A stretch of 64,000 nt of DNA, taken from assembly GCF_009846525.1 (NCBI RefSeq), contig NZ_CP024621.1, positions 620,001-684,000 of the forward strand. The letters run 5' to 3'. Position 1 is the first letter of the stretch; each line of letters starts with the position of its first letter. Positions 1 to 64,000 of this stretch are shown piece after piece. The translations under genes were made by a program, and so were the position numbers. This stretch comes from Halomonas meridiana. GTDB lineage: Bacteria > Pseudomonadota > Gammaproteobacteria > Pseudomonadales > Halomonadaceae. The notes beneath the pieces are model-generated. The model saw only the letters and a program-made list of their open reading frames with translations. It searched no databases and had not been told where the DNA came from.

Positions 1-884
1 CCCATCACCAGCGCGGTGCCCTGAATCATCGGCACATCCCGAGCCACGATGGCGTGAACCAGGGCGTGGCCGATGCCCGGCCAGGCAAACAGGGTTTCCA
101 CTACCACCACGCCTTCAATCAGGTAAACGAACTGCACGCCCAGGTACGCCACCACGGGCACCGAGGCGTTGCGCAGGCCGTGGCGCCAAAAGCTTTGCCG
201 TGCGCTGAGGCCTTTGGTGTGAGAAAAGGCGTAGTAAGCGGAATGCGAAACGTCCGCCATGGCGTTACGCGCCACGCGGCTGGAAACGGCAGCCAAACCC
301 AGCGCTAACGTTAGCGCAGGCAGCACGGTGTGTGCGGCACCGTCATGGCCTGCGGCGGGTAGCCAGCCCAGCGTGACCGCAAACAGCATGATCAGTAACA
401 GCCCCACGGCAAAAGCGGGCAGGGCGCGCAAAACGCTGGCGGCCACTTCACTCACGCGATCCAATACGCCACCGGGTTTGCGCCCTGCGGCCAGGCCCAG
501 CGGTGGGCCAATCAGCAGCGAGAGCAGCACCGCGATCACGGCCAGGCTGAGCGAGTGGCCTAGCTGGTGGTAAAGCTCCTGTATCACCGGGCGGCCGCTC
601 ACCAGCGAGCGGCCTAAATCCAGCTGCAGCAAGTCCCACAGCCAGCCTGCATACGCGCTCAGCCCCGGCTGGTCGAGCGCCAGCTCCGCCCGCACGGCTT
701 CCGCCGCCGCTCCGTCGACCATATCGTGACCATAGCGCCCGGCCGCAATGCGGTAGGCCATATCCCCCGGTAGGGTGCGGGTGAGAACGAAGGTCAGCGT
801 GCCAACTAGCCACGCCACTAACCCCGCCTGAAAAAGCCGCGACAGCAGCAGGTGGCTAAGCCCTTGGTTTGCGCGTGAGATCAC
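1..884 (-). CDS. ABC transporter permease, DppB/OppB type (3' end cut by window)
   Basis: Inner-membrane permease of a peptide/nickel-type (family 5) ABC importer. The frame is open from a GTG at 884 to the window edge. The N-terminal part reads SRLFQAGLVAWLVGTLTFVL followed by TRTLPGD, the usual first helix and TxxPGD start of DppB/NikB proteins. Near the edge it reads HAIVARDVPMIQG, matching the conserved RDxPxIQG motif late in the family, so only a short C-terminal tail is missing. GTG 884 overlaps the TGA of the upstream binding-protein gene (GTGA), implying translational coupling. The substrate cannot be read from the permease; the Zur-like box before the operon suggests zinc or a metal-chelate. 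Confidence 0.85.
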   Translation of the reverse strand, partial: MISRANQGLSHLLLSRLFQAGLVAWLVGTLTFVLTRTLPGDMAYRIAAGRYGHDMVDGAAAEAVRAELALDQPGLSAYAGWLWDLLQLDLGRSLVSGRPVIQELYHQLGHSLSLAVIAVLLSLLIGPPLGLAAGRKPGGVLDRVSEVAASVLRALPAFAVGLLLIMLFAVTLGWLPAAGHDGAAHTVLPALTLALGLAAVSSRVARNAMADVSHSAYYAFSHTKGLSARQSFWRHGLRNASVPVVAYLGVQFVYLIEGVVVVETLFAWPGIGHALVHAIVARDVPMIQGTALVM

Positions 885-2416
885 TCTGCCCACTCCAGTT
901 GGTCAATGCGGTAGCTGCGCTCTAGCGGGTCGATAGAGAAGCCCTCCAACTGCTGGTTCACCGCCGCCGTCTGCTGATACCAGGCGATGGGAATGAGCGG
1001 CATTTCTTGATGCAGGCGTTCGGCCACGAGCGGCGCTAGATCCATAAGCGTCTGCTCATCGGTGGCTTGGCGAAGGGTGTCGAGCCACTGAGCAACGTCT
1101 TCATCGCGCCAGTTCATGGTGCCCCAGTCGCCGCCCATGGCGTCTGGGTCGCTGCCAATATCGTCTAGCAGCGAGCCCAGCGGGTTCGGTACCAAGCCAT
1201 AGTTGCGGCCCGATAGACCCACTTCCAGGCTGTCGTCGTGGTGGCCAGAGGGAATCTCGCTGGCGTTGGTCACAGCGACTTCCAGCGCCACGCCAATCTC
1301 CTGCCACTGGCTTTGCAGGGCGGTGGCCACCAGCGGAAGCTCAGGACGGTCGGCGTAGGTGCGCAGGGTCAGCGCGAAAGGCTCGCCATCGCGCTCCAGC
1401 ATACCGTTGCTGCCCGTCTGCCAGCCGAGTTCTGCTAGCAGCACCTTGGCGCCCTCTACATCTTGGGCAGTGCTGGCCTCTAGGCCCAGGTGCCACGGCC
1501 CTAGGCTGGCTGGAAAGAGTTCAGCCGCGGCAGCCTCTGGCGTGCGCAGCAGGCCGGCGGCAATGCCTTGCCGGTCAATCGCCATGCTCAGCGCTTGGCG
1601 GGCGCGGGCATCGTCCAGTAACGCGTGTCCGGCGTTGAGCTTCAGCATGATCGTGCGCGGCAGCGGTTCGCTATGCAGCGTTAAGCGGGCATTGCGGGAG
1701 AGCCGCGCTTGGCTGGCGGGGTCGATGGTAAACACGATATCCGCATCGCCGCTCTCCGCCATTAACGCGCGGGTTTCGCCACGGCTCACGGCGAGATAGC
1801 TGGCGCTGGCAATGGCGGGCGCGCCGCCCCAGTAGTTATCAAACCGCGTCACGGTCAGGCGTTGGGGCGGGCTTAGCTCCTCGACTTGGTAAGGGCCGCT
1901 GCCGATCATAGCGACGACATCGCCCTGCGCATCGAACGCAGCTTCCGCGAGAATCAGCGCCGTCGAGTGGGCCAGCAGCGCAGGCAGCGGCGAGAAGGGG
2001 CTATCAAGCGCGATCACCACGTCACGTCCATCCGCGCTCATTTGGCGAATGGGGGCGCTGTCGAGAATGCCGGGCTTGGCCAGCGCGGCTTCCAGGCTCG
2101 TCAGCACCGCGTCAGCCGTAACCGCGCTGCCGTCATGGAACGTCGCGCCTTCACGAAGGGTAAAGCGCCACGTCAAACCGTTATCCGATACCTGCCACTC
2201 AGTGGCAAGCCCCGGGGCAAGCTGGCCGTCGGCATCGGTGTCCACCAAGGTTTCCGCTACGCGCATACGGCCAAATACGTAGCCGGAGGTGGCTGGGTTG
2301 GCGCTCTTGATTTCCCAAGGGGCGACGATATCCAGCCGTTGGTCAGCCGCCCAAAGCGAAGAGGCGGTCGGCAAAGCAAGCAGTAGGGTAACCCCCGCAG
2401 CGAAGGCGCGCTTCAT
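881..2416 (-). CDS. ABC transporter substrate-binding protein, family 5 (peptide/nickel type)
   Basis: Periplasmic binding protein of 511 residues, normal for the SBP_bac_5 family (DppA/OppA/NikA). Residues 1-23 form a signal peptide ending AADQ. The body has the family pattern LAPGLATEWQVSDNGLTWRF followed by LREGATFHDGS near residue 90. It is first in a leftward operon and overlaps the permease by 4 nt. A Zur-like palindrome lies about 25-38 bp upstream of the start. Zinc-responsive control would suit a binding protein for zinc, nickel or a metallophore complex better than one for nutritional peptides, but this is inference. Family assignment is firm and ligand assignment is weak. Confidence 0.88.
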   Translation of the reverse strand: MKRAFAAGVTLLLALPTASSLWAADQRLDIVAPWEIKSANPATSGYVFGRMRVAETLVDTDADGQLAPGLATEWQVSDNGLTWRFTLREGATFHDGSAVTADAVLTSLEAALAKPGILDSAPIRQMSADGRDVVIALDSPFSPLPALLAHSTALILAEAAFDAQGDVVAMIGSGPYQVEELSPPQRLTVTRFDNYWGGAPAIASASYLAVSRGETRALMAESGDADIVFTIDPASQARLSRNARLTLHSEPLPRTIMLKLNAGHALLDDARARQALSMAIDRQGIAAGLLRTPEAAAAELFPASLGPWHLGLEASTAQDVEGAKVLLAELGWQTGSNGMLERDGEPFALTLRTYADRPELPLVATALQSQWQEIGVALEVAVTNASEIPSGHHDDSLEVGLSGRNYGLVPNPLGSLLDDIGSDPDAMGGDWGTMNWRDEDVAQWLDTLRQATDEQTLMDLAPLVAERLHQEMPLIPIAWYQQTAAVNQQLEGFSIDPLERSYRIDQLEWAE

Positions 2417-2441
2417 AAGGAACTCCTGATGGGTTTAAAAA

Positions 2442-2454
2442 GTTATTTTATAAC
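2442..2454. promoter_or_regulatory. Zur-like operator before the ABC importer operon
   Basis: GTTATTTTATAAC is a 13-bp palindrome centred on T2448. It matches the gammaproteobacterial Zur core GTTATANTATAAC at 12 of 13 positions. It lies just upstream of the ABC binding-protein gene at 2416, in the AT-rich gap shared with divergent truC. A second Zur-like core sits at 20836-20848. Confidence 0.6.
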
Positions 2455-2623
2455 GTAACGATTAGCTTGGGTAGGTTTGTGAATGTCATTCTCATTTACC
2501 CAGTGGATGACATTAGCGCGCCAAGTCGCGACAATAGCCCGCGATTCCACATCTCTGTTTTATGCCCCTTTTTCACGTTTCTGTTTCATGCCCAAATGCT
2601 CTGCCTATGTATCAAGGAGTTCC

Positions 2624-3397
2624 ATGCAGCCACTCAACATCCTTTATCAGGATGAGCATCTTGTAGCGGTGCATAAGCCGTCAGGCCTGTTAGTGCACCG
2701 CTCAGCGCTGGCGCGTGGGGAAACCGAGTTCCTGCTTCAGCGCCTGCGCGACCAGCTCGGCAAGCGGGTCTACCCGGTGCACCGGCTGGACCGGCCCACC
2801 TCCGGCGTGATGGTGTTTGGCCTCTCCTCCGAGGCGGCCGCCCTGCTGAGCGAAGGGTTTAGCGAACGCCAGGTAGAGAAGCGCTACCTAGCGGTGGTGC
2901 GCGGCAAAGCACCGGAGCAGGAGCGGTTGGATTACCCGTTACGGGAGGAGGACGGCACGCGGCCCAAGGCGGAAATGCCCGCCATGCCCGCGATGACCGA
3001 TATTCGCCGCTTGGATAGCGTCGAGCTGCCGGTACAGGTAGACCGCTACCCCGTCGCGCGCTACTCGCTGGTGGAAGCACGGCCGCTGACTGGGCGACGG
3101 CACCAAATTCGCCGCCACTTATCCCGCCGTGGCTACCCGATCATTGGCGACGCCAAGCACGGCAAAAGTGTCCACAACCGCTTTTTTGCCGAGCAGCTGG
3201 CCGCCCCGCGGCTGCTGCTCGCCGCGACCTATTTAGCGTTTGATCACCCGCTGCTGGATAAGCGCATTCAGCTCAGCTGCGCCGTGGATGAGACGATGAA
3301 AAATCTGTTCGAGCAGTTTGGCTGGCAGGGGCATTTACCTCTAGATAGCGTGCGAACGCCGCCCATTGCCACGCCTTCTGCCCTGCAAGCACTGTGA
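2624..3397 (+). CDS. truC: tRNA pseudouridine(65) synthase TruC
   Basis: RluA-family pseudouridine synthase of 257 residues that modifies U65 of some tRNAs. The catalytic motif HRLDRPTSGV (Asp in HRLD) is at residues 43-52. TGRRHQIRRHL and PIIGDAKHG are further family motifs. The N-terminus LNILYQDEHLVAVHKPSG and the C-terminal QFGW segment match Escherichia coli TruC closely. I place the start at ATG 2624 because AAGGAG lies 5-8 nt upstream; the frame stays open further upstream but that part resembles no family sequence. The stop overlaps the next gene's GTG by 4 nt, pairing two tRNA-modification genes. Confidence 0.92.
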   Translation: MQPLNILYQDEHLVAVHKPSGLLVHRSALARGETEFLLQRLRDQLGKRVYPVHRLDRPTSGVMVFGLSSEAAALLSEGFSERQVEKRYLAVVRGKAPEQERLDYPLREEDGTRPKAEMPAMPAMTDIRRLDSVELPVQVDRYPVARYSLVEARPLTGRRHQIRRHLSRRGYPIIGDAKHGKSVHNRFFAEQLAAPRLLLAATYLAFDHPLLDKRIQLSCAVDETMKNLFEQFGWQGHLPLDSVRTPPIATPSALQAL

Positions 3398-4254
3398 GCC
3401 TGCCCATGTCATTGAATGAATCCACGACGTCTTCTAGCGATTATGACTTCCGCTTTGGCGGTATTCGACGCCTCTACGGCCAGCGTGCGGCGCAGGCATT
3501 TCGCCGTGCCCATGTGGTGGTGGTTGGGGTTGGCGGCGTGGGCAGTTGGACGGTCGAGGCGCTCGCCCGCTCGGGCATCGGCAAGCTTACGCTGATCGAT
3601 TTGGACGACGTGTGTGTCTCTAACGTCAACCGCCAGCTCCACGCGCTGGATGGCACGATTGGCCAGCCTAAAGTAGACGTGCTGGCCGAGCGCTGCCGCC
3701 TGATTGCCCCCGAGCTCGAGGTCATCGCGGATACCGCCTTCGTCACGCCCACCAATCTGGCCGAGCGCATTCCTGAGGATGCCGACCATGTGGTGGATGC
3801 CATTGATAGCGTGATTGCCAAAGCGGCGCTGATCGCTTGGTGCAAGCGACGCAAAATCCCGATTACCGTGACCGGCGCAGCGGGCGGACAAACCGACCCC
3901 ACGCGTATTCAAGTGGCGGATTTGACCCGCACCGAGCACGACCCGCTGCTCTCCAAAGTGCGCTCGCGGCTGCGCCGGGATTACGGCTTCTCCCGCAACC
4001 CCAAGCGGCGCTTTTCGGTGGAGTGTGTCTACTCCGACGAGCAGTTGATCTATCCCGGCGCCGACGGCGAAGTGTGCCTGCAAAAGCCTGGCAGCAACGA
4101 GGTTACACGGCTGGACTGCGCCTCCGGCTTTGGCGCGGCGACCTTTCTCACCGGCACCTTTGGCTTCGTGGCCGCCTCCAGAGTACTGGAGCGCCTCGCC
4201 AAAAAAGCGAATCAGCCCGCCGCCACTCAAGCCATTCAAGAGGAAAACGAATGA
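3394..4254 (+). CDS. tcdA: tRNA threonylcarbamoyladenosine dehydratase TcdA
   Basis: E1-like (ThiF/MoeB fold) enzyme that converts t6A37 of tRNA to its cyclic form in an ATP-dependent dehydration. The Rossmann ATP-binding motif GVGGVGSW is near residue 45, followed by TLIDLDDVCVSNVNRQ, which binds ATP. VTGAAGGQTDPTRI and the CxxxSG-like DCASGFGAATF tail fit TcdA/CsdL. Length of 286 residues is typical. The start is GTG 3394 (coupled to truC) or ATG 3406 in the same frame; neither has a clear ribosome site. It overlaps the next gene by ATGA. The sulfur-relay genes csdA/csdE often found nearby are absent. Confidence 0.92.
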   Translation: MSLPMSLNESTTSSSDYDFRFGGIRRLYGQRAAQAFRRAHVVVVGVGGVGSWTVEALARSGIGKLTLIDLDDVCVSNVNRQLHALDGTIGQPKVDVLAERCRLIAPELEVIADTAFVTPTNLAERIPEDADHVVDAIDSVIAKAALIAWCKRRKIPITVTGAAGGQTDPTRIQVADLTRTEHDPLLSKVRSRLRRDYGFSRNPKRRFSVECVYSDEQLIYPGADGEVCLQKPGSNEVTRLDCASGFGAATFLTGTFGFVAASRVLERLAKKANQPAATQAIQEENE

Positions 4255-4469
4255 CCACTCCCGTTCCCGGTATTTACCGCCACTACAAAGGCAGCCTGTA
4301 CGAAGTGGTGGGCACCGCCCAGCACAGCGAAAGCGAAGAGCCGCTAGTGGTCTACCGCGCGCTCTACGGTGACTACGGCCTCTGGGTGCGCCCGCTAGCG
4401 ATGTTTACGGAGAGCGTGACGAAAGAGGGGGACACCCAGCCGCGCTTTGCGTTGGAGAAGGCGTTTTAG
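4251..4469 (+). CDS. DUF1653 small protein
   Basis: 72-residue protein of the DUF1653 family. The pattern GIYRHYKGSLYEVVG, then LVVYRALYGDYGLWVRPLAMF, covers nearly the whole chain and is typical of this family of small folded proteins. The function is not established. ATG 4251 overlaps the tcdA stop (ATGA), so it is translated as the third gene of the truC-tcdA operon. A strong terminator follows 37 nt after the stop. Confidence 0.85.
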   Translation: MTTPVPGIYRHYKGSLYEVVGTAQHSESEEPLVVYRALYGDYGLWVRPLAMFTESVTKEGDTQPRFALEKAF

Positions 4470-4505
4470 CCCGTATCGATTGCGCCACTAGTGCTCTTAT
4501 GGATT

Positions 4506-4538
4506 GCCGCCCCCTGTTGTCAGGGAGGCGGCATTTTT
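4506..4538 (+). terminator. Rho-independent terminator after truC-tcdA-DUF1653
   Basis: GCCGCC and CCTG pair with CAGG and GGCGGC around a TTGT loop, followed by ATTTTTAT. It ends the truC operon and separates it from the sulfur module at 4637. Confidence 0.8.
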
Positions 4539-4636
4539 ATGGTGGTGATTGCTTATATTTCATAATAATCTATCTTTATAACAATAATTGGCGCGTAGGC
4601 GTCAAGCATACATACTCACGTATCTAGGAGATAAGC

Positions 4637-5545
4637 ATGAAGACCTTCGCCCTATCTCAAAGCACCGGTGCGGGGTCACCCGACGTGGCGGGCTTTTTTG
4701 ATCCGCGCACTTTCAGCGTTCAATACATCGTCAGCGACCCCGCTACCCAGCAGTGCGCGATTATTGACCCGGTGCTGGATTTCGACGAGAAATCCGGCGC
4801 AACGGCGACTTTCTGCGCTGATGCGTTGCTGAAATATATCAAGGAAGAGGGACTGACAGTGGCGTGGATTCTGGATACGCACCCCCACGCGGATCACTTT
4901 TCAGCAGCCCAGTACCTAAAAGAAAAAACCGGCGCGCCGACGGCGATTGGCCAGTACGTCACCCAAGTGCAGGCCCTGTGGAAGGAGATTTATCACTGGC
5001 CCGAGATGCCGACCGATGGCCGCCAGTGGGACACGCTGTTTGTGGAGGGCGATACGTTTGCCATTGGAGAACTCAGCGCCTGCGTGCTGCACTCGCCTGG
5101 TCATACGCTGGCCTCCATCACCTACGTCATCGGTGATGCTGCCTTTGTGCATGACACCCTGTTTCAGCCTGATTTTGGGACGGCGCGCGCCGATTTTCCC
5201 GGTGGGGATGCCAAGTCTCTATGGGACTCCATTCAGCAGATTCTCACGCTGCCGGACGATACGCGGCTGTTCACCGGCCACGACTATATGCCCGATGGCC
5301 GTGAGCCAACGTGGCAGAGCAGCGTCGATGAGCAGCGAGCCAACAACCCGCACTTGGTTGGCAAAAGCGAGGAGGCGTACATCGCCCTGCGCCACCAGCG
5401 GGATAGCGAGCTACCCATGCCCAAGCTGATTTTGCACGCGCTGCAGGTGAATACTCGCGGTGGCCGTTTACCGGAACCAGAAGCCAACGGCAAGCGCTAT
5501 CTGAAAATACCCCTGGATGCCCTGGAAGGTGCGGCCTGGGATTGA
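4637..5545 (+). CDS. MBL-fold metallo-hydrolase, persulfide dioxygenase/Blh-like
   Basis: Metallo-beta-lactamase-fold protein of 302 residues in the glyoxalase II/persulfide dioxygenase group. Metal ligands are visible: THPHADH (HxHxDH) near residue 82, H in HSPGHT near 155, D in VHDTLF near 172 and H in LFTGHDY near 217. It resembles the hydrolase half of Blh in BigR operons, where MBL and DUF442 domains are fused; here they are separate adjacent genes. The likely role is sulfide or glutathione-persulfide handling, inferred from family and neighbours. ATG 4637 has AGGAGAT just upstream. No ArsR-type BigR gene is adjacent. Confidence 0.85.
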   Translation: MKTFALSQSTGAGSPDVAGFFDPRTFSVQYIVSDPATQQCAIIDPVLDFDEKSGATATFCADALLKYIKEEGLTVAWILDTHPHADHFSAAQYLKEKTGAPTAIGQYVTQVQALWKEIYHWPEMPTDGRQWDTLFVEGDTFAIGELSACVLHSPGHTLASITYVIGDAAFVHDTLFQPDFGTARADFPGGDAKSLWDSIQQILTLPDDTRLFTGHDYMPDGREPTWQSSVDEQRANNPHLVGKSEEAYIALRHQRDSELPMPKLILHALQVNTRGGRLPEPEANGKRYLKIPLDALEGAAWD

Positions 5546-5574
5546 GGTTATCCAAACCAAGAGGAGGTGTGGTC

Positions 5575-6003
5575 ATGCAAACGAAGCCATTGGAGCCAAG
5601 CGTTGAGATCACCTCAGCGCTGACAGTGGATGAGTTGGAAGAGGTAAAAGCCCGTGGTTTTCACGCGGTGGTGTGTAACCGCATGGAGGGTGAGAGCGAG
5701 GACTTTCCCGACGAGGCGCGCTACCGCGAAAAGGCCGAGCAGCTTGGGCTTGCCTGGGTGCATATCCCCGTGAAGCCAGGCGAGTACAGCGAAGCTGACA
5801 TTCGCGCCTTTGCTGAAGCGCTCCAGCAGCTGCCGCGCCCGCTATTGGCATTTTGCCGCTCAGGTAAGCGGGCCACGCACCTGTGGGCCTACGCCAAGCG
5901 TCAGCACGAGCAGTGCGATTTGGCGGAGCTGTTTGCGGCGGCCCATGCGGCAGGGGTTGACTTGGAAGATCAGCGCCATGGCCTTGAACGAAGCGCCCAA
6001 TAA
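5575..6003 (+). CDS. DUF442 (TIGR01244) rhodanese/phosphatase-like protein
   Basis: 142-residue stand-alone domain of the DUF442/TIGR01244 family. It starts EITSALTVDELEEVKARGFHAVVCNR. The active-site loop is FCRSGKRA, a CxxGxR-like signature whose Cys could carry a persulfide. The same domain is fused to an MBL domain in Blh proteins, so the separate genes here support a shared job in sulfur transfer. The start is ATG 5575 with GGAGGT 9 nt upstream; the frame extends to TTG 5542 but without a ribosome site. A 69-nt gap leads to the SulP gene. Confidence 0.8.
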   Translation: MQTKPLEPSVEITSALTVDELEEVKARGFHAVVCNRMEGESEDFPDEARYREKAEQLGLAWVHIPVKPGEYSEADIRAFAEALQQLPRPLLAFCRSGKRATHLWAYAKRQHEQCDLAELFAAAHAAGVDLEDQRHGLERSAQ

Positions 6004-6072
6004 AAAGCGAAGACGCGTGAAACCCTAGTACGAAGGCCCCGTATCAGCAGATACCTATTATGAGACTGCATC

Positions 6073-7806
6073 ATGATCATTGAGCGATGGGTGCCGCTAA
6101 TCGGCTGGCTGCGAACGTATCATCGGGGCTTGCTCACGCGGGATGTGCTTGCCGCAGTCATCGTCACGCTGATGCTGGTGCCGCAAGCGCTGGCCTACGC
6201 CATGCTGGCAGGGTTGCCGCCGGAAATGGGGCTCTATGCCAGCATGCTGCCGCTGGTGCTGTACGCCATCTTTGGCACCAGCGCGAGTTTGGCCGTAGGG
6301 CCGGTGGCGGTGGCAGCACTGATGACGGCCTCGGCGCTGAGCAGTTTTGCCGCGCCGGGCAGCCCGGAATATATCGGTGCGGCGCTGGTGCTGGCCGCGC
6401 TCTCTGGACTGATCCTTATCGCCATGGGCGTGCTTCGGCTGGGCTTTTTAGTCAACTTTCTCAGCCATCCGGTGATCTCCGGGTTTGTGACTGCCTCGGG
6501 GATTTTGATCGCGATCAGCCAGTTGAAGCACCTTTTTGGGGTCGAAGCATCCGGCCATAACGTGGTGGAACTGCTGCAAGCGCTATTGGGCCAGTGGCAG
6601 CAGGTGAATGTCATAACGCTGCTCATTGGCCTTGGCGTTTGGGCGTATCTATGGGTGTGTCGCAAGCACCTGAATGGCTGGCTGACCAAGCTGGGAATAC
6701 CTGCCAGTTGGGCAGGGTTAATGGTGAAAGCCGCGCCTATTTCGGCCGTGGTAGTGACCACGCTGTTGGCATGGGGTTTCCAACTAGAGCAGCGCGGGGT
6801 CGATTTGGTGGGCTTTGTGCCTAGTGGCCTGCCTGCCATGACGCTGCCGAGTCTGGATCAATCGCTGTGGCTCGGTCTGCTCCCGGCGGCGCTGCTGATC
6901 AGTTTGGTAGGGTTTGTAGAGTCGGTGTCCGTGGCGCAGACCCTGGCCGCCAAGCGCCGTCAGCGTATTGACCCTAACCAAGAGCTGATTGCGCTCGGCA
7001 TGGCGAATCTTGGCGCTGGCGTTAGCGGCGGCTCGCCGGTGTCGGGCGGTTTTTCGCGCTCGGTGGTCAATTTTGAAGCCGGGGCAGCAACGCCGCTGGC
7101 GGGGGCGTTTACCGCGCTTGGGATTGTGTTGACCACGCTGCTACTCACTGACTTACTGGCCTTTTTACCCACCGTCACGCTGGCCGCCACGATTATCGTG
7201 GCAGTGGGGACATTGATTGATTTGCCTGCGGTAAAGCGGACCTGGCAATACTCCCGCAGCGACGGGGTGGCGATGGTCGCTACTTTGCTGCTGACCCTTC
7301 TGCACAGCGTGGAAGTGGGCATTATCAGCGGGGTGGTGCTCTCGCTGGGGCTACACCTTTACCGCACCAGCCAGCCCCATAGTGCGGTGGTAGGGCGGGT
7401 ACCGGGCACCGAGCATTTCCGTAACGTGAAGCGCCATCAGGTCGAAACCGACGATCATGTCGCCATGCTGCGCATCGATGAAAGCCTCTATTTTGCCAAC
7501 GCCCGCTATCTTGAAGATACCGTCATGGCGCTGGCCGCCCGCTCGCCGTCGATCAAGCACATTGTGCTCACCTGTCAGGCAGTGAATGTCATCGATGCTT
7601 CGGCCCTGGAGAGCCTGGAGGCGATCAACGGTCGGCTGAAAGACGCCGGTGCCATGCTCCACTTGGCCGAAGTGAAAGGCCCGGTGATGGATCGCCTAAC
7701 GCACACGGCGTTCTACCACGAGCTCACCGGCCAAGTGTTCTTTACCACCTATGACGCTTGGCAAGCGTTGGCGCATCCGAGGTTGGATAGTGCGGTATCG
7801 GTTTGA
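6073..7806 (+). CDS. SulP family inorganic anion transporter with STAS domain
   Basis: Membrane transporter of 577 residues. Residues about 1-430 are hydrophobic with the SulP start VTLMLVPQALAYAMLAGLPPE; residues about 455-560 form the cytoplasmic STAS domain (VNVIDASALESLEAIN). SulP proteins carry sulfate, bicarbonate or other anions. Position behind an MBL and a DUF442 gene on the same strand suggests import or export of a sulfur oxyanion, possibly sulfite, formed by the upstream enzymes, though bicarbonate cannot be excluded. It is the last gene of the module; a hairpin follows between it and the convergent FAD gene. Confidence 0.9.
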   Translation: MIIERWVPLIGWLRTYHRGLLTRDVLAAVIVTLMLVPQALAYAMLAGLPPEMGLYASMLPLVLYAIFGTSASLAVGPVAVAALMTASALSSFAAPGSPEYIGAALVLAALSGLILIAMGVLRLGFLVNFLSHPVISGFVTASGILIAISQLKHLFGVEASGHNVVELLQALLGQWQQVNVITLLIGLGVWAYLWVCRKHLNGWLTKLGIPASWAGLMVKAAPISAVVVTTLLAWGFQLEQRGVDLVGFVPSGLPAMTLPSLDQSLWLGLLPAALLISLVGFVESVSVAQTLAAKRRQRIDPNQELIALGMANLGAGVSGGSPVSGGFSRSVVNFEAGAATPLAGAFTALGIVLTTLLLTDLLAFLPTVTLAATIIVAVGTLIDLPAVKRTWQYSRSDGVAMVATLLLTLLHSVEVGIISGVVLSLGLHLYRTSQPHSAVVGRVPGTEHFRNVKRHQVETDDHVAMLRIDESLYFANARYLEDTVMALAARSPSIKHIVLTCQAVNVIDASALESLEAINGRLKDAGAMLHLAEVKGPVMDRLTHTAFYHELTGQVFFTTYDAWQALAHPRLDSAVSV

Positions 7807-7817
7807 CAAAATGTGCC

Positions 7818-7846
7818 GCACACCACCCGGGAAGCGAGTGGTGTGC
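7818..7846. terminator. Hairpin between convergent genes
   Basis: GCACACCAC pairs with GTGGTGTGC across an 11-nt loop between the stops of the SulP gene and the convergent FAD gene. There is no T-tract on either side, so termination is uncertain. Confidence 0.45.
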
Positions 7847-7858
7847 CATTCATGCAGG

Positions 7859-9280
7859 TTAAGGCAGTGCGGCGGAACTGAGCTTTAAGTGCAGCAGCTC
7901 GGCGGCGCTTTTGCCGGCCACTGCGCCCAGCACCACCGCACTCAGCAGCCCGTTGCCGGAAAGATAGCCACTGTCGTTGGAGCCCGACACCCCACGCGCC
8001 GCGCCACCTGCGGCAAACAGGTTCGGCAGCGCCTGCCCCTGTGTATTGAGCACGCGGGCCTTGCGATTCACTTCTAAACCGCCCTGGGTATGGAATAGTG
8101 CCCCGGTGACGCGAATGGCGTAGTAGGGGGCTTTAAGCAGGTTGGCGGGATCAAAGCGGCGGCCAAACGCATCGGCCGTTTGCTGCTCAGCGTGCTGCTG
8201 CATTTGGGCAAAGGTGGCTTGCAGTGCGCCAAGGGGAAGTTTCAAGCCAGTGGCCATCTCTTCCAGGGTTGAGAAGCTGCGTACTGCGCCGCTCTCCTGG
8301 GCGTTGCGGTAATCTTCGAACGCCTGGGCAGACTCATGAATGCGGGCATCATAAAGATTCCAGGCCACTTGCTCTGGCTGCGCCAGCACCTTGGCGGCCT
8401 GTTCGGAGTAGCCGCCGTGCTCATTGGAGAAGCGCTCGCCCTTGATGTTGACCTGAATGCCCCCTTGCATCATCAGTGCCCAGCTAATCAGCGTTTGATG
8501 AGGGGTGGCGAGCGAGCCGTGGCCTTGGCAGGCACCTAAGTCTTTGGTGCTCGCGCCCATTTCCTGACCCCACAGTAAGGCGTCATCCTGGTTGCCCTCG
8601 TGGCCGTAATACAGCGCGTGTCTCAGCGTGGGCAGATAACGTGCCACCAGCTCTGGGTTACCGCCATAGCCGTTGCAGGCCAGAACCAGCGCATCGCAGC
8701 CAATGCTTTCGCGGCTGCCGTCTGGGCGCTCCAGGGTGACGCCGCGCACGCGTTGGGTGCTGTCCACGTGTAGATCCACTACCCGGGCCTGGGTCAGAAT
8801 GTCGATCCCTGCCGCTTCGGCGGCGTTAAGTAGCGCGCCCATCAACTCTTCCCCGGTGCGCCGGGGCGTGGCGTGCATGCGCAGGTGGCGGTGGCCGGGG
8901 TAGAGAAAGCCTTCCACCAGCTCAAAGGGCACGCCATGCTGATCCGCTAGCCATTCGATGGTTGGGCCGGATTGGCTGGCCAGCAGTTCGACGATGCTCG
9001 GGTCGGCCTCAAAGCCATTCTTCTTTTGAATATCCTCTGCCATGGCCTCGGCAGAGTCCGTGACGCCCAACTCATGCTGAAAGCGCGTATTGGCGGCAGG
9101 AATAAACCCCGACGACATCGCCGTGCTGCCACGGGGCAGGGCGTCGCGCTCTAAAACAGCCAGCTCAACGCCCGCTTCCTGGGCGGCCAGGGCCGCTACC
9201 AGGCCGCAGGCCCCCGCGCCGATAATCAGCAGCGGAAGGTGGGCATCAAAGCCTTCCTGTGTGTAGGGAATGATCGCCAT
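7859..9280 (-). CDS. FAD-dependent oxidoreductase, fumarate reductase/KstD-like flavoprotein
   Basis: 473-residue soluble flavoprotein of the FAD_binding_2 family (fumarate reductase, 3-ketosteroid dehydrogenase, urocanate reductase). The FAD Rossmann motif is IIGAGACGLVAALAAQEAG near residue 19. The C-terminal signature GALFHTQGGLEVNRKARVL, then LPNLFAAGGAARG and SGYLSGNGLLSAVVLG, is characteristic. No heme motif or signal peptide is seen, so it is cytoplasmic. It is the last gene of a six-gene leftward operon; its ATG overlaps the upstream stop (TAATG). It may saturate or desaturate a C-C bond of the pathway's substrate; the substrate is unknown. Confidence 0.82.
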   Translation of the reverse strand: MAIIPYTQEGFDAHLPLLIIGAGACGLVAALAAQEAGVELAVLERDALPRGSTAMSSGFIPAANTRFQHELGVTDSAEAMAEDIQKKNGFEADPSIVELLASQSGPTIEWLADQHGVPFELVEGFLYPGHRHLRMHATPRRTGEELMGALLNAAEAAGIDILTQARVVDLHVDSTQRVRGVTLERPDGSRESIGCDALVLACNGYGGNPELVARYLPTLRHALYYGHEGNQDDALLWGQEMGASTKDLGACQGHGSLATPHQTLISWALMMQGGIQVNIKGERFSNEHGGYSEQAAKVLAQPEQVAWNLYDARIHESAQAFEDYRNAQESGAVRSFSTLEEMATGLKLPLGALQATFAQMQQHAEQQTADAFGRRFDPANLLKAPYYAIRVTGALFHTQGGLEVNRKARVLNTQGQALPNLFAAGGAARGVSGSNDSGYLSGNGLLSAVVLGAVAGKSAAELLHLKLSSAALP

Positions 9281-10227
9281 TACGCCTGCTCCGCAGCTGG
9301 GTGGAAGGCATCTAGAATTTCACCCGCCGGGGCCTGCCAGATGTCCGGGTGCCCGCTGATATGCGCCAGCACGTCTTCCAGGCAAGCAATCCGGTGAGGC
9401 TGGCCGACCAACCAGGGGTGCAGGTTCAAGGCAAACAGTCGCCCGCCCTGCTCGCGGGACTCTTCCAGCAGAAAATCAAACGCGTCTTTTACCTGAGTTA
9501 CCCAGGAATCTTCCGAGTGCAGGTTCTGGCTCATTACGAACTGATCTTCAATCTCGGTGGCCAACGGCATCATGGTCAATCTGCCGGTGTTGGTGTCACA
9601 AGCATACGGCATGTCGTCGTTCACCCAGTCGGCGCAGTACGCAATGCCGTTGTCTGCCAGCAGGTCCAGTGTGTTGAAACTCTGGTGCTTGGCGGGGCTT
9701 AGCCAGCCGCGAATAGGTTGGCCGGTCACTCGACGCAGGGTGTCCACGGAGCGTTTGACCAGCTCGGCTTCCTCTTCAATCGGTTGGCCGCCGTAGTGCA
9801 GGTGATCCATGTTCCAGCCGTGGGCGATAAATTCACCGCCGTGCTCTTTCAAGCGCTGCACCAAATAGGGCGTCTGCTCAGCTAGTTGCGCGTTAATCGC
9901 AAAGGTAGGCGTGATGTTGTGCGCGGCCAGCGCTTTCAGCACGCGATAGATACCCACCCGGTTGCCGTAATCCCGCAGCGAAAAGTGGCGCAGGTCCGGA
10001 TAGGGCATGGTCATGCCGTTGGGTACTTTGAACGGCTCGCCGCGCTGGTTGAGCGGATAGAACTGCAGCGAAATATTGATCCACACCGCCAGGGTTTTAC
10101 CCTCGGGCCAGGTGACCGGTGTACGTTCACTTAGCATCGACCATGCATAGCAGTCGTGGTCGTAGCCGTGGCGGCGCAAGGGGTAATCGAGGTAGTCGTC
10201 GTTGAGCGCCATGTCTTTGGATGCCAT
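9280..10227 (-). CDS. Polysaccharide deacetylase-fold protein, PuuE-like (first of two)
   Basis: 315-residue NodB-fold protein closest in style to allantoinase PuuE and cyclic-amide hydrolases rather than sugar deacetylases. It has RDYGNRVGIYRVL near residue 85 and EFIAHGWNMDHL near 130. The first CE4 motif (T-[FY]-D-D), which binds metal in deacetylases, is replaced by VWINISLQFYPL, as in PuuE. The start is ATG 10227 four nt after the upstream stop; an open extension upstream overlaps the previous gene and is not family-like. A ring-opening role on a cyclic amide or imide is inferred from family and from the amidohydrolase nearby. Confidence 0.8.
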   Translation of the reverse strand: MASKDMALNDDYLDYPLRRHGYDHDCYAWSMLSERTPVTWPEGKTLAVWINISLQFYPLNQRGEPFKVPNGMTMPYPDLRHFSLRDYGNRVGIYRVLKALAAHNITPTFAINAQLAEQTPYLVQRLKEHGGEFIAHGWNMDHLHYGGQPIEEEAELVKRSVDTLRRVTGQPIRGWLSPAKHQSFNTLDLLADNGIAYCADWVNDDMPYACDTNTGRLTMMPLATEIEDQFVMSQNLHSEDSWVTQVKDAFDFLLEESREQGGRLFALNLHPWLVGQPHRIACLEDVLAHISGHPDIWQAPAGEILDAFHPAAEQA

Positions 10228-10231
10228 AGGA

Positions 10232-11185
10232 TTAGCCCTCCCTGCGTGCGGTGGCGGCCTGGGCCTGGATGCTGTCGAGGGCGGCATCGTAATGGTGTTC
10301 GAGATAGTAATCGGCGATTTCTCTGCGCGTGGCGACCCATACATCCGGGTGCCCGGTGATGTACTCCAGTGCCTCTTCAAACGCCTTGATGCGATGGGGG
10401 CAGCTCACCTGATAGTTGTGAGTGGGAATGCACATCACCGTGCCGGACTCCGCGCCCTCTAAATACAGGCGATCAAAGTGGCGCTTGAGCATGGTGGCGT
10501 ACTGACGCGGCTCCACTTTGTTCACCGCGTAGACGATGGTGTCGTTCATCTCCAGCGAGTAGGGCATGGAGATAAAGCGCTTGCCGGAGCGAACGCTCAC
10601 CGGCGTTGGCTGATCGTCATGGAACAGGTCACAGGTATAAATCCCGCCTTTATCGCCGAATAGCTCTTCGCCCACTTCGGCAAATAGATCCAGAGTGCGC
10701 TCAGAGTGAGAGAGCGCAGGGGCCAGATAGCCCGCGCAGGCCTGGCCGGTATGGCGGTGAATGGTTTCCATACTGTCGCGAATCATTGCCCGCTCTTGGG
10801 CTTCGCTGAGCCCATAGGTGTAGCGGGTGTTGTAGATGCCGTGGCTAAAGAACTCCCAGTCGCGCTCTTTGCACATCTGGATAATCTCGGGATGGTGCTC
10901 GCAGAGCGCTACGGAAAGCGATACAGAGCCACGAACCCCGTATTTATCCAACAGGGCCATTTGGCGCTGGTGGCCCACCCGGTTGCCGTAATCGCGAATG
11001 CTGTAGCCGGGTACCGATGGGTGAGGGTGCGGCCACGGCTTTCGGCTCGGGTTCTGCGGCGGATCGAGTTCGTAATACTCGATATTAGGGGCGACCCAGA
11101 AGGCTACCTTTGCTCCGCCGGGCCAAGTAATTTTAGGGCGCTGGTCGTAGGCCCAGTAATCGTAAACGCCAAGTGACTCTTTCAT
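10232..11185 (-). CDS. Polysaccharide deacetylase-fold protein, PuuE-like (second of two)
   Basis: 317-residue NodB-fold protein, a distant paralogue of the neighbour at 9280-10227. Shared signs are SIRDYGNRVGHQRQM near residue 63, EFFSHGIYNTRYTYG near 112, and a metal-motif position occupied by FWVAPNIEYYEL without the Asp pair. GYLAPALSHSERTLDLFAE matches the substrate-side loop of the family. Two divergent copies in tandem suggest either two related substrates or a heteromeric enzyme. It starts 15 nt after the amidohydrolase stop, within the same operon. Sugar-deacetylase function is unlikely because there is no signal peptide. Confidence 0.8.
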   Translation of the reverse strand: MKESLGVYDYWAYDQRPKITWPGGAKVAFWVAPNIEYYELDPPQNPSRKPWPHPHPSVPGYSIRDYGNRVGHQRQMALLDKYGVRGSVSLSVALCEHHPEIIQMCKERDWEFFSHGIYNTRYTYGLSEAQERAMIRDSMETIHRHTGQACAGYLAPALSHSERTLDLFAEVGEELFGDKGGIYTCDLFHDDQPTPVSVRSGKRFISMPYSLEMNDTIVYAVNKVEPRQYATMLKRHFDRLYLEGAESGTVMCIPTHNYQVSCPHRIKAFEEALEYITGHPDVWVATRREIADYYLEHHYDAALDSIQAQAATARREG

Positions 11186-11200
11186 CGCTAGCTCCTCGCC

Positions 11201-11866
11201 TTATGCATCGCCCTCAAGCCACGCCAGCACGTCAGCAACGGGCATGACGTCGGCGTATTTGAGGTGCAGGTCGGTCAGGTTGGCGTAGTGGTAGCTTTCG
11301 TGCTTATCGGCGACGCACTCCATCGGCACGATGGTGCGGTAGCCACGGGACAGGCTCTCCACGGCAGTGGCGCGAATGCAGCCTGAGGTAGAGCCACCGG
11401 TGATGATTACTGTGTCGACCTGGTGCCATACCAGCAGGGACTGCAGCGGCGTTTCAAAAAAGGCCGAAGGCATGCGCTTGGTGTAGATCACGTCGCGGCT
11501 GCGGTCGATTTCGCAGCGCTCGTCGAATTCGGCGCGCTCGGAGCCGTACTTGATGTTTTGCAGTGAATCGGGAGTGTCGGTGCGGGTGCCCCACACGCCC
11601 GCATCTTCGGCGGAGTCCAGAAAGGCGACATGAGTCCAGACCACCGGCCAGCCCTTCTCCCGGAAGCCGCGCGCCAACTGGTTCGTATACTCCAGCTGTT
11701 TGGGGTCGGTTTCGTAGGCGGTCTTGAAGAGATCGGTACGGGTGTAGGCCTTCTGGGGGTCTACATTGACCAGCACAGCTTTTTTGCCAAAGCCAAAGGG
11801 CACCCGCTGAGGGTTGGCCATCACGTCGTGAAAGATCTCTTTTGCCGTTTTATCGGTGGTCTGCAT
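11201..11866 (-). CDS. Isochorismatase-family cysteine amidohydrolase
   Basis: 221-residue cysteine hydrolase of the isochorismatase superfamily, N-carbamoylsarcosine amidase-like. The catalytic triad is visible: Asp in VNVDPQKAYT, Lys in YTKRMPSAFF, Cys in GGSTSGCIRATAVES. The GCIRATAVES context is typical of members that hydrolyse amides or carbamoyl groups (N-carbamoylsarcosine, maleamate, ureidoacrylate). The start is ATG 11866 because AGGAG precedes it by 6 nt; an ATG at 11887 lacks such a site. In this operon it could hydrolyse the half-amide left after a PuuE-like protein opens a cyclic imide; that step is inferred. Confidence 0.85.
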   Translation of the reverse strand: MQTTDKTAKEIFHDVMANPQRVPFGFGKKAVLVNVDPQKAYTRTDLFKTAYETDPKQLEYTNQLARGFREKGWPVVWTHVAFLDSAEDAGVWGTRTDTPDSLQNIKYGSERAEFDERCEIDRSRDVIYTKRMPSAFFETPLQSLLVWHQVDTVIITGGSTSGCIRATAVESLSRGYRTIVPMECVADKHESYHYANLTDLHLKYADVMPVADVLAWLEGDA

Positions 11867-11937
11867 GGTTGTCTCCTGACTCATCATTGTTAGTGGCTAA
11901 GCGGTGAGCGCCTGGATGGTGCCTTGGTAGTGTTTGA

Positions 11938-12858
11938 TTAGCGATTGTCGTACTGCTCGCCAAGCTCCAGCATCGCTTGGGTGCCTAGGTAGTCGTTGAG
12001 CTGTTTAAAGTCGAGCATCTGGTCACGGAAGGCGTCGGTGGTGCCGTCCTGTTTCAGCGTGGCAAAGAAGCGACTGGCCATGTGGGTAATCGCTCGCACC
12101 AACGCGCCAGGGAAAATCACCAGCGAGAAACCCAGCGCTTCCAGCGCCTGGGCGTTCTGCAGCGGTGTGTCTCCACCCTCGACCATATTGGCCATGATCG
12201 GCACTTTGCCTTTGAACTGGGCCATGATCTTGCTGATATCGTCGTCGGTGCGGATACCTTCGATAAACAGCATGTCCACGCCCGCTTCATAGTAAGCCTG
12301 GGCGCGCTCGATGGCGCTGTCGGTGCCTTCCACGCCTAACGCATCGGTGCGGCCAATAATAAGCGTGCTATCATTTTCTCGCGCATCCAGTGCTGCATGC
12401 AATTTACCGACCATTTCGCTCTTGGAAACCAGCGTTTTGCCACGCAGATGGCCGCAGCGTTTAGGGTAAGTCTGGTCTTCCAACTGAATGGCGTTGGCGC
12501 CTGCGCGCTCTAGCAGACGCACGCTGCGCATCACGTTCATGGCGTTGCCAAAGCCGGTGTCGCAATCCACCACTACGGAAAGATTGGTGCGTTCGCGGAT
12601 ATGCGACATGGCGGTGCAAATTTCGGTAATGCTCAAAAGGCCAATATCGGGCCGCCCCAGTTGGGTGTACGCCAAGCTGGCACCCGAAAGGTAGACGGTA
12701 TCAAACCCAGCCTGTTCGGCCAGTGACGCGCCGAGTGCGTCAAACACGCCGGGAGCGACCACAATGGGGGGAGCCTGCAACAGCTGTTTAAGTTGAGCGG
12801 GCTGGTGTGAAGCCTGTGGAGAAGCAGCCTGTGGTGACGTAAGGTGTTGGCGTGTCAT
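11938..12858 (-). CDS. Isocitrate lyase/PEP mutase-family lyase
   Basis: 306-residue TIM-barrel enzyme of the ICL/PEP mutase superfamily (methylisocitrate lyase, 2,3-dimethylmalate lyase, oxaloacetate decarboxylase). Seen: VYLSGASLAYTQLGRPD, the metal-binding VVVDCDTGFGN near residue 110, QLEDQTYPKRCGH with the catalytic-loop Cys of C-C lyases near 146, then GRTDAL and FIEGI. KRCGH favours a lyase over a phosphonate mutase. The start is ATG 12858; an upstream in-frame extension overlaps the preceding gene's end region and looks random. With a LeuCD-type hydratase across the divide, a 2-alkylmalate or 2,3-dialkylmalate lyase giving pyruvate is the best guess. Confidence 0.85.
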   Translation of the reverse strand: MTRQHLTSPQAASPQASHQPAQLKQLLQAPPIVVAPGVFDALGASLAEQAGFDTVYLSGASLAYTQLGRPDIGLLSITEICTAMSHIRERTNLSVVVDCDTGFGNAMNVMRSVRLLERAGANAIQLEDQTYPKRCGHLRGKTLVSKSEMVGKLHAALDARENDSTLIIGRTDALGVEGTDSAIERAQAYYEAGVDMLFIEGIRTDDDISKIMAQFKGKVPIMANMVEGGDTPLQNAQALEALGFSLVIFPGALVRAITHMASRFFATLKQDGTTDAFRDQMLDFKQLNDYLGTQAMLELGEQYDNR

Positions 12859-12902
12859 AGCGGTCTCATCATTGTTGGGTAAGCGTTTGCATCTGATGGG
12901 TA

Positions 12903-13316
12903 TTAGCGGCGTACGAGCGCCAAGTCGTTCCACACTTCCTGGCGGGTAATCAGGCCATCGGTTAATTCAAAGCGGTCAATAAAGCGCACGCCGTTCGACG
13001 TGCTGCCATCCAGCCACTCCACTGATAATTCTCCGTGGCACACCACTACGCAGTGGTCTGCATTGGCACATCGTTGCTGGTCACTGCAAAGGTCTACTGC
13101 GTGAATTGTTTTGTGCACTTGGCGATAGCGTGCCTGTGCCCACTCCACAACTTCACTCAGTCGGCTCATGGTCGGCGAGCCGGGAAAACGGATGGTGACC
13201 GTTGCTGCCAGGTAGCGCTCGGCACGAGGCAAATCGCGGTCTTCCATGGCGCTTAAAAAAGCACGCACCTGTGCAATGCCATGGTGCTCTTTGGTTCCAC
13301 TGTGCAGGTTAAGCAT
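12903..13316 (-). CDS. SnoaL-like (NTF2 fold) protein
   Basis: 137-residue protein with the SnoaL/NTF2-like pattern: helical start (AQVRAFLSAMEDRDLPRAERYLA), then ATVTIRFPGSP, and a C-terminal strand pair ending VRFIDRFELTDGLITRQEVWNDLA. Such proteins are small cone-shaped binders, isomerases or hydrolases. It is the first gene of the leftward catabolic operon, about 80 bp from the GntR palindrome, and is followed 44 nt later by the lyase gene. The activity cannot be predicted. Confidence 0.72.
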   Translation of the reverse strand: MLNLHSGTKEHHGIAQVRAFLSAMEDRDLPRAERYLAATVTIRFPGSPTMSRLSEVVEWAQARYRQVHKTIHAVDLCSDQQRCANADHCVVVCHGELSVEWLDGSTSNGVRFIDRFELTDGLITRQEVWNDLALVRR

Positions 13317-13393
13317 CGTCGACTCTCATGCTGCCGATTTCTGTAATAATGGCTTTCAAGCGGCAGTAATTGTGTTATTTATTGGCTGTTGAT

Positions 13394-13413
13394 ATGTATT
13401 ATATGTAATACAT
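13394..13413. promoter_or_regulatory. Candidate GntR operator in the divergent promoter
   Basis: ATGTATTA and TAATACAT form a perfect 8-bp inverted repeat around TATG, between the SnoaL gene (-) and the GntR gene (+). Its core TGTATTA-N4-TAATACA recurs at 14316-14333. Confidence 0.75.
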
Positions 13414-13487
13414 TTTTATGTCTATTATTGTCCCTTCGTCAAGCCTGATACGAATTTTTTTGAACAACATCCTGAGGAGAGGCATGG

Positions 13488-14294
13488 ATGAGTGAGGCAC
13501 AACCCTCTGCGGTGGGCGGCACCAAATCACACCGGATTTATCTGCTGTTGAAAGATGCGATCTTGAGCGGACGGCTGCCTGCCGATAGCAAGCTGCCTGG
13601 GGAAAACAAATTGGCAGAACAGCACGGCGTTTCACGCGTGACTGTTCGAAGAGCGATGGAAGCGCTTCAAACCGCAGGTTTAGTGACCCGTAAGGCAGGG
13701 GTCGGCACGGTGGTGCTGGAGCAGCCGTTGGATGCCACGGTGATGACCGCCAGTGTGTCTAACCTGATGCCCAATATGGTCAAGATGAGTCAAGCCTCTC
13801 AGGTGCGGCTACTGGAGTTTGCTTATGTGCCGCCGCCGGAAATGATCCGTGAGCGGTTGGGCATGGCTCAGGGCGGAAAGGTGCAGCGTTCAGTGCGTGT
13901 GCGAATGGTCGACAATAAGCCGTTTTCTCATTTGGTAACCCACGTGCCGGAAACTATCGCCCTGCACTACAACGAGATGGATCTGGCGAATACACCACTG
14001 TTCGTGCTGTTGGAGCGCAGTGGCGTGAAGGTGGATCACGCTTCCCAATCCATTTCTGCGACGCTTGCGAGTCATGAGGTCGCTCAAGCGTTGGATGTGG
14101 CGGTTGGCTCGCCGCTGATCTCGCTCACTCGCGTGGTGTATGACGAGCAGGGGCGTGGGGTGGAGTATCTCGATGCGCTCTATCGCCCGGATCGTTACCG
14201 CTTCCAGATTGACCTTGAGCGAAACGGTGATGACAACTCTCGTTATTGGGAGCCGAAGGTTGGTGGAATGCCCACCGCTGGGAAAGACGAGTAG
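13488..14294 (+). CDS. GntR family regulator with UTRA domain (HutC type)
   Basis: 268-residue transcription factor. Residues about 10-75 are the winged helix (YLLLKDAILSGRLPADSKLP then LAEQHGVSRVTVRRAMEAL, GLVTRKAGVGTVV); residues about 95-245 are the ligand-binding UTRA domain (RVRMVDNKPFSHLVTHVPE, then PLISLTRVVYDEQGRGVEYLDALYRPDRYRF). It sits between two divergent catabolic operons and has the same palindrome on both sides, so it probably represses both and itself until an intermediate binds UTRA. ATG 13488 follows GAGGAGA by 7 nt; an ATG 4 nt earlier is out of frame. Confidence 0.92.
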   Translation: MSEAQPSAVGGTKSHRIYLLLKDAILSGRLPADSKLPGENKLAEQHGVSRVTVRRAMEALQTAGLVTRKAGVGTVVLEQPLDATVMTASVSNLMPNMVKMSQASQVRLLEFAYVPPPEMIRERLGMAQGGKVQRSVRVRMVDNKPFSHLVTHVPETIALHYNEMDLANTPLFVLLERSGVKVDHASQSISATLASHEVAQALDVAVGSPLISLTRVVYDEQGRGVEYLDALYRPDRYRFQIDLERNGDDNSRYWEPKVGGMPTAGKDE

Positions 14295-14315
14295 CGCAAT
14301 AGGCTATATTTTTAA

Positions 14316-14333
14316 TGTATTAAATTTAATACA
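14316..14333. promoter_or_regulatory. Second candidate GntR operator, before the LeuCD-type genes
   Basis: TGTATTAAATTTAATACA is a perfect 18-bp palindrome 22 nt after the GntR stop. Its 7-bp arms and 4-bp spacing match the site at 13394-13413. The gap also holds a weaker inverted repeat TTTGAC-N7-GTCAAA at 14357-14375. Confidence 0.78.
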
Positions 14334-14440
14334 GATTTAAAATTGTAAAAAATACATTTGACCTGTGTTGTCAAATTGCGCTAGTTGTATTGGGGTGGTG
14401 ATGACAAGTCTAACGAAGGCCGAGGCAACGAGCGAAAACC

Positions 14441-15874
14441 ATGAGTACCCCAACAACGCTGTTTGACAAAGTTTGGCGCGCCCACGAGGTCCACCGCAGT
14501 GAAAGCGGTCAAAGCCTGCTGTGGATTGACCGTCACTTTGTCCATGAAGGCTCCTTTCACGCCTTCAATAAACTCGCTGAGCGAGCCCTGCCCGTTGCCC
14601 GGCCCGATTTAACCTTTGGCATTGCTGACCATTATGTCCCGACGCTAGCCCGTGATTTGGCAGGCGTTGCTGATCCCAAAGTGCGCTCAATGATCGAGCA
14701 GCTCTCCCACAATACCCAGCAACATGGTGTGACGCTGTTTGGCCTGGATGACCCTCGCCAGGGCATCGTGCATGTGCTCGGGCCGGAGCAGGGGCTCACT
14801 CAGCCCGGGATGGTGATGGTGTGTGGCGATAGCCATACCGCTACCCACGGTGCCTTTGGCAGCATTGCCTTTGGCATTGGCGCATCAGAAGTCGCCCACG
14901 TGCTGGCTACTCAAACGTTGTGGCAAAGCAAGCCCAAGGTGATGCGCATCACGGTGGAAGGCCGTCTGGCCGAAGGCATTACCGCCAAGGATATCGCGCT
15001 CACCTGGATTGCTCGGTTGGGTGCCGATGGTGCACGGGGCTACGCCATCGAGTACGCCGGTGAAGCGATTCGCTCGCTCTCCATGGAAGCGCGCTTAACG
15101 CTGTGCAACCTCTCCATTGAGGGCGGTGGCCGTTGCGGCATGATCGCTCCCGATCAAACGACTTTCGACTATCTGCGCGAGCGCCCCTGGAGTCCGAAAG
15201 GCGATGCCTTCGAACAAGCCTGTGCGTACTGGTCCACGCTGCACAGCGACCCGGATGCTCCTTTTGACCTAGAGGTAACGCTGCATGCCGATGAGATTGC
15301 GCCGACAGTAACCTGGGGTGTTTCACCCGAAGAAGCGCTGCCGATCGACCGGGCGGTGCCTGATCCTGACCAGTTGAACGATCCGGCGAAAGCGCGCCAA
15401 GCCCGGGATAGCTTGTCCTATATGGGACTAACGGCGGGGCAAAAGCTCACTGATATCACCATTGATCGGGTATTTATTGGCTCCTGTACCAATGCACGTA
15501 TTGAAGACTTGCGTGCTGCGGCGGCGGTGCTGGCGGGCCACAAAAGCCGCGTGCCCGGTATGGTCTCGCCCGGCTCCACGCTGGTGAAGGCTCAGGCAGA
15601 AGCAGAAGGGCTGGACCGCATTTTTATCGATGCCGGGCTTGAGTGGCGCCACTCTGGCTGCTCTATGTGTGTCGGGATGAACGGTGATCTGGTGGCGAGC
15701 GGCGAGCGCTGTGCTTCCACCACCAACCGCAACTTCAAGGGTCGCCAGGGGCCAGGGGCGCGTACGCATTTGATGTCGCCAGCCATGGTGGCCGCTGCCG
15801 CCATACACGGCCACTTAGCGGATGTGCGCCAACTAACAGTGCCCAAGCGGATGCAAACAGGAGCGCACTCATGA
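14441..15874 (+). CDS. leuC: LeuC-type dehydratase large subunit (3-isopropylmalate dehydratase family)
   Basis: 477-residue aconitase-superfamily subunit. The three [4Fe-4S] ligands are C349 (GSCTNARIEDLRAA), C407 and C410 (GCSMC). CGDSHTATHGAFG and CASTTNRNFKGRQG are intact. It differs from housekeeping LeuC in spots normally conserved: RHFVHEGSFHAF for RHLVHEVTSPQAF, DHYVPT for DHNVST, and RHSGCSMC for RLPGCSMC. Together with its place in a GntR-controlled catabolic locus, this suggests a paralogue that hydrates a maleate-like diacid (citraconate, dimethylmaleate) rather than making leucine. The symbol is a family label. The small subunit follows with a 4-nt overlap. Confidence 0.82.
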   Translation: MSTPTTLFDKVWRAHEVHRSESGQSLLWIDRHFVHEGSFHAFNKLAERALPVARPDLTFGIADHYVPTLARDLAGVADPKVRSMIEQLSHNTQQHGVTLFGLDDPRQGIVHVLGPEQGLTQPGMVMVCGDSHTATHGAFGSIAFGIGASEVAHVLATQTLWQSKPKVMRITVEGRLAEGITAKDIALTWIARLGADGARGYAIEYAGEAIRSLSMEARLTLCNLSIEGGGRCGMIAPDQTTFDYLRERPWSPKGDAFEQACAYWSTLHSDPDAPFDLEVTLHADEIAPTVTWGVSPEEALPIDRAVPDPDQLNDPAKARQARDSLSYMGLTAGQKLTDITIDRVFIGSCTNARIEDLRAAAAVLAGHKSRVPGMVSPGSTLVKAQAEAEGLDRIFIDAGLEWRHSGCSMCVGMNGDLVASGERCASTTNRNFKGRQGPGARTHLMSPAMVAAAAIHGHLADVRQLTVPKRMQTGAHS

Positions 15875-16509
15875 AGCCGATCACTGTATTAGACACTCTG
15901 GGCGTAGCATTGCCCACTGCGAATATCGATACCGACCAGCTTATTCCCGCGCGCTTTATGAAAGAGCCGCGCAGCGTAGGTTACGGCCAGTTCCTGCTGT
16001 ACGACGTTCGCCATGATGAGCAGGGCACTGCCCATTCTGATTTTATTCTGCACCGCCCCGGTGGGGAGAGCGCAGAGGTGATGGTTAGCCGCCGTAATTT
16101 CGGTGCTGGCTCCTCCCGTGAAGCGGCGGTCTATGCGCTGGTGGACTACGGCTTTCGCTGCGTCGTGGCACCGAGTTTCGGCGATATCTTCGCCTCTAAC
16201 GCCGTCAATAATGGCCTGCTGCCAGCGGTCGTGGAGGAGGAGGACGCTGAGCGTTTGCTGGCAGCCCTTGGCAATTCTCCTGCCACTATCTACGTCAATT
16301 TGGAGCAACAGATTATTCGGGTTGCTGAGGTGGAAGTGGGCTTTACGATTAGCCCGGTGTGGCGAACCAAGCTGCTGAATGGCTGGGATGATATCGATAT
16401 GACTCGACAGCACGCTGACACGATCAGTCGGTTTGCAGCAGATTATGAGGAGCAGTTCTCCTGGGCAATTCCTAAGCCTCCAGAGAGTGACATCATCAGC
16501 AAGGGGTAA
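15871..16509 (+). CDS. leuD: LeuD-type dehydratase small subunit
   Basis: 212-residue swivel subunit that pairs with the preceding LeuC-type protein. NIDTDQLIPARFMK near residue 18 and RRNFGAGSSREAAVYALVDYGF near 75 are the substrate-contact and swivel motifs; LeuD proper usually reads ENFGCGSSREHAPWAL, so AGSSREAAVYAL is a variant consistent with another substrate. ATG 15871 overlaps the LeuC-type stop and follows AGGAG. TRAP transporter genes begin 113 nt downstream on the same strand. A role in leucine synthesis cannot be excluded without knowing whether another leuCD exists in the genome. Confidence 0.82.
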   Translation: MKPITVLDTLGVALPTANIDTDQLIPARFMKEPRSVGYGQFLLYDVRHDEQGTAHSDFILHRPGGESAEVMVSRRNFGAGSSREAAVYALVDYGFRCVVAPSFGDIFASNAVNNGLLPAVVEEEDAERLLAALGNSPATIYVNLEQQIIRVAEVEVGFTISPVWRTKLLNGWDDIDMTRQHADTISRFAADYEEQFSWAIPKPPESDIISKG

Positions 16510-16622
16510 GCTCAGCACTCTAGGTATTTAAAAAAATAACAGCACGCTTGCATCAACAGGTTTCAAAAATAGATCAACACAACAACCGCTATAAAAGATC
16601 ACCTTGTGCAGGAGACAAACGA

Positions 16623-17620
16623 ATGAAAAAAGTAACACTCACCCTGGGCATGCTTACCGCCTTGGCTTCGACTCACGTATTGGCGGTTGATCAAATCAAT
16701 GCCGTTCATGCTTTTCCGCCTTCCTTAATCTACACGCAAAGCTTTTTAGAGTTTGTTGATAAGGTAAACGAGCGCGGTGAAGGGGTGGTACAGATCAACG
16801 TGCGTGGCGGTCCTGAAGTGATTGGCCTTTCCGAGCAACCTGATGCGGTGCGTAATGGCGTGGTGGATATGGCGTATACCGCTGCCAGCTTTTACGCCGG
16901 TACCGTGCCGGAACGCGATGCCATGGTGGCGTCTAATACCAATGCCATCTATGCCCGTGAAAATGGTGGTATCGACCTGCTCAACCAGATCCACCAGGAA
17001 AAATGGGCACCTATTATCTGGGTTGGTTCGATAGCGGGGTCAGCTACAACCTCTACACCATTGACGAGCCTAGTATGGACGAAGAAGGCAATCTGAGTAT
17101 TTCAGGCCTGCGCCTGCGCAGTAACCCTGTTTATGATGCCTTCTTCCAGGACTATCTGGGAGCGCAGCCGATTAGCTTGCCGACCACTGATGTGTATGCC
17201 GCCTTGGAGCGTAGCGTGGTTAATGCCACCGGTTGGACTCAGATTGGCCTGAAAGACCTCAACTGGGACCGTTTCCTGAACTACCGGGTGGACCCTGCCT
17301 TCTTCTCCACGGACATGGGCGTTATCGTCAACCTGGATAAGTGGAACCAGCTGAGCGAAGAGTCCCAGCAGATCCTTCAGGAAGTGGCAATTGAGCATGA
17401 GCGTGAAAGCGCTGAAAAACTGGCTGAGCTAGCCGAGGAACAGCAGGCGCAACTTGAAGCCGATGGTATGCAAGTGGTGACACTGGAAGGCGAAGCGGCA
17501 CAGCGTTTCTCCGATGCGGCCCGTGATGCCACCTGGGAACGCATGCGTCGCCAGATGGAGCGTCATCCCATGGGGCTTGAGCACTACGATACGCTGATCG
17601 AAAAATTCAACGATCTATAA
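16623..17620 (+). pseudogene. TRAP transporter substrate-binding protein DctP, frameshifted
   Basis: Periplasmic solute receptor of a TRAP transporter, broken into two frames. Frame one begins at ATG 16623 after AGGAGA with signal peptide MKKVTLTLGMLTALASTHVLA and runs to NQIHQEK near 17003. The rest, MGTYYLGWFDSG to the stop at 17620, is one frame off. Adding one A to the A5 run at 16999-17003 would join them into a normal 332-residue protein (EKMGTYYLGWF). No other damage is visible. It is either a recent inactivating mutation, a phase-variable site or a homopolymer sequencing error. The substrate is probably the pathway's organic acid or imide. Confidence 0.88.
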
Positions 17621-17627
17621 AACGTAG

Positions 17628-17652
17628 GGGGCGCCGAGTAATCGAGCGCCCC
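17628..17652 (+). promoter_or_regulatory. Intercistronic hairpin between dctP and dctQ
   Basis: GGGGCGC pairs with GCGCCCC across an 11-nt loop, directly after the binding-protein stop and without a T-tract. Such hairpins commonly stabilise the upstream message so that binding protein exceeds membrane subunits. Confidence 0.5.
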
Positions 17653-17681
17653 GTTTGTGTGGCTATTTTCCAGGGTTTCTT

Positions 17682-18188
17682 ATGCGCTACGCACAACGCG
17701 GCTACCTGCTGCTGCTAAACGGCATGGCCCTACTGGCCGCCATCATGCTGGTCTGGCTGATGGTGGCAGTGGTGCTCTCGGTGATTATTCGCAACTTAGG
17801 GCTTCAGCCATCGGCTTGGTTCTTTCTTTCCACCGAGTACGCCATGTTCTACCTCACGCTATTAGGAGCACCGTGGTTGGTGCGCCAAAAAGGCCACGTA
17901 CATATTGAATTGCTAACATCGGTGCTGCCGCCGCCCGTACTGAATGTGCTCAGCCGAGGCGTGTCGCTACTGTGCGTAGTGGTCTGCGGCGTTCTGGCGT
18001 GGAAGGGGTTGGACTTAGTGTTCATGAATATAGAGCGTACCGATTATGACGTGCGTGCTTACTTTGTGCCTAAGTGGATCTTGACCATTGTATTTCCCAT
18101 CAGTTTTACACTGATGGCGATTGAGTTTGGCCGCTTTGTGGTCGGTCATGACATTCTTCACAGCGGCGAAGCGGGGATTAAAGAATAA
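17682..18188 (+). CDS. TRAP transporter small membrane subunit, DctQ type
   Basis: 168-residue protein with four hydrophobic segments (about residues 7-34, 44-62, 85-106 and 128-150), the usual DctQ layout. WFFLSTEYAMFYLTLLGAPWLVRQKGHVHIELL contains the conserved E-Y-x-M and RxxGHVxIELL signature. It bridges receptor and large subunit in import driven by an ion gradient, fitting a halophile using sodium. I start at ATG 17682 rather than an upstream in-frame codon at 17655, which lies in the hairpin tail. Its TAA overlaps the dctM ATG (TAATG). Confidence 0.88.
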   Translation: MRYAQRGYLLLLNGMALLAAIMLVWLMVAVVLSVIIRNLGLQPSAWFFLSTEYAMFYLTLLGAPWLVRQKGHVHIELLTSVLPPPVLNVLSRGVSLLCVVVCGVLAWKGLDLVFMNIERTDYDVRAYFVPKWILTIVFPISFTLMAIEFGRFVVGHDILHSGEAGIKE

Positions 18189-19501
18189 TGGAATGGTACT
18201 TTGCGCTCGCCTTTTTACTCTCGCTCATCCTGATCTTTATGGCGATTGGTACGCCCATCGCCCTGGCATTTTTAGCCGCCAATGTGATTGGCGCGTGGCA
18301 CTTTATGGGCGGACAAACGGGCATTCTACAGATGCTCAACAACGGTTTTGGCGCGCTCTCTAGCTTCAACTTAGTGCCGATCCCGCTTTTCTTGTTGATG
18401 GGTGAACTGTTCTTCCGCACCGGTTTGGGCATGAAAATGTTCAATGCCGTCGACCAATTGATGGGCAAAGTGCCGGGGCGTTTATCTTACGTAACGGTCG
18501 TGGGCGGCACGGCATTTTCCACTTTAAGTGGTTCTTCGATGGGGTCCACCGCCTTGATGGGGTCGCTACTGGTGCCTGAAATGGAGCGCCGAGGGTATAA
18601 AAAGAAAATGGCCATTGGGCCGATCCTGGGCACTGGCGGTCTTGCGATTATTATTCCGCCTTCTGCACTAGCGGTACTATTAGCAACGTTGGCAAAAGTA
18701 GATATCGGTGCGCTACTGATTGCGGGTATCTTACCGGGGCTGACGCTGGCAGGTTTCTATATCGCCACTATCTTTATTCAAACGAAGCTGGACCCCTTGG
18801 CGGCGCCAAACTATGAGCTTGAACCGGTACCACTGAAGGCTAAGTTAAAACTGATAGTGACCGATATTCTGCCGATGCTGAGTGTGATGGTCGTTATTGT
18901 GGCGTTGATGCTGATTGGTTTTGCCACGCCTTCTGAGGCAGCCGCGTTTGGAGCGTTGGGCGTCATTATTTTGGCGTTTATCTTCCGTTGCATGACATGG
19001 GAAGCGTTCAAACTATCGGTCACCGGGGCATTAAAAGTCACCTTGATGGCCTACTTGATTGTGTTCGGCTCGGCCACGTTCAGCCAGTTGCTCGGTTTCT
19101 CAGGAGCTTCGGGTGGGCTGATTAGCTGGGCTACCAGCTTCGACCTATCGCCTATCCTAATGCTGCTGGCGATGTTTGCGGTGCTGCTGGTGCTAGGCAC
19201 TTTCATGGAGCAGATCTCTATTATGATGCTGACCGTACCGATCTTCTTCCCGCTGGCTCAAGCGTTAGGGTTCGATCTAGTGTGGTTTGGGGTAGTGGTC
19301 TTGCTAGCGTTAGAGATCAGCTTCTCGACGCCTCCCTTGGGGCTATTGCTCTTCGTTATGAAAGGCGTTGCGCCCGCTGGGACCACCATGCGTGAAATAT
19401 ACTCAGCAGCGATACCTTATATTCTCTGCTCGATGTTGCTGGTGGCGGTGCTGATCGTCTTTCCCGGCTTGGCCACCTGGCTGCCCAGTATGTTGCAGTA
19501 A
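18188..19501 (+). CDS. TRAP transporter large permease, DctM type
   Basis: 437-residue, strongly hydrophobic DctM/SiaM-type channel subunit with about 12 membrane segments. GGTAFSTLSGSSMGSTALMGSLLVPEM is the first family signature, and FSTPPLGLLLFVMKGVAP the second near residue 380. MGTxx-type region PPSALAVLLATLAKVDIGALLIAGILPG is also present. It completes the TRAP operon behind dctP and dctQ, and a strong terminator follows. Despite the broken dctP, both membrane subunits look intact, which argues for a very recent or artefactual dctP frameshift. Confidence 0.92.
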   Translation: MEWYFALAFLLSLILIFMAIGTPIALAFLAANVIGAWHFMGGQTGILQMLNNGFGALSSFNLVPIPLFLLMGELFFRTGLGMKMFNAVDQLMGKVPGRLSYVTVVGGTAFSTLSGSSMGSTALMGSLLVPEMERRGYKKKMAIGPILGTGGLAIIIPPSALAVLLATLAKVDIGALLIAGILPGLTLAGFYIATIFIQTKLDPLAAPNYELEPVPLKAKLKLIVTDILPMLSVMVVIVALMLIGFATPSEAAAFGALGVIILAFIFRCMTWEAFKLSVTGALKVTLMAYLIVFGSATFSQLLGFSGASGGLISWATSFDLSPILMLLAMFAVLLVLGTFMEQISIMMLTVPIFFPLAQALGFDLVWFGVVVLLALEISFSTPPLGLLLFVMKGVAPAGTTMREIYSAAIPYILCSMLLVAVLIVFPGLATWLPSMLQ

Positions 19502-19521
19502 GTTGCATGCGGTTTATAAAA

Positions 19522-19547
19522 AGAGAGGCCTAGGCCTCTCTTTTTTT
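19522..19547. terminator. Strong terminator after the TRAP operon
   Basis: GAGAGGCC and GGCCTCTC form a near-perfect palindrome followed by T7 and preceded by A-rich sequence. It serves dctM on the + strand and probably the convergent COG0523 gene on the other. Confidence 0.88.
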
Positions 19548-19580
19548 ATGCGGTATCAAATAGCAGACAGTGAAGTCGAT

Positions 19581-20813
19581 TCACTCCCAGGCTGGGAACG
19601 GATCGGGCAGTTGCTGCCATACTTCCATGCCCTCCATTAGTTCGGCCTCGCTGAGCAAACAGCCGTCCAGCGCTTCACGCATTCTGGGCTCATCTAGGTT
19701 TTGGCCGATAAATACCAGCTCCTGGCGCATATCGCCAAACGGCTCTTGCCACTTCTCCATAATGAATTGGCGATACTCTGGGTCCTCTGGCCAGTCGGCT
19801 TCAGGAATGGCTTTCCAGAACACTCCTGCCGGGCCGTGATGGGCAATGCCACCTGCCTGGCTCCACTGGCCCGCATAGCGAGGGCGAGTCGCCAGCCAGA
19901 AGAAGCCTTTCGAGCGCAGCAGGCCTTTGCCAAACCATTCGGCGTTTAACAGGTCGTGAAACTTTTGAGGGTGAAAAGGGCGGCGAGCGTGGTAGGCGAA
20001 GCTGCCAATGCCGTACTCTTCGGTTTCGGGGATGTGTTCGCCACGTAGCTCTTTCAGCCAGCCGGGCGCTTGCTGCGCGTGTTCAAAGTTGAACTTGCCT
20101 GTATTCAGCACTTTTTCTAGCGGCACGCCACCTTGGGTGATGGGCACGATGTCTGCGTCGGGATTGAGCGAGCGTAGAATCGCTTTCAAAGCCTCCAGCT
20201 CTTTCTCAGTGATCAGGTCGGTCTTGCTGATCAGTAGGACATTGCAAAATTCAATTTGGTCGACCAACAGGTCTGCGACGTTACGTTCGTCCTCTTCGCC
20301 CAGGCTCTCTCCGACCTCTTCAAGGCTTTGCGCTTCCTGGTATTGGGCGAGGAAGTTAGCCCCGTCCACCACCGTCACGAGAGTGTCTAGCCGGGCAACG
20401 TGGGAAAGGCTTTGACCACTCTCATCTTCAAAGGTGAAGGTTTCGGCGACAGGCAGCGGTTCAGAAATGCCGGTCGACTCGATCACCAGGTAATCAAACT
20501 TACCTTCACGGGCCAGTTGGCTGACCTCGACCAGTAGATCTTCACGCAGGGTGCAGCAGATGCAGCCATTGCTCATTTCGACCAAGCGCTCGTCTGCGCG
20601 GTTGAGCGCAACATCACTGTCGAGCGTTGACTCGCCTGGGCCGCCGCGTACCAGGGTACCATCGATATTGACGTCGCTCATGTCATTGACGATCACCGCC
20701 ACCCGGAGGCCTTCACGGTTCGCCAGGATATGGTTGAGCACGGTGGTTTTGCCGGCACCTAAAAAGCCGGAAAGCACGGTCACGGGTAAGGGAGAAAGCA
20801 ACGACATTGCCAA
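19581..20813 (-). CDS. COG0523 (CobW/ZNG1-type) GTPase, probable zinc metallochaperone
   Basis: G3E-family GTPase of about 410 residues. Walker [10 protein letters not shown] near residue 16, the metal-binding motif [12 protein letters not shown] (GCxCC) near 83, ESTGISEP (switch II region) near 113, SKTDL as guanine-specificity motif near 196, and a CobW_C domain from about residue 265. Such proteins (ZigA, ZNG1, YjiA) hand zinc to client enzymes when zinc is scarce. A Zur-like box 23 bp upstream supports the zinc role over cobalt or nickel. Start is ATG 20813 or 20807. It faces dctM convergently and stands alone. Confidence 0.9.
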
Positions 20814-20835
20814 GACCTTTCATAGTATATGTTAT

Positions 20836-20848
20836 GTGATAATATAAC
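20836..20848. promoter_or_regulatory. Zur-like operator before the COG0523 GTPase
   Basis: GTGATAATATAAC matches the Zur core GTTATANTATAAC at 12 of 13 positions, inside an AT-rich stretch directly upstream of the GTPase gene. An adjacent ATGTTAT at 20830-20835 may extend the protected region. Confidence 0.65.
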
Positions 20849-20940
20849 ATTATTGGGGCGCTGAAAATGGTCTTCGCCTCTCTGTTCCTTCCTAATGAGT
20901 AAGATATTAGAAGAGAGAGTGGGACAATAAGACAGTGGCG

Positions 20941-21216
20941 TTAACGTTTGTACTGGGTAGGGCAGTAGCCTCTCATCACATCGGGCGAGCGAAGCGACTG
21001 ATGTTTGGTAGTGCGGCTCGTGACCCGCTTGCGCCATAGGCGGAATGAGCCTGGGGTCATCTGGTAGCGCATGACCTCGATCACATCGGGTTCCCCTAAA
21101 CCAAATAGCCGTTCGATCGCTTCAAAAGGCGTGCGATCTTCCCAGGCCATTTCGATGACGCGAGACTGTTCGTCCTCTGGCAGGCGACGAAAGCGCTTTA
21201 CGGCGGCTTTGGGCAT
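20941..21216 (-). CDS. Small conserved protein, TIGR03643 family
   Basis: 91-residue basic protein. DEQSRVIEMAWEDRTPFEAIERLFGLGEPDVIEVMRYQMTPGSFRLWRKRV contains a helix-turn-helix-like stretch and is the core of the TIGR03643/DUF2805 family. Nearby RTTKHQSLRSPDVMRGYCPTQYKR is a variable tail. Function is unknown; the small helical core could bind nucleic acid. It lies alone between the COG0523 gene and a methyltransferase gene, with 124 nt of unassigned sequence upstream of the GTPase box and no obvious operon partner. Confidence 0.72.
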   Translation of the reverse strand: MPKAAVKRFRRLPEDEQSRVIEMAWEDRTPFEAIERLFGLGEPDVIEVMRYQMTPGSFRLWRKRVTSRTTKHQSLRSPDVMRGYCPTQYKR

Positions 21217-21348
21217 GGCGCGTCCTCATCATTGACGTTTTCGAATAGAGAGCAGGCAAACCCCAGTGCCCCACGGGTTGTGCAACGTAAGCTATACACA
21301 TTAATTTTATTGTATAGGTTTTTGCAAGCGATGAGCAATTAAACAGCG

Positions 21349-21963
21349 CTATTTGACGGCGAGCAGGGCACGAAACAGACCGTTCATGAGTACCGGCTCG
21401 TCTCGCTGAATACGAAAGCCAGCATGTTGGATCATGGGGCTGGCTTGACGCGTGATATCGGTCGCAATGATCGAAGTGAATACGTTCAACGTGCGGCGCC
21501 CCCACCCGGCAGGTTGGGTGTCGGGTTGGAATTTATCCATGACGCACAGTTGTCCGCCGGGTTTCAGTACGCGATAGGCCTCTGCCAAACCCTGCTCAGG
21601 GCGAGGCATGACCGCCAAAATCAGGTGCATGATGACGACATCGAAGTGTTCATCAGGATAGACGAGTTGGGTGGCGTCCATGACATGACAAGCCACATCA
21701 CGCTGATAGCGCTCGGCCCTGGCGCTGGCGCGCCGGACCATCGCAGGGGTGAGATCGGTCAGGTGTATTTCTAACTCGTGGGGCAAAAAGGGGAGGTCCA
21801 GCCCCGTCCCTGCTCCCACCAAGAGAACGCGCATACCGGGTTCCCAGTCCACATGGCTGAGCGCGACACGTCTTGGTCTGCGCAACGCGGGCGCTACAAT
21901 CGCATCGTAGAGAGGCGCGTAGGCGCTGTAGCGAAGACGATTCCAGGAAGTCGTGTTCAGCAT
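21349..21963 (-). CDS. Class I SAM-dependent methyltransferase (UbiE/PmtA-like)
   Basis: 204-residue methyltransferase. SAM motif I is VLLVGAGTGLDLPFLP near residue 47, the acidic LTDLTPAMVRRASARA follows, motif IV is FDVVIMHLILAVMPRPEQ near 107, and the VLKPGGQLCVMDKFQPD strand near 133 is the common post-motif. The N-terminal RLRYSAYAPLYDAIVAP resembles phosphatidylethanolamine N-methyltransferases of the PmtA/UbiE group, so lipid or quinone methylation is possible, but the acceptor is not determined. I start at ATG 21963. The 198 nt to the next gene contain nothing I can identify. Confidence 0.8.
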   Translation of the reverse strand: MLNTTSWNRLRYSAYAPLYDAIVAPALRRPRRVALSHVDWEPGMRVLLVGAGTGLDLPFLPHELEIHLTDLTPAMVRRASARAERYQRDVACHVMDATQLVYPDEHFDVVIMHLILAVMPRPEQGLAEAYRVLKPGGQLCVMDKFQPDTQPAGWGRRTLNVFTSIIATDITRQASPMIQHAGFRIQRDEPVLMNGLFRALLAVK

Positions 21964-22161
21964 AGGGCCTCGCAAGGTGGGAGTGAGCTGGGCACCAGGA
22001 CGGCGTCGAGTGTTGGGGCTGCCATGCTGAATGCAGCGCTCACTACCTATAGCACGAACCGTAGAGAAGCACCAAAGGTGCTGGCAACCCCGCCAGTCGC
22101 GTTGGGGGGAGCGGATACGTTAGGCAGTGATAGCTCAAAAGAGTCGGGATAGTCGTGTTGG

Positions 22162-22524
22162 TTACTCTTCGGTGGAGGAATCTTGTCGAAAACGCGTGGC
22201 CAAGCTTTCTATGAGTTCTAGCATCAATTGTCGATCATGCGGCTTTAGGGGGGCTAATAACGTTTTAATGCGCTGTGTTTGATCATCGACATGAACACTT
22301 GCTTGACCTAAAAGCTCGGCGGCTTCGCAATTGAAAATCTCGGCTAATTCTAATAAGCGGACGATGTTGGGAATGACACGCCCCCGCTCGATTCGAGAAA
22401 CGGCTTCATTGCCAACCCCAAGGCGTTCGGCCACCTCTTCCTGGGTCAACTGGCTGCGTATTCGCTGTTTGGCAATGGCTCTGCCGATGTTGCTAGCTAG
22501 CCGTTTCTGTTCGATTTTATTCAC
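22162..22524 (-). CDS. XRE-family helix-turn-helix regulator
   Basis: 120-residue protein with an N-terminal Cro/CI-type HTH (ASNIGRAIAKQRIRSQLTQ then EEVAERLGVGNEAVSRIERG, PNIVRLLELAEIFNCEAAELLG) at about residues 8-70 and a C-terminal helical part of about 45 residues. I prefer GTG 22524 because GGAGG lies 5 nt upstream; ATG 22536 in the same frame is an alternative. Operator-like repeats lie 60-90 bp upstream, so autoregulation is likely. No toxin or phage gene is adjacent; the targets are unknown. It diverges from the GGDEF-EAL gene across a long gap. Confidence 0.85.
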   Translation of the reverse strand: MNKIEQKRLASNIGRAIAKQRIRSQLTQEEVAERLGVGNEAVSRIERGRVIPNIVRLLELAEIFNCEAAELLGQASVHVDDQTQRIKTLLAPLKPHDRQLMLELIESLATRFRQDSSTEE

Positions 22525-22585
22525 ACGATCCTCCATATAGCCCTGAATGGTTGGGGAACGGCCTATTGACATGAAGGACTGTTTA

Positions 22586-22613
22586 GGTTGAATATCAACC
22601 TGATAGGTTGATA
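22586..22613. promoter_or_regulatory. Triple half-site operator of the XRE regulator
   Basis: Three half-sites in a row: GGTTGA (22586), TCAACC (22595) and GGTTGA (22606). The first two form a palindrome with a 3-bp spacer, the second and third TATCAACC-N5-GGTTGATA. Placement in front of the XRE gene suggests autoregulation. Confidence 0.6.
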
Positions 22614-22999
22614 ATGAGCGGCGTAAACTGTTTTTTTGGCCGCGCGCGGAAAAAGCATATAAATAGTGCAGTTAAATCTATTTAAATCGGTCATCTAAAA
22701 TAAATTTATGGTTAAGTTCATTAAAATTTAAAGGCCGTGTGTTATTGGCCTTAAGCGTTATTGCTTAAAGCATTTGCTTGAAAGATAGAGAGCGTGAGCT
22801 GTGCATCATGCGTTAAGCAATAAAAAAGACATGCCTTTTAAGCGCCGCTGCTCAAATGGCATCAATGGGCATAGGTAGCAAGGACGGGCGATGCTTTTTA
22901 AGGTGGCTGCTCACATGCAGCAGAGACAATCACTGTATGACTCAGGGATGATCACACAGCGGTCAATTCGGCTTTGATCAAAGCATTTGGCTTGCCAAC
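22614..22999. other. Long AT-rich gap between XRE and GGDEF-EAL genes
   Basis: No convincing gene. It holds an inverted repeat TTAAGC-N6-GCTTAA near 22750, an imperfect 30-bp direct repeat (22831-22860 and 22891-22920, exactly 60 bp apart, both with TTTTAAG and GCTGCTCA), and a perfect 14-bp palindrome GCTTTGATCAAAGC at 22971-22984 just before the GGDEF-EAL gene. These are probably regulatory. Confidence 0.5.
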
Positions 23000-23035
23000 G
23001 TGGCTGACCTATCAAACCCGAAGGCGCTTAATATC

Positions 23036-25837
23036 ATGTCTCCTACGACGGCACCAGAAATTTTCCAACAGCTCGCCGAAGGATTGTCCCGCGTCAATAA
23101 AGGCGGGTTCTTTCACCATTTAGCCCACACCTTGGCGCATTTGCTCAGTGCCGACCATGCATTGGTCGCCAGTATCGATCGTAGCGGTACTGCGACGCCG
23201 TTGGCCATGTGGTCGGAAGGTGAATTCGTCGACGCCGCGCCCTATACACTTTCTGGCACCCCGTGTGAGCGAGTTAAGGAGCGCACCTGCTTCCACATCA
23301 CTTCTCAGGCACGTGCCTGCTTTCCTGACGATGCTCGTTTGGCCGCGCTGTCCGTGGAAAGCTATCTCGGGGTGCCCATGGCCGATGCCTCGGGACACTG
23401 TCACGGTATTCTCGTGCTCATGCATTCGCGTCCGCTGCAGCTGCCTAACTACGCCAATGAGGTCATGCGCATCATTGCCTCGCTGGCAGGCGTCGAGCTG
23501 TCCCGTCAGCTCGTCGGACAGCAGGCCGATCAGCAAATCGCCTGCAAACAGCGAGCGCTGCGGCTGTTGAGCAGAGGTAATGACGCGCGCTTTCATGCCA
23601 GTGATGAAACATCGCTGCTTCAATCCGCTTGTCGCGTGCTGGTGGACGTCGGAGGGTACACGGCCGCTTGGGTGCATCACATCGTGCCTGGGATGGAGAA
23701 CCCTGAGGGGGTGTTACAAGCCTGTGCGGATAGAGAGGCCGACGTTCTCGGTTGGTTGAGCCCCAAGCAACTGCTCGTAGCGGGCTATAGCCGCGATATC
23801 ATCCGCCAAGCAATATCGCGCCGTGCCCCTGTGGTGTATAGACCGCAATGCGATCCCAATGCCTCGGGCAGTGATACCACGCTAGTGGCCTTGGAGGTCG
23901 CCGTGTTGGTGGCGCTACCGCTGATTTACCGAGGGCAGCTACTCGGTGTCATCACCCTTTACCAGAGCGACGATGCGCCCATGACCGCTGCCGAGGTACG
24001 TTTATTGAGGGAGTTGGCCGATGACATTGCCTTTGGTATCGACAGTCTTCGTCATCGTAAGGCCGAACAGCGTATCCAGCATGCCGTCACGCAAGTAGCC
24101 ACAGCCGTTTCCGCACAGCACGGCGAAGCGTTCTTGACGCAGCTGACCGACCATATGGCCAACGCGCTAGCCGCTGATGTTGGCTTTATCGCCACGCTAG
24201 ACGAGCAAGATCCCAACATCGCCAATGTCTTGGCGCTTTATGTCAACGGCGTTCGCCAGTCCGCGTTTAGTTACCATCTAGCAGGAGTGCCTTGCCAGGA
24301 CGTTTTAACCCAGCGTGAGTGTATCGTGCATGAAAACGCCGGCATTCGCCTTCCAGTAGAGTCCAACGGTGCTCTGGCATGGGTGAATGCCTACGTTGGC
24401 CGACGGCTAGACGACGCCAAAGGTCGCCCCATCGGAATTATTGGGGTGATGTTCAAGGCACCGCTCTTCGAGACCCAAATCGTGAGCACGGTACTGCAAA
24501 TATTTGCGGCAAGAGCGGCATCCGAGCTGGGCCGCCAACGGGATGAAGCGCGTATTCGTCAACTGGCCTTTCGTGATGCTGGGACGCAGTTACCCAACCG
24601 TACGGACTTCATGCAGTGTCTTGAAGAGTGCGTCAATGATCATCCGCCAACCCCTTTTGCATTGCTGCTACTGGATCTCAACCACTTCAAAGAGATCAAC
24701 GACACCGCGGGCCACGATGTAGGCGACTTGGTGCTCAAAGAGGTCGCGCAGCGTTTTCGAAGCGTGCTGCCTGCTGACGACTATTTAGCCCGTCTGGGCG
24801 GTGACGAGTTCGTGGTGATCTGCCGGGGAGTTCACGACGATGTTAGCGCCATGCAAACGGCCGACATCCTCTGTGCCAGCCTGCATCAACCGATGGTGAT
24901 AGAGCAGCACTCGTCCGAACTGTCCGTCAGCGTGGGGATCTCGCTATATCCCGACCATGGCCAGTCGGCTCAGGCGCTACTGAAGCATGCTGATATTGCC
25001 ATGTACCAAGCGAAGCGTCAGAAACTCACGATGCGCACCTTTGAACACTGGATGGGCCATGCCGTCGCTCAGCAGCTGCATATTGCCAAGCGCCTAGCGA
25101 TGGCGATTGCTCATCAGTCGCTCTACCTCCATTTTCAGCCGCAAGTCGATATGCGCAGTGGCCAACTCATTGGGGCGGAGGCGTTGTGTCGTTGGTGGGA
25201 TGAAGAGCTGGGAGAGGTCTCTCCTGTGCAGTTTATCGCCATTGCCGAAGAGCGAGGCATGATTGCGGCGTTAGGGAACTGTGTCATCGATCAAGCCTGC
25301 CGCCAGTTAGCCGATTGGCAGCGCCAGGGTGTCGAGCTTCGAGGGCAGCTAGCCATTAACATCGCCGCCGATCAGTTCGAAGATAGCGATTTGGTGACGA
25401 CGCTCCTCGCGAGTTGCCAAGCGCATGGCATCTCTCCTCAGGCGTTGAGTATCGAGATTACTGAAAGCGGCATCATGACGCATCCCGACGATGCCATTGC
25501 CATCACGGAAGTGCTCAAAAGCCATGGGATGGGGTTGTCGATTGACGATTTCGGTACCGGTTATTCCTCCTTGGCGTATTTGAAACGCTTTGCTGCGGAC
25601 AAGATCAAGATCGACATTTCATTCGTACGCGACATGCTCACCAGCGAAAATGATCGCGCTATCGTGAGAACGATCATTGCGATGGCCAACGCGCTAGGCT
25701 TACAGACGATCGCTGAAGGCATCGAGTCGAAGGAGCAGTGTGAGGCCCTCATCGCGATGGGCTGTACCCAAGCCCAAGGCTACTTTTATGACCGACCTTT
25801 AACCGCTGACCATTTTGCGAATAAGTGGCTCGTATAG
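23036..25837 (+). CDS. GAF-GAF-GAF-GGDEF-EAL c-di-GMP turnover protein
   Basis: Cytoplasmic signalling protein of about 933 residues. Three GAF-like sensor regions cover roughly residues 1-165, 180-335 and 345-515. GGDEF follows with an intact RLGGDEF near 587; the position five residues upstream reads PADD, so the RxxD inhibitory I-site is absent. EAL has GAEALCRW near 713, and DDFGTGYSSL, KIDISFV and AEGIES, so phosphodiesterase residues are all present. The dominant activity cannot be told from sequence. No membrane segment is seen. Start is ATG 23036 with GAAGG 11 nt upstream, or GTG 23000 in frame. Confidence 0.92.
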   Translation: MSPTTAPEIFQQLAEGLSRVNKGGFFHHLAHTLAHLLSADHALVASIDRSGTATPLAMWSEGEFVDAAPYTLSGTPCERVKERTCFHITSQARACFPDDARLAALSVESYLGVPMADASGHCHGILVLMHSRPLQLPNYANEVMRIIASLAGVELSRQLVGQQADQQIACKQRALRLLSRGNDARFHASDETSLLQSACRVLVDVGGYTAAWVHHIVPGMENPEGVLQACADREADVLGWLSPKQLLVAGYSRDIIRQAISRRAPVVYRPQCDPNASGSDTTLVALEVAVLVALPLIYRGQLLGVITLYQSDDAPMTAAEVRLLRELADDIAFGIDSLRHRKAEQRIQHAVTQVATAVSAQHGEAFLTQLTDHMANALAADVGFIATLDEQDPNIANVLALYVNGVRQSAFSYHLAGVPCQDVLTQRECIVHENAGIRLPVESNGALAWVNAYVGRRLDDAKGRPIGIIGVMFKAPLFETQIVSTVLQIFAARAASELGRQRDEARIRQLAFRDAGTQLPNRTDFMQCLEECVNDHPPTPFALLLLDLNHFKEINDTAGHDVGDLVLKEVAQRFRSVLPADDYLARLGGDEFVVICRGVHDDVSAMQTADILCASLHQPMVIEQHSSELSVSVGISLYPDHGQSAQALLKHADIAMYQAKRQKLTMRTFEHWMGHAVAQQLHIAKRLAMAIAHQSLYLHFQPQVDMRSGQLIGAEALCRWWDEELGEVSPVQFIAIAEERGMIAALGNCVIDQACRQLADWQRQGVELRGQLAINIAADQFEDSDLVTTLLASCQAHGISPQALSIEITESGIMTHPDDAIAITEVLKSHGMGLSIDDFGTGYSSLAYLKRFAADKIKIDISFVRDMLTSENDRAIVRTIIAMANALGLQTIAEGIESKEQCEALIAMGCTQAQGYFYDRPLTADHFANKWLV

Positions 25838-26044
25838 AAGTTTGAAAATGATTCTTTTTGTGATGTTTTCTTTGACCAGTGATTAGCACTCGCCTGCCCC
25901 ATTGTCGATCAATACGTTTAATATTTAACGTTTGTTCACATTCTTTTTAAGTTTACAAAATAAAACATACACTTAGCCACCTAAGTATTAAAATGCAGTG
26001 GTAGGTTGCTACATTATAATTAAAAATACTTAAATGGTGGTTCT

Positions 26045-27796
26045 ATGCCTGCTTCCGCTCCTGTACAAAACCCAACAGCTCATGTTGTACAATCGTTTCT
26101 TAAGCATCAGTATGAGATTTGTGTATATGCGAAAGACATGCCGTATGCTTTACAAGCGAATATCATCGATCTTAATGTCGAGGCCGGCCTCTTAGTTATC
26201 GAGGTAGAGTGTCACGGAGAAATTTTTAATAGTTATGTCCGAGATGGAAAAGTTAGTTTCGATATTGAAACGCTAAATCCACTAGATGGCTCAGTGAAAA
26301 ACTCAGCGCTAACGCGTGATATTCATAGTGTTAGTAACATTCCTACAAAGGCCGTCAAAGTAGACAGCTCGACATATCGATTAGAGTGTCAACTGCCTAG
26401 CTCAGTGTTTTTGCTAGAGCAACGAGGCGCCGTTCGTATTCCTTTCATACTGGGTATGCGGGCAAAAGTGAGCGTCGAGGTGTATCTGGATGGATTGATC
26501 GTGGCGGGAAGTCTACGCAATATATCCGTGGGGGGATGCTTGGTAGATGTCGCGATTGAAGACACCGTCCCCATTACCGTCGGTCAGCAGCTTCCTGGCG
26601 TCACCATTGAGTTTCCGAATGGTGCCAGTTTCTTTTCCGAAGGAGTCATCAGACATATGCGTCCTTTTGGTAACCACGGATATGCAGCACTCGGAATCGA
26701 ATATGTCAATTTAGAGCCTCATCAGACAGAAGAGCTTTTTTATATCGTGAACGAGGCAGAGCGAGAAGCCGCTTACCGCTCGGGTAGCAACGATCGCGTA
26801 GTTGGCCACTCTCCCTTATTTATACCTGGCGCAGTCGAAAAAGCGGCGATACAGCGTGAAGAAAAGGAACAAAAAAAGCGCCTGAGGCAGTCACCAATGC
26901 AGAGAGGCGTCTTGGAGCTGGCTCACCAGCTTCAATACTCTTTGATGTATATAAAAAGCCGCGATCACTTTCCTGAAAAGGTGATCTACGATTGCGCCGA
27001 CGCCATCCTCTATTTGTTGAGACAAGATAGGAAAGCGCTTTTGTATGCGCTTGCGTTTTTACACAACGAGCCTGACTGGGTTCGGCAGGCTGTTCGAGTT
27101 GCGGTGCAAATGGCCGATATCCTGTTGATTAGGGACCCTCATTCCATACACGTCAGAGAGGCTGTGGTGGGCGCCCTGTTACATACCATGGGCAAACCGT
27201 TGCTGGTCAGTGAAGAGCTGCCCACGCTAAAAGCGAACATGTCGCCTCGACATAAAGAGATCCTAAAGCAGCATGTGGTGACCCTAAGGAGTAAGCTGCT
27301 GTCGCTCGGCTGGAAGCCAAGTGCCACCTGTGAAGATATTATGTTGCATGCCAACGAGTTATTGGATGGAACGGGGTATCCTTTCAATCTTAAAGGGTCA
27401 CAGATATCTGATAATGTGCTTGTAGTGTCTATCATTAAAGCGGTGAGCAAGTTGATGTATGGAAGAAATGGTGTTAGGCCGCTGACACCGTTAAATGCGT
27501 ATCGCTTAATTAGTGAGGCACCACAATGTTATGATAAAGCGACCTTGGTCGAGTATATTCAGTGCTATGGGCTTTACCCTATTGGAAGCCTTGCGAAATT
27601 TTCCGGTGGTTTTTTGGCCTGGATCATTGATATCGACGGTAAAGGTATGCCGATTAAAGTCAATGTCGTTAAAAACTTGGCTTTTATGGATACCAATATC
27701 GATAGTGTTTTAGAGCAAGGCGACTTTTCGCAAATTGGTCGACTAGAGGGCGTCGTCGACCCGAATGACTATGGTGTTATATTTCACAAGGTATAA
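26045..27796 (+). CDS. PilZ domain protein with degenerate HD-GYP-like domain
   Basis: 583-residue protein. Residues about 10-115 resemble a YcgR-type N-domain; PilZ follows with R127-GAV-R131 (RxxxR) and N159-I-S161-x-x-G (NxSxxG), so c-di-GMP binding is likely. A helical region from about 285 leads to an HD-GYP-like core: LLH380-T381-MGK replaces LLHDIGK, losing the catalytic Asp, whereas DGTGYP (441-446) is kept. The phosphodiesterase is therefore probably inactive and the protein an effector or adaptor. Base composition is visibly more AT-rich than surrounding genes. It lies downstream of the GGDEF-EAL gene across a 207-nt gap with its own promoter-like AT tract. Confidence 0.8.
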   Translation: MPASAPVQNPTAHVVQSFLKHQYEICVYAKDMPYALQANIIDLNVEAGLLVIEVECHGEIFNSYVRDGKVSFDIETLNPLDGSVKNSALTRDIHSVSNIPTKAVKVDSSTYRLECQLPSSVFLLEQRGAVRIPFILGMRAKVSVEVYLDGLIVAGSLRNISVGGCLVDVAIEDTVPITVGQQLPGVTIEFPNGASFFSEGVIRHMRPFGNHGYAALGIEYVNLEPHQTEELFYIVNEAEREAAYRSGSNDRVVGHSPLFIPGAVEKAAIQREEKEQKKRLRQSPMQRGVLELAHQLQYSLMYIKSRDHFPEKVIYDCADAILYLLRQDRKALLYALAFLHNEPDWVRQAVRVAVQMADILLIRDPHSIHVREAVVGALLHTMGKPLLVSEELPTLKANMSPRHKEILKQHVVTLRSKLLSLGWKPSATCEDIMLHANELLDGTGYPFNLKGSQISDNVLVVSIIKAVSKLMYGRNGVRPLTPLNAYRLISEAPQCYDKATLVEYIQCYGLYPIGSLAKFSGGFLAWIIDIDGKGMPIKVNVVKNLAFMDTNIDSVLEQGDFSQIGRLEGVVDPNDYGVIFHKV

Positions 27797-27806
27797 CGGG
27801 CTTATG

Positions 27807-27833
27807 GGGCTGCTGTCTCAGCAGCCCTTTTTT
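27807..27833 (+). terminator. Terminator after the PilZ gene
   Basis: GGGCTGCTG pairs with CAGCAGCCC around a TCT loop, followed by six T residues. Confidence 0.9.
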
Positions 27834-27891
27834 AAGAAGGTAAACAGTGTCGTCAATGCATCCATTCTCATATATAAGATAAACGGCGATG

Positions 27892-28836
27892 CTAGGCTGG
27901 CCCCTGTAGTGTTTGCGAAGGGCACTCACCAAACTGCTGTTTATAGTCGTGGGCGAATTGTCCTAAATGCCAAAATCCCCAATACGTTGCAATCTCGGTC
28001 ACTGTTTGTGGCGGTTCAGCGGCGCGCAGGGCGCGCCGCACTCGGTTAAGGCGCGTCAGCCTCAAAAACTGCAATGGGCTAATGCCTAAAATCGTCGTAA
28101 AGCTATTTTGTAGCGTGCGTCGGCTCACATGGGTCAGTTCACACAGCGCGTCCATGGTGATGGGGGCGTCTACATGCGCGTCGACGTACTGCTTGACCCG
28201 GTCGACCACGGCTTTGCGATGCGCGTAGCTGGGAGGCAGCTCGCCACTGGGCTGTTGGGCATCTAAAAGCTCTAGCAGGCCGGTTAAAAGAATATCCTGA
28301 TGCAGCTTTTCAGCAATGGCTCCCTGCTGTTGGCCTAACAGCCGCTCCAATAGAAACAGTAGGGCGCGCAGCGTGGCAGGGTTCACATGTCGGCGGGGCG
28401 CGGTCATCCACTGCTCATCCAGCGTGATGCCCTGGCGTTCGGCGGCGGCATGTAGTACTGGCAGACGTATCACCAGCCCGTAAATATCGAAGGCTTCCGG
28501 GGTCACCAATTCGAAATCGCGCCCGCCGGGGCGGCACATCACTTGCTGCGCGTCGAGCGGCTGCCCATTGATACGCGAGCCCGCTGGCCGGGTTGGAATG
28601 CCCAACCATAAAGAGTCCTCCCACACCCGGCAATCCTGACGCAGCGCTTGGCCGGTGTGCTCTTTGAACACCTGAATGGCAGGCAACGCAATTTCATCCA
28701 GCCGCCCATAAAACCGCCCTGGGGTCAGCTGATCATACTGCTGCTGCCAGCGGGTGAGGTTTTGCGCATGCTCATCGGCATCAAACGCTTCTTGAATGCA
28801 CTTTTTTGGTGCGCTTTGGGTAGGCGTCAAGGTCAT
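27892..28836 (-). CDS. AraC-family regulator, EutR-like
   Basis: 314-residue regulator with two C-terminal HTH motifs (ITMDALCELTHVSRRTLQ, then FTTILGISPLQFLRLTRLNRV; TVTEIATYWGFWHLGQFAHDYKQQFGECPSQ) and an N-terminal sensor half of about 200 residues. It diverges from eutBC and an ethanolamine permease gene, so it probably activates them in response to ethanolamine with B12, as EutR does in enterobacteria; this is inferred from context. The start is ATG 28836, six nt after AGGAG. An in-frame codon at 28872 lacks a good ribosome site. Confidence 0.85.
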   Translation of the reverse strand: MTLTPTQSAPKKCIQEAFDADEHAQNLTRWQQQYDQLTPGRFYGRLDEIALPAIQVFKEHTGQALRQDCRVWEDSLWLGIPTRPAGSRINGQPLDAQQVMCRPGGRDFELVTPEAFDIYGLVIRLPVLHAAAERQGITLDEQWMTAPRRHVNPATLRALLFLLERLLGQQQGAIAEKLHQDILLTGLLELLDAQQPSGELPPSYAHRKAVVDRVKQYVDAHVDAPITMDALCELTHVSRRTLQNSFTTILGISPLQFLRLTRLNRVRRALRAAEPPQTVTEIATYWGFWHLGQFAHDYKQQFGECPSQTLQGPA

Positions 28837-28940
28837 CACCAGCTCCTGACAGCGTGAATCAACCGCGTCCACGCCTTGTTGTCGTTATTAACCAGCTGTT
28901 TCTTATTGGTTTTTATAGCCTTGGTGTGTTTTGCCAAAAC

Positions 28941-29025
28941 TCGATACTCCCCGTTAAGTGATAGCGCTATTGTGAAAACAAGCAAGTTTTGTTCCTCAAC
29001 GCGCATACCGCGCCTTGAGTATCGA
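28941..29025. promoter_or_regulatory. Widely spaced inverted repeat in the eut promoter
   Basis: TCGATACTC (28941-28949) and its exact complement GAGTATCGA (29017-29025) flank 67 bp of AT-rich sequence in the divergent promoter. They may be regulator half-sites that loop or cover both promoters. Confidence 0.4.
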
Positions 29026-29048
29026 ACAGGTAAGAGAAGGGAAGGCCC

Positions 29049-30455
29049 ATGGCGCAGACCTATCACACCACGGTGGGGAGCCGCCGCTATCGCTTTAGCG
29101 GGCTCGCCGAACTGATGGCCAAAGCCACGCCGCCGCGCTCAGGCGACCGCCTTGCCGGGGTGATGGCAGAATCGGTAGAAGAGCGGGTCGTCGCCCAAAT
29201 GGTGCTGGCGGAGCTGCCGCTTACCACCTTTTTGAACGAGGCGCTGATCCCCTACGAGCAGGACGAAATCACCCGTCTGATTATCGACGACCACGATGCA
29301 GAGGCGTTTGCGCCGTTGAAGCACCTGACCGTAGGCGATTTTCGCAACTGGCTGCTTTCGGACCACGCCACCAGTGAAGCGCTGGCCGCTGCCCGGCCCG
29401 GCATTACGCCGGAAATGGCCGCGGCGGTGAGTAAGCTGATGCGCAACCAGGACCTCATGCTGGTGGCGAAGAAATGCCACGTGACCACGGCATTTCGCAA
29501 TACCATTGGGCTGCCGGGGCGGCTTTCGACCCGCTTACAGCCCAATCACCCCACCGATGACGTCACCGGCATCGCGGCGAGTATTCTCGATGGTCTGCTG
29601 TATGGCAGCGGCGATGCGGTGATTGGTATCAACCCGGCTACCGATAACGTCGCCCAGAGCATCAAGCTGATGCGCCTGATGGACGACGTGATCCAGAAAT
29701 ACGAGATCCCTACGCAATCCTGCGTGCTGACCCACGTGACCAATACGCTAGAAGCCATTGAACAGGGCGCACCGGTGGATCTGGTGTTTCAGTCCATTGG
29801 CGGCACCGAAGCCACCAACCGCAGCTTTGGGTTCGATTTGAGCACCCTGGCGGAAGCTGAAGCCGCCGCGCAAACGTTGAACCGAGGCACCGTGGGTCGC
29901 AACGTGATGTATTTCGAAACCGGCCAAGGCAGCTCGCTCTCCGCCGACGCCCACCACGGGCTGGATCAGCAAACCTGCGAAGCCCGGGCCTACGCCGTGG
30001 CGCGCAAGTTCAATCCGCTGCTGGTCAACACGGTAGTGGGGTTTATCGGCCCCGAGTACCTCTACGACGGTAAAGAGATCACTCGCGCTGGCCTTGAGGA
30101 TCACTTCTGCGGCAAGCTCTTAGGTGTGCCGATGGGGTGCGACGTGTGTTACACCAACCACGCCAACGCCGATCAAAACGATATGGATAATCTGCTGACG
30201 CTGCTGGGCGTGGCGGGCTGCAACTTCGTGATGGGCATCCCCGGCTCTGACGACATCATGCTCAATTATCAGACCACGTCGTTTCACGATGCGCTCTTTG
30301 CCCGTCGGGTGCTCGGGCTAAAAGCCGCGCCAGAGTTCGAGCAGTGGCTGGCCAAGATGCAGATCTTCCAAGATGTGAGCACCCATCGTCTTAACGACCA
30401 ACTGCCCGCCGCCTTTGCCAACAGCCTGCGCCACTTGCCGAAGGGGAGCGACTAA
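29049..30455 (+). CDS. eutB: Ethanolamine ammonia-lyase large subunit EutB
   Basis: 468-residue TIM-barrel catalytic subunit that, with EutC and adenosylcobalamin, turns ethanolamine into acetaldehyde and ammonia. Recognisable EutB stretches are VAKKCHVTTAFRNTIGLPGRLSTRLQPNHP, GDAVIGINPATDN, YFETGQGSSLSADAHHG and MGCDVCYTNHANADQNDM. Full length and intact. Start ATG 29049 follows GAAGG. Only eutB, eutC and a permease are present; there are no microcompartment shell genes, so this is the short, free-cytosol type used mainly to gain nitrogen, with acetaldehyde handled elsewhere. Confidence 0.97.
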   Translation: MAQTYHTTVGSRRYRFSGLAELMAKATPPRSGDRLAGVMAESVEERVVAQMVLAELPLTTFLNEALIPYEQDEITRLIIDDHDAEAFAPLKHLTVGDFRNWLLSDHATSEALAAARPGITPEMAAAVSKLMRNQDLMLVAKKCHVTTAFRNTIGLPGRLSTRLQPNHPTDDVTGIAASILDGLLYGSGDAVIGINPATDNVAQSIKLMRLMDDVIQKYEIPTQSCVLTHVTNTLEAIEQGAPVDLVFQSIGGTEATNRSFGFDLSTLAEAEAAAQTLNRGTVGRNVMYFETGQGSSLSADAHHGLDQQTCEARAYAVARKFNPLLVNTVVGFIGPEYLYDGKEITRAGLEDHFCGKLLGVPMGCDVCYTNHANADQNDMDNLLTLLGVAGCNFVMGIPGSDDIMLNYQTTSFHDALFARRVLGLKAAPEFEQWLAKMQIFQDVSTHRLNDQLPAAFANSLRHLPKGSD

Positions 30456-30456
30456 G

Positions 30457-31299
30457 ATGCCTAAGCAACCCACGCAGGAAACCACTGCGCCGATCGTCAT
30501 TGAAAACCCCTGGGAGCGCCTGCGCGCCTTTACCGACGCGCGCATTGGGCTGGGGCGCGCAGGGGTAAGCCTGCCCACCAAGCAGCTGCTCGCGTTTCAG
30601 CTCGCCCATGCCCAGGCCCAAGATGCGGTTCACTGCCCGCTGGAGTGTGAGGTGCTCGCCGATGAGCTGACCCAGGCGCTTGGCTTGAGCACCGCACCGC
30701 TTGCGGTACACAGCCGTGCAGAGGACCGCGCGATGTACCTGCAGCGGCCCGACTACGGCAGACGCCTCAACGAGGCATCCCGGCAAACGCTGCAGCAGGC
30801 GGCAGAGAGCGGCCAACGGTTCGATCTGGCGGTAGTGATCGTCGATGGCCTCTCGGCGCTGGCGGTGCAGCAAAACAGCGTCCCGTTTCTTACCGCGCTG
30901 TATGACGCACTCAGGCGCGACAAGAACGAATGGCAGCTCGCACCGCTGACACTGGTGGAACAAGGGCGCGTGGCGATTGGCGACGAAGTAGGCGCGCTGC
31001 TCAACGCAGATGCAGTGCTCGTCATGGTTGGCGAGCGCCCTGGCCTTAGCTCCCCAGATAGTTTGGGGCTGTACATGACCTGGGGCCCCGAAGTGGGGTT
31101 AAAAGATGATCGGCGTAACTGTATCTCCAACGTGCGGCCAGCCGGGCTTGCGTATGAAGAGGCGGCCCGGCGCTTGTTGCTGCTGTTAACCGAGGCGCGG
31201 GAGCGCAAGCTCTCCGGCGTGAAGCTAAAAGACCGCAGCGAAGACAGCGTCTTGGAGGGCAGCAGCGGTTCAACTCGGAATTTTCTTGTGGCTGATTGA
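30457..31299 (+). CDS. eutC: Ethanolamine ammonia-lyase small subunit EutC
   Basis: 280-residue small subunit that completes the B12-binding face of ethanolamine ammonia-lyase. NPWERLRAFTDARIGLGRAGVSLPTKQLLAFQLAHAQAQDAVH and the C-terminal MTWGPEVGLKDDRRNCISNVRPAGLAYEEAA are EutC signatures; VIVDGLSALAVQQN and LVMVGERPGLSSPDSLGLY complete the cobalamin fold. ATG 30457 lies one base after the eutB stop, so the two are translated in step. Length is normal. The gap of 131 nt to the permease contains no separate promoter I can support. Confidence 0.96.
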   Translation: MPKQPTQETTAPIVIENPWERLRAFTDARIGLGRAGVSLPTKQLLAFQLAHAQAQDAVHCPLECEVLADELTQALGLSTAPLAVHSRAEDRAMYLQRPDYGRRLNEASRQTLQQAAESGQRFDLAVVIVDGLSALAVQQNSVPFLTALYDALRRDKNEWQLAPLTLVEQGRVAIGDEVGALLNADAVLVMVGERPGLSSPDSLGLYMTWGPEVGLKDDRRNCISNVRPAGLAYEEAARRLLLLLTEARERKLSGVKLKDRSEDSVLEGSSGSTRNFLVAD

Positions 31300-31430
31300 C
31301 GATCACCACGCGCAAAACGCGGACGACACTTTCAATAACACCGCTGACGACTCTCCCAATAACAAGACGGAACCAGGATCACAGCACGCCGCTGACACCC
31401 ATTGCGTTCCACACTGAAAAGGGCAAAACG

Positions 31431-32864
31431 ATGACACAACCAACGGTTGATCAGGCGTATCTGGCCAAGCGCCAGCTGCGTAAAGGTACGGCAGGCTGGA
31501 TGCTGCTCGCGGGCCTTGGGGTCTCCTACGTGATTTCCGGTGACTTTGCGGGCTGGAACTTTGGCATTGCCGAAGCGGGCTGGGGCGGCTTTGCGATTGC
31601 CGCCTGTTTGATGGCGCTGATGTACCTAGCGCTAGTGCTGGCGCTGGCAGAAATGTCCGCCGCCATTCCCGCGGCAGGGGGCGGCTACAGCTTTGCCCGC
31701 CAAGCCATGGGGCCTGCAGGCGGCTATTTGACCGGGCTTGCGGTGTTGATCGAGTACGCGCTAGCCCCAGCGGCCATCGTGATTTTTATTGGCTCGGCGG
31801 TGGAAGCGTTATTAGGCGTTAACGGGCCGCTGGTGTATCTGCTGTTTTATGCGGTGTTTATCGGCATTCACCTAGCGGGTGTGGGGGAAGCGCTGAAAGT
31901 GATGATGGTGATTAGCGGTTTGGCGGTCTTTGCCATTTTGGCCACCGCCGTGGCGCTGATTGGCGATTTCGATTCGGCCAACCTGTTTGATATTGCACCC
32001 ACCGATGCGGCGGGGGCGAGCACCTTCATGCCATTCGGCTGGTACGGTATTTGGGCGGCGCTGCCTTTTGGCATGTGGCTGTTCCTGGCGGTAGAGGGTG
32101 TGCCGCTGGCGGCCGAAGAGGCGAAAGACCCCGCCCGGGATATGCCTAAAGGCATCATTGGTGCGATGCTGTTTTTGCTCTTCACCGCCCTGCTCGTAGT
32201 CGTGCTGCTGGCCGGTGCGGCGGGCGCTGAGATGATTGGCCAAAGCGGCGTGCCGCTGGTAGATGCGCTGAATGCGGCGGGTAATCCCACGCTGGCGACC
32301 CTGGTCAACGTGCTGGGCTTAGCGGGTTTGATCGCGTCGTTCTTCTCGATTATTTATGGCTATAGCCGCCTGGTATTCGCGCTCTCTCGGGCGGGTTATC
32401 TACCCAAACCGCTGTCGCTCACCAGCGAGCGTAAAGTGCCTTACTTAGCGCTGATTGTGCCCGGTATTTTGGGCTTTCTTGCATCGCTGAGCGGGGAAGG
32501 CGATCTGATGTTAGGCATGGCGGTCGTCGGTGCGACTATCTCTTATGCGCTGATGGCGCTTAGCCATATTCTGCTGCGCGTGAAACAGCCCGACCTGCCG
32601 CGTCCCTATAAAACGCCGGGAGGCGTGGTGACCTCCGGCATCGCGCTGGTGCTCTCGCTCGTCGCGTTGACCGGTGTCTACGCGTTTGACCCTCGCGCCT
32701 TCAACTACACCATCGTGCTGTTCATTGCCGGAGCGGCTTACTACTTCCTCTACAGCAAAAATCATTTAGTCGCGAAAACCGCAGAAGAGGAGTTCGCGCT
32801 GGTCACCGCAGCACCTGAGGATATCGACCCTGTCGCACCGAAGGCCGCTTCCGCGAAATTGTAA
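31431..32864 (+). CDS. eat: Ethanolamine permease (APC superfamily)
   Basis: 477-residue inner-membrane transporter with about 12 hydrophobic segments. The start LRKGTAGWMLLAGLGVSYVISGDFAGWNFGIAEAGWGG is characteristic of the ethanolamine permease family (TIGR00908). ALAEMSAAIPAAGGGYSFARQAMGPAGG is the APC consensus region. It is third in the eut operon and brings ethanolamine into the cell for EutBC. ATG 31431 with AAGGG upstream is chosen over an open in-frame extension that overlaps the eutC stop and is low-complexity. A terminator follows 39 nt after the stop. Confidence 0.92.
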   Translation: MTQPTVDQAYLAKRQLRKGTAGWMLLAGLGVSYVISGDFAGWNFGIAEAGWGGFAIAACLMALMYLALVLALAEMSAAIPAAGGGYSFARQAMGPAGGYLTGLAVLIEYALAPAAIVIFIGSAVEALLGVNGPLVYLLFYAVFIGIHLAGVGEALKVMMVISGLAVFAILATAVALIGDFDSANLFDIAPTDAAGASTFMPFGWYGIWAALPFGMWLFLAVEGVPLAAEEAKDPARDMPKGIIGAMLFLLFTALLVVVLLAGAAGAEMIGQSGVPLVDALNAAGNPTLATLVNVLGLAGLIASFFSIIYGYSRLVFALSRAGYLPKPLSLTSERKVPYLALIVPGILGFLASLSGEGDLMLGMAVVGATISYALMALSHILLRVKQPDLPRPYKTPGGVVTSGIALVLSLVALTGVYAFDPRAFNYTIVLFIAGAAYYFLYSKNHLVAKTAEEEFALVTAAPEDIDPVAPKAASAKL

Positions 32865-32902
32865 TCACCGCGGCAGATCGCCTAGTCTGAACCACGGCAG
32901 TG

Positions 32903-32936
32903 CGCCTCTGGGCTTTCGCTCAGAGGCGTTGTTATT
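32903..32936 (+). terminator. Terminator after the eut operon
   Basis: CGCCTCTG pairs with CAGAGGCG around a 10-nt loop, followed by TTGTTATT. Confidence 0.75.
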
Positions 32937-32960
32937 GGCAGGCAAGGAGGAGCTTGAAGG

Positions 32961-33485
32961 ATGTTGAACTTTACCGAATCGAACATGGCCGAGGCAGAGC
33001 AGCGGCGCTGGTACGCCGTGGACGATGGTGTGATGGGCGGCGTGTCTCAAAGCGGCTTTTGCGTGGAAGCGGGCGCTGGCTGCTTTTGTGGCGAGGTATC
33101 GCTGGAAAACGGCGGTGGCTTTGCCTCGGTGCGCCGTGAACCCAACGGCTTTGAACCGACCCTGGCTCATGGCCAAGGAGTTACGCTTCGCGTGCGCGGC
33201 GATGGTCGCACCTATCAGCTACGGCTCAAAAGCAGCGCGCTGGACGAAGCAAGCGCCTATCGCGTCGCCTTCACGCCTACAGCTCACCAGTGGGAAACGC
33301 ATCAATTCACCTGGGCACAGTTCGAGGCGGTGCGCCGGGGCACGCTGCTTTCCAGCGCACCGCCTCTCGACCCGCACTCTATTCACCAGCTCGGTTTCTT
33401 GATTGCCGACCGCACCGCCGGGCCGTTTCGCCTGGAGGTCGCCTCTATTGCGCCGTACCCACAAGATTCACACTCACAGGGCTGA
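32961..33485 (+). CDS. CIA30 family protein
   Basis: 174-residue protein of the CIA30 (NDUFAF1-like) fold. RRWYAVDDGVMGGVSQSGF near residue 16 and GEVSLENGGGFASVR near 46 are the two family signatures, followed by a jelly-roll-like body ending LIADRTAGPFRLEVASI. In mitochondria the family assists complex I assembly; in bacteria its role is open and may be carbohydrate-like ligand binding or redox-complex assembly. No signal peptide is visible. ATG 32961 follows AAGGAGG. It sits between the eut terminator and aceK. Confidence 0.85.
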   Translation: MLNFTESNMAEAEQRRWYAVDDGVMGGVSQSGFCVEAGAGCFCGEVSLENGGGFASVRREPNGFEPTLAHGQGVTLRVRGDGRTYQLRLKSSALDEASAYRVAFTPTAHQWETHQFTWAQFEAVRRGTLLSSAPPLDPHSIHQLGFLIADRTAGPFRLEVASIAPYPQDSHSQG

Positions 33486-33568
33486 CACTTACAGTACTAA
33501 GGTCGTCTCGTATGTAGTGTGCCGTTCACGGAATCTGAGAAGCTCTTTTTTCGACGTGAGCCAGCGTG

Positions 33569-35335
33569 ATGAAACACTCTCCCGCGTATCGCCTAGCGGC
33601 CACTGTGCTGCACGGTTTCGATGAGTACCGTGCGCGTTTCAAGCAGATCACCTCAGATGCCAGCCGCCGTTTTCACGACGCCGCCTGGCGTGAAGCGCAG
33701 CAAGCCTCCGCCGCGCGGATCAACCTGTACGGTGAAAAGGTCGAGGAGACGCTCGACCGATTGCAGCGCACCTTTGCCCAGGACGTGCTGGCCCACTGTG
33801 AGACATGGCGGGAAGCACGAGGGCACTACGCTCAGTTGATTAGCCAGCGGCTGGATTACGAGCTGGCGGAAACCTTCTTTAATTCGCTGTTCTGCTCGGT
33901 GTTTCAGCATCGACATATCCGCAACGACTGGATGTTTGTCTACAGCTCCCGGGAGGATGCCGCGCACCGTTCGGGCATTGAGCTGTGCCGCAGGCATTAC
34001 GTCAACGGCGACTGGGCGGGGGCACTCGCTTGGGCGCTGAGTGAAGCCCCGTTTGAGTCCTCCTTTGCCAGTTTGGAACGCGATAGCCAGCTCGGCGCTA
34101 GCCTGCTGGAAGCCCAGCTCCCTGCCGCGATTTGGCAGGCGGAGGATGCCCAGGTGGAGCTACTCAACAGCGTTTTTTACCGTAACAAAGGGGCGTATCT
34201 GGTCGGGCGTATGTTAGGCGGCGGCGAGCAGGTGCCGCTGGTGCTGCCTGTTCTGCATGGCGAGGGGTACGGCGAGCAGCAGGGCGGCGACCCCTGCCTG
34301 CATTTGGATACGGTCCTCACCGAAACCGATGAAGTGTCGATCATCTTCTCGTTCACCCGCGCCTATTTTCAGGTAGAGGTGCCGGTGCCGGGGGAGTTCG
34401 TCGCCTACCTAAAACAGCTCATGCCCCACAAGCCTGAGGGCGAGCTGTACGCCGCCATTGGCTTTTTCAAACACGGCAAAACCGAATTTTTCCGCGCGCT
34501 GAACCAGCAGGTGGCTAAACGCGAAGAGCAGTTTATGATCGCGCCGGGGGTGCGGGGCATGGTGATGGCGGTGTTTGTGCTGCCGAGCTTTCGCACCGTG
34601 TTCAAGATTATTAAGGATAAGTTCGACCCTGCCAAAGAGGTCACCCACGCCATCGTGCGGGAGAAGTACCGGCTGGTAAAACGCCACGACCGGGTGGGGC
34701 GGATGGCCGATACCCAGGAGTTCTCCAACTTTATCGTCCGCCAGGACCACTTCGAGCCGGAGTGTTTGGCCCACCTGCTAGAGGTTGCGCCCTCCACGGT
34801 GTCGCTGAAAGAGGACAAAGTGATCATCAAGCACTGCTACACCGAGCGAATGATGACGCCGCTGAATATTTACCTGGAGCAGTGCAGCGCCGATGAGCGG
34901 GTAATGGTGCTAAAAGATTACGGCAACGCCATCAAACAGATGGCGGCGGCGAATATTTTCCCTGGCGATATGCTGCTGAAGAATTTTGGCGTCACTCGCC
35001 ACGGGCGGGTGATTTTCTACGACTACGACGAGGTGAGCTATCTCACCGAGTGTCGCTTTCGCCATATACCCAAGTCTCAAGGGTACGACAGTTACATGGA
35101 TGGCGGGGCCAGCCTTTCCATTGGCCCCAACGATATCTTTCCCGAAGAGTTTGGCCCGTTTATGTTTGCCAACCCGGAACTACGCGCACTATTTATGGAG
35201 CAGCACCCGGAGCTGTTCGACCCGGACTACTGGCTGGCGCTACAGAGGGCGATTCTGGATGGGCGGGTGATTGACGTTTATCCGTATCGCAACAAGCAGC
35301 GGTTCGCGGGCACCGTGGGGCAACTGGTACATTAG
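33569..35335 (+). CDS. aceK: Isocitrate dehydrogenase kinase/phosphatase AceK
   Basis: 588-residue bifunctional enzyme that phosphorylates and dephosphorylates isocitrate dehydrogenase, steering carbon between the TCA cycle and the glyoxylate bypass. The ATP-binding AAIGFFKHGKTEFFRAL lies near residue 308, and the catalytic region PGDMLLKNFGVTRHGRVIFYDYDEVSYLTECRF near 470, including the Asp that serves both reactions. Length is normal. It is not next to aceA or aceB here. Start ATG 33569; GTG 33566 directly precedes it in frame. It supports growth on C2 compounds such as acetate derived from ethanolamine. Confidence 0.96.
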   Translation: MKHSPAYRLAATVLHGFDEYRARFKQITSDASRRFHDAAWREAQQASAARINLYGEKVEETLDRLQRTFAQDVLAHCETWREARGHYAQLISQRLDYELAETFFNSLFCSVFQHRHIRNDWMFVYSSREDAAHRSGIELCRRHYVNGDWAGALAWALSEAPFESSFASLERDSQLGASLLEAQLPAAIWQAEDAQVELLNSVFYRNKGAYLVGRMLGGGEQVPLVLPVLHGEGYGEQQGGDPCLHLDTVLTETDEVSIIFSFTRAYFQVEVPVPGEFVAYLKQLMPHKPEGELYAAIGFFKHGKTEFFRALNQQVAKREEQFMIAPGVRGMVMAVFVLPSFRTVFKIIKDKFDPAKEVTHAIVREKYRLVKRHDRVGRMADTQEFSNFIVRQDHFEPECLAHLLEVAPSTVSLKEDKVIIKHCYTERMMTPLNIYLEQCSADERVMVLKDYGNAIKQMAAANIFPGDMLLKNFGVTRHGRVIFYDYDEVSYLTECRFRHIPKSQGYDSYMDGGASLSIGPNDIFPEEFGPFMFANPELRALFMEQHPELFDPDYWLALQRAILDGRVIDVYPYRNKQRFAGTVGQLVH

Positions 35336-35367
35336 GCGTTTACTGGACGACGTAAGCCGAGGACAGC

Positions 35368-36081
35368 ATGACTTCAGCCCCGCACTTGGTGGTATTTACC
35401 GGCTCGGGAATCAGCGCGGAGAGCGGTATCCAAACCTTCCGCGCCAGCGATGGCCTCTGGGAGGATCACCCGGTGGAAGAGGTCGCCACGCCGCAAGGGT
35501 GGCGGCAAGACCCGGAGCGGGTGCTGGCGTTCTATAACCAGCGCCGTGAGCAGATTCGTCGTGCAAAGCCCAATGCCGCCCATAAAGCGCTGGCGGCGCT
35601 GGAGCAGGATGGCTTTCAGGTCAGCGTGATCACCCAGAACATCGACGACCTGCACGAGCGGGCAGGCTCCCGCCACGTGCTGCACCTGCACGGTGAGATT
35701 TTGAAGGCGCGCTCATCGGTGGATGCACGGCTGCGCTACCCACTGTTAAAGGGGGGTATTGCCCTGGGCGATGTGTGCGATAAGGGCAGTCAGCTGCGCC
35801 CGGACGTGGTGTGGTTTGGTGAGGCGGTGCCGCTGTTCGAAGAGGCCTGCGAGCTGGTGAGCCAGGCGGATTTCCTGCTAGTGGTCGGCACCTCGCTGGC
35901 GGTGATGCCCGCCGCATCGCTGCTTACCTATATCGATTACGACACCCCCTGCGCGCTGGTGGACCCCGACGCCGATGAGCTCAGCCCCCCCGGCGTGCTG
36001 GCGATCAATACCACGGCGGGGGAAGGCGTGCCGGCGCTGGTTAACCAGTGGCGTAAGCAGGGGAATTTGATACTGCCTTGA
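35368..36081 (+). CDS. SIR2-family NAD-dependent protein deacylase lacking the zinc cysteines
   Basis: 237-residue sirtuin. FTGSGISAESGIQTFR near residue 10 is the NAD-binding motif; VITQNIDDLHERAGS near 87 and the catalytic His in VLHLHGE near 106 follow, then VWFGEAVP and LVVGTSLAVMPAASL. The four zinc-binding cysteines usually found between His and WFGE are missing: that loop reads ILKARSSVDARLRYPLLKGG then DVCDKGSQLRPD. This matches a known branch of small bacterial sirtuins without the zinc ribbon. It could deacylate metabolic enzymes. It follows aceK by 32 nt on the same strand and faces bioA. Confidence 0.87.
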   Translation: MTSAPHLVVFTGSGISAESGIQTFRASDGLWEDHPVEEVATPQGWRQDPERVLAFYNQRREQIRRAKPNAAHKALAALEQDGFQVSVITQNIDDLHERAGSRHVLHLHGEILKARSSVDARLRYPLLKGGIALGDVCDKGSQLRPDVVWFGEAVPLFEEACELVSQADFLLVVGTSLAVMPAASLLTYIDYDTPCALVDPDADELSPPGVLAINTTAGEGVPALVNQWRKQGNLILP

Positions 36082-36125
36082 TCGGCAGGATTCCTCACCT
36101 GACCTGTTCATGACGTTGGATGACG

Positions 36126-37394
36126 CTACTCTAAAAACCACGCTTTCATCACCCCGGTAATCTGGGTGAGCTCGGCGTCCGTCGCGATATAGGCGGGCAT
36201 GGTGTAAAGCCAGCGGCCAATGGGGCGTAGCCACACGCCCCGCGCTCGGGCAAACGCGGCAACGCCTTTCAGCGCTTCGCTGCTGTGGGCTTCGATCACC
36301 GCCGTTGCGCCTAATACGCGCACGTCCGCTACGGCCGGATGTGCGCGCAGCGCTACGTCTTCTAATAGCTCGCGCTGTAACGTTTGGCTGAGCGCGGCAA
36401 TTTTCTCCAGGTAGTGCTCCTCTTCGAACACCTTCAGGCTCTCCAGCGCCACGCGGCAGGCCAGGGGGTTGCCCATAAAAGTGGGGCCGTGCATGAAAGC
36501 GTGGTGCTCACTGTCGCCAATGAACGCCCCGTGAACCCGGTCGGTAGCCAGCGTGGCCGCATGGCCCAAGTAGCCGCCGGTCAGCCCTTTGGAGAGCACC
36601 ATGATGTCTGGCGTGACGCCCGCGTGGTCGGCGGCAAACAGCTTGCCGGTGCGGCCAAAGCCGGTAGCGACTTCATCAAAAATCAGCAGCACACCAAACT
36701 CATCGCACAGCGCTCGCGCGCCGCGTAGGTAGTCCGGCGAGGTCATGTTCAGCCCGCCCGCCGCTTGCAGCAGCGGCTCCATCAGTAGCGCGGCAATCTC
36801 ATGGTGGTGGCGCGCTAGCACCTCCCGCAGCCCGGCGAGGTCCTGCTCCACCTGCTGCTGCGTCGCGTCGAAGGGCCCCGTGGGGGCTGGGGCAAAGTGG
36901 TGCTGAGGCAGCAGGCTGGCGAACAGACTGTGCATGCCCTCTTCGGGGTCGCACACCGCCATGCAGCCGGTGGTGTCGCCGTGGTACGCCTTCATGAGCG
37001 AGAGCATTTTGCGCTTGCTGGGGTGGCCGCTCAGCACCTGGTACTGCAGCGCCATCTTCATGGCCACTTCCATACCCACCGAGCCGCTATCGGAGAAGAA
37101 CACATGGTTCAGCCCCGGCGGAGTGATGCGCACCAGCGCTCTTGCCAGCTGGTCGGCGGGGTCGTGGGTCAGACCGCCCAGCATCACATGGCAAAGCTCC
37201 CCGGCCTGCTCGCGGATGGCGGCGACGAGGCGCGGATGGCCGTAGCCGTGAATCATGCACCACCAGGAGCAGGTGGCATCCAGCAGGCGCTCGCCGCTGT
37301 CTAGCGTAAAGTAGCTGCCGCTGCCGCCGACCACTTTGGGCGCAGGCGTTTGGGTTTTGAGATGGGCGTAGGGGTGCCAAACGGGGGAGTTCAT
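36126..37394 (-). CDS. bioA: Adenosylmethionine-8-amino-7-oxononanoate aminotransferase BioA
   Basis: 422-residue class III PLP aminotransferase that makes 7,8-diaminopelargonate from KAPA with SAM as amino donor. DATCSWWCMIHGYGHP near residue 36 contains the BioA Trp pair; LLIFDEVATGFGRTGKLFA is the PLP-Asp region near 235, and LSKGLTGGYLGHAATLA carries the Schiff-base Lys near 267. HGPTFMGNPLACRVALESL also fits. Last gene of the six-gene biotin operon; ATG overlaps the bioD stop by 4 nt. It ends 44 nt from the convergent SIR2 gene without an obvious terminator. Confidence 0.97.
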   Translation of the reverse strand: MNSPVWHPYAHLKTQTPAPKVVGGSGSYFTLDSGERLLDATCSWWCMIHGYGHPRLVAAIREQAGELCHVMLGGLTHDPADQLARALVRITPPGLNHVFFSDSGSVGMEVAMKMALQYQVLSGHPSKRKMLSLMKAYHGDTTGCMAVCDPEEGMHSLFASLLPQHHFAPAPTGPFDATQQQVEQDLAGLREVLARHHHEIAALLMEPLLQAAGGLNMTSPDYLRGARALCDEFGVLLIFDEVATGFGRTGKLFAADHAGVTPDIMVLSKGLTGGYLGHAATLATDRVHGAFIGDSEHHAFMHGPTFMGNPLACRVALESLKVFEEEHYLEKIAALSQTLQRELLEDVALRAHPAVADVRVLGATAVIEAHSSEALKGVAAFARARGVWLRPIGRWLYTMPAYIATDAELTQITGVMKAWFLE

Positions 37395-38113
37395 GGCGTC
37401 GCCTCCTGGGTGGCGAGGGGGAGCAGAGCATCAAGGGAGAGGTAGCGCTGCGCGGTGGCCGCATCTGCCGTGGCCAAATGAGGAATGATGCCCAAGCAAG
37501 GGGCGGGCAGAGCGCGTTTTAGCAGCGCCACATTGGCTGCAAAGCGCGGGCTGTCGTCGGCAAAGGCTGAGTCCACTACGCTGCCTACCCAGCCCGCCAG
37601 CATTAAGCCATCGGCGGCGATGGCCTCGGCGGTGAGCCTTGCATGGTTCAGGCAGCCCAGTTTCAGCCCAACCACCATAATCACCGGCAGGCCCAGCGCG
37701 CGGGGCAGGTCGGAAAAGTCCTCCTCCTCGTTCAGCGGTACCCGCCAGCCGCCTGCGCCTTCGATTAGCGTTAGATCCCGTGGCGTGCTGGTTAACGTCT
37801 CGCTGAGCGCCTGAGTAACCCTTGCCACGTTAAGCACCGCACCTGCTTCCAGGGCGGCGAGATGCGGCGCAATGGCGGGAGCAAAGGCCCACGGGTTGAC
37901 CGTTGGGTACTCCACCGGCGGGAAGCTTTGCGCCTGTAGCGCCAGGGCGTCGCGGTTGCGCAAGCCGCTGGGCGTTGCCTCGCTGCCGGAGGCGATGGGC
38001 TTTAACCCCAGCGTGGTGAGCTGGCGCTGGCGGGCAGCGCACAGCAGCGCGCTGGTGGCCAGGGTTTTGCCCGCGTCGGTGTCGGTACCGGTGACAAAAT
38101 AGCTGTTATTCAT
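37391..38113 (-). CDS. bioD: Dethiobiotin synthetase BioD
   Basis: 240-residue P-loop enzyme that closes the ureido ring of dethiobiotin from diaminopelargonate, CO2 and ATP. The Walker A is VTGTDTDAGKTLATSALL near residue 8; GLKPIASGSEATPSGLRNRDALALQ carries substrate Lys/Ser residues, and LIEGAGGWRVPLNEEE near 118 is the switch region. Starts with ATG 38113 overlapping the bioC stop by 4 nt. Normal length for the family. Confidence 0.96.
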   Translation of the reverse strand: MNNSYFVTGTDTDAGKTLATSALLCAARQRQLTTLGLKPIASGSEATPSGLRNRDALALQAQSFPPVEYPTVNPWAFAPAIAPHLAALEAGAVLNVARVTQALSETLTSTPRDLTLIEGAGGWRVPLNEEEDFSDLPRALGLPVIMVVGLKLGCLNHARLTAEAIAADGLMLAGWVGSVVDSAFADDSPRFAANVALLKRALPAPCLGIIPHLATADAATAQRYLSLDALLPLATQEATP

Positions 38114-38895
38114 ATCGCGCTTTCCAGTTGTAGCGTCAGGCAGTGGTAGCTCACCGGTAGCCCCTGCGGCGTGCGTAGCGACTCATAGCGGGCCTGGGCG
38201 ATGGCAAGCGCTTGGCGGGTCAGCCGAGCATTGGGTCTGGCCACTTGGGCTCCCACGCCTTTGATGGAGGCCATGACGGCATTCAGGTCGGGGTAGAAAA
38301 AACGCCGCTGATCGCAGGCGTGCTGGATGAGACGCAGGCCGCTTTGCTGAATCGCCCTCTGCACGGCGCTGGCATCCGGCGTTTGCAGCAGTGCCTCGGG
38401 CCGCTGCCAGGCGGTGGCGACTTCGTTCAGCGTGCCGGGCAGCAGCGTGGTGATGCGCGCCTGCCCGCCAGGGGCGAGCACCCGCGCCAACTCCCGCATC
38501 ACCGCGCCGATATCCGGGCACCACTGAATCGCTAGGTTAGAGAACACGAGATCCACGTTTGCGTCGTCCAGCGGCAGCGCGGCGGCATCTCCCTGTTGCC
38601 AGCGTATGGCATCGCCATACTGCGCCTGGGCGTGGGCGAGCATACCCGGCGCCAGGTCGAGCCCAGTGATGGTGGCGTTTGGGTAGTGGCTCGCCAGCCG
38701 CTGGGTCCAGTAGCCGGTGCCGCAGCCAAGGTCGAGCACGTGCTGGGCGCTCTGCGGCAGCGTTTGCCAGAGCGTTTCTCCAATGTCGCGCTGGGCGCTG
38801 GCGAGATCATCGTAGCGTGGTGCCGCTCGGGAAAAGGCCCGAGCAACACGCTCCTGCCAGTGGGGGAGTGGCAGCGAGGGGGCCGGTGTGTTCAT
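38110..38895 (-). CDS. bioC: Malonyl-ACP O-methyltransferase BioC
   Basis: 261-residue SAM methyltransferase that masks the free carboxyl of malonyl-ACP so that fatty acid synthesis can build the pimeloyl chain. HWQERVARAFSRAAPRYDDLASAQRDIGETL is the BioC N-terminus and VLDLGCGTGYWTQRLAS near residue 53 is SAM motif I. VDLVFSNLAIQWCPDIGAVMRELARVLAPGG is motif IV-V with the typical BioC NLAIQW. Position next to bioH, which removes the methyl ester at the end, confirms the pairing. ATG overlaps the bioH stop by 4 nt. Confidence 0.94.
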   Translation of the reverse strand: MNTPAPSLPLPHWQERVARAFSRAAPRYDDLASAQRDIGETLWQTLPQSAQHVLDLGCGTGYWTQRLASHYPNATITGLDLAPGMLAHAQAQYGDAIRWQQGDAAALPLDDANVDLVFSNLAIQWCPDIGAVMRELARVLAPGGQARITTLLPGTLNEVATAWQRPEALLQTPDASAVQRAIQQSGLRLIQHACDQRRFFYPDLNAVMASIKGVGAQVARPNARLTRQALAIAQARYESLRTPQGLPVSYHCLTLQLESAI

Positions 38896-39611
38896 CGCGA
38901 CTCCTGGAGCGCGCGCGTGGCCTGCTCGGCCAGCCGTGCCGCCAGTGGGGCGGGCTGGGAGAGCATGGGGCAGTGCCCTGCGGCTTCCAGCCGAAGCGCT
39001 TGCTGGCGAGTGCTGTTTGGTAGCAGCGGGTCGTGAGCGCCTGCCAATCGGCGGATAGGGCAGGGAGGGGTGGCAAGCAGTGCCCGGTTATCCAGCGTCT
39101 CTAGCCACATGAGCCCTTGCGCGAGCGTGTCGGTATCGGCGTGGGGAGTCTCACCTAACTGTGCTCGTAGCTGGCGGTGGGCCTCGCGGGCATTAGGTTC
39201 ACCTTGGGCCTGCCAGCGCAGAAAGTGCCGCCACGTGGCAACGGGGTCACGGCGGAAGGCTCGCTGAAAGCTGGTAAGCTCCTGGCTCGTCACACCGCCA
39301 TTTTCCCCGTCACTGCAAAAACGGCTGCCTGCGCCCAGTAGCAACAGGGCCTTGGGCGGCGGCAGATGATTGAGCAGCGCCGTGGCCAGCAGCCCACCCA
39401 GCGACCAGCTCACCCAGACGGCATCGCTGGGTAGCTTGGGTGCCATACGCTCGGCGAGCGCGTCAATGCTCGTGGGGGTAGGTAGCGCTGGAGATTCGCC
39501 GTAGCCGGGCCACTCCACTGCGCTGGGTTCGACATTGCCGGGCCAGTACTCCGAAAGCGTCTGCCATATACGGCGGTCGACGCCCCAGCCCGAGAGTAGG
39601 ATGAGCTTCAT
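38892..39611 (-). CDS. bioH: Pimeloyl-ACP methyl ester carboxylesterase BioH
   Basis: 239-residue alpha/beta hydrolase that releases pimeloyl-ACP from its methyl ester. The nucleophile elbow is VSWSLGGLLAT near residue 86; E. coli BioH reads GWSLGG. Catalytic Asp lies in LAGAHDPLLP near 195 and His in AAGHCPML near 222. ILLSGWGVDRRIWQTL is the oxyanion-side start. It lies between bioF and bioC, overlapping both by 4 nt. The sequence is divergent, so the call relies partly on operon position. Confidence 0.9.
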   Translation of the reverse strand: MKLILLSGWGVDRRIWQTLSEYWPGNVEPSAVEWPGYGESPALPTPTSIDALAERMAPKLPSDAVWVSWSLGGLLATALLNHLPPPKALLLLGAGSRFCSDGENGGVTSQELTSFQRAFRRDPVATWRHFLRWQAQGEPNAREAHRQLRAQLGETPHADTDTLAQGLMWLETLDNRALLATPPCPIRRLAGAHDPLLPNSTRQQALRLEAAGHCPMLSQPAPLAARLAEQATRALQESR

Positions 39612-40753
39612 CGCTGCTCCTCGTTCAGGCAGGCGGCGGCGACTTCCAAGAGCCGGTCAATATCCCGTTGCGTATGGCGGGCGCTTAACGTGATGCGCAG
39701 CCGCGACTCGCCGTTGGGCACCGTGGGTGGTCGAATCGCCCCTACCTGGATAGCGTGCTCATCGAACGTGGCCGCCCAGGCCAGGGTGCGCTGCTCACTG
39801 CCCAGCAGCAGCGGTTGAATCGGCGTGTGGGAGTGTCCGAGGGGCAGCCCCAAGGCGATGGCTTGCTGGCGGAAGTAGTCAATATGGCGAGCGAGCCGTT
39901 GGCGGTGCTCCGGCTCCCGCTGGACAATGGTGAGTGCTTCTAGCGTGGCGGCGGCAATCGCGGGCGGTTGGGCGGTGGTGTACACATAGCTGCGGGAAAA
40001 CTGAATCAGGTGCTCAATGAGTACGGCGTCCCCCGCCACAAACGCGCCTGCGGTGCCCAGCGCTTTGCCCAAGGTGCCGACCAAGATCGGCACGTCCTGG
40101 CTATCAACGCCTTCCACGCAGCCCGCGCCGTTTTCTCCGAGCACGCCGAGCCCGTGGGCATCGTCGATCATTAGCCAAGCGCCGTGCTGCTGGCTGATGT
40201 GGGCAAGTTCTCCGACGTCAGCAATATCACCATCCATGCTGAACACGCCGTCGCTCACCACCAGCTTGTGAGTGGCCGTGCTGCGCGCCAGTAAACGCGC
40301 CAGATCATGACCATCGCGGTGGTGGTAGCGCCGCGAGCGGGCGCCGCTCAGCGCGCCACCGTCGAGTAGCGAGGCGTGATTAAGCCGGTCCTGAAATATC
40401 GCGGTGTGGGGATCCGCTAGCGCCTGCAGCACGCCTAGGTTCGCCATATAGCCCGTGGAAAATAGCAGCGCCCGCTCCCGTCCGGTCCACTCCGCCAGCG
40501 CCTCTTCCAAGGCATCGTGAATGCCCAGATGCCCGCTGACCAAATGCGACGCGCCGGCCCCGGCGCCAAAGCGTTTCGCGCCTTCCGCCTGAGCCGCCTG
40601 AACCCGTGGGTCTTGGGCAAGGCCCAGATAGTCGTTGCCTGCAAAGTCGAGTGCCCCGTGGGCAGAGACGCGGCGGTTGCGCCAGCGCTGCTGGCGCTCG
40701 CGCTCATCGCGGGCTGCCGCTAGTCGCTGGTGCCACACCTCAGACACTGGCAT
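39608..40753 (-). CDS. bioF: 8-amino-7-oxononanoate synthase BioF
   Basis: 381-residue alpha-oxoamine synthase that condenses pimeloyl-ACP with alanine. [17 protein letters not shown] near residue 35, [36 protein letters not shown] (PLP Asp/His) and [17 protein letters not shown] (Schiff-base Lys) are all present. I start at ATG 40753, overlapping the bioB end by 14 nt; GTG 40747 is in frame and possible. An open extension to 40888 lies wholly inside bioB in another frame and is not real. Confidence 0.95.
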
Positions 40754-41828
40754 CCACCGCCAGCGCCGCAGCGCGTTCGGCTTGGGCGTTACGCTGCGCC
40801 TGTTGGGCCAGCCGCTCGGCGCGCTGTGTATCGTCTTCGCAGGTATCGCGGCGCTCGGGGTGCAGGCCCAGCTTGGCAAACAGCGCACGGTCGCGCTCTG
40901 CCTGGGGGTTGCTGGTGGTCAGCAGCTTGTCGCCGTAGAAAATGGAGTTGGCACCGGCCAAGAAGGCGAGTGTTTGAGTGGATTCGCTCATCTGCTCCCG
41001 GCCTGCGGAGAGGCGCACGTGGCTCTGGGGCATCATGATGCGCGCCACGGCAATGGCGCGGATGAATTCCAGCGGGTCTAAATCCTCCACGTTCTCCAGT
41101 GGCGTTCCCGGCACTTTGACCAGCATGTTGATAGGCACGGATTCGGGGTGCGGAGAGAGCTTAGCCAATTGCTGCAGCAGCGCGCTGCGATCCTGTGCGC
41201 CTTCGCCCATGCCCAAAATACCGCCAGAGCACACTTTCATACCGGCGTCACGCACGGTGGCTAGGGTCTCTAAGCGGTCGCTGTAGGTGCGGGTGGTGAT
41301 GATTTCGCCGTAGTAATCGGGGGAGGTGTCGAGGTTGTGGTTGTAGTAGTCCAGCCCGGCCGCCGCCAGCCGGGTGGCCTGCTCGCCGTCGACCATACCC
41401 AGCGTCATGCAGGTCTCAAGCCCCAGCGCTTTCACCTGGCGCACCATCTCTTCCACCACCACTAAATCTTTATCCCGTGGGCTGCGCCACGCGGCCCCCA
41501 TGCAGAAGCGGCTGGCACCGGCCTCTTTGGCCGCCTGGGCCTGGGCCACTACCTTCTCGATTTCTAGCAGCTTCTCTTTTTCCAACTGGGTGTTGTAGTG
41601 GCCCGACTGGGGGCAGTATTTGCAGTCTTCCGGGCAGGCCCCGGTTTTGATCGACAGCAGCGTAGACACCTGCACCGCGTTGGCATCGAAATGTGCCCGG
41701 TGCACCTGCTGGGCTTGAAACAGCAGGTCGTTAAAGGGCAGCGCAAACAGCGCGTTGATCTCGTCAAGCGTCCAGTCGTGGCGCGGCGCGGCATCCGCCG
41801 CGTGAGAAGCAGTCGAGTTAGCGGTCAC
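40740..41828 (-). CDS. bioB: Biotin synthase BioB
   Basis: 362-residue radical SAM enzyme that inserts sulfur into dethiobiotin. The [4Fe-4S] motif [13 protein letters not shown] (CxxxCxxC) is near residue 63. [29 protein letters not shown] and [15 protein letters not shown] are family-typical, and RLSAGREQM holds the arginine ligand of the [2Fe-2S] cluster near 270. Start is GTG 41828, which borders the BirA-like operator, leaving a leader of only about 27 nt after the predicted start of transcription and just a weak AGG ribosome site. First gene of bioBFHCDA. Confidence 0.96.
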
Positions 41829-41860
41829 GGGTAAACCTATATTCTTTTGAAAGTTGACAG
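41829..41860. promoter_or_regulatory. BirA-like operator A, abutting the bioB start
   Basis: GGGTAAACC, 14 bp, AGTTGACAG fits the BirA pattern TTGTAAACC-N14/16-GGTTTACAA, with the left arm well and the right arm loosely matched. It covers the predicted transcription start and leader of bioB. Confidence 0.6.
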
Positions 41861-41861
41861 G

Positions 41862-41891
41862 ACTCTAGCGGGGCTGCGCTGAAGGTGTCAA
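41862..41891 (-). promoter_or_regulatory. Predicted bioB promoter
   Basis: On the minus strand TTGACA (41891-41886), 18-bp spacer, TAGAGT (41867-41862). The -35 lies in BirA-like operator B and the start point in operator A, so bound BirA would block it. Confidence 0.55.
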
Positions 41892-41916
41892 CTTTTTGAA
41901 GAATGTTGGTTTACCA
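41885..41916. promoter_or_regulatory. BirA-like operator B, mirror image of A
   Basis: Read on the minus strand: TGGTAAACC, 14 bp, AGTTGACAC. It has the same design as operator A in the opposite orientation; together they form an imperfect inverted repeat with arms of about 30 bp. It covers the -35 of bioB. Confidence 0.6.
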
Positions 41917-41999
41917 TGGAGCTTGACTGTAGGGAGTATTCGTCAGGATGTATGGCCTGCTTTATACTCTGCGCCCTTTGACGACCCACTGGAGCGCAG

Positions 42000-42761
42000 A
42001 TGCCTGACGCGACCTCGCTGCCCCCCGAGCACGATGCATTGACCGACCGCGACCCGGCCACCGGGCATCCGCGCCCGCCTCGGCGTGAATTCAAAGCGCG
42101 GGGCAGCTTCGTCAAACGCTGCGAAGGCTGCAACTTGCCCGAGCTGAACTGCCTCTGCCCGTATCAGGTCAAGGCGGAGAGCGACGCCCAGGTGTGGCTG
42201 CTGACCCACTCTATTGAACACTACAAACCGACTAACACCGGGCGCTTGATTGGCGACGTGCTCACCAATACCCGCGTGTTTACCTGGTATCGCACCGCGC
42301 CGGACGACACGCTGGCGGCGCTGCTGGAAGACCTGCGCTACGCGCCGTTCGTGATTTTCCCGGACGACCAGCCGGATTACGCCGACCGCGTGGTGGATAT
42401 CGGCGCGGTGCATGCCGCCAAGCAGCAGGCGCGCATACCGGTATTCATCATTTTGGATGGCACCTGGCGTCAGGCGCGGCGTATGTTCCGCAAAAGCCCT
42501 TACCTGGATGTACTGCCGGTACTGCCGCTGCGCACCGAGCGGGAGACCCGCTATCGGCTGCGCAAGCCCGCCTCGAAAGCGCATCTGTGCACCGCCGAGG
42601 TGGCCATCGAGCTACTACGCCAAAGTGGCGATGAAACAGCGGCGAACGTGCTGGATGATTACTTTGACGTGTTCAACGATAGCTATGCGGAAAGCCGCTA
42701 CTATCGCAAGATCGAAGAGCCCACCGCTGCGATGCAGCGGCTGCTAGACAGACAACAGTAG
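42000..42761 (+). CDS. tapT: tRNA-uridine aminocarboxypropyltransferase TapT (DTW domain)
   Basis: 253-residue DTW-domain enzyme, predicted to add the aminocarboxypropyl group of SAM to uridine-47 of tRNA (acp3U). RCEGCNLPELNCLCP near residue 39 is the N-terminal cysteine-rich site. HSIEHYKPTNTGRLI and IILDGTWRQARRMFRKSPYL (DxTW motif) near 155 are the family core, and LCTAEVAIELL follows. ATG 42000 is 84 nt beyond the mirror-image BirA-like sites, so it shares the divergent region with bioB, but there is no metabolic reason for biotin control. Confidence 0.9.
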   Translation: MPDATSLPPEHDALTDRDPATGHPRPPRREFKARGSFVKRCEGCNLPELNCLCPYQVKAESDAQVWLLTHSIEHYKPTNTGRLIGDVLTNTRVFTWYRTAPDDTLAALLEDLRYAPFVIFPDDQPDYADRVVDIGAVHAAKQQARIPVFIILDGTWRQARRMFRKSPYLDVLPVLPLRTERETRYRLRKPASKAHLCTAEVAIELLRQSGDETAANVLDDYFDVFNDSYAESRYYRKIEEPTAAMQRLLDRQQ

Positions 42762-42766
42762 GAGCG

Positions 42767-43672
42767 TTAAGGGGTTTGGCCCGGCAACCAGCGTAACAGG
42801 ACTTTGCGCACCCAATACCAGCGGTTGATCAGCAGCGCGGCGAAAATCAGGCTGCAGCCCAGCAGCTGCAGCGAGGTCATGGTTTCGCCAAACCACCAGG
42901 CGGCAAACAGCGCGGTCCAAACGGCTTCCAGCATGAGAATCACCGCCGCATGGCTGGGAGTCGTCATGCCCTGCGCCTTGATCTGCAGAAAGAAGCGCAG
43001 CGAGCTGGCCAGCAGCACGCTGGCCATGAACCAGCCGAGAATCGACGGACTCAGTGCCAGCGGCTGGTGTTCCACTACCAGTGATAGGCTGGTCAGCACC
43101 ACGCCCACTGAGATGAGTTGTAGCGTGGTGAGAGGTAGTGCGGGAACGTTACGCACCACCCGGGTATTGACGTTGATCAGCAGTGCAAAACAGAGCGCGG
43201 CGCACACCATGAGCAGCTGGCTGGCTTCCACTCGAAACCCCGCATTGAGCGAGAGCAGGGCAAAGCCGAGCAATGCGATGGGCAGCGCGATCCAGGTGCT
43301 GCGCGGTGGGCGGTCGCCAAACAGTAGCCGGGCTACCACGGGCACCAGCAGAATGCCCAAGCTGTTGATGAAGGCGCTTTCTCCCAGGTGGTCGGAGTAG
43401 TGCAGCCCGAGCACCCAAAACGCGATGGCGGCGCTGAACAAAACGCCGACCAGCAGGCCGCGGCGTATTCGGCGTATCGGCATACGTCGCAGAGCAGGCC
43501 AAGAGAATCCCAGCAATATCAGCCCGGCGAGTAAGAAGCGCGTGCCGATAAACAGCAGCGGCGGCATGCCCGCAAGCGCCTCCTTGGAAAATATCCAGCC
43601 GCCAGCGGCCACAACCGTGACCAGCAGGAGCAGTGCATCGGCCTGCCAGGGGGCTTGTTTGATCGTACTCAC
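42767..43672 (-). CDS. DMT-superfamily (EamA) transporter
   Basis: 301-residue inner-membrane protein with ten hydrophobic segments in two EamA repeats (about residues 10-135 and 150-290). WIFSKEALAGMPPLLFIGTRFLLAG marks the first repeat, and TTPSHAAVILMLEAVWTALFAAWWFGETMTSLQLLGCSLIFAALL the second. Family members export metabolites or amino acids; the substrate is unknown. Its ATG overlaps the TraB-protein stop by 4 nt, so it is the last gene of the leftward block that starts with trkA or earlier. It converges with tapT 5 nt away. Confidence 0.88.
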   Translation of the reverse strand: MSTIKQAPWQADALLLLVTVVAAGGWIFSKEALAGMPPLLFIGTRFLLAGLILLGFSWPALRRMPIRRIRRGLLVGVLFSAAIAFWVLGLHYSDHLGESAFINSLGILLVPVVARLLFGDRPPRSTWIALPIALLGFALLSLNAGFRVEASQLLMVCAALCFALLINVNTRVVRNVPALPLTTLQLISVGVVLTSLSLVVEHQPLALSPSILGWFMASVLLASSLRFFLQIKAQGMTTPSHAAVILMLEAVWTALFAAWWFGETMTSLQLLGCSLIFAALLINRWYWVRKVLLRWLPGQTP

Positions 43673-44922
43673 GCAGCACCGCTGCCGAACAAGGCGCCGG
43701 CGATTCTAAAGCCCGCGACCCAGGTGCCCACCGCCGAGCCGAGCGTGGCGAGAATGAACACCAGCAGGGTGCGAGAGACGCGGTTTTTCCACCAGCCCTT
43801 GAGCTGCGTCACATCGTGGCGCAGGGTCGAAAAGTCGCGCACTTTGGGCTTGCGCATGTAGAGCTCGACTCCCGCTGCCACAAAGCCTGCGCCAATCGTC
43901 GGGTTGAGGGAAGTGAGCGGCGCGGCAAAGAAGGTCGCGATGACCGTCACCGGGTGGGCGAGAGCGGCAATGGTAGCCCCGCCGGATAGAATCCCGTTGA
44001 TCAAAAACCACTCGATGACCAGCTGCCAGCCCAGATCGGTATTGCGTGAAAAGCCCACCACGAAACCGGTAATGACGAGCGCCGTAATCAGCCAGGGGGC
44101 GGCTTTCCACAGTTTGGAAGGCGGCGGTGTGGCTTCGAGAGACTCCCGCTCCACCGTGGGGTTGTCCGGCAGCGGTGTTTCCAAGTGCTCACCCGTGCCT
44201 TTCAAGTGTCCGGCGCCCAATACCACCAGCACGTTCTGGTAGCGCCCAGGCGGCGCTTCCTCCGCCAAACGCAGCGCCATGTAGCGATCACGCTCACGGA
44301 TCAGCGGAGAGTAGAGCGCTTCGGACTCGGCAGCAAACTCGCTGAAGGTGGCCTCTAGCATGTCACCCTCTTTGAGCTTTTCGATGTCTTCTTTGGAGAC
44401 ATCCTGACGTGAGAGCACGCTGCCAATCAGCCCTGAAAACAGCGAGAAGCGCTGCCACCAGGGCACGTTGCGGTAAATCCGTTTCAGGGTAATGCCCACA
44501 TCCCTATCGACCAGCAGCAGCGGCAGGTTGCGGGTACGGCACTCTTCCACCGCCGCACGCATTTCGGCTCCCGGCTGAATGCCGGACTGCTCAGCAATCC
44601 GCTGCTGAAACGCGCCCAGCGCGAGGCTTGCCGCGACCATCCCCGCTTTGCCCTGCTTGAACACCTGAAACAGGTCCTGCTCACCCATGGCGTCGGGGTT
44701 GTCCATGCTGTGGTGGCGGGCATCGCAGAGTTCGATGGCCACCGCATCGAAGTGGCCGCTGTCGATCAGCCGACGAACGTCGTCTGCGCTCTCGGCAGAG
44801 ACGTGGGCAGTGCCCAGGAGCGTGTAGCGGGTCGCGCCCACCTGAATGGTTCTCAGCGGGCCGCTGGTCGTCGGAAGCGTGCTGTTCTCTTGCGCCAGCG
44901 GTGTTGCGTCATCGTGAGTCAT
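43669..44922 (-). CDS. TraB-family protein with C-terminal membrane domain
   Basis: 417-residue protein of the TraB/PrgY family. The N-terminal catalytic-like domain has YTLLGTAHVSAESADDVRRLI near residue 32 (GxxH motif) and VAIELCDARHHSM, then LVVLGAGHLKGTGEHL near 235. C-terminal residues about 280-410 contain several membrane helices (PWLITALVITGFVVGF, GATIAALAHPVTVIATFFAAPLTSLNPTIGAGFVAAGVEL). In eukaryotes and archaea the family acts in protein or pheromone processing; bacterial function is unclear. It lies 34 nt after trkH, and its 3' end overlaps the DMT gene. Confidence 0.85.
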   Translation of the reverse strand: MTHDDATPLAQENSTLPTTSGPLRTIQVGATRYTLLGTAHVSAESADDVRRLIDSGHFDAVAIELCDARHHSMDNPDAMGEQDLFQVFKQGKAGMVAASLALGAFQQRIAEQSGIQPGAEMRAAVEECRTRNLPLLLVDRDVGITLKRIYRNVPWWQRFSLFSGLIGSVLSRQDVSKEDIEKLKEGDMLEATFSEFAAESEALYSPLIRERDRYMALRLAEEAPPGRYQNVLVVLGAGHLKGTGEHLETPLPDNPTVERESLEATPPPSKLWKAAPWLITALVITGFVVGFSRNTDLGWQLVIEWFLINGILSGGATIAALAHPVTVIATFFAAPLTSLNPTIGAGFVAAGVELYMRKPKVRDFSTLRHDVTQLKGWWKNRVSRTLLVFILATLGSAVGTWVAGFRIAGALFGSGAA

Positions 44923-44956
44923 TAAAAAATCTCAAAAAAAGTCACCAGCAGTGCGT

Positions 44957-46405
44957 TTAACGCCGCCAAAACGCCGGGGTAAACAGCACCAGTACCGTAA
45001 AAATTTCCAAGCGGCCCAGCAGCATGGCCAGCACTAGGATCCATTTGGCGAGGCTTGGTAAATCGCCATAGTGGCTGCTGGCCTCACCGAGTGCCGGGCC
45101 CAGGTTGTTCAGCGCAGAGCCCACGGTAGACCACGCCGTTACCTGATCGACGCCCGTTGCCATCACGCCCACCAGCATTAAAAAGAACAGCATCACATAG
45201 GCGGAGAAAAATCCCCACACGGCCTGGGCGATGCTATCGGGCACGCTCACTTTGCCGACCTTGACGGCGATGACCGCGTTGGGGTGAATCAGACGCATGA
45301 CCTCACGCATCCCCTGCTTCAGGATCAGGATGATTCGGATGACCTTCATCCCCCCGGCGGTAGAGCCCGAACAGCCGCCCACGAACGCTGCTACGAACAG
45401 CAGGAACGGCAGTGCCCCTGGCCAGCCAGAAAAGTCTGCTACGGCAAAGCCGGCGGTCGTGGCCACCGAGACCACCTCGAAGAGCGCATGACGTAGCCCC
45501 ACGATGTCGTCGTAGGTGTCGGTGAGCCATAGGGTGATCACGGTAATGGTGGTGAGCCCGGCTAAAAACAGCATCAGAAAGCGGGCTTCCGGGTCTTGGA
45601 AGTAGTGCAGCAGACGCTTTTCCCGCCAGGCAATGAAGTGCAGGCTAAAGCTGAAGGCCGAAATCAGCATGAAGCCGATGCAGATCAACTCGATGGCGGC
45701 GCTATTGAAGTAGCCGATACTGGCATCGTAGGTGGAGAACCCGCCGATGGCGACGGTGGAGAAACTGTGGCCTAGGGCATCGAACCAGTTCATCCCCGCC
45801 AGCATGTAGGCGACCATGCAGGCAAACGTGAGCGTCGCGTAAATGTACCAGAGCGCTTTGGCGGTTTCGGTAATCCGCGGCGTGAGCTTGGAGTCCTTGA
45901 GCGGCCCCGGAATTTCGGTGCGATACAGGGCCATGCCCCCGACGCCGAGGGTGGGCAGTATGGCCACGGCCAGTACGACGATCCCCATGCCGCCTAGCCA
46001 CTGGAGCTGCTGACGATAGTAGAGGATCGATTCGGGCAAAAAGTCGATACCGGTAATCACCGTGGCCCCGGTGGTCGTCAGGCCAGAAAACGACTCGAAT
46101 ACCGCATCGGTCATGCTCAGCGAGCCTTCGCCAAACAGCATCAACGGCAGCGAGCCGAACAGCGCGAGTACGGTCCAGAACATGGCCGCGATGATGAACC
46201 CGTCGCGGATGCGTAGCTCTTTGTGAGCACGGCGGTTGGGCAGGTAGAGAAACAGCCCCGTCATGACGGTAATCCCAATGCCGCTCATGAACGCGTGCCA
46301 GACGCCGTCTCGAAACCAGAGCGACATGAGCATGGGGGGCAGCATCGTCAGGCTGAAAAGCATCAGCAGCAGGCCCAAAATACGTAGAATGACCCGCAAA
46401 CTCAT
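44957..46405 (-). CDS. trkH: Trk potassium transporter membrane subunit TrkH
   Basis: 482-residue potassium channel-like subunit of the Trk uptake system, central to osmotic adaptation in halophiles. ESFSGLTTTGATVITGIDFLPES is the first selectivity-filter loop (TTTGAT), HSFSTVAIGGFSTYDAS the second, VSVATTAGFAVADF the third and AWSTVGSALNNLGPALG the fourth. SILYYRQQLQWLGGMGIVVLAVAILP is a conserved TrkH helix. The partner gene trkA lies 48 nt upstream on the same strand. Start ATG 46405; length is normal. Confidence 0.95.
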   Translation of the reverse strand: MSLRVILRILGLLLMLFSLTMLPPMLMSLWFRDGVWHAFMSGIGITVMTGLFLYLPNRRAHKELRIRDGFIIAAMFWTVLALFGSLPLMLFGEGSLSMTDAVFESFSGLTTTGATVITGIDFLPESILYYRQQLQWLGGMGIVVLAVAILPTLGVGGMALYRTEIPGPLKDSKLTPRITETAKALWYIYATLTFACMVAYMLAGMNWFDALGHSFSTVAIGGFSTYDASIGYFNSAAIELICIGFMLISAFSFSLHFIAWREKRLLHYFQDPEARFLMLFLAGLTTITVITLWLTDTYDDIVGLRHALFEVVSVATTAGFAVADFSGWPGALPFLLFVAAFVGGCSGSTAGGMKVIRIILILKQGMREVMRLIHPNAVIAVKVGKVSVPDSIAQAVWGFFSAYVMLFFLMLVGVMATGVDQVTAWSTVGSALNNLGPALGEASSHYGDLPSLAKWILVLAMLLGRLEIFTVLVLFTPAFWRR

Positions 46406-46453
46406 AGCGCTGTTGATCTCGGTGGTGGCTGTGTCATCACGCTGGCGCGCTCC

Positions 46454-47827
46454 TTAGAAAAACGTTAGCCCGACCTGGAACAGGCGCTCCACGTCACGAA
46501 TGCGCCGTTTGTCGATCACGAACAGAATCACGTGGTCGCCGCTCTCCACCCGCACGTCACCATGGGCGATGAGCACTTCTTTACCGCGTACGATGGCACC
46601 GATAGTGGTGCCGTCGGGTAGGTCGATCTCGCGGATCGTGCGGCCCACCACTTTCGACGACTGTTTATCGCCGTGGGCGATGGCCTCGATGGCCTCCGCC
46701 GCGCCCCGGCGTAGGGAGTGGACATTGACGATATCCCCCCGGCGCACGTGGGTCAGCAGGCTGCCAATGGTGGCCTGCTGAGGGGAAATGGCGATGTCGA
46801 TATCGCCGCCCTGGACTAAATCGACGTAGGCCGCGTTGTTGATCAGCGTGAGGACCTTCTTAGCCCCCAGCCGCTTGGCCAGCAGTGACGACATGATGTT
46901 CACCTCGTCGTCGTTGGTCAGCGCGCAGAAGATATCGCAATCCTCGATATTTTCCTCTTCCAGCAGCCGCTTGCTGGTGGCGCTGCCGTGGAGCACCACG
47001 GTGCGATCCAGCCGCTCGGAAAGCGTGGTGCAGCGCTCCAGGCTGTGCTCGATGATCTTCACCTGATGGCTGTGCTCTAAGTGCTCTGCTAGCCGTTCGC
47101 CGATATTGCCGCCCCCGGCAATCACCACGCGGCGGAAGTCCCGCTCCACCTTACGCAGCTCGCTCATTACGGCGCGGATATCCCGGCGGGCGGCCAAAAA
47201 GAACACCTCGTCGTCGGCTTCAATCACCGTGTCGCCTCGGGGAATGATTGGCCGGTTGCGGCGATAAATCGCCGCCACGCGGGTTTCCACGTTGGGCATG
47301 TGCTTGCCCAAAAAGGCCAGATCCTGACCCACCAGCGGGCCGCCGTAGAAGGCTTTCACCGCCACCAGCTGCACTAAACCGCCGGCAAACTCCAGCACCT
47401 GCAGCGCGCCGGGATGTTCGATCAAACGGCGCACGTGGTCGGTGACCACCTGCTCGGGGCTGATCAGCACGTCGATGGGGATCGCTTCATGGGCGAATAG
47501 CCCTTTACGAGTGAGGTAGGCGGTGGAGCGCACCCGGGCAATTTTGGTGGGCGTGCGAAACAGCGTGTGGGCCACCTGACAGGCGATCATATTGATCTCG
47601 TCGGTGTTGGTCACCGCGATCAGCATGTCGGCGTCTTCACAGCCCGCTTGGCGAAGCACGATGGGGTAGGAGCCCGCGCCGGTCACCGTGCGGATATCCA
47701 GCTTGGTGTGCAGTTCGCGCAGTTTTGCGCCGTCGGTATCGACGACGGTGATGTCGTTCTCCTCGCGGGCGAGGTGCTCCGCAAGGGTGCCGCCGACCTG
47801 GCCGGCGCCAAGAATGATGATTTTCAT
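46454..47827 (-). CDS. trkA: Trk potassium transporter regulatory subunit TrkA
   Basis: 457-residue peripheral membrane protein with two KTN (RCK) NAD-binding units. The first Rossmann motif is [18 protein letters not shown] near residue 2 and the second [18 protein letters not shown] near 234. TrkA-C-like modules follow each, the last ending [29 protein letters not shown]. It gates TrkH in response to nucleotides. In many gammaproteobacteria trkA follows rsmB; here a dodecin gene is inserted between them, behind its own ribosome site and followed by a terminator. Confidence 0.97.
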
Positions 47828-47887
47828 CGCTGAGCATCGGTTCCGTTATAAGCGCCAGCGCATGGCCGCTTGGCGGTGTGCGCTGCA

Positions 47888-47922
47888 ATAAAGACGGCGG
47901 CCAGTGTAAACCAGCCGCCGTC
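47888..47922 (-). terminator. Terminator between dodecin gene and trkA
   Basis: GACGGCGGC pairs with GCCGCCGTC across 12 nt; on the minus strand TTTATT follows. It would end the def-fmt-rsmB-dodecin transcript and let trkA-trkH run from its own promoter. Confidence 0.7.
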
Positions 47923-47938
47923 GAAAAGCAGGTAGGGA

Positions 47939-48145
47939 TTATTCCAGCGTGAAGCCCACCTTCACGGTGACCTGCCAGTGGGCCACGCGGCCATCTTCGA
48001 TGTGGCCGCGGGTGTCGGTGACTTCGAGCCAGCGCATGTTGTGAACGCTCTCGGAGGCTTTCGCCAGAGCGTTCTGCACGGCGTCCTCGATCCCTTTTTC
48101 GGATGAACCGGTGAGCTCGATATGCTTATAAGTGTGATGACTCAT
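47939..48145 (-). CDS. Dodecin family protein
   Basis: 68-residue dodecin, a dodecameric flavin-binding storage and buffer protein. [39 protein letters not shown] contains the flavin-stacking Trp (NMRWLEV), and [16 protein letters not shown] is the closing strand. ATG 48145 has AAGGAG 6-7 nt upstream; an in-frame extension to 48178 has no ribosome site. It is inserted between rsmB and trkA. Confidence 0.9.
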
Positions 48146-48190
48146 GCTATCTCCTTGCGTGTCATGAACAGGTGGCACAGGGCGAAACGC

Positions 48191-49522
48191 CTAGGCCGGT
48201 CGCTTCTCTAGTCTGGCATAAAAAAAGCCATCGTGACTGTTCTGAGCGGGAAACAGCTGGCGCCCCTGGCCACTCTGTTCGCCCCAGGCCACGTCATGGG
48301 GTGTGGTGGCGTGGGCATCCGGGGTGCGGGCCAAAAACGCATCGATCTGTGCGGCATTCTCTTCGGGGAGCACCGAGCACGTGGCGTAGAGCAGCGTACC
48401 GCCGGGCCGTAGCAGCGGCCAGAGATTATCCAACAGCTGTTGCTGCAGCTTGGCGAGCTGGCGGATGTCCTCTTTGCGGCGTAGCGCTTTGATGTCCGGG
48501 TGGCGACGAATCACGCCGGTGCCGGAGCAGGGGGCATCCAGCAAGATGGCGTCAAACGGCGTGCCGCTCCACCAGTCGCGGGTGGTGGCATCGGCATGTT
48601 TCAGCTCGGCACTGAGCCCTAAGCGACTGAGCGTGTCGTCGACGCGGGCCAGCCGCTGGTTATCGCTATCCAGCGCGGTCAGCGCAATATCGAACTGCTC
48701 CAATAAGTGGGCGGTTTTGCCGCCGGGCGCGCAGCAGGCATCCAAGACGTGGGCACCCGGCCGTGGGGCGAGCGCTGGGCCAAGCAGCGCGGCGCAGAGC
48801 TGTGCGGCTTCGTCCTGCACGCTGACATGGCCCTGGTCGAAGCCAGGCAGCACCGAGACATCGCAGGGATGAGTCAGCGTAATGCCATCGGGGGCGTGCA
48901 AGCAGAGCTGGCCGTTCAAGCCCTGTTCAGTGAGCTGCTGCAGGTACGCTTCACGATCATTGTGGCGCTGGTTGACACGCAGCGTCATCGGTCCCGGCTC
49001 ATTGTTGGCCCGGGCAATGGCGCGCCACTGATCTGGCCAGGCGTTACGCAGCTTGCCTAGCAGCCACTGAGGGTGCTCCAAGGCCACGCTCTCATCCCGG
49101 TCGACTTCGGCCTGCAGAGCGTCGGCTTTGCGCTGTAGGCGGCGCAGGCAGCCGTTGAGCACGCGGGTGGCCCACTCTTTCTCCAGCAGACGCGCAGCGC
49201 CAGCGGTTTCCCCCACGGCGGCGTGGGCAGGCGTACGCATGTAGAGCAGCTGATAGATACCGATCAGCAGCAGCGCCTGGACATCCGCATCGCGCTTTTT
49301 GAAGGGTTGCTTCAACAGACGGCTGGCCAGCGCTTGAAGACGCGGCAAGCGTCGGCAGGTGCCGTAGCAAAGCTCTTTGAGCAGTGCGCGGTCTCTAGCG
49401 ATGACGCTGTGCTCATCGAGCCCGGCCAGGGAGCCTTTATCGGTGAGAACCGGCACCAGACTTCTGGCCGCCGCCGCGCGGACGTCCAGGCCGCTGCCGC
49501 TTTTGGCGGGTCGCTCGCTCAT
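48191..49522 (-). CDS. rsmB: 16S rRNA m5C967 methyltransferase RsmB
   Basis: 443-residue RNA methyltransferase. Residues about 1-135 are the NusB-like domain ([18 protein letters not shown], then [20 protein letters not shown] [16 protein letters not shown]). SAM motif [19 protein letters not shown] is near residue 258, the first conserved Cys motif [17 protein letters not shown] near 328, and the catalytic TCS in [13 protein letters not shown] near 380. It overlaps the fmt stop by 4 nt, in the standard def-fmt-rsmB order. Confidence 0.95.
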
Positions 49523-50511
49523 GGGCGCGCTCCTTGCGAGGATGGCTGTGAGGGCTGTCCAAGACGAACACCTTCGCTCAAGGGCGTTTGGCGGGCATTC
49601 AAAAGATCACGCACTGCCATGGCTTTGCCGCCGGGTAGCTGGGCACGGCTGACGCACAGCACTTCCTGGCCCTGGGCACCGCAGGCAATGCGCAGGTGTT
49701 CGTCGCCATGTGCCAACAGCGTGCCAGGCGCGGCTGGCGGCTGCTCCCCAGGTTCGACGCTGGCCATCAACAGCCGCAAACGATCGTTCCCCAGGGGGCA
49801 CCAAGCCACCGGCCACGGGTTGAAGGCACGAATTTTACGCGCCAGCTGCTCGGCGGGCTGGCTAAAGTCGAGCTCGGCCTCGGCTTTGCTGAGCTTGGCG
49901 GCGTAGGTCACGCCCTCGTCGGGCTGCGGCGTTGCCTCCAGGCTTCCGCTGTCCAGTTGGTCGAGCACGGTCACCAGCGCATTGGCGCCTTGAATGGCCA
50001 GCCGGTCGTGGAGGTCGCCACCCGTGGTGCGGGAGGTGATCGGGGTGCGTACTTCGTACAGCATGGCGCCGGTATCCAGCCCCGCATCCATTTGCATGAT
50101 GGTGACGCCGGAGGCGCTATCACCGGCTTCGATGGCGCGCTGAATCGGCGCCGCGCCGCGCCAGCGGGGCAGCAGCGAGGCGTGCACGTTAATGCAGCCT
50201 AGACGTGGCGTATCCAGCACCGCTTGGGGCAGCAGCAGCCCATAGGCGACCACCACCATCACATCGGCATTCAGCGCCGCCAGTTCGGCTTGCGCATCGG
50301 CGTCTTTCAAGCTGACAGGTTGATACACCGGCAGACCGTGCGCTTGTGCCAGCTGTTTGACCGGGCTGGGCGTGAGCTTGCGGCCTCGACCAGCAGGGCG
50401 GTCGGGCTGGGTGTAAACCGCCACCACTTCGTGTTCGCTGTCGAGAACGGCGGCAAGGCTGGAGGCGGCGAAGTCTGGCGTGCCAGCAAAAACAACGCGT
50501 AACGGTGACAT
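49519..50511 (-). CDS. fmt: Methionyl-tRNA formyltransferase
   Basis: 330-residue enzyme that formylates initiator Met-tRNA using 10-formyltetrahydrofolate. [18 protein letters not shown] is the N-terminus, [26 protein letters not shown] near residue 106 contains the catalytic Asn/His and SLLPxxRG motif, and [16 protein letters not shown] follows. The C-terminal OB-like domain starts near 205 ([13 protein letters not shown]). It lies between def and rsmB; 136 nt separate it from def, with only a small GCAGGC/GCCTGC hairpin. Confidence 0.97.
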
Positions 50512-50647
50512 GGTGGAGAACCCCTAAGAGAAGAGAGAAAGTGCCATCTATGAAACGCACAAAGGCCGAGAGGCAGCGCTATCGTGCAGGCAGAAGCCTG
50601 CGGGGCAGCGTGTCAGCTCGGCCAGTGGCCAGGTGATGAGGTGCCGG

Positions 50648-51160
50648 TTAGGCGTCGTTCATCAGCTTGTGGCGCTTCTGCATTTTTTTCATCACCCGAT
50701 CGCGCTTGAGCGGCGAGAGGTAATCCACAAACAGCACACCTTCCAGATGGTCGTACTCATGTTGAATGCAGTGGGCCAGTAGGCCATCTGCTTCCAGCTC
50801 GTAGGGCTCCCCGTGACGGTCCAGCGCATTGAGCTTCACTTTCAGGTAGCGCGGCACTTCGGCGTAGTACTCAGGGATCGACAAACAGCCCTCAGAGAGC
50901 GGCTCTTTGGCATCGCCAATGGGCTCGTAGCGCGGGTTGATCAGCACCAGCGGTTGGGAGTTATCGTCGCTGACATCCATCACCACCACGCGGCGGTGGA
51001 CATCGATTTGCGTGGCGGCAAGGCCGATGCCGCGCGCGTCGTACATGGTCTCCAACATATCGTCGACGAGCTGGCGGACCTCGTCGTCAACGGTTTCCAC
51101 CGGTACCGCCTTGGTGCGCAGGCGCTCGTCGGGGAATTCGAGAATAGGAAGTTTGGCCAT
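50648..51160 (-). CDS. def: Peptide deformylase
   Basis: 170-residue metallopeptidase that removes the formyl group from new proteins. Its three motifs are intact: GIGLAATQ near residue 45, [13 protein letters not shown] near 89 with the metal Cys, and [12 protein letters not shown] near 132 with the two His ligands and catalytic Glu. It pairs with fmt downstream. It starts the leftward block and diverges from the LysM gene, across 176 nt that should hold both promoters. Confidence 0.97.
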
Positions 51161-51336
51161 GGCGTTACAATCACCGTTATGCTGAGTCTTTAAGATGAGT
51201 TAGCGGCGAACCTGTGTCAGCGCGCCTAACTGCTTTACTATGGGCCACTATAACATGCTGATAGCGTGACAGGGCACGCGCGACACCGTGTGGCCCTCTT
51301 CCACTGCTTCACCAACGACTGCCTGGAGAGAACCGG

Positions 51337-52383
51337 ATGGTGGCCCGAAAGCCTCTTTATTATAGCGTCTTTGGCGTGCTCTTAACGTGGGGGCTGCTGA
51401 CCAGCCAACTTGTCTGGGCCCTGGAAGGCTTACGCCGCGATGCTCCGCAGCGCTACGAAGTGGTTCCTGGCGACACCCTATGGGACATCTCGGCCCGCTA
51501 CCTTCACTCTCCTTGGCAGTGGCCGTCGCTGTGGCGGGCAAACCCTCAGGTGCGCAATCCTCACCTCATTTATCCTGGGGACGTGCTGCTACTGGGCACC
51601 TGCGAAGGCCAGCCCTGCGTCACGTTGGAGCGTGGCCAGGGCGTCGTCAAACTCTCGCCGCAAATGCGCACCGTGCCGGAGCGCGAAGCCATTACGCCGA
51701 TTCCGATGGACCTGGTGCGCGCCTTTTTGCGTGAGCATCGCGTGGTCGAGCCAGATGAGAACCTACAGGCGCTGGCCTACGTGGTGGGCGGCGACAACCA
51801 GCGCCTGATTAGCGGGGCAGGCGATACGCTGTACGTGCGTGGAGAGCTGCCGGAGCGCACGCGCTTGGGGATCTATCGTCCGGGCGAGCCCTATGTCGCG
51901 GCCGATGGCACGCGATTGGGCGATGAGTTGATCAATATTGGCGAAGCGCGCTACGTCAGCAGCGAGGGCGATATCGCCCGGGTCGAGGTGCTCAGCGCCT
52001 ATCAGGAAGTGCGTAACAACGACATTCTGCTGCCGCTTGAGGATCATGAGCTGAGCGACGCGTTCGTTCCCCGCGCACCGTTGAATGACGTATCGGGCCA
52101 GATCGTTGCGGTACCGGGTGGGGTACTTTTTATTGGACGCCTACAGATCGTTGCGCTGGACCTAGGCACCCAGGATGGCTTGCAGCCTGGGCATGTACTG
52201 CGTGTCGATCAGCAGGGCGAGCTCGTCACCGATCCTCGCACCCAAGAGCTACTGCGCCTACCCGATACCGAAGCGGGTCTGGTGATGGTTTTTCGGCCTT
52301 ACAATCAGATGAGTTATGCCCTCGTCATGCAGGCGTCACGGGTATTGGCCATCGGGGACAGCGTGCGCTCGCCCGCGCGCTAA
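51337..52383 (+). CDS. LysM peptidoglycan-binding domain protein
   Basis: 348-residue exported protein. An N-terminal signal anchor (FGVLLTWGLLTSQLVWALEG) is followed by a LysM domain at about residues 38-90: YEVVPGDTLWDISARYLHSPWQWPSLWRANPQVRNPHLIYPGDVL. The rest is a beta-rich region with no recognised enzyme motif. A LysM gene at this position, diverging from def-fmt and preceding dprA, is conserved in many gammaproteobacteria. It probably binds cell wall during envelope maintenance. ATG 51337 follows GGAGAG. Confidence 0.88.
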   Translation: MVARKPLYYSVFGVLLTWGLLTSQLVWALEGLRRDAPQRYEVVPGDTLWDISARYLHSPWQWPSLWRANPQVRNPHLIYPGDVLLLGTCEGQPCVTLERGQGVVKLSPQMRTVPEREAITPIPMDLVRAFLREHRVVEPDENLQALAYVVGGDNQRLISGAGDTLYVRGELPERTRLGIYRPGEPYVAADGTRLGDELINIGEARYVSSEGDIARVEVLSAYQEVRNNDILLPLEDHELSDAFVPRAPLNDVSGQIVAVPGGVLFIGRLQIVALDLGTQDGLQPGHVLRVDQQGELVTDPRTQELLRLPDTEAGLVMVFRPYNQMSYALVMQASRVLAIGDSVRSPAR

Positions 52384-52416
52384 CGAACGAATCATCCGTT
52401 ACAAGAGGGAACAGCG

Positions 52417-53538
52417 ATGGATGCCAAGGAGTGGCTGGCAGTGCATGCACTGCCTGGAATGGGGGCAACGCGCATTGCACAACTGGTGGCGCGTCAGCCG
52501 TCGTGGCCGCAAGGCTGGTTAGCGGCGCTGCCCAGCAGTGCCGCCAATGCGTTACGCCTGTGGCTCGCTCACCCAACGCGCAGCCCTCTGCAACACGCGG
52601 TGGACGACACCTTGACCTGGCTGCAAGGCGCGCCCGATCGTCATCTGCTGCACCGCGATCACCCCGATTGGCCTGAGTTACTCAATCAGCTTCCTGACCC
52701 ACCGGTGGTGCTGTGGGCGCAGGGGGATTTACGCGCCCTGAGCGCTCCGGGCATCGCTATGGTCGGTACGCGGCGGCCCACGTCGGAGGGTAGCCGTAAC
52801 GCTCAAGCGTTTGCCCGTGAATTGGCTGGGCGCGGCTGGTGTGTGGTGAGCGGTATGGCCTTGGGTGTCGACGGGGTTGCCCAGCGTGCAGCGCTGGAGG
52901 CGGGTGGAACCTCCATTGCCGTGCTGGGAAGCGGCATCGATGTCATTTATCCCGCGCGCCATCGCGATCTCTACGAACAGCTCAGTACCCAGCCCGGCGG
53001 TTTGGTGCTGTCCGAGCACCCGCCGGGCACGGCTGCCCGTCCCGCCTTTTTTCCTCGCCGTAACCGTATCGTCACCGGGCTATCACTCGGCACGCTGGTG
53101 GTCGAAGCCACCGAGAAAAGCGGCTCACTGGTGAGCGCTCGCCTAGCGGTAGAGCAAGGGCGTGAGCTATTCGCGCTGCCAGGCTCGCTGCACAATGTAC
53201 AAGCCCGTGGCTGCCTACAGCTCCTGCGTAGCGGGGCCACGCTGGTGCGCCATGTGGACGATATGCTCGAAGAGTTGCAGCAATGGGCGCCCCACTACCT
53301 GCCCGTAGAGACGACGACGCACGGTGAGACGACGTCTCACGGACCCGACAGCCCTTCGACGGCCAGCGGTGATCCGTTGCTCGATGCGCTGGGAGCCTCG
53401 CCAACGCCGATCGATCTGCTGGTGCAGACCACCGGTCTCTCGGTGAGCGCCTGCCAACAGCGGCTGTTAATGCTGGAGCTGGAAGGGCAGGCGACGCAGC
53501 AGGCGGGCGGCTGGGTGAGAATGACGGCCCCGTGGTAA
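52417..53538 (+). CDS. dprA: DNA-processing protein DprA
   Basis: 373-residue protein that loads RecA onto incoming single-stranded DNA during natural transformation. GIAMVGTRRPTSEGSRNAQAFARELAGRGW and SGMALGVDGVAQRAALEAGGTSIAVLGSGIDVIYPARHRDLYEQL form the extended Rossmann fold; PRRNRIVTGLSLGTLVVEA and GRELFALPGSLHNVQARG follow. A C-terminal winged-helix-like domain (about residues 305-373) matches the DML1-like tail. ATG 52417; it lies 33 nt after the LysM stop. Confidence 0.95.
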   Translation: MDAKEWLAVHALPGMGATRIAQLVARQPSWPQGWLAALPSSAANALRLWLAHPTRSPLQHAVDDTLTWLQGAPDRHLLHRDHPDWPELLNQLPDPPVVLWAQGDLRALSAPGIAMVGTRRPTSEGSRNAQAFARELAGRGWCVVSGMALGVDGVAQRAALEAGGTSIAVLGSGIDVIYPARHRDLYEQLSTQPGGLVLSEHPPGTAARPAFFPRRNRIVTGLSLGTLVVEATEKSGSLVSARLAVEQGRELFALPGSLHNVQARGCLQLLRSGATLVRHVDDMLEELQQWAPHYLPVETTTHGETTSHGPDSPSTASGDPLLDALGASPTPIDLLVQTTGLSVSACQQRLLMLELEGQATQQAGGWVRMTAPW

Positions 53539-53586
53539 GATGCAGCCTCCTTTGTTGGATTGGCTGAGAGCTTATCAGGAGTGTCT

Positions 53587-55147
<1,561 letters not shown>

Positions 55148-55156
55148 GGAGCGTCG

Positions 55157-55975
55157 ATGACTGATCGTTACTGCGTATTTGGCAACCCTATTAAGCACTC
55201 GAAATCCCCGCTGATCCATGGGGAATTTGCCAGTCAAACCCAGCAAGCCATGCGTTATACCGCTGAGCTCGCCCCTGTGGAGGGGTTTGCTGATGCTTGG
55301 CGAGCATTCGTCGCCGACGGCGGCCGTGGTGCGAACGTCACCGTGCCCTTCAAAGGCGATGCCTTTGCACTCTGCGATACGCTGAGTCACCGCGCCAAGC
55401 GCGCCCAGGCGGTGAATACGCTGATTGTGGGCGGTAACGGGCGTACCTATGGCGATACCACCGACGGTATTGGGTTAGTGCGGGATTTGGCCTATCACCG
55501 CGTCCCTCTGGCGGGTAAGCGTGTGCTGGTCATCGGCGCAGGCGGCGCGGTGCGCGGCGTATTGGAACCGCTGCTGGCGGAGCAGCCCAGTGAGGTCGTC
55601 ATCGTCAACCGCACGGCGGAGAAAGCCGAGCAGCTGGCCCACGCGTTTGCCGACCTGGGCACTCTCCAGGGCGGCGGTTTTGCCTCCATCGACGGGCAAT
55701 TCGACTTGGTGATCAACGGCACCAGTGCCAGCCTTTCAGGCGAGCTGCCGCCGCTGCCGGAGATGCTGTTTGCCGAAGGCGCCTGGGCCTATGACATGAT
55801 GTACGGCGCTGAGCCGACGGTGTTTCTTCAGTGGGCGGAACCGCGCGGGGCGAAACGGCTGGATGGCTTGGGCATGCTGGTCGAGCAGGCGGCCGAATCG
55901 TTCTTTCTATGGCGCAACGTTCGACCGGAAACGGCCAGCGTGCGCTCGCTGCTCCGCCAGTCTCTCAATGAGTGA
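55157..55975 (+). CDS. aroE: Shikimate dehydrogenase AroE
   Basis: 272-residue NADPH-dependent enzyme of the shikimate pathway. [21 protein letters not shown] near residue 4 and [16 protein letters not shown] near 56 (catalytic Lys in PFK) form the substrate site; [18 protein letters not shown] near 122 is the NADP Rossmann motif, and [12 protein letters not shown] and [16 protein letters not shown] follow. It begins 9 nt after hemF and ends the LysM-dprA-tsaC-hemF-aroE run. Confidence 0.96.
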
Positions 55976-55982
55976 GCAGGAC

Positions 55983-56004
55983 GATGGGGGCGAGTGCCCC
56001 CATC
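55983..56004 (+). terminator. Terminator-like hairpin after aroE
   Basis: GATGGGGGC pairs with GCCCCCATC around GAGT, with extra pairing outside (CAGGAC/GTCCTG-like). T-tract is missing. Confidence 0.5.
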
Positions 56005-56044
56005 CTGTCGTCGTGAGCTCACGAGAGCGAGAGAAAGGGTCGGT

Positions 56045-56302
56045 CTAACGCGGTTTGGTATAAAAGCCCACCATGCACATCACCAACCCCACCACGGATA
56101 GCAGCATGCCGCCATTAACCAGCAGCGGTGAACGCTCGAGCCACGACACGAAGGGCTGTGGTGTGTCGTAGCAAGCCCCCTCCAGGTAGTTCCAGTAGCC
56201 GCCATCGAGCTGGCAGGCGCGAACGTCCCCCAACTCCCAAAAGTAAACGCCTAGCAGCACCAGAATCGGCAGCACTAACAGCAGTAAACCCAATCGGATC
56301 AT
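56045..56302 (-). CDS. Small two-helix membrane protein, function unknown
   Basis: 85-residue protein with membrane segments at about residues 4-22 and 60-80. The loop between (ELGDVRACQLDGGYWNYLEGACYDTPQPFV) carries two cysteines that could form a disulfide on the periplasmic side. I do not recognise a family. ATG 56302 lies 18 nt after the M48 gene stop, so the two are probably co-transcribed and the small protein might assist the lipoprotein protease; that link is only positional. Confidence 0.6.
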   Translation of the reverse strand: MIRLGLLLLVLPILVLLGVYFWELGDVRACQLDGGYWNYLEGACYDTPQPFVSWLERSPLLVNGGMLLSVVGLVMCMVGFYTKPR

Positions 56303-56320
56303 GAAAGCCTCGAATGGCCG

Positions 56321-57124
56321 CTACGGTCGCGGACAGTTAGGAGTACGGCCGCTGTTGCGAGCCTGCTCGTAGGTGGCCAGCGCTTGCTCCATATTGGCTT
56401 GCAGGCCTTGAATCCGCTGGCCTTGGCTGGGGTGGGTCGACATCCAGGCAGGAGGCGCACCGCCGCCCGACGCGGCCTGCATGTTTTCCCATAGCGTGAC
56501 GCTTTCACGCGGGTCGAAGCCCGCTTGCGCCATGAGCTGTAGGCCTATCACATCGGCCTCGCTTTCATGACGGCGGGAGAAAGGTAGCGCAATGCCGTAC
56601 TCGGCCCCCAAGCCGAGCACACCCATCAACTGCTGGCCTGCCGGTGTCTGCATGCCCGACGTGCTGGAGATCACTGAAAGACCCAATGACGTAGCGCTTT
56701 GGGTAGAGGCGCGTTCGTTGGCGTGGCGCGCCAGCACGTGGCCGATTTCATGGCCGACCACCGAGGCGAGCTGGTCCTGGCTGGTGGCGATGTCCAGCAT
56801 GCCGGTGTTTACACCCATGTAGCCGCCAGGCAGGGCAAAAGCGTTCGGCTGTTCGGACTCAAACACACGAATTTGCCAATCCAGGTCGCGCTGCTCGTTG
56901 GGAAGCACGTCGACAATGGCATTAGTGATGCACTGCACGTAACGGTGGCTCGCCTGACCCGCAGTCGGAATGTTTTGCTGATATTCGGCGAAGGCCTGTT
57001 GGCCCATCTGATTGAGCTGATCATCGGAGAGCAGCAGCAGCTGTGAACGACCGGTGGGTGACGTCGAGCAAGCGGCGATCGAGGCGCAGAGCGCCGTAAC
57101 CGCTAATGGGCGAAGCCAACGCAT
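56321..57124 (-). CDS. M48 family metalloprotease lipoprotein
   Basis: 267-residue zinc metalloprotease. Signal peptide and lipobox (ALCASIAAC) place it in the envelope, anchored at the Cys near residue 19. The zinc site VVGHEIGHVLARHANE (HExxH) is near 122, and the third ligand is Glu in ESEADVIGLQLM near 185. It resembles LoiP/YcaL and BepA-type quality-control proteases, but without the long TPR tail of BepA. ATG 57124 (MRWLRPL) follows GGAAAC. It probably removes damaged outer-membrane proteins; the substrate is unknown. Confidence 0.9.
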   Translation of the reverse strand: MRWLRPLAVTALCASIAACSTSPTGRSQLLLLSDDQLNQMGQQAFAEYQQNIPTAGQASHRYVQCITNAIVDVLPNEQRDLDWQIRVFESEQPNAFALPGGYMGVNTGMLDIATSQDQLASVVGHEIGHVLARHANERASTQSATSLGLSVISSTSGMQTPAGQQLMGVLGLGAEYGIALPFSRRHESEADVIGLQLMAQAGFDPRESVTLWENMQAASGGGAPPAWMSTHPSQGQRIQGLQANMEQALATYEQARNSGRTPNCPRP

Positions 57125-57220
57125 AGACAGTTTCCTTATAGACGAGTAGGGATCCTTGCACACAAGATAACCACTGGCAGTGGTAAATCAACCCTATCAT
57201 AACGCACTCTGAGGATGACG

Positions 57221-58093
57221 ATGGATGCCGAATTAAGCCAGCGCCTAGCGCGGTTACTCGATCATGTCGACCACTGGCTGCCGCCAGCGCCCACGCCGGT
57301 TGCGTGGGAGCATCACGTGGCCGCCATCTGGCAACGCCACCCACTGGGCGGGCGGCTAGTGCCGGTGCCCCCAAGAGACACCATGACGCTGGAGGATCTG
57401 CTGGGCATCGAGCGTCAGAAGCAGGCGCTGGTCGATAACACCCGCGCCTTTTTGCAAGGCCTGCCCGCCAACCACGCGCTGCTATGGGGCTCCCGGGGGA
57501 GCGGTAAGTCGTCGGTGATACGGGCGTTGCTCAATTCACTCGCCGATGAAGGCTTGAGACTGATCCAGGTCGACCGTCACGACCTGGCAAGCCTGCCGCT
57601 GTTGGTAGAACAGCTGCGTCATCAGCCGCACCGCTTCGTGGTGTATTGCGACGATCTGTCGTTTGAAGGCAACGACGATGCCTACAAAGCGCTCAAGAGC
57701 GTGCTGGATGGTGCGCTGACCGGGCCGCCGGATAACGTGTTGCTCTATGCCACTTCGAACCGTCGCCATCTGCTGCCGGAGTCGATGGAGGACAACAGCG
57801 GCTCACGGCTGGTGGGTGACGAATTACATCACGGCGATGCGGTGGAAGAGAAAATCTCCCTCTCGGATCGTTTCGGCCTGTGGTTAGGCTTTCATCCGTT
57901 TAGCCAAGCGGCGTACCTGGAAGTATGCGAACACTGGGTAGGGCGTATCGGCGGAAAACAGGACTGGAATGAGGCTGCGCGGGCGGAAGCGATTCGCTTT
58001 GCCACACTGCGCGGCGGGCGAAGCGGCCGGACGGCGTGGCAGTTTGCGGCCCAGTACGTGGGCCGCAAACGGCTGCATGAGCGGGGTGAGTGA
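57221..58093 (+). CDS. DUF815 AAA+ ATPase
   Basis: 290-residue AAA-type ATPase of the DUF815 family. Walker A is LLWGSRGSGKSSVIRALLN near residue 91, Walker B VVYCDDLSFEGNDDAYKALKSVLDG near 140, and sensor-like NVLLYATSNRRHLLPE near 175. The family is widespread and uncharacterised. LGIERQKQALVDNTRAFLQG before Walker A is also conserved. I choose ATG 57221 because GAGG lies 6 nt upstream; ATG 57215 is in frame. It lies alone between two leftward genes. Confidence 0.87.
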   Translation: MDAELSQRLARLLDHVDHWLPPAPTPVAWEHHVAAIWQRHPLGGRLVPVPPRDTMTLEDLLGIERQKQALVDNTRAFLQGLPANHALLWGSRGSGKSSVIRALLNSLADEGLRLIQVDRHDLASLPLLVEQLRHQPHRFVVYCDDLSFEGNDDAYKALKSVLDGALTGPPDNVLLYATSNRRHLLPESMEDNSGSRLVGDELHHGDAVEEKISLSDRFGLWLGFHPFSQAAYLEVCEHWVGRIGGKQDWNEAARAEAIRFATLRGGRSGRTAWQFAAQYVGRKRLHERGE

Positions 58094-58108
58094 CGCGCTG
58101 GGCAAGCT

Positions 58109-58723
58109 TTAGCGTTGGGGGATGAGCTGCCCGTCGTCGCCCACGTTCAAGCGAATGGTTGGGGTGAGCAGACCAGCGGGTAGCGTCATGCCCAGGCCGC
58201 GCAAATCCCCTGGGGTGATGGCCAGCTCACTGCCCGCAGGCAGCTCCCCTTGGCTGGCGAGTTGGCTCGCCAGCTCTAGCATCGGCGTCATGTGCTGCTG
58301 GTCGGCAGCCAGCACATCGAAAGCCACCGGCAGGCGGAGATTGGCATCTTCCCCTGAGGTGAGCGTCACGTTCTGGGCATAGTTGCCCTGTACGGGGTCG
58401 ACGCCGGGCATGTCCAGCGTCCAGCGAAAGCCAGACATCTCCACCGGGGGCATGCCAGCGGGCAGGCCAAGCCCCATCGCCAGGGTGGCTTGCACCGGCA
58501 AGCTTCCAGCACCCAGGCTAGAAGCCAGCAAACTCGATAGATCGCTGGTGTCCAATCCGGCATTGACGCTGTAAGGGCCAATGCGCACGTCCTCGATGCC
58601 GAGTGAGGTGACGGCTAAGCGAAAAGCAAACAGTCCCGTTTGGGGCAGTGCCAAGCAGCCGGTCAAGAGAGTCGCCAGCAGTAGTAAAACCAAGCCGCGT
58701 CCGCGACGAACAGCGTCGTGCAT
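58109..58723 (-). CDS. Predicted lipoprotein, function unknown
   Basis: 204-residue protein with signal peptide and lipobox LLATLLTGC, giving a lipid-anchored Cys near residue 23. The mature part has an alternating pattern (FRLAVTSLGIEDVRIGPYSVNAGLDTSDLSSLL, then VEMSGFRWTLDMPGVDPVQGNYAQN) that recalls LEA-2/LolA-like beta proteins but I cannot assign a family with confidence. ATG 58723 follows AGGAGGG. It may be transcribed alone; a terminator of the der operon separates it from der. Confidence 0.7.
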   Translation of the reverse strand: MHDAVRRGRGLVLLLLATLLTGCLALPQTGLFAFRLAVTSLGIEDVRIGPYSVNAGLDTSDLSSLLASSLGAGSLPVQATLAMGLGLPAGMPPVEMSGFRWTLDMPGVDPVQGNYAQNVTLTSGEDANLRLPVAFDVLAADQQHMTPMLELASQLASQGELPAGSELAITPGDLRGLGMTLPAGLLTPTIRLNVGDDGQLIPQR

Positions 58724-58844
58724 GTCAGTCCCTCCTAAGAAGGGCAAGAGTGATAGAGCAAGTATCTACAGGGCAGGTGCCGAAAAGCGCCGCTATTTGA
58801 GAGCGGGCAGTGGTGTCTGTCAAGCAGATTTGCGGGAGGAGGAG

Positions 58845-58879
58845 CATTAAAAACGCCCACTGAATCGTCAGTGGGCGTT
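58845..58879 (-). terminator. Terminator of the der operon
   Basis: On the minus strand AACGCCCACTGA pairs with TCAGTGGGCGTT around CGAT, followed by TTTAAT. It lies 18 nt after the der stop. Confidence 0.88.
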
Positions 58880-58896
58880 GAGGTGAGAGATAACGC

Positions 58897-60300
58897 TTAA
58901 CGGCGGCTCTTGCGCGCCTCTTTGGTGCGGTTGAGCTCGCGTTTTTTGGCTTTCTCTTTATCGCTGGCGCCCGCCATGTGATCGAACGGGTTATCGCCCG
59001 AGCGGAACTCGAAGCGCATCGGCGTGCCGCGCACCTTCAACACTTTGCGGAACGTGTTGGTCAGGTAGCGGCGGTATGCCTCGGGCAGCGAGGCCGTCTG
59101 GTTGCCGTGTACCACGATAATCGGCGGATTGCTGCCACCCTGGTGAGCCATACGCAGCTTGATGCGGCGTCCATTCACCATGGGAGGTGGATGCTGGCTG
59201 ACCGCATCCTGCAGCAGCGTGGTGAGACGGTTGGTCGACCAGTGCGCGTTGGCGGCGTTGAACGCCCGCTCGATGGAGGGGTACAGATCGCCCACCGCCG
59301 TACCGTGCAGGGCGGAAATGAAGTGCAGCTCGGCGTAGTCGGCAAAGCCCAGACGGCGCTTGATATCGGCGCGCATCTTCTCTTTGGCTTCGCTCTCCAG
59401 CCCGTCCCACTTGTTCACGGCCAGCACCAGCGCACGGCCGGTGGTGAGCACATAATCCAGCAGGTGCAGATCCTGCTCGACCAAGCCGCTGCGGGCATCC
59501 AGTACCATGACCGCCACGTGGCTCTCTTTGATCGCATCCAGCGTCTTGATGATCGAGAATTTTTCGGCGATTTCGCGCACGTTCTTGCGCCGCCGAATGC
59601 CGGCGGTGTCGATCAGTACGTACGGCTTGCCGTTGCGCTCGAAGGGAATTTCGATGGCATCACGGGTAGTGCCCGCTTCATCGAACACGACCACGCGCTC
59701 TTCACCGAGCAGGCGGTTGACCAGCGTGGACTTACCTACGTTGGGGCGGCCGATGACGCCAATGCGAATGCCTTTGGTGCCCGTGTCGGCGGGGATGCTG
59801 GCATCCCGCTCAGGGAAAGGTTCGAGGACCGTATCGATCAACAGCGATACGTTGCGGCCATGAGCGGCCGCAATCGGCCAGGGGTCGCCCAAGCCTAGCT
59901 TCCAGAAGTCGGCCATGGCCGAGTGCTCTTCCAAGCCGTCGGTCTTGTTGACCACCAGCCAGGTTTTCTTCTGATTGACGCGCAGGTGATTGGCGATCGC
60001 TTCATCGGCAACGTTCAGCCCGGCGCGGGCATCGACCAAGAACAGCACGATATCGGCTTCGTCGATGGCCGCGAGGGACTGTTCGGCCATCGCGGCATCG
60101 ATGCCTTCTTCGTCACCGCTGATACCGCCGGTATCGATGACGGTGTACGCCTTTCCACCCAGCATGCCGTTACCGTATTTACGGTCACGGGTCAGGCCAG
60201 GAAAGTCTGCCACCAGCGCATCGCGCGAGCGGGTCAGACGGTTAAACAGCGTCGATTTGCCCACATTGGGGCGACCGACTAATGCAATGACGGGTGTCAT
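58897..60300 (-). CDS. der: Ribosome-biogenesis GTPase Der (EngA)
   Basis: 467-residue double GTPase needed for 50S subunit assembly. The first G-domain has [25 protein letters not shown] near residue 6 and NKTDG near 118; the second has [25 protein letters not shown] near 182 and NKWDG near 295. The KH-like C-domain ends in a basic tail ([23 protein letters not shown]). ATG overlaps the bamB stop by 4 nt. The order hisS-yfgM-bamB-der is conserved in gammaproteobacteria. Confidence 0.97.
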
Positions 60301-61481
60301 GGAGTGACTTCCAGGGTTTCCAGGCGACCATTGTTGGCCTGGACATGAATGGTGCTGCCTTCCGTGACCGGGCGCACGCTAATGCCGGAATCATCGATTC
60401 GGGTGCGGCCGACCAGGTTACCATCGCGGGCGTCGATCAGATGGACATAGCCTTCGAAATCGCCCACGACGATACGGCCATCGGCAAAGGCGGGAGCGGT
60501 GAGCCAGCGATCTTCGAGATCGTCGTTACGCCAAACTTCCTGACCGCTGTTGGCGTCCAAGGCCACGACGTGGCTGTCGTCGCTGACCACGAACAAGAAG
60601 TTGCCCACCAGAATTGGCGTGTGGCGGCTAGAAAGGTTGGTTTCCCACAAGACACCACCACGGGTGGCTTCCAGGGCGACCACACGGCCATTGTAGCTAG
60701 TCACGAACAGGCGACCATCGGGGCTGAGAACCGGCTGACCGGACAGGTCCACCAGCCGCTCGACGTCGCTGCGTCCGCGTGGGGTAGCAATCTGCATATC
60801 CCACAGAGCTTGGCCGCTGCGGTTATCCAGCGTGGCCAAGCGTCCGTTAGCCAAGCCCACGAAGGTGACCGGATCGATGACCATCGGCGTTCCGGTGCCG
60901 CGTAGCGTCAAGGCAGGCTGCGAGCTGGTGTAGACCCAGCGCTCTTCACCGCTGGCGCGATCCAGGGCCGTGATTTGGCCGTCCACGCTCTGAACCAGCA
61001 ACAATTGCTGGTTGGCCTGTGGGGCCGCCAACACTTCGCTGGAGACCCGCGAGCGCCAAGCAACGCTACCGTCCCGCTGGTCGAGGGCAATCACTTCACC
61101 GTTGCGGGTGCCGAGATACACTTGACCGGCAATGGCATTCAGCGCGCTGGAAACCGGGCTATCCAGCTCGATTTCCCACTCACGCTCGCCGCTGTTGGCA
61201 TCGAACGCGGCGACCAGGCCGTTGGCGTCGGCGGCGAAGACCGTATCGCCCTCACGCGATGGGGCGATGGGGTAGCGGGCGCGGCCAAAGCCATCGCCAA
61301 CGTGACGATCCCAAACGCTGTCCAGCGATGACGTTGCATCGAAGTTGCGCAGCTCTTTGGGCGTGAAGGCAGGCTCACCTTTGCTGGCACAGCCAGCCAA
61401 CAGTGCCAACGCCACGGCACCCAGGGTGGTGCGCATTAGATGTTTGGAAAAGAGCGGTTTTGACAGGCTAGTCGTCATCAC
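60297..61481 (-). CDS. bamB: Outer membrane protein assembly factor BamB
   Basis: 394-residue eight-bladed beta-propeller lipoprotein of the BAM complex that inserts outer-membrane beta-barrels. Lipobox ALLAGC near residue 26 follows a signal peptide. Repeated PQQ-like blades are visible, such as [58 protein letters not shown] and [21 protein letters not shown] 61481 overlaps the yfgM stop. Complete and typical. Confidence 0.96.
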
Positions 61482-62137
61482 TGTGTCGCCTCCTCGGCGC
61501 CGAGATCGTCAAGCTTGAACTGCACGCCGTACAGCGGCTGGTTCTTCGTTTGGGCGAGTGACTGGGCGGTTTGCCATGCCTCGCGCGCCTGCTCGGGCTG
61601 ATTTTGCGCGAGGAAGGCATCGCCGCGTACGTTGGCTTGTTGGGCCGCCAGCGCGTCAGAGATGGGCTGATCGAGCAGCGCCAGCGCAGCATCGGGGTTG
61701 CCCTGTGCCACTTCGATGCGTGCCAAACGCAGCCAAGCTACGCTTTGTACATAGCGGCGCGAGGAGTTGCTGGCGACGTCCTGCAGCGCCTGCTTGGCGG
61801 TGGAAAGATCGTCTTGCTCAACGGCAAGACGAGCCTCCAAGAGCTGTGCCAGTTCGGCATACAGCGTGTTGCCGTAGTCGTCGGTGAGCTCATCGATCAG
61901 CGTCTGTGCTGCGCTTAGCTGATCGCCTTCCAAGGTCGTGCCAGCCGTCATATTGATGAGCTGTTGGTAACGGGCAGAGGCGGCTTCCGCCTTGCCTTCT
62001 TGATAGTTCTGCCACGCATTCCAACCAAAGACGCCCGCCGCAGCGAGAACGGCACCGGCAATCAGCGAGGTTCCGTTCTCTTTCCACCAGCGTTTGACGA
62101 CTTCTAGCTGCTCTTCTTCGCTTCTCAGCTCCGCCAC
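61478..62137 (-). CDS. YfgM family tetratricopeptide protein
   Basis: 219-residue inner-membrane protein with one N-terminal helix (LIAGAVLAAAGVFGWNAW) and periplasmic TPR-like repeats, the YfgM type that associates with the Sec translocon and periplasmic chaperones. EEEQLEVVKRWWKENG is the conserved cytoplasmic start. I choose GTG 62137, because GGAGG lies 6 nt upstream; an ATG 33 nt further up lacks this. Overlaps bamB by 4 nt. Confidence 0.92.
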   Translation of the reverse strand: MAELRSEEEQLEVVKRWWKENGTSLIAGAVLAAAGVFGWNAWQNYQEGKAEAASARYQQLINMTAGTTLEGDQLSAAQTLIDELTDDYGNTLYAELAQLLEARLAVEQDDLSTAKQALQDVASNSSRRYVQSVAWLRLARIEVAQGNPDAALALLDQPISDALAAQQANVRGDAFLAQNQPEQAREAWQTAQSLAQTKNQPLYGVQFKLDDLGAEEATQ

Positions 62138-62217
62138 GGGCGGCCTCCTGTTCCATAGGTCAGCCGCCAATGCGGCTAACGAGTGTTCATCTGCCCAGTC
62201 GGTGCTGGGCAGCGATG

Positions 62218-63525
62218 TTAGTGAGACGGTACGTTCGACAGTAACTCGCGAAGCGCGTCGGCCAGCTCGGTCTGGGACACTTGCTGCTGCTCGCGATCAT
62301 CACGCAAAAACTTCAACGTGGCGGTTTGGTGGGCTAGCTCGTCCTCGCCTAGCAAAATCGCCACCGGCGCGGCGCTTTTATCGGCTTTCTTCATCCGGCT
62401 TTTGAAGCTGCCGCCGCCGCAGTGCAGCTGCAGGCGTAACGAAGGCAGCGCACTGCGCAGCTGTTCGGCGAGCGTCAGCGCGGCCACGGTGGCGCTGTCA
62501 TCCATCGGCATCAAGTAAACGTCGCAGCCGCCCAGCGCTTCGTTGGGCACTAGGTCGAGGGTGTCCAGCAGCAGGATCAGGCGTTCGATGCCCATGGCAA
62601 AACCCACTGCAGGCGTGGGTTTGCCGCCCAGCTGCTCGACCAGACCGTCGTAGCGGCCGCCAGCGCACACGGTGCCTTGGCTGCCCAGTGCAGTGGTGGT
62701 CCACTCGAACACCGTGCGGCAGTAGTAGTCCAGGCCGCGCACCAAACGTGGGTTGACCACGTACGGAATCCCGGAGGCATCCAGCATCGCTTTGAGCTGC
62801 TCGAAATGCGCGCGGGACTCGTCGTCCAGGTGATCCATCAGCTGCGGAGCCGCGTCGAGCATCTCGGCCATCTCTGGGTTTTTCGAGTCCAGAATGCGCA
62901 GCGGGTTGCTGGTCAGGCGCCGCTTGGAATCGTCATCGAGAATATCGTGGTGCTGCTCGAAGTAAGCCACTAGCTTATCGCGGTAGGCCGCACGGGCGTC
63001 AGCCGAGCCTAGCGAGTTCAACTCCAGGGTGACGTGCTCCATCAAGCCCAGCTCTTGCCACAGACGTGCCGAAAGCAAAATGACTTCGGCGTCGATATCC
63101 GGGCCTTCGAAGCCGTACGTCTCGACACCCACTTGGTGGAACTGGCGATAGCGTCCTTTCTGGGGGCGCTCGTGACGGAACATCGGCCCCTGGTACCAAA
63201 GCCGCTGGGTTTGGTTATGCAGCAAACCGTGTTCCATGGCCGCCCGCACGCAGCTGGCGGTGCCTTCGGGGCGCAGCGTCAGGCTGTCACCGTTGCGGTC
63301 GTCGAAGGTGTACATCTCTTTTTCGACGATGTCGGTGACTTCACCAATCGAACGGGCAAACAGCGCCGTCTGCTCCACAATCGGCGTACGCATTTCATCG
63401 AAGCCGTAACGGTGCATGAGTTGGCGTACTTTGCCCTCAAAAAATTGCCAGCGAGGGCTGTCGCTGGGCAATAGGTCGTTCATACCACGGATGGCTTGAA
63501 TCTTTTTAGCGGCGGACTTGCTCAA
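62218..63525 (-). CDS. hisS: Histidyl-tRNA synthetase
   Basis: 435-residue class II tRNA synthetase. [18 protein letters not shown] is the start; motif 2 region [36 protein letters not shown], the histidine motifs [15 protein letters not shown] near residue 257 and [14 protein letters not shown] near 287, and motif 3 [14 protein letters not shown] near 307 are intact. The start is TTG 63525, placed because AAGGAG lies 6 nt upstream; an open extension to 63612 is not family-like. It follows ispG by 70 nt. Confidence 0.95.
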
Positions 63526-63595
63526 TGAAAACTCCTTATGGGGCGGCAGCACACGAGGCGGGACGCTCACACCGCCTCTTTCAGCCACTGGGACG

Positions 63596-64000
63596 TTAAA
63601 CGCTGCGCGCAATCATGTTCTCTTGCTGCTGCTCTTTTTGACGCACTTTGTCGCGGATCAGCTTTTCCAGATCGTCGACGAGGTGGTCATTGCGCAGCTT
63701 GCTCGCCGGTTTGCCATCGATATAGACCAGGTTGGCAGGCGAGCCGCCGGTGAGGCCGATATCGGTCTCTTTGGCTTCGCCGGGGCCGTTGACCACACAG
63801 CCAATCACCGAAACGTCCAGCGGTGTCATCACGTCTTCCAGACGCTCTTCGAGCTGGTTCATGGTGCTGATGACATCAAAGTTCTGCCGCGAGCAGCTGG
63901 GGCAGGCGATAAAGTTAATGCCCTTGGCGCGCAGCTTCAGGCTCTTGAGCATATCGAACCCGACCTTGATCTCTTCCACCGGGTCGGCAGCCAGCGAGAC
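63596..64000 (-). CDS. ispG: 4-hydroxy-3-methylbut-2-enyl-diphosphate synthase IspG (5' end cut by window)
   Basis: C-terminal 134 residues of IspG (GcpE), the [4Fe-4S] enzyme of the MEP isoprenoid pathway. Two cluster Cys are in [14 protein letters not shown] and a third in [22 protein letters not shown]. The frame is open through 64000 ([18 protein letters not shown]), so the N-terminal barrel lies outside the window. Its stop is 70 nt before hisS, the standard order. Confidence 0.96.

What the first reader, a model, noticed from the sequence alone, without database searches (positions are those of the whole stretch)
7859..19501. Undescribed-looking GntR-controlled catabolic locus: PuuE-like pair, amidohydrolase, LeuCD-type hydratase, ICL/PEPM-type lyase, FAD reductase and TRAP transporter
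Seen: two divergent operons around one GntR/UTRA regulator, with the same palindrome in both promoter regions. Established: PuuE-like NodB-fold proteins open cyclic amides or imides; isochorismatase-like amidases hydrolyse half-amides; LeuCD-type enzymes hydrate maleate-like diacids; ICL/PEPM lyases cleave alkylmalates; dimethylmaleate hydratase plus 2,3-dimethylmalate lyase end anaerobic nicotinate breakdown. Inference: the locus imports and degrades a cyclic imide or similar compound, for example an alkyl-substituted maleimide of the kind released by oxidation of tetrapyrroles, to pyruvate and a short acid. I know of no described pathway with this gene set.
Basis: partly seen in the sequence, partly recalled or inferred. 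Interest (0 to 1): 0.78.

Follow-up and report, generated by a model that had tools for sequence, protein, structure and literature searches.

The report
Tetrapyrrole-maleimide catabolic gene locus
A conserved gene locus of salt-loving and marine bacteria is predicted to take up and break down maleimides, the small rings likely left when chlorophyll and heme are oxidised; relatives of its ring-opening genes in several other marine bacteria sit beside genes of the red-chlorophyll-catabolite-reductase family.

Summary
In detail: 12 genes in two divergent units around a GntR/UTRA regulator, with one palindrome at exactly two places. Corrections: dctP is split by a frame break here but whole in the 39 relatives checked; the 'FAD reductase' lacks the fumarate-reductase arginine and looks more like a ring-carbonyl dehydrogenase. 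The leuCD pair is a second copy. Among 80 related loci the amidase and both PuuE-like genes are adjacent in 79, and 43 carry the full set, across three proteobacterial classes. The new evidence lies outside the window: 32 loci have the triplet without the TRAP/FAD part, and several of these lie beside red-chlorophyll-catabolite-reductase (RCCR) and Rieske oxygenase genes. RCCR is rare (1 of 370 genomes of the class), yet 9 of 10 and 14 of 14 RCCR-bearing genomes in two families carry the triplet's NodB2 gene, within 15 kb in 15 of 24. Neighbours repeat one likely chemistry with unrelated enzymes: hydrate a methyl-substituted diacid, split off pyruvate. Best reading: a stand-alone module scavenging alkyl-methylmaleimides (such as hematinic acid) from tetrapyrrole breakdown.

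The parts
7859..9280 (-). FAD-binding C=C oxidoreductase (473 aa), predicted ring-carbonyl dehydrogenase
   Evidence: PF00890 3.9e-55; TIGR01813 263 bits, below cut-off 285; fold nearest urocanate/fumarate reductases, then ketosteroid dehydrogenases; Arg402 position is Tyr291, Tyr in all 40 rows with a letter there
9280..10212 (-). NodB1: PuuE-like NodB-fold hydrolase (start ATG taken by comparison with relatives)
   Evidence: PF01522 2.2e-11; TIGR03212 117 bits, cut-off 424.6; PDB 3s6o, 1z7a, 3cl6 PuuE
10232..11185 (-). NodB2: PuuE-like NodB-fold hydrolase (317 aa)
   Evidence: TIGR03212 113.8 bits; 3cl6 PuuE 6.5e-22; model pLDDT 79.6, best fold match PuuE
11201..11887 (-). AMI: isochorismatase-type half-amidase
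   Evidence: PF00857 5.9e-28; best PDB 4l07 4e-27, then N-carbamoylsarcosine amidohydrolase; D43/K137/C170 conserved
11938..12858 (-). ICL/PEPM-family lyase, predicted alkyl-methylmalate lyase
   Evidence: PF13714 6.1e-45; prpB 293.8 bits, cut-off 354.4; KRCGHLRGK motif
12903..13316 (-). SnoaL_2 protein; in Marinobacter, Saccharospirillum and others fused behind a tautomerase-like N-terminal stretch
   Evidence: PF12680 1e-7; fusion seen (tautomerase label is by eye)
13394..13413 (.). operator-like palindrome 1
   Evidence: conserved
13488..14294 (+). GntR/UTRA (HutC-type) regulator
   Evidence: PF07702 1.3e-34, PF00392 6.6e-20
14315..14334 (.). operator-like palindrome 2
   Evidence: conserved
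14441..15874 (+). LeuC-type hydratase large subunit (second copy in genome)
   Evidence: TIGR00170 668.5 bits, cut-off 560.25; leuB beside the other copy
15871..16509 (+). LeuD-type hydratase small subunit
   Evidence: TIGR00171 170.3 bits, cut-off 116.25
16623..17096 (+). dctP, 5' part (TRAP solute-binding protein, gene split by a frame break)
   Evidence: PF03480 1.6e-4, just under its cut-off; sequence; one open frame in 39 of 39 relatives checked
17003..17620 (+). dctP, 3' part, other frame
   Evidence: TRAP_S1 71.9 bits, cut-off 50
17655..18188 (+). dctQ, small TRAP permease subunit
   Evidence: position, and a cluster of relatives in 40 loci; no NCBIfam hit
18188..19501 (+). dctM, large TRAP permease subunit
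   Evidence: TIGR00786 276.3 bits, cut-off 268.45

Best explanation
This is a catabolic locus, predicted to be GntR-controlled, that likely imports alkyl-methylmaleimides left from tetrapyrrole breakdown, such as hematinic acid, and would turn them into ammonia, pyruvate and a short organic acid. Predicted steps: (1) the TRAP transporter takes up the carboxylated imide; (2) the FAD enzyme desaturates dihydro forms (the hydrogenated ring of chlorophyll) to the maleimide; (3) the NodB1/NodB2 pair opens the imide ring to a half-amide; (4) the isochorismatase-type amidase releases ammonia, giving a 2-methyl-3-alkylmaleate; (5) LeuCD hydrates it to a 2-methyl-3-alkylmalate, a homologue of 2-methylisocitrate or citramalate; (6) the ICL/PEPM lyase splits it into pyruvate and an acid (glutarate from hematinic acid, butyrate from methylethylmaleimide, propionate from dimethylmaleimide). 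The GntR/UTRA protein would bind two operators, one serving the leftward operon and gntR, one serving leuCD-dctPQM. Shown here: gene content, the palindrome pair, conservation, and genomic linkage of the triplet to RCCR genes in relatives. Inferred: every catalytic step, the substrate and the regulation.
For: Triplet AMI-NodB2-NodB1 adjacent in 79/80 loci; 11-gene set in 43/80. In loci without the TRAP/FAD part the triplet can neighbour RCCR/bilin-reductase genes (L069, L074, L077, L049: PF06405 1.4e-19 to 1e-12; L053, L070, L081: PF05996/PF06405 below their cut-offs, 2e-4 to 8e-6), Rieske oxygenases and, in L074, a chlorophyllase-family hydrolase. PF06405: 1/370 genomes of the class, 0/14 control genomes; but 9 of 10 RCCR+ genomes in the family of L074 carry NodB2 against 21 of 130 RCCR-, 14 of 14 against 2 of 130 in the family of L055, 1 of 1 against 4 of 369 in the class sample; linked within 15 kb in 15 of 24 double-positive genomes. 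Hydrate-and-split sets recur with unrelated enzymes: LEUD_arch/DmdB-type hydratase plus a 62%-identical lyase (L057), LeuCD plus CoA-transferase plus HMG-CoA-lyase type (L074), RipB/RipC itaconate-type (L055). NodB2 folds like PuuE, and a PuuE-related NodB protein is assigned as a cyclic imide hydrolase (PMC9304392, passages). Amidase triad and lyase cysteine conserved. Maleimides and hematinic acid are reported in senescent leaves and lake sediments (PMC7318184, passages).
Against: No activity data. The window genome, four full-locus genomes and a same-genus NodB2 genome (G315, full set not checked) have no RCCR match (0 of 6), and on the NodB2 tree one branch separates all full-locus rows from all RCCR rows (support 79). 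17 of 29 triplet genomes and 21 of 30 in the family of L074 lack RCCR. The Mg-dechelatase family Staygreen was not found in 59 genomes, though no control rang. The Rieske proteins tested match VanA_C, and no hit to the plant pheophorbide-oxygenase domain was listed. The window LeuC is nearer its own housekeeping LeuC (55%) than the LeuC of RCCR loci (46-51%). L050 and L060 have the locus without LeuCD. Halieaceae-type loci carry both an ICL/PEPM gene and the CoA route, so which is used is unclear. Co-occurrence counts are not corrected for common descent. dctP is broken here.
Confidence: 0.62

Rival explanations
1. The triplet acts on a pyrrolinone (lactam with an acetamide or acid side arm, like bilirubin oxidation end products) and not on the imide itself; the amidase works on the side-arm amide and the NodB pair on the ring lactam.
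For: Same RCCR linkage; single-ring products of this kind are reported in plants and herbivores (PMC7318184, passages); there are two ring-opening proteins and one amidase, which could mean two different bonds.
Against: Ring opening of a lactam would not directly give the diacid that LeuCD-type, DmdAB-type or RipB/RipC-type enzymes need (families; the argument is inference). The PuuE-branch enzymes named in PMC9304392 act on small cyclic imides.
Confidence: 0.15
2. The full locus of halomonads degrades an unrelated small cyclic imide or half-amide (succinimide, glutarimide, maleimide from pyridine or other N-heterocycle breakdown); the tetrapyrrole link applies only to the other loci.
For: Full-locus genomes tested have no RCCR match, and their NodB2 forms one clade (SH-aLRT 99). 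HxnM-type imidases act in nicotinate breakdown. The amidase resembles 4l07, which I recall as maleamate amidase of nicotine degradation.
Against: 74-79% identity of NodB2 and 70-80% of AMI between the window and the other loci (NodB1 is lower, 53-63%) argues for one substrate class; an unsubstituted imide would give maleate or succinate and need no lyase (inference).
Confidence: 0.17
3. The LeuCD/lyase half is a separate alkylmalate pathway joined by chance to an imide/ureide operon under one regulator.
For: Two loci keep the triplet, lyase and TRAP part without LeuCD; hydratases differ between clades.
Against: 43 of 80 loci keep all parts, and both operons share one palindrome pair in 35 of 43 loci.
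Confidence: 0.04

Closest known systems
Cyclic imide hydrolysis (imidase plus half-amidase; Pseudomonas putida YZ-26 imidase, fungal HxnM/HxnN)
   Same: PuuE-branch NodB-fold ring opener followed by an amidase that frees ammonia (HxnM/HxnN passages; the YZ-26 paper seen only as a reference in it).
   Different: Two NodB proteins instead of one, an isochorismatase-type amidase, and a hydratase plus lyase after it; context points to alkylated maleimides.
Dimethylmaleate hydratase / 2,3-dimethylmalate lyase end of anaerobic nicotinate fermentation (recalled)
   Same: Aconitase-family hydratase plus ICL/PEPM lyase giving pyruvate; L057 has a LeuD/DmdB-family hydratase near a lyase 62% identical to the window's.
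   Different: Here an imide opener and amidase precede the diacid; other genes of the nicotinate pathway were not searched for.
Itaconate degradation by RipABC
   Same: CoA-transferase, RipB-like hydratase and RipC-like lyase near the triplet in Microbulbifer; pyruvate-forming chemistry (recalled).
   Different: Below the RipB and RipC cut-offs (248.7/340 and 217.3/375 bits); no such genes in the window locus.
Plant chlorophyll breakdown (pheophorbide a oxygenase / RCC reductase / phyllobilins)
   Same: RCCR-family and Rieske oxygenase genes near the triplet in heterotrophic bacteria.
   Different: The plant route yields bilin-type phyllobilins (PMC4950323, abstract in listing); here it would continue to single rings and central metabolism. 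The window itself holds only the terminal part.
Flavocytochrome c fumarate reductase / urocanate reductase
   Same: Best sequence and fold matches of the FAD protein.
   Different: The 473-residue protein has only the flavin part; Arg402 position is Tyr; GY..GNG motif invariant.

Membership tests
PuuE allantoinase | NCBIfam TIGR03212 cut-off (424.6 bits) | tested here: not met
   117 and 113.8 bits
PuuE-branch cyclic imide hydrolases (NodB fold) | nearest solved relatives are PuuE/HpPgdA-type rather than sugar deacetylases | tested here: met
   sequence; fold of NodB2: PuuE and its kin rank 1-10; NodB1 was not modelled
PuuE-branch cyclic imide hydrolases (NodB fold) | imide hydrolase activity | not testable with these tools
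   needs purified protein
Isochorismatase-type (maleamate / N-carbamoyl) amidohydrolase | Asp-Lys-Cys catalytic residues | tested here: met
   D43 in 66 of 67, K137 and C170 in 67 of 67 aligned rows, window included (roles recalled)
2-Methylisocitrate lyase PrpB | NCBIfam TIGR02317 cut-off (354.4 bits) | tested here: not met
   293.8 bits
ICL/PEPM lyases that cleave alkylmalates | K-x-C-G-H lyase motif | tested here: met
   KRCGHLRGK in window; K[KR]CGH in 50 of 51 cluster members, the exception (L025) a short fragment
3-Isopropylmalate isomerase LeuCD | TIGR00170/TIGR00171 cut-offs | tested here: met
   668.5/560.25 and 170.3/116.25 bits
3-Isopropylmalate isomerase LeuCD | role in leucine synthesis (leuB alongside) | tested here: not met
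   the leuB over its cut-off lies beside the other copy at C1:1.646 Mb
Soluble fumarate reductase (flavocytochrome c) | active-site Arg402 | tested here: not met
   aligned residue is Tyr291 (counted on the 1d4c alignment), Tyr in all 40 rows with a letter; role of Arg402 recalled
Ketosteroid-dehydrogenase-like carbonyl-activated dehydrogenase | catalytic Tyr residues and a Tyr/Gly carbonyl pocket (recalled) | tested here: inconclusive
   Y291 and GY..GNG invariant; ketosteroid dehydrogenase structures rank below fumarate reductases
RCCR-dependent tetrapyrrole breakdown | RCC reductase family gene in the genome | tested here: not met
   window genome 0 matches (where no control rang; the same family rings in 10 of 140 genomes); met in 12 of 29 relatives' genomes
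Plant-type chlorophyll degradation | Staygreen Mg-dechelatase | tested here: inconclusive
   0 of 59 genomes, no control rang

The most novel reading that the evidence does not exclude
Marine heterotrophic bacteria mineralise chlorophyll or other linear tetrapyrroles completely: an island of Rieske oxygenase, several RCC-reductase-family enzymes and partners cuts the pigment to single rings, and this NodB-pair/amidase/hydratase/lyase module turns the resulting alkyl-methylmaleimides into pyruvate, acids and ammonia. The halomonad locus in the window is the free-standing scavenger version, with its own transporter and operator pair, that lives on maleimides released by light or oxidants and has spread across three classes of Proteobacteria.
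Probability: 0.45. Interest if true: 0.9.

Novelty: new variant of a known kind. Interest (0 to 1): 0.75.

Why it matters
Chlorophyll is made and degraded on a scale of about 10^12 kg a year (PMC7318184, passage), and maleimides and hematinic acid are reported in leaves and sediments (same passages). In the listings of the paper searches made here I saw no described bacterial route that consumes them (long lists were cut, and most subscription journals are not held). If right, this locus gives named genes, a regulator and testable substrates for the last step of pigment recycling, and the RCCR-linked islands give candidates for the earlier steps.

Tried and rejected
Sugar deacetylase role for the NodB pair: rejected for NodB2, because the ten best fold matches are PuuE/HpPgdA-type and carbohydrate esterases score far lower; NodB1 by sequence only. 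Allantoinase: below cut-off. leuCD as the leucine pair: rejected. Riboflavin catabolism as context: outline and abstract of PMC12746152 show different enzymes. Classical chlorophyll entry: no Staygreen found. A LeuC tree was made to see whether the window LeuC groups with that of RCCR loci; it separates them, but its 'own housekeeping' row was a wrong reading frame, so I use only the tblastn identities. In some searches my label 'FAD' on cluster 4 is wrong: cluster 4 is DctM and the FAD gene is cluster 7; counts are from tblastn and are not affected. My simple ORF caller hid some genes under longer overlapping frames (for example an RCCR gene in L055 and some DctP genes), so cluster counts are lower bounds. 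Tetrapyrrole genes near the full-locus clade were not sought beyond RCCR. The search for homologous proteins was not used. Literature: ten searches; in the rows listed (titles and starts of abstracts; some searches listed only part of what matched) I saw no description of this locus or of bacterial maleimide catabolism.


Full report
OBSERVATION. The window holds, leftward from 13316, SnoaL_2, ICL/PEPM lyase, isochorismatase-type amidase (AMI), two PuuE-like NodB-fold genes (NodB2, NodB1) and a FAD protein; rightward from 13488 it holds gntR, leuC, leuD, dctP, dctQ and dctM. One palindrome lies at 13394-13413 and 14315-14334 and nowhere else in the window; 0.01 matches are expected. In 43 related loci with GntR, LeuC and lyase, both sites are present with at most 2 mismatches in 35, and each locus holds 0-3 such sites in all. 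The genome has five Aconitase_C places; one at C1:1645242 adjoins leuB at C1:1645958, so the window pair is a second, non-leucine copy. dctP is broken into two overlapping frames here; in the 39 loci whose ORF set held a DctP match it is one open frame (tblastn finds DctP in more loci).

DISTRIBUTION. NodB2 searched in species-representative genomes gave 421 relatives, of which the best 80 were kept; the other 341 were not seen. The AMI-NodB2-NodB1 triplet is adjacent in 79 of 80 (L047, a short contig, lacks AMI). By tblastn at 50-60% identity or more, the full set with SnoaL left out is present in 43 of 80; five are partial (L025 and L047 short contigs, L046 without GntR, L050 and L060 without LeuCD and cut before the FAD gene); 32 have the triplet without FAD and TRAP genes. 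The full-set loci are in Halomonas/Vreelandella/Billgrantia, Marinobacter, Saccharospirillum, Alloalcanivorax, Terasakiella, a Paracoccus MAG and others. On the NodB2 tree the window and the 30 full-type loci that were entered form one clade with one unlabelled short Halomonas contig, L025 (SH-aLRT 99). In a sample of the window's own family 14 of 151 genomes have NodB2, in 2 of 24 genera, so the locus is patchy.

THE SECOND CONTEXT. The 32 other loci suggest what the triplet belongs to. In L069, L074, L077 (genomes of one family; L074 and L077 are Halieaceae in the labels) and L049 (Microbulbifer) a gene of the red-chlorophyll-catabolite-reductase family PF06405 lies about 6-7 kb from NodB2, with E-values of 1.4e-19, 1.5e-19, 1.8e-15 and 1e-12. 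L053, L070 and L081 have a weaker relative that matches both the bilin-reductase and RCCR families below their cut-offs; the genome of L053 also has two RCCR genes over the cut-off 25-35 kb from the triplet. A Rieske-protein cluster is present in 9 loci; the four members put to Pfam all match Rieske and VanA_C. L074 also has an alpha/beta hydrolase that matches the chlorophyllase family (PF07224, 3.7e-13) among others. In Microbulbifer sp. NKW57 about 60 kb around the triplet hold three RCCR-family genes over the cut-off and a fourth below it, and by similarity to the clusters LeuCD, MmgE/PrpD-like genes, CoA-transferases, HMG-CoA-lyase and CitE types, a third NodB and the Rieske gene.

CO-OCCURRENCE. 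PF06405 rings in 0 of 14 control genomes and in 1 of 370 sampled genomes of the window's class. Of 30 loci named, 29 genomes were searched and 12 match (10 over the cut-off); the four full-locus genomes among them have none. In the family of L074, 10 of 140 genomes have RCCR and 30 of 140 have NodB2 (E <= 1e-60); 9 of the 10 overlap, G068 being the exception (Fisher p 2.8e-6). In the family of L055, 14 of 144 have RCCR, 16 have NodB2, and all 14 overlap (p 1.2e-17); in one of these, G232, the NodB2 frame has two stops and lies far from RCCR. In the class sample the single RCCR genome, G773, is one of five with NodB2, on different contigs (p 0.0135). Same-contig distance is at most 15 kb in 15 of 24 and at most 60 kb in 19 of 24 double-positive genomes. 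The p-values ignore shared ancestry, and kinship inside the two families was not told. On the NodB2 tree, RCCR genomes stand on several branches of the non-TRAP part among rows without RCCR, but one branch (support 79) separates them from all full-locus rows. The reverse does not hold: many triplet genomes have no RCCR, as expected if the triplet can also live on imported fragments.

CHEMISTRY. RCC and bilin reductases act on linear tetrapyrroles (known families). The rings of chlorophyll and heme mostly carry a methyl beside ethyl, vinyl or propionate (general knowledge), so oxidation gives methyl-alkyl maleimides and hematinic acid; these are named as products and reported from senescent leaves and lake sediments in PMC7318184 (passages). 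Near the triplet I see three sets that fit such a diacid: LeuCD, or in L057 a LeuD/DmdB-family pair, with an ICL/PEPM lyase (62% identical in L057); LeuCD with CoA-transferase and HMG-CoA-lyase type (L074, L067, L077); and CoA-transferase with RipB-like hydratase and RipC-like lyase (L055). L074, L077 and L055 have an ICL/PEPM gene as well (46-48%), so which set is used there is open. RipABC degrade itaconate via citramalyl-CoA to pyruvate (recalled). All would hydrate a methyl-bearing unsaturated diacid to a 2-hydroxy-2-methyl acid and split off pyruvate. The window lyase reads KRCGHLRGK, closer here to the petal death protein (KKCGHMRGK) than to PrpB (KRCGHRPNK); that the petal death protein accepts alkylmalates is recalled.

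THE ENZYMES. Both NodB proteins match PuuE by sequence, and the NodB2 model (pLDDT 79.6) finds PuuE and its kin in ranks 1-10. HxnM of Aspergillus, assigned as a cyclic imide hydrolase, is related to the same group and 64% identical to a P. putida imide hydrolase homologue (PMC9304392, passages). AMI is nearest 4l07 and N-carbamoylsarcosine amidohydrolase; I recall 4l07 as maleamate amidase. The FAD protein (pLDDT 80.7) is nearest urocanate and fumarate reductases, but the residue aligned to Arg402 is Tyr291, and a GYLSGNG segment stands where those have NRLGGN; Tyr291, Gly438, Tyr439, Gly442, Asn443 and Gly444 are the same in all 40 rows with a letter there. I recall such tyrosines from ketosteroid dehydrogenases, so I read it as a dehydrogenase acting next to a ring carbonyl, fitting the hydrogenated ring of chlorophyll (ring hydrogenation). 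The SnoaL protein is, in Marinobacter, Saccharospirillum and some Billgrantia loci, fused to an N-terminal stretch that looks like a 4-oxalocrotonate tautomerase; the window keeps only the SnoaL part.

LIMITS. No activity, no expression and no substrate binding can be shown here. The host of the window has no RCCR match, so the substrate would come from outside, and its dctP is split. Staygreen was not found in 59 genomes. LeuC of the window and of RCCR loci are not close (46-51%, against 55% to the housekeeping copy), so the hydratase was probably recruited more than once. Two loci lack LeuCD.

NOVELTY. The enzyme families and the imidase/half-amidase scheme are known; the joined scheme, the two-NodB arrangement and the link to RCCR genes in heterotrophic bacteria were not seen in the rows listed by the searches made. 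PMC10151467 uses RCCR as an outgroup of bilin reductases and describes bacterial bilin-reductase clusters of other content (passages).

Noticed in passing
window 16623-17620: dctP of the TRAP transporter is split into two overlapping frames; intact copies exist in the 39 relatives examined. Either a sequencing error or a recent loss of uptake.
   Followed up: partly
L098-L101 (Microbulbifer sp. NKW57, G007:C1 about 693-752 kb): An island of about 60 kb with three RCC-reductase-family genes over the cut-off and one below, Rieske oxygenase, flavin reductase, CoA-transferases, MmgE/PrpD-like genes, LeuCD and the NodB triplet: a candidate bacterial tetrapyrrole-degradation island.
   Followed up: partly
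L074:6834-7805, L074:2847-3461, L063:8288-9025: Conserved proteins without a Pfam match (clusters c80, c120, c19) that recur in RCCR or triplet loci.
   Followed up: no
L102:5261-6019 and L103:3966-4742: Two arylmalonate-decarboxylase-family (Amdase) genes near RCCR genes in Litorivivens; I recall maleate isomerases as relatives of this family.
   Followed up: no
L037:7673-8233 against window 12903-13316: SnoaL protein fused behind a tautomerase-like stretch in several genera; the window keeps only the SnoaL part.
   Followed up: partly
window 4637-7806: Metallo-beta-lactamase-fold-like protein, a small downstream protein and a SulP-like transporter in one direction, resembling a persulfide dioxygenase operon (by eye, no search).
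   Followed up: no
window 19581-20813: Next to the locus: ZigA zinc metallochaperone GTPase (687.8 bits, cut-off 600).
   Followed up: no
L009 (Halomonas olivaria TYRC17): Lyase, amidase, NodB1 and FAD matches come in several pieces in this record, suggesting frame errors in the assembly.
   Followed up: no
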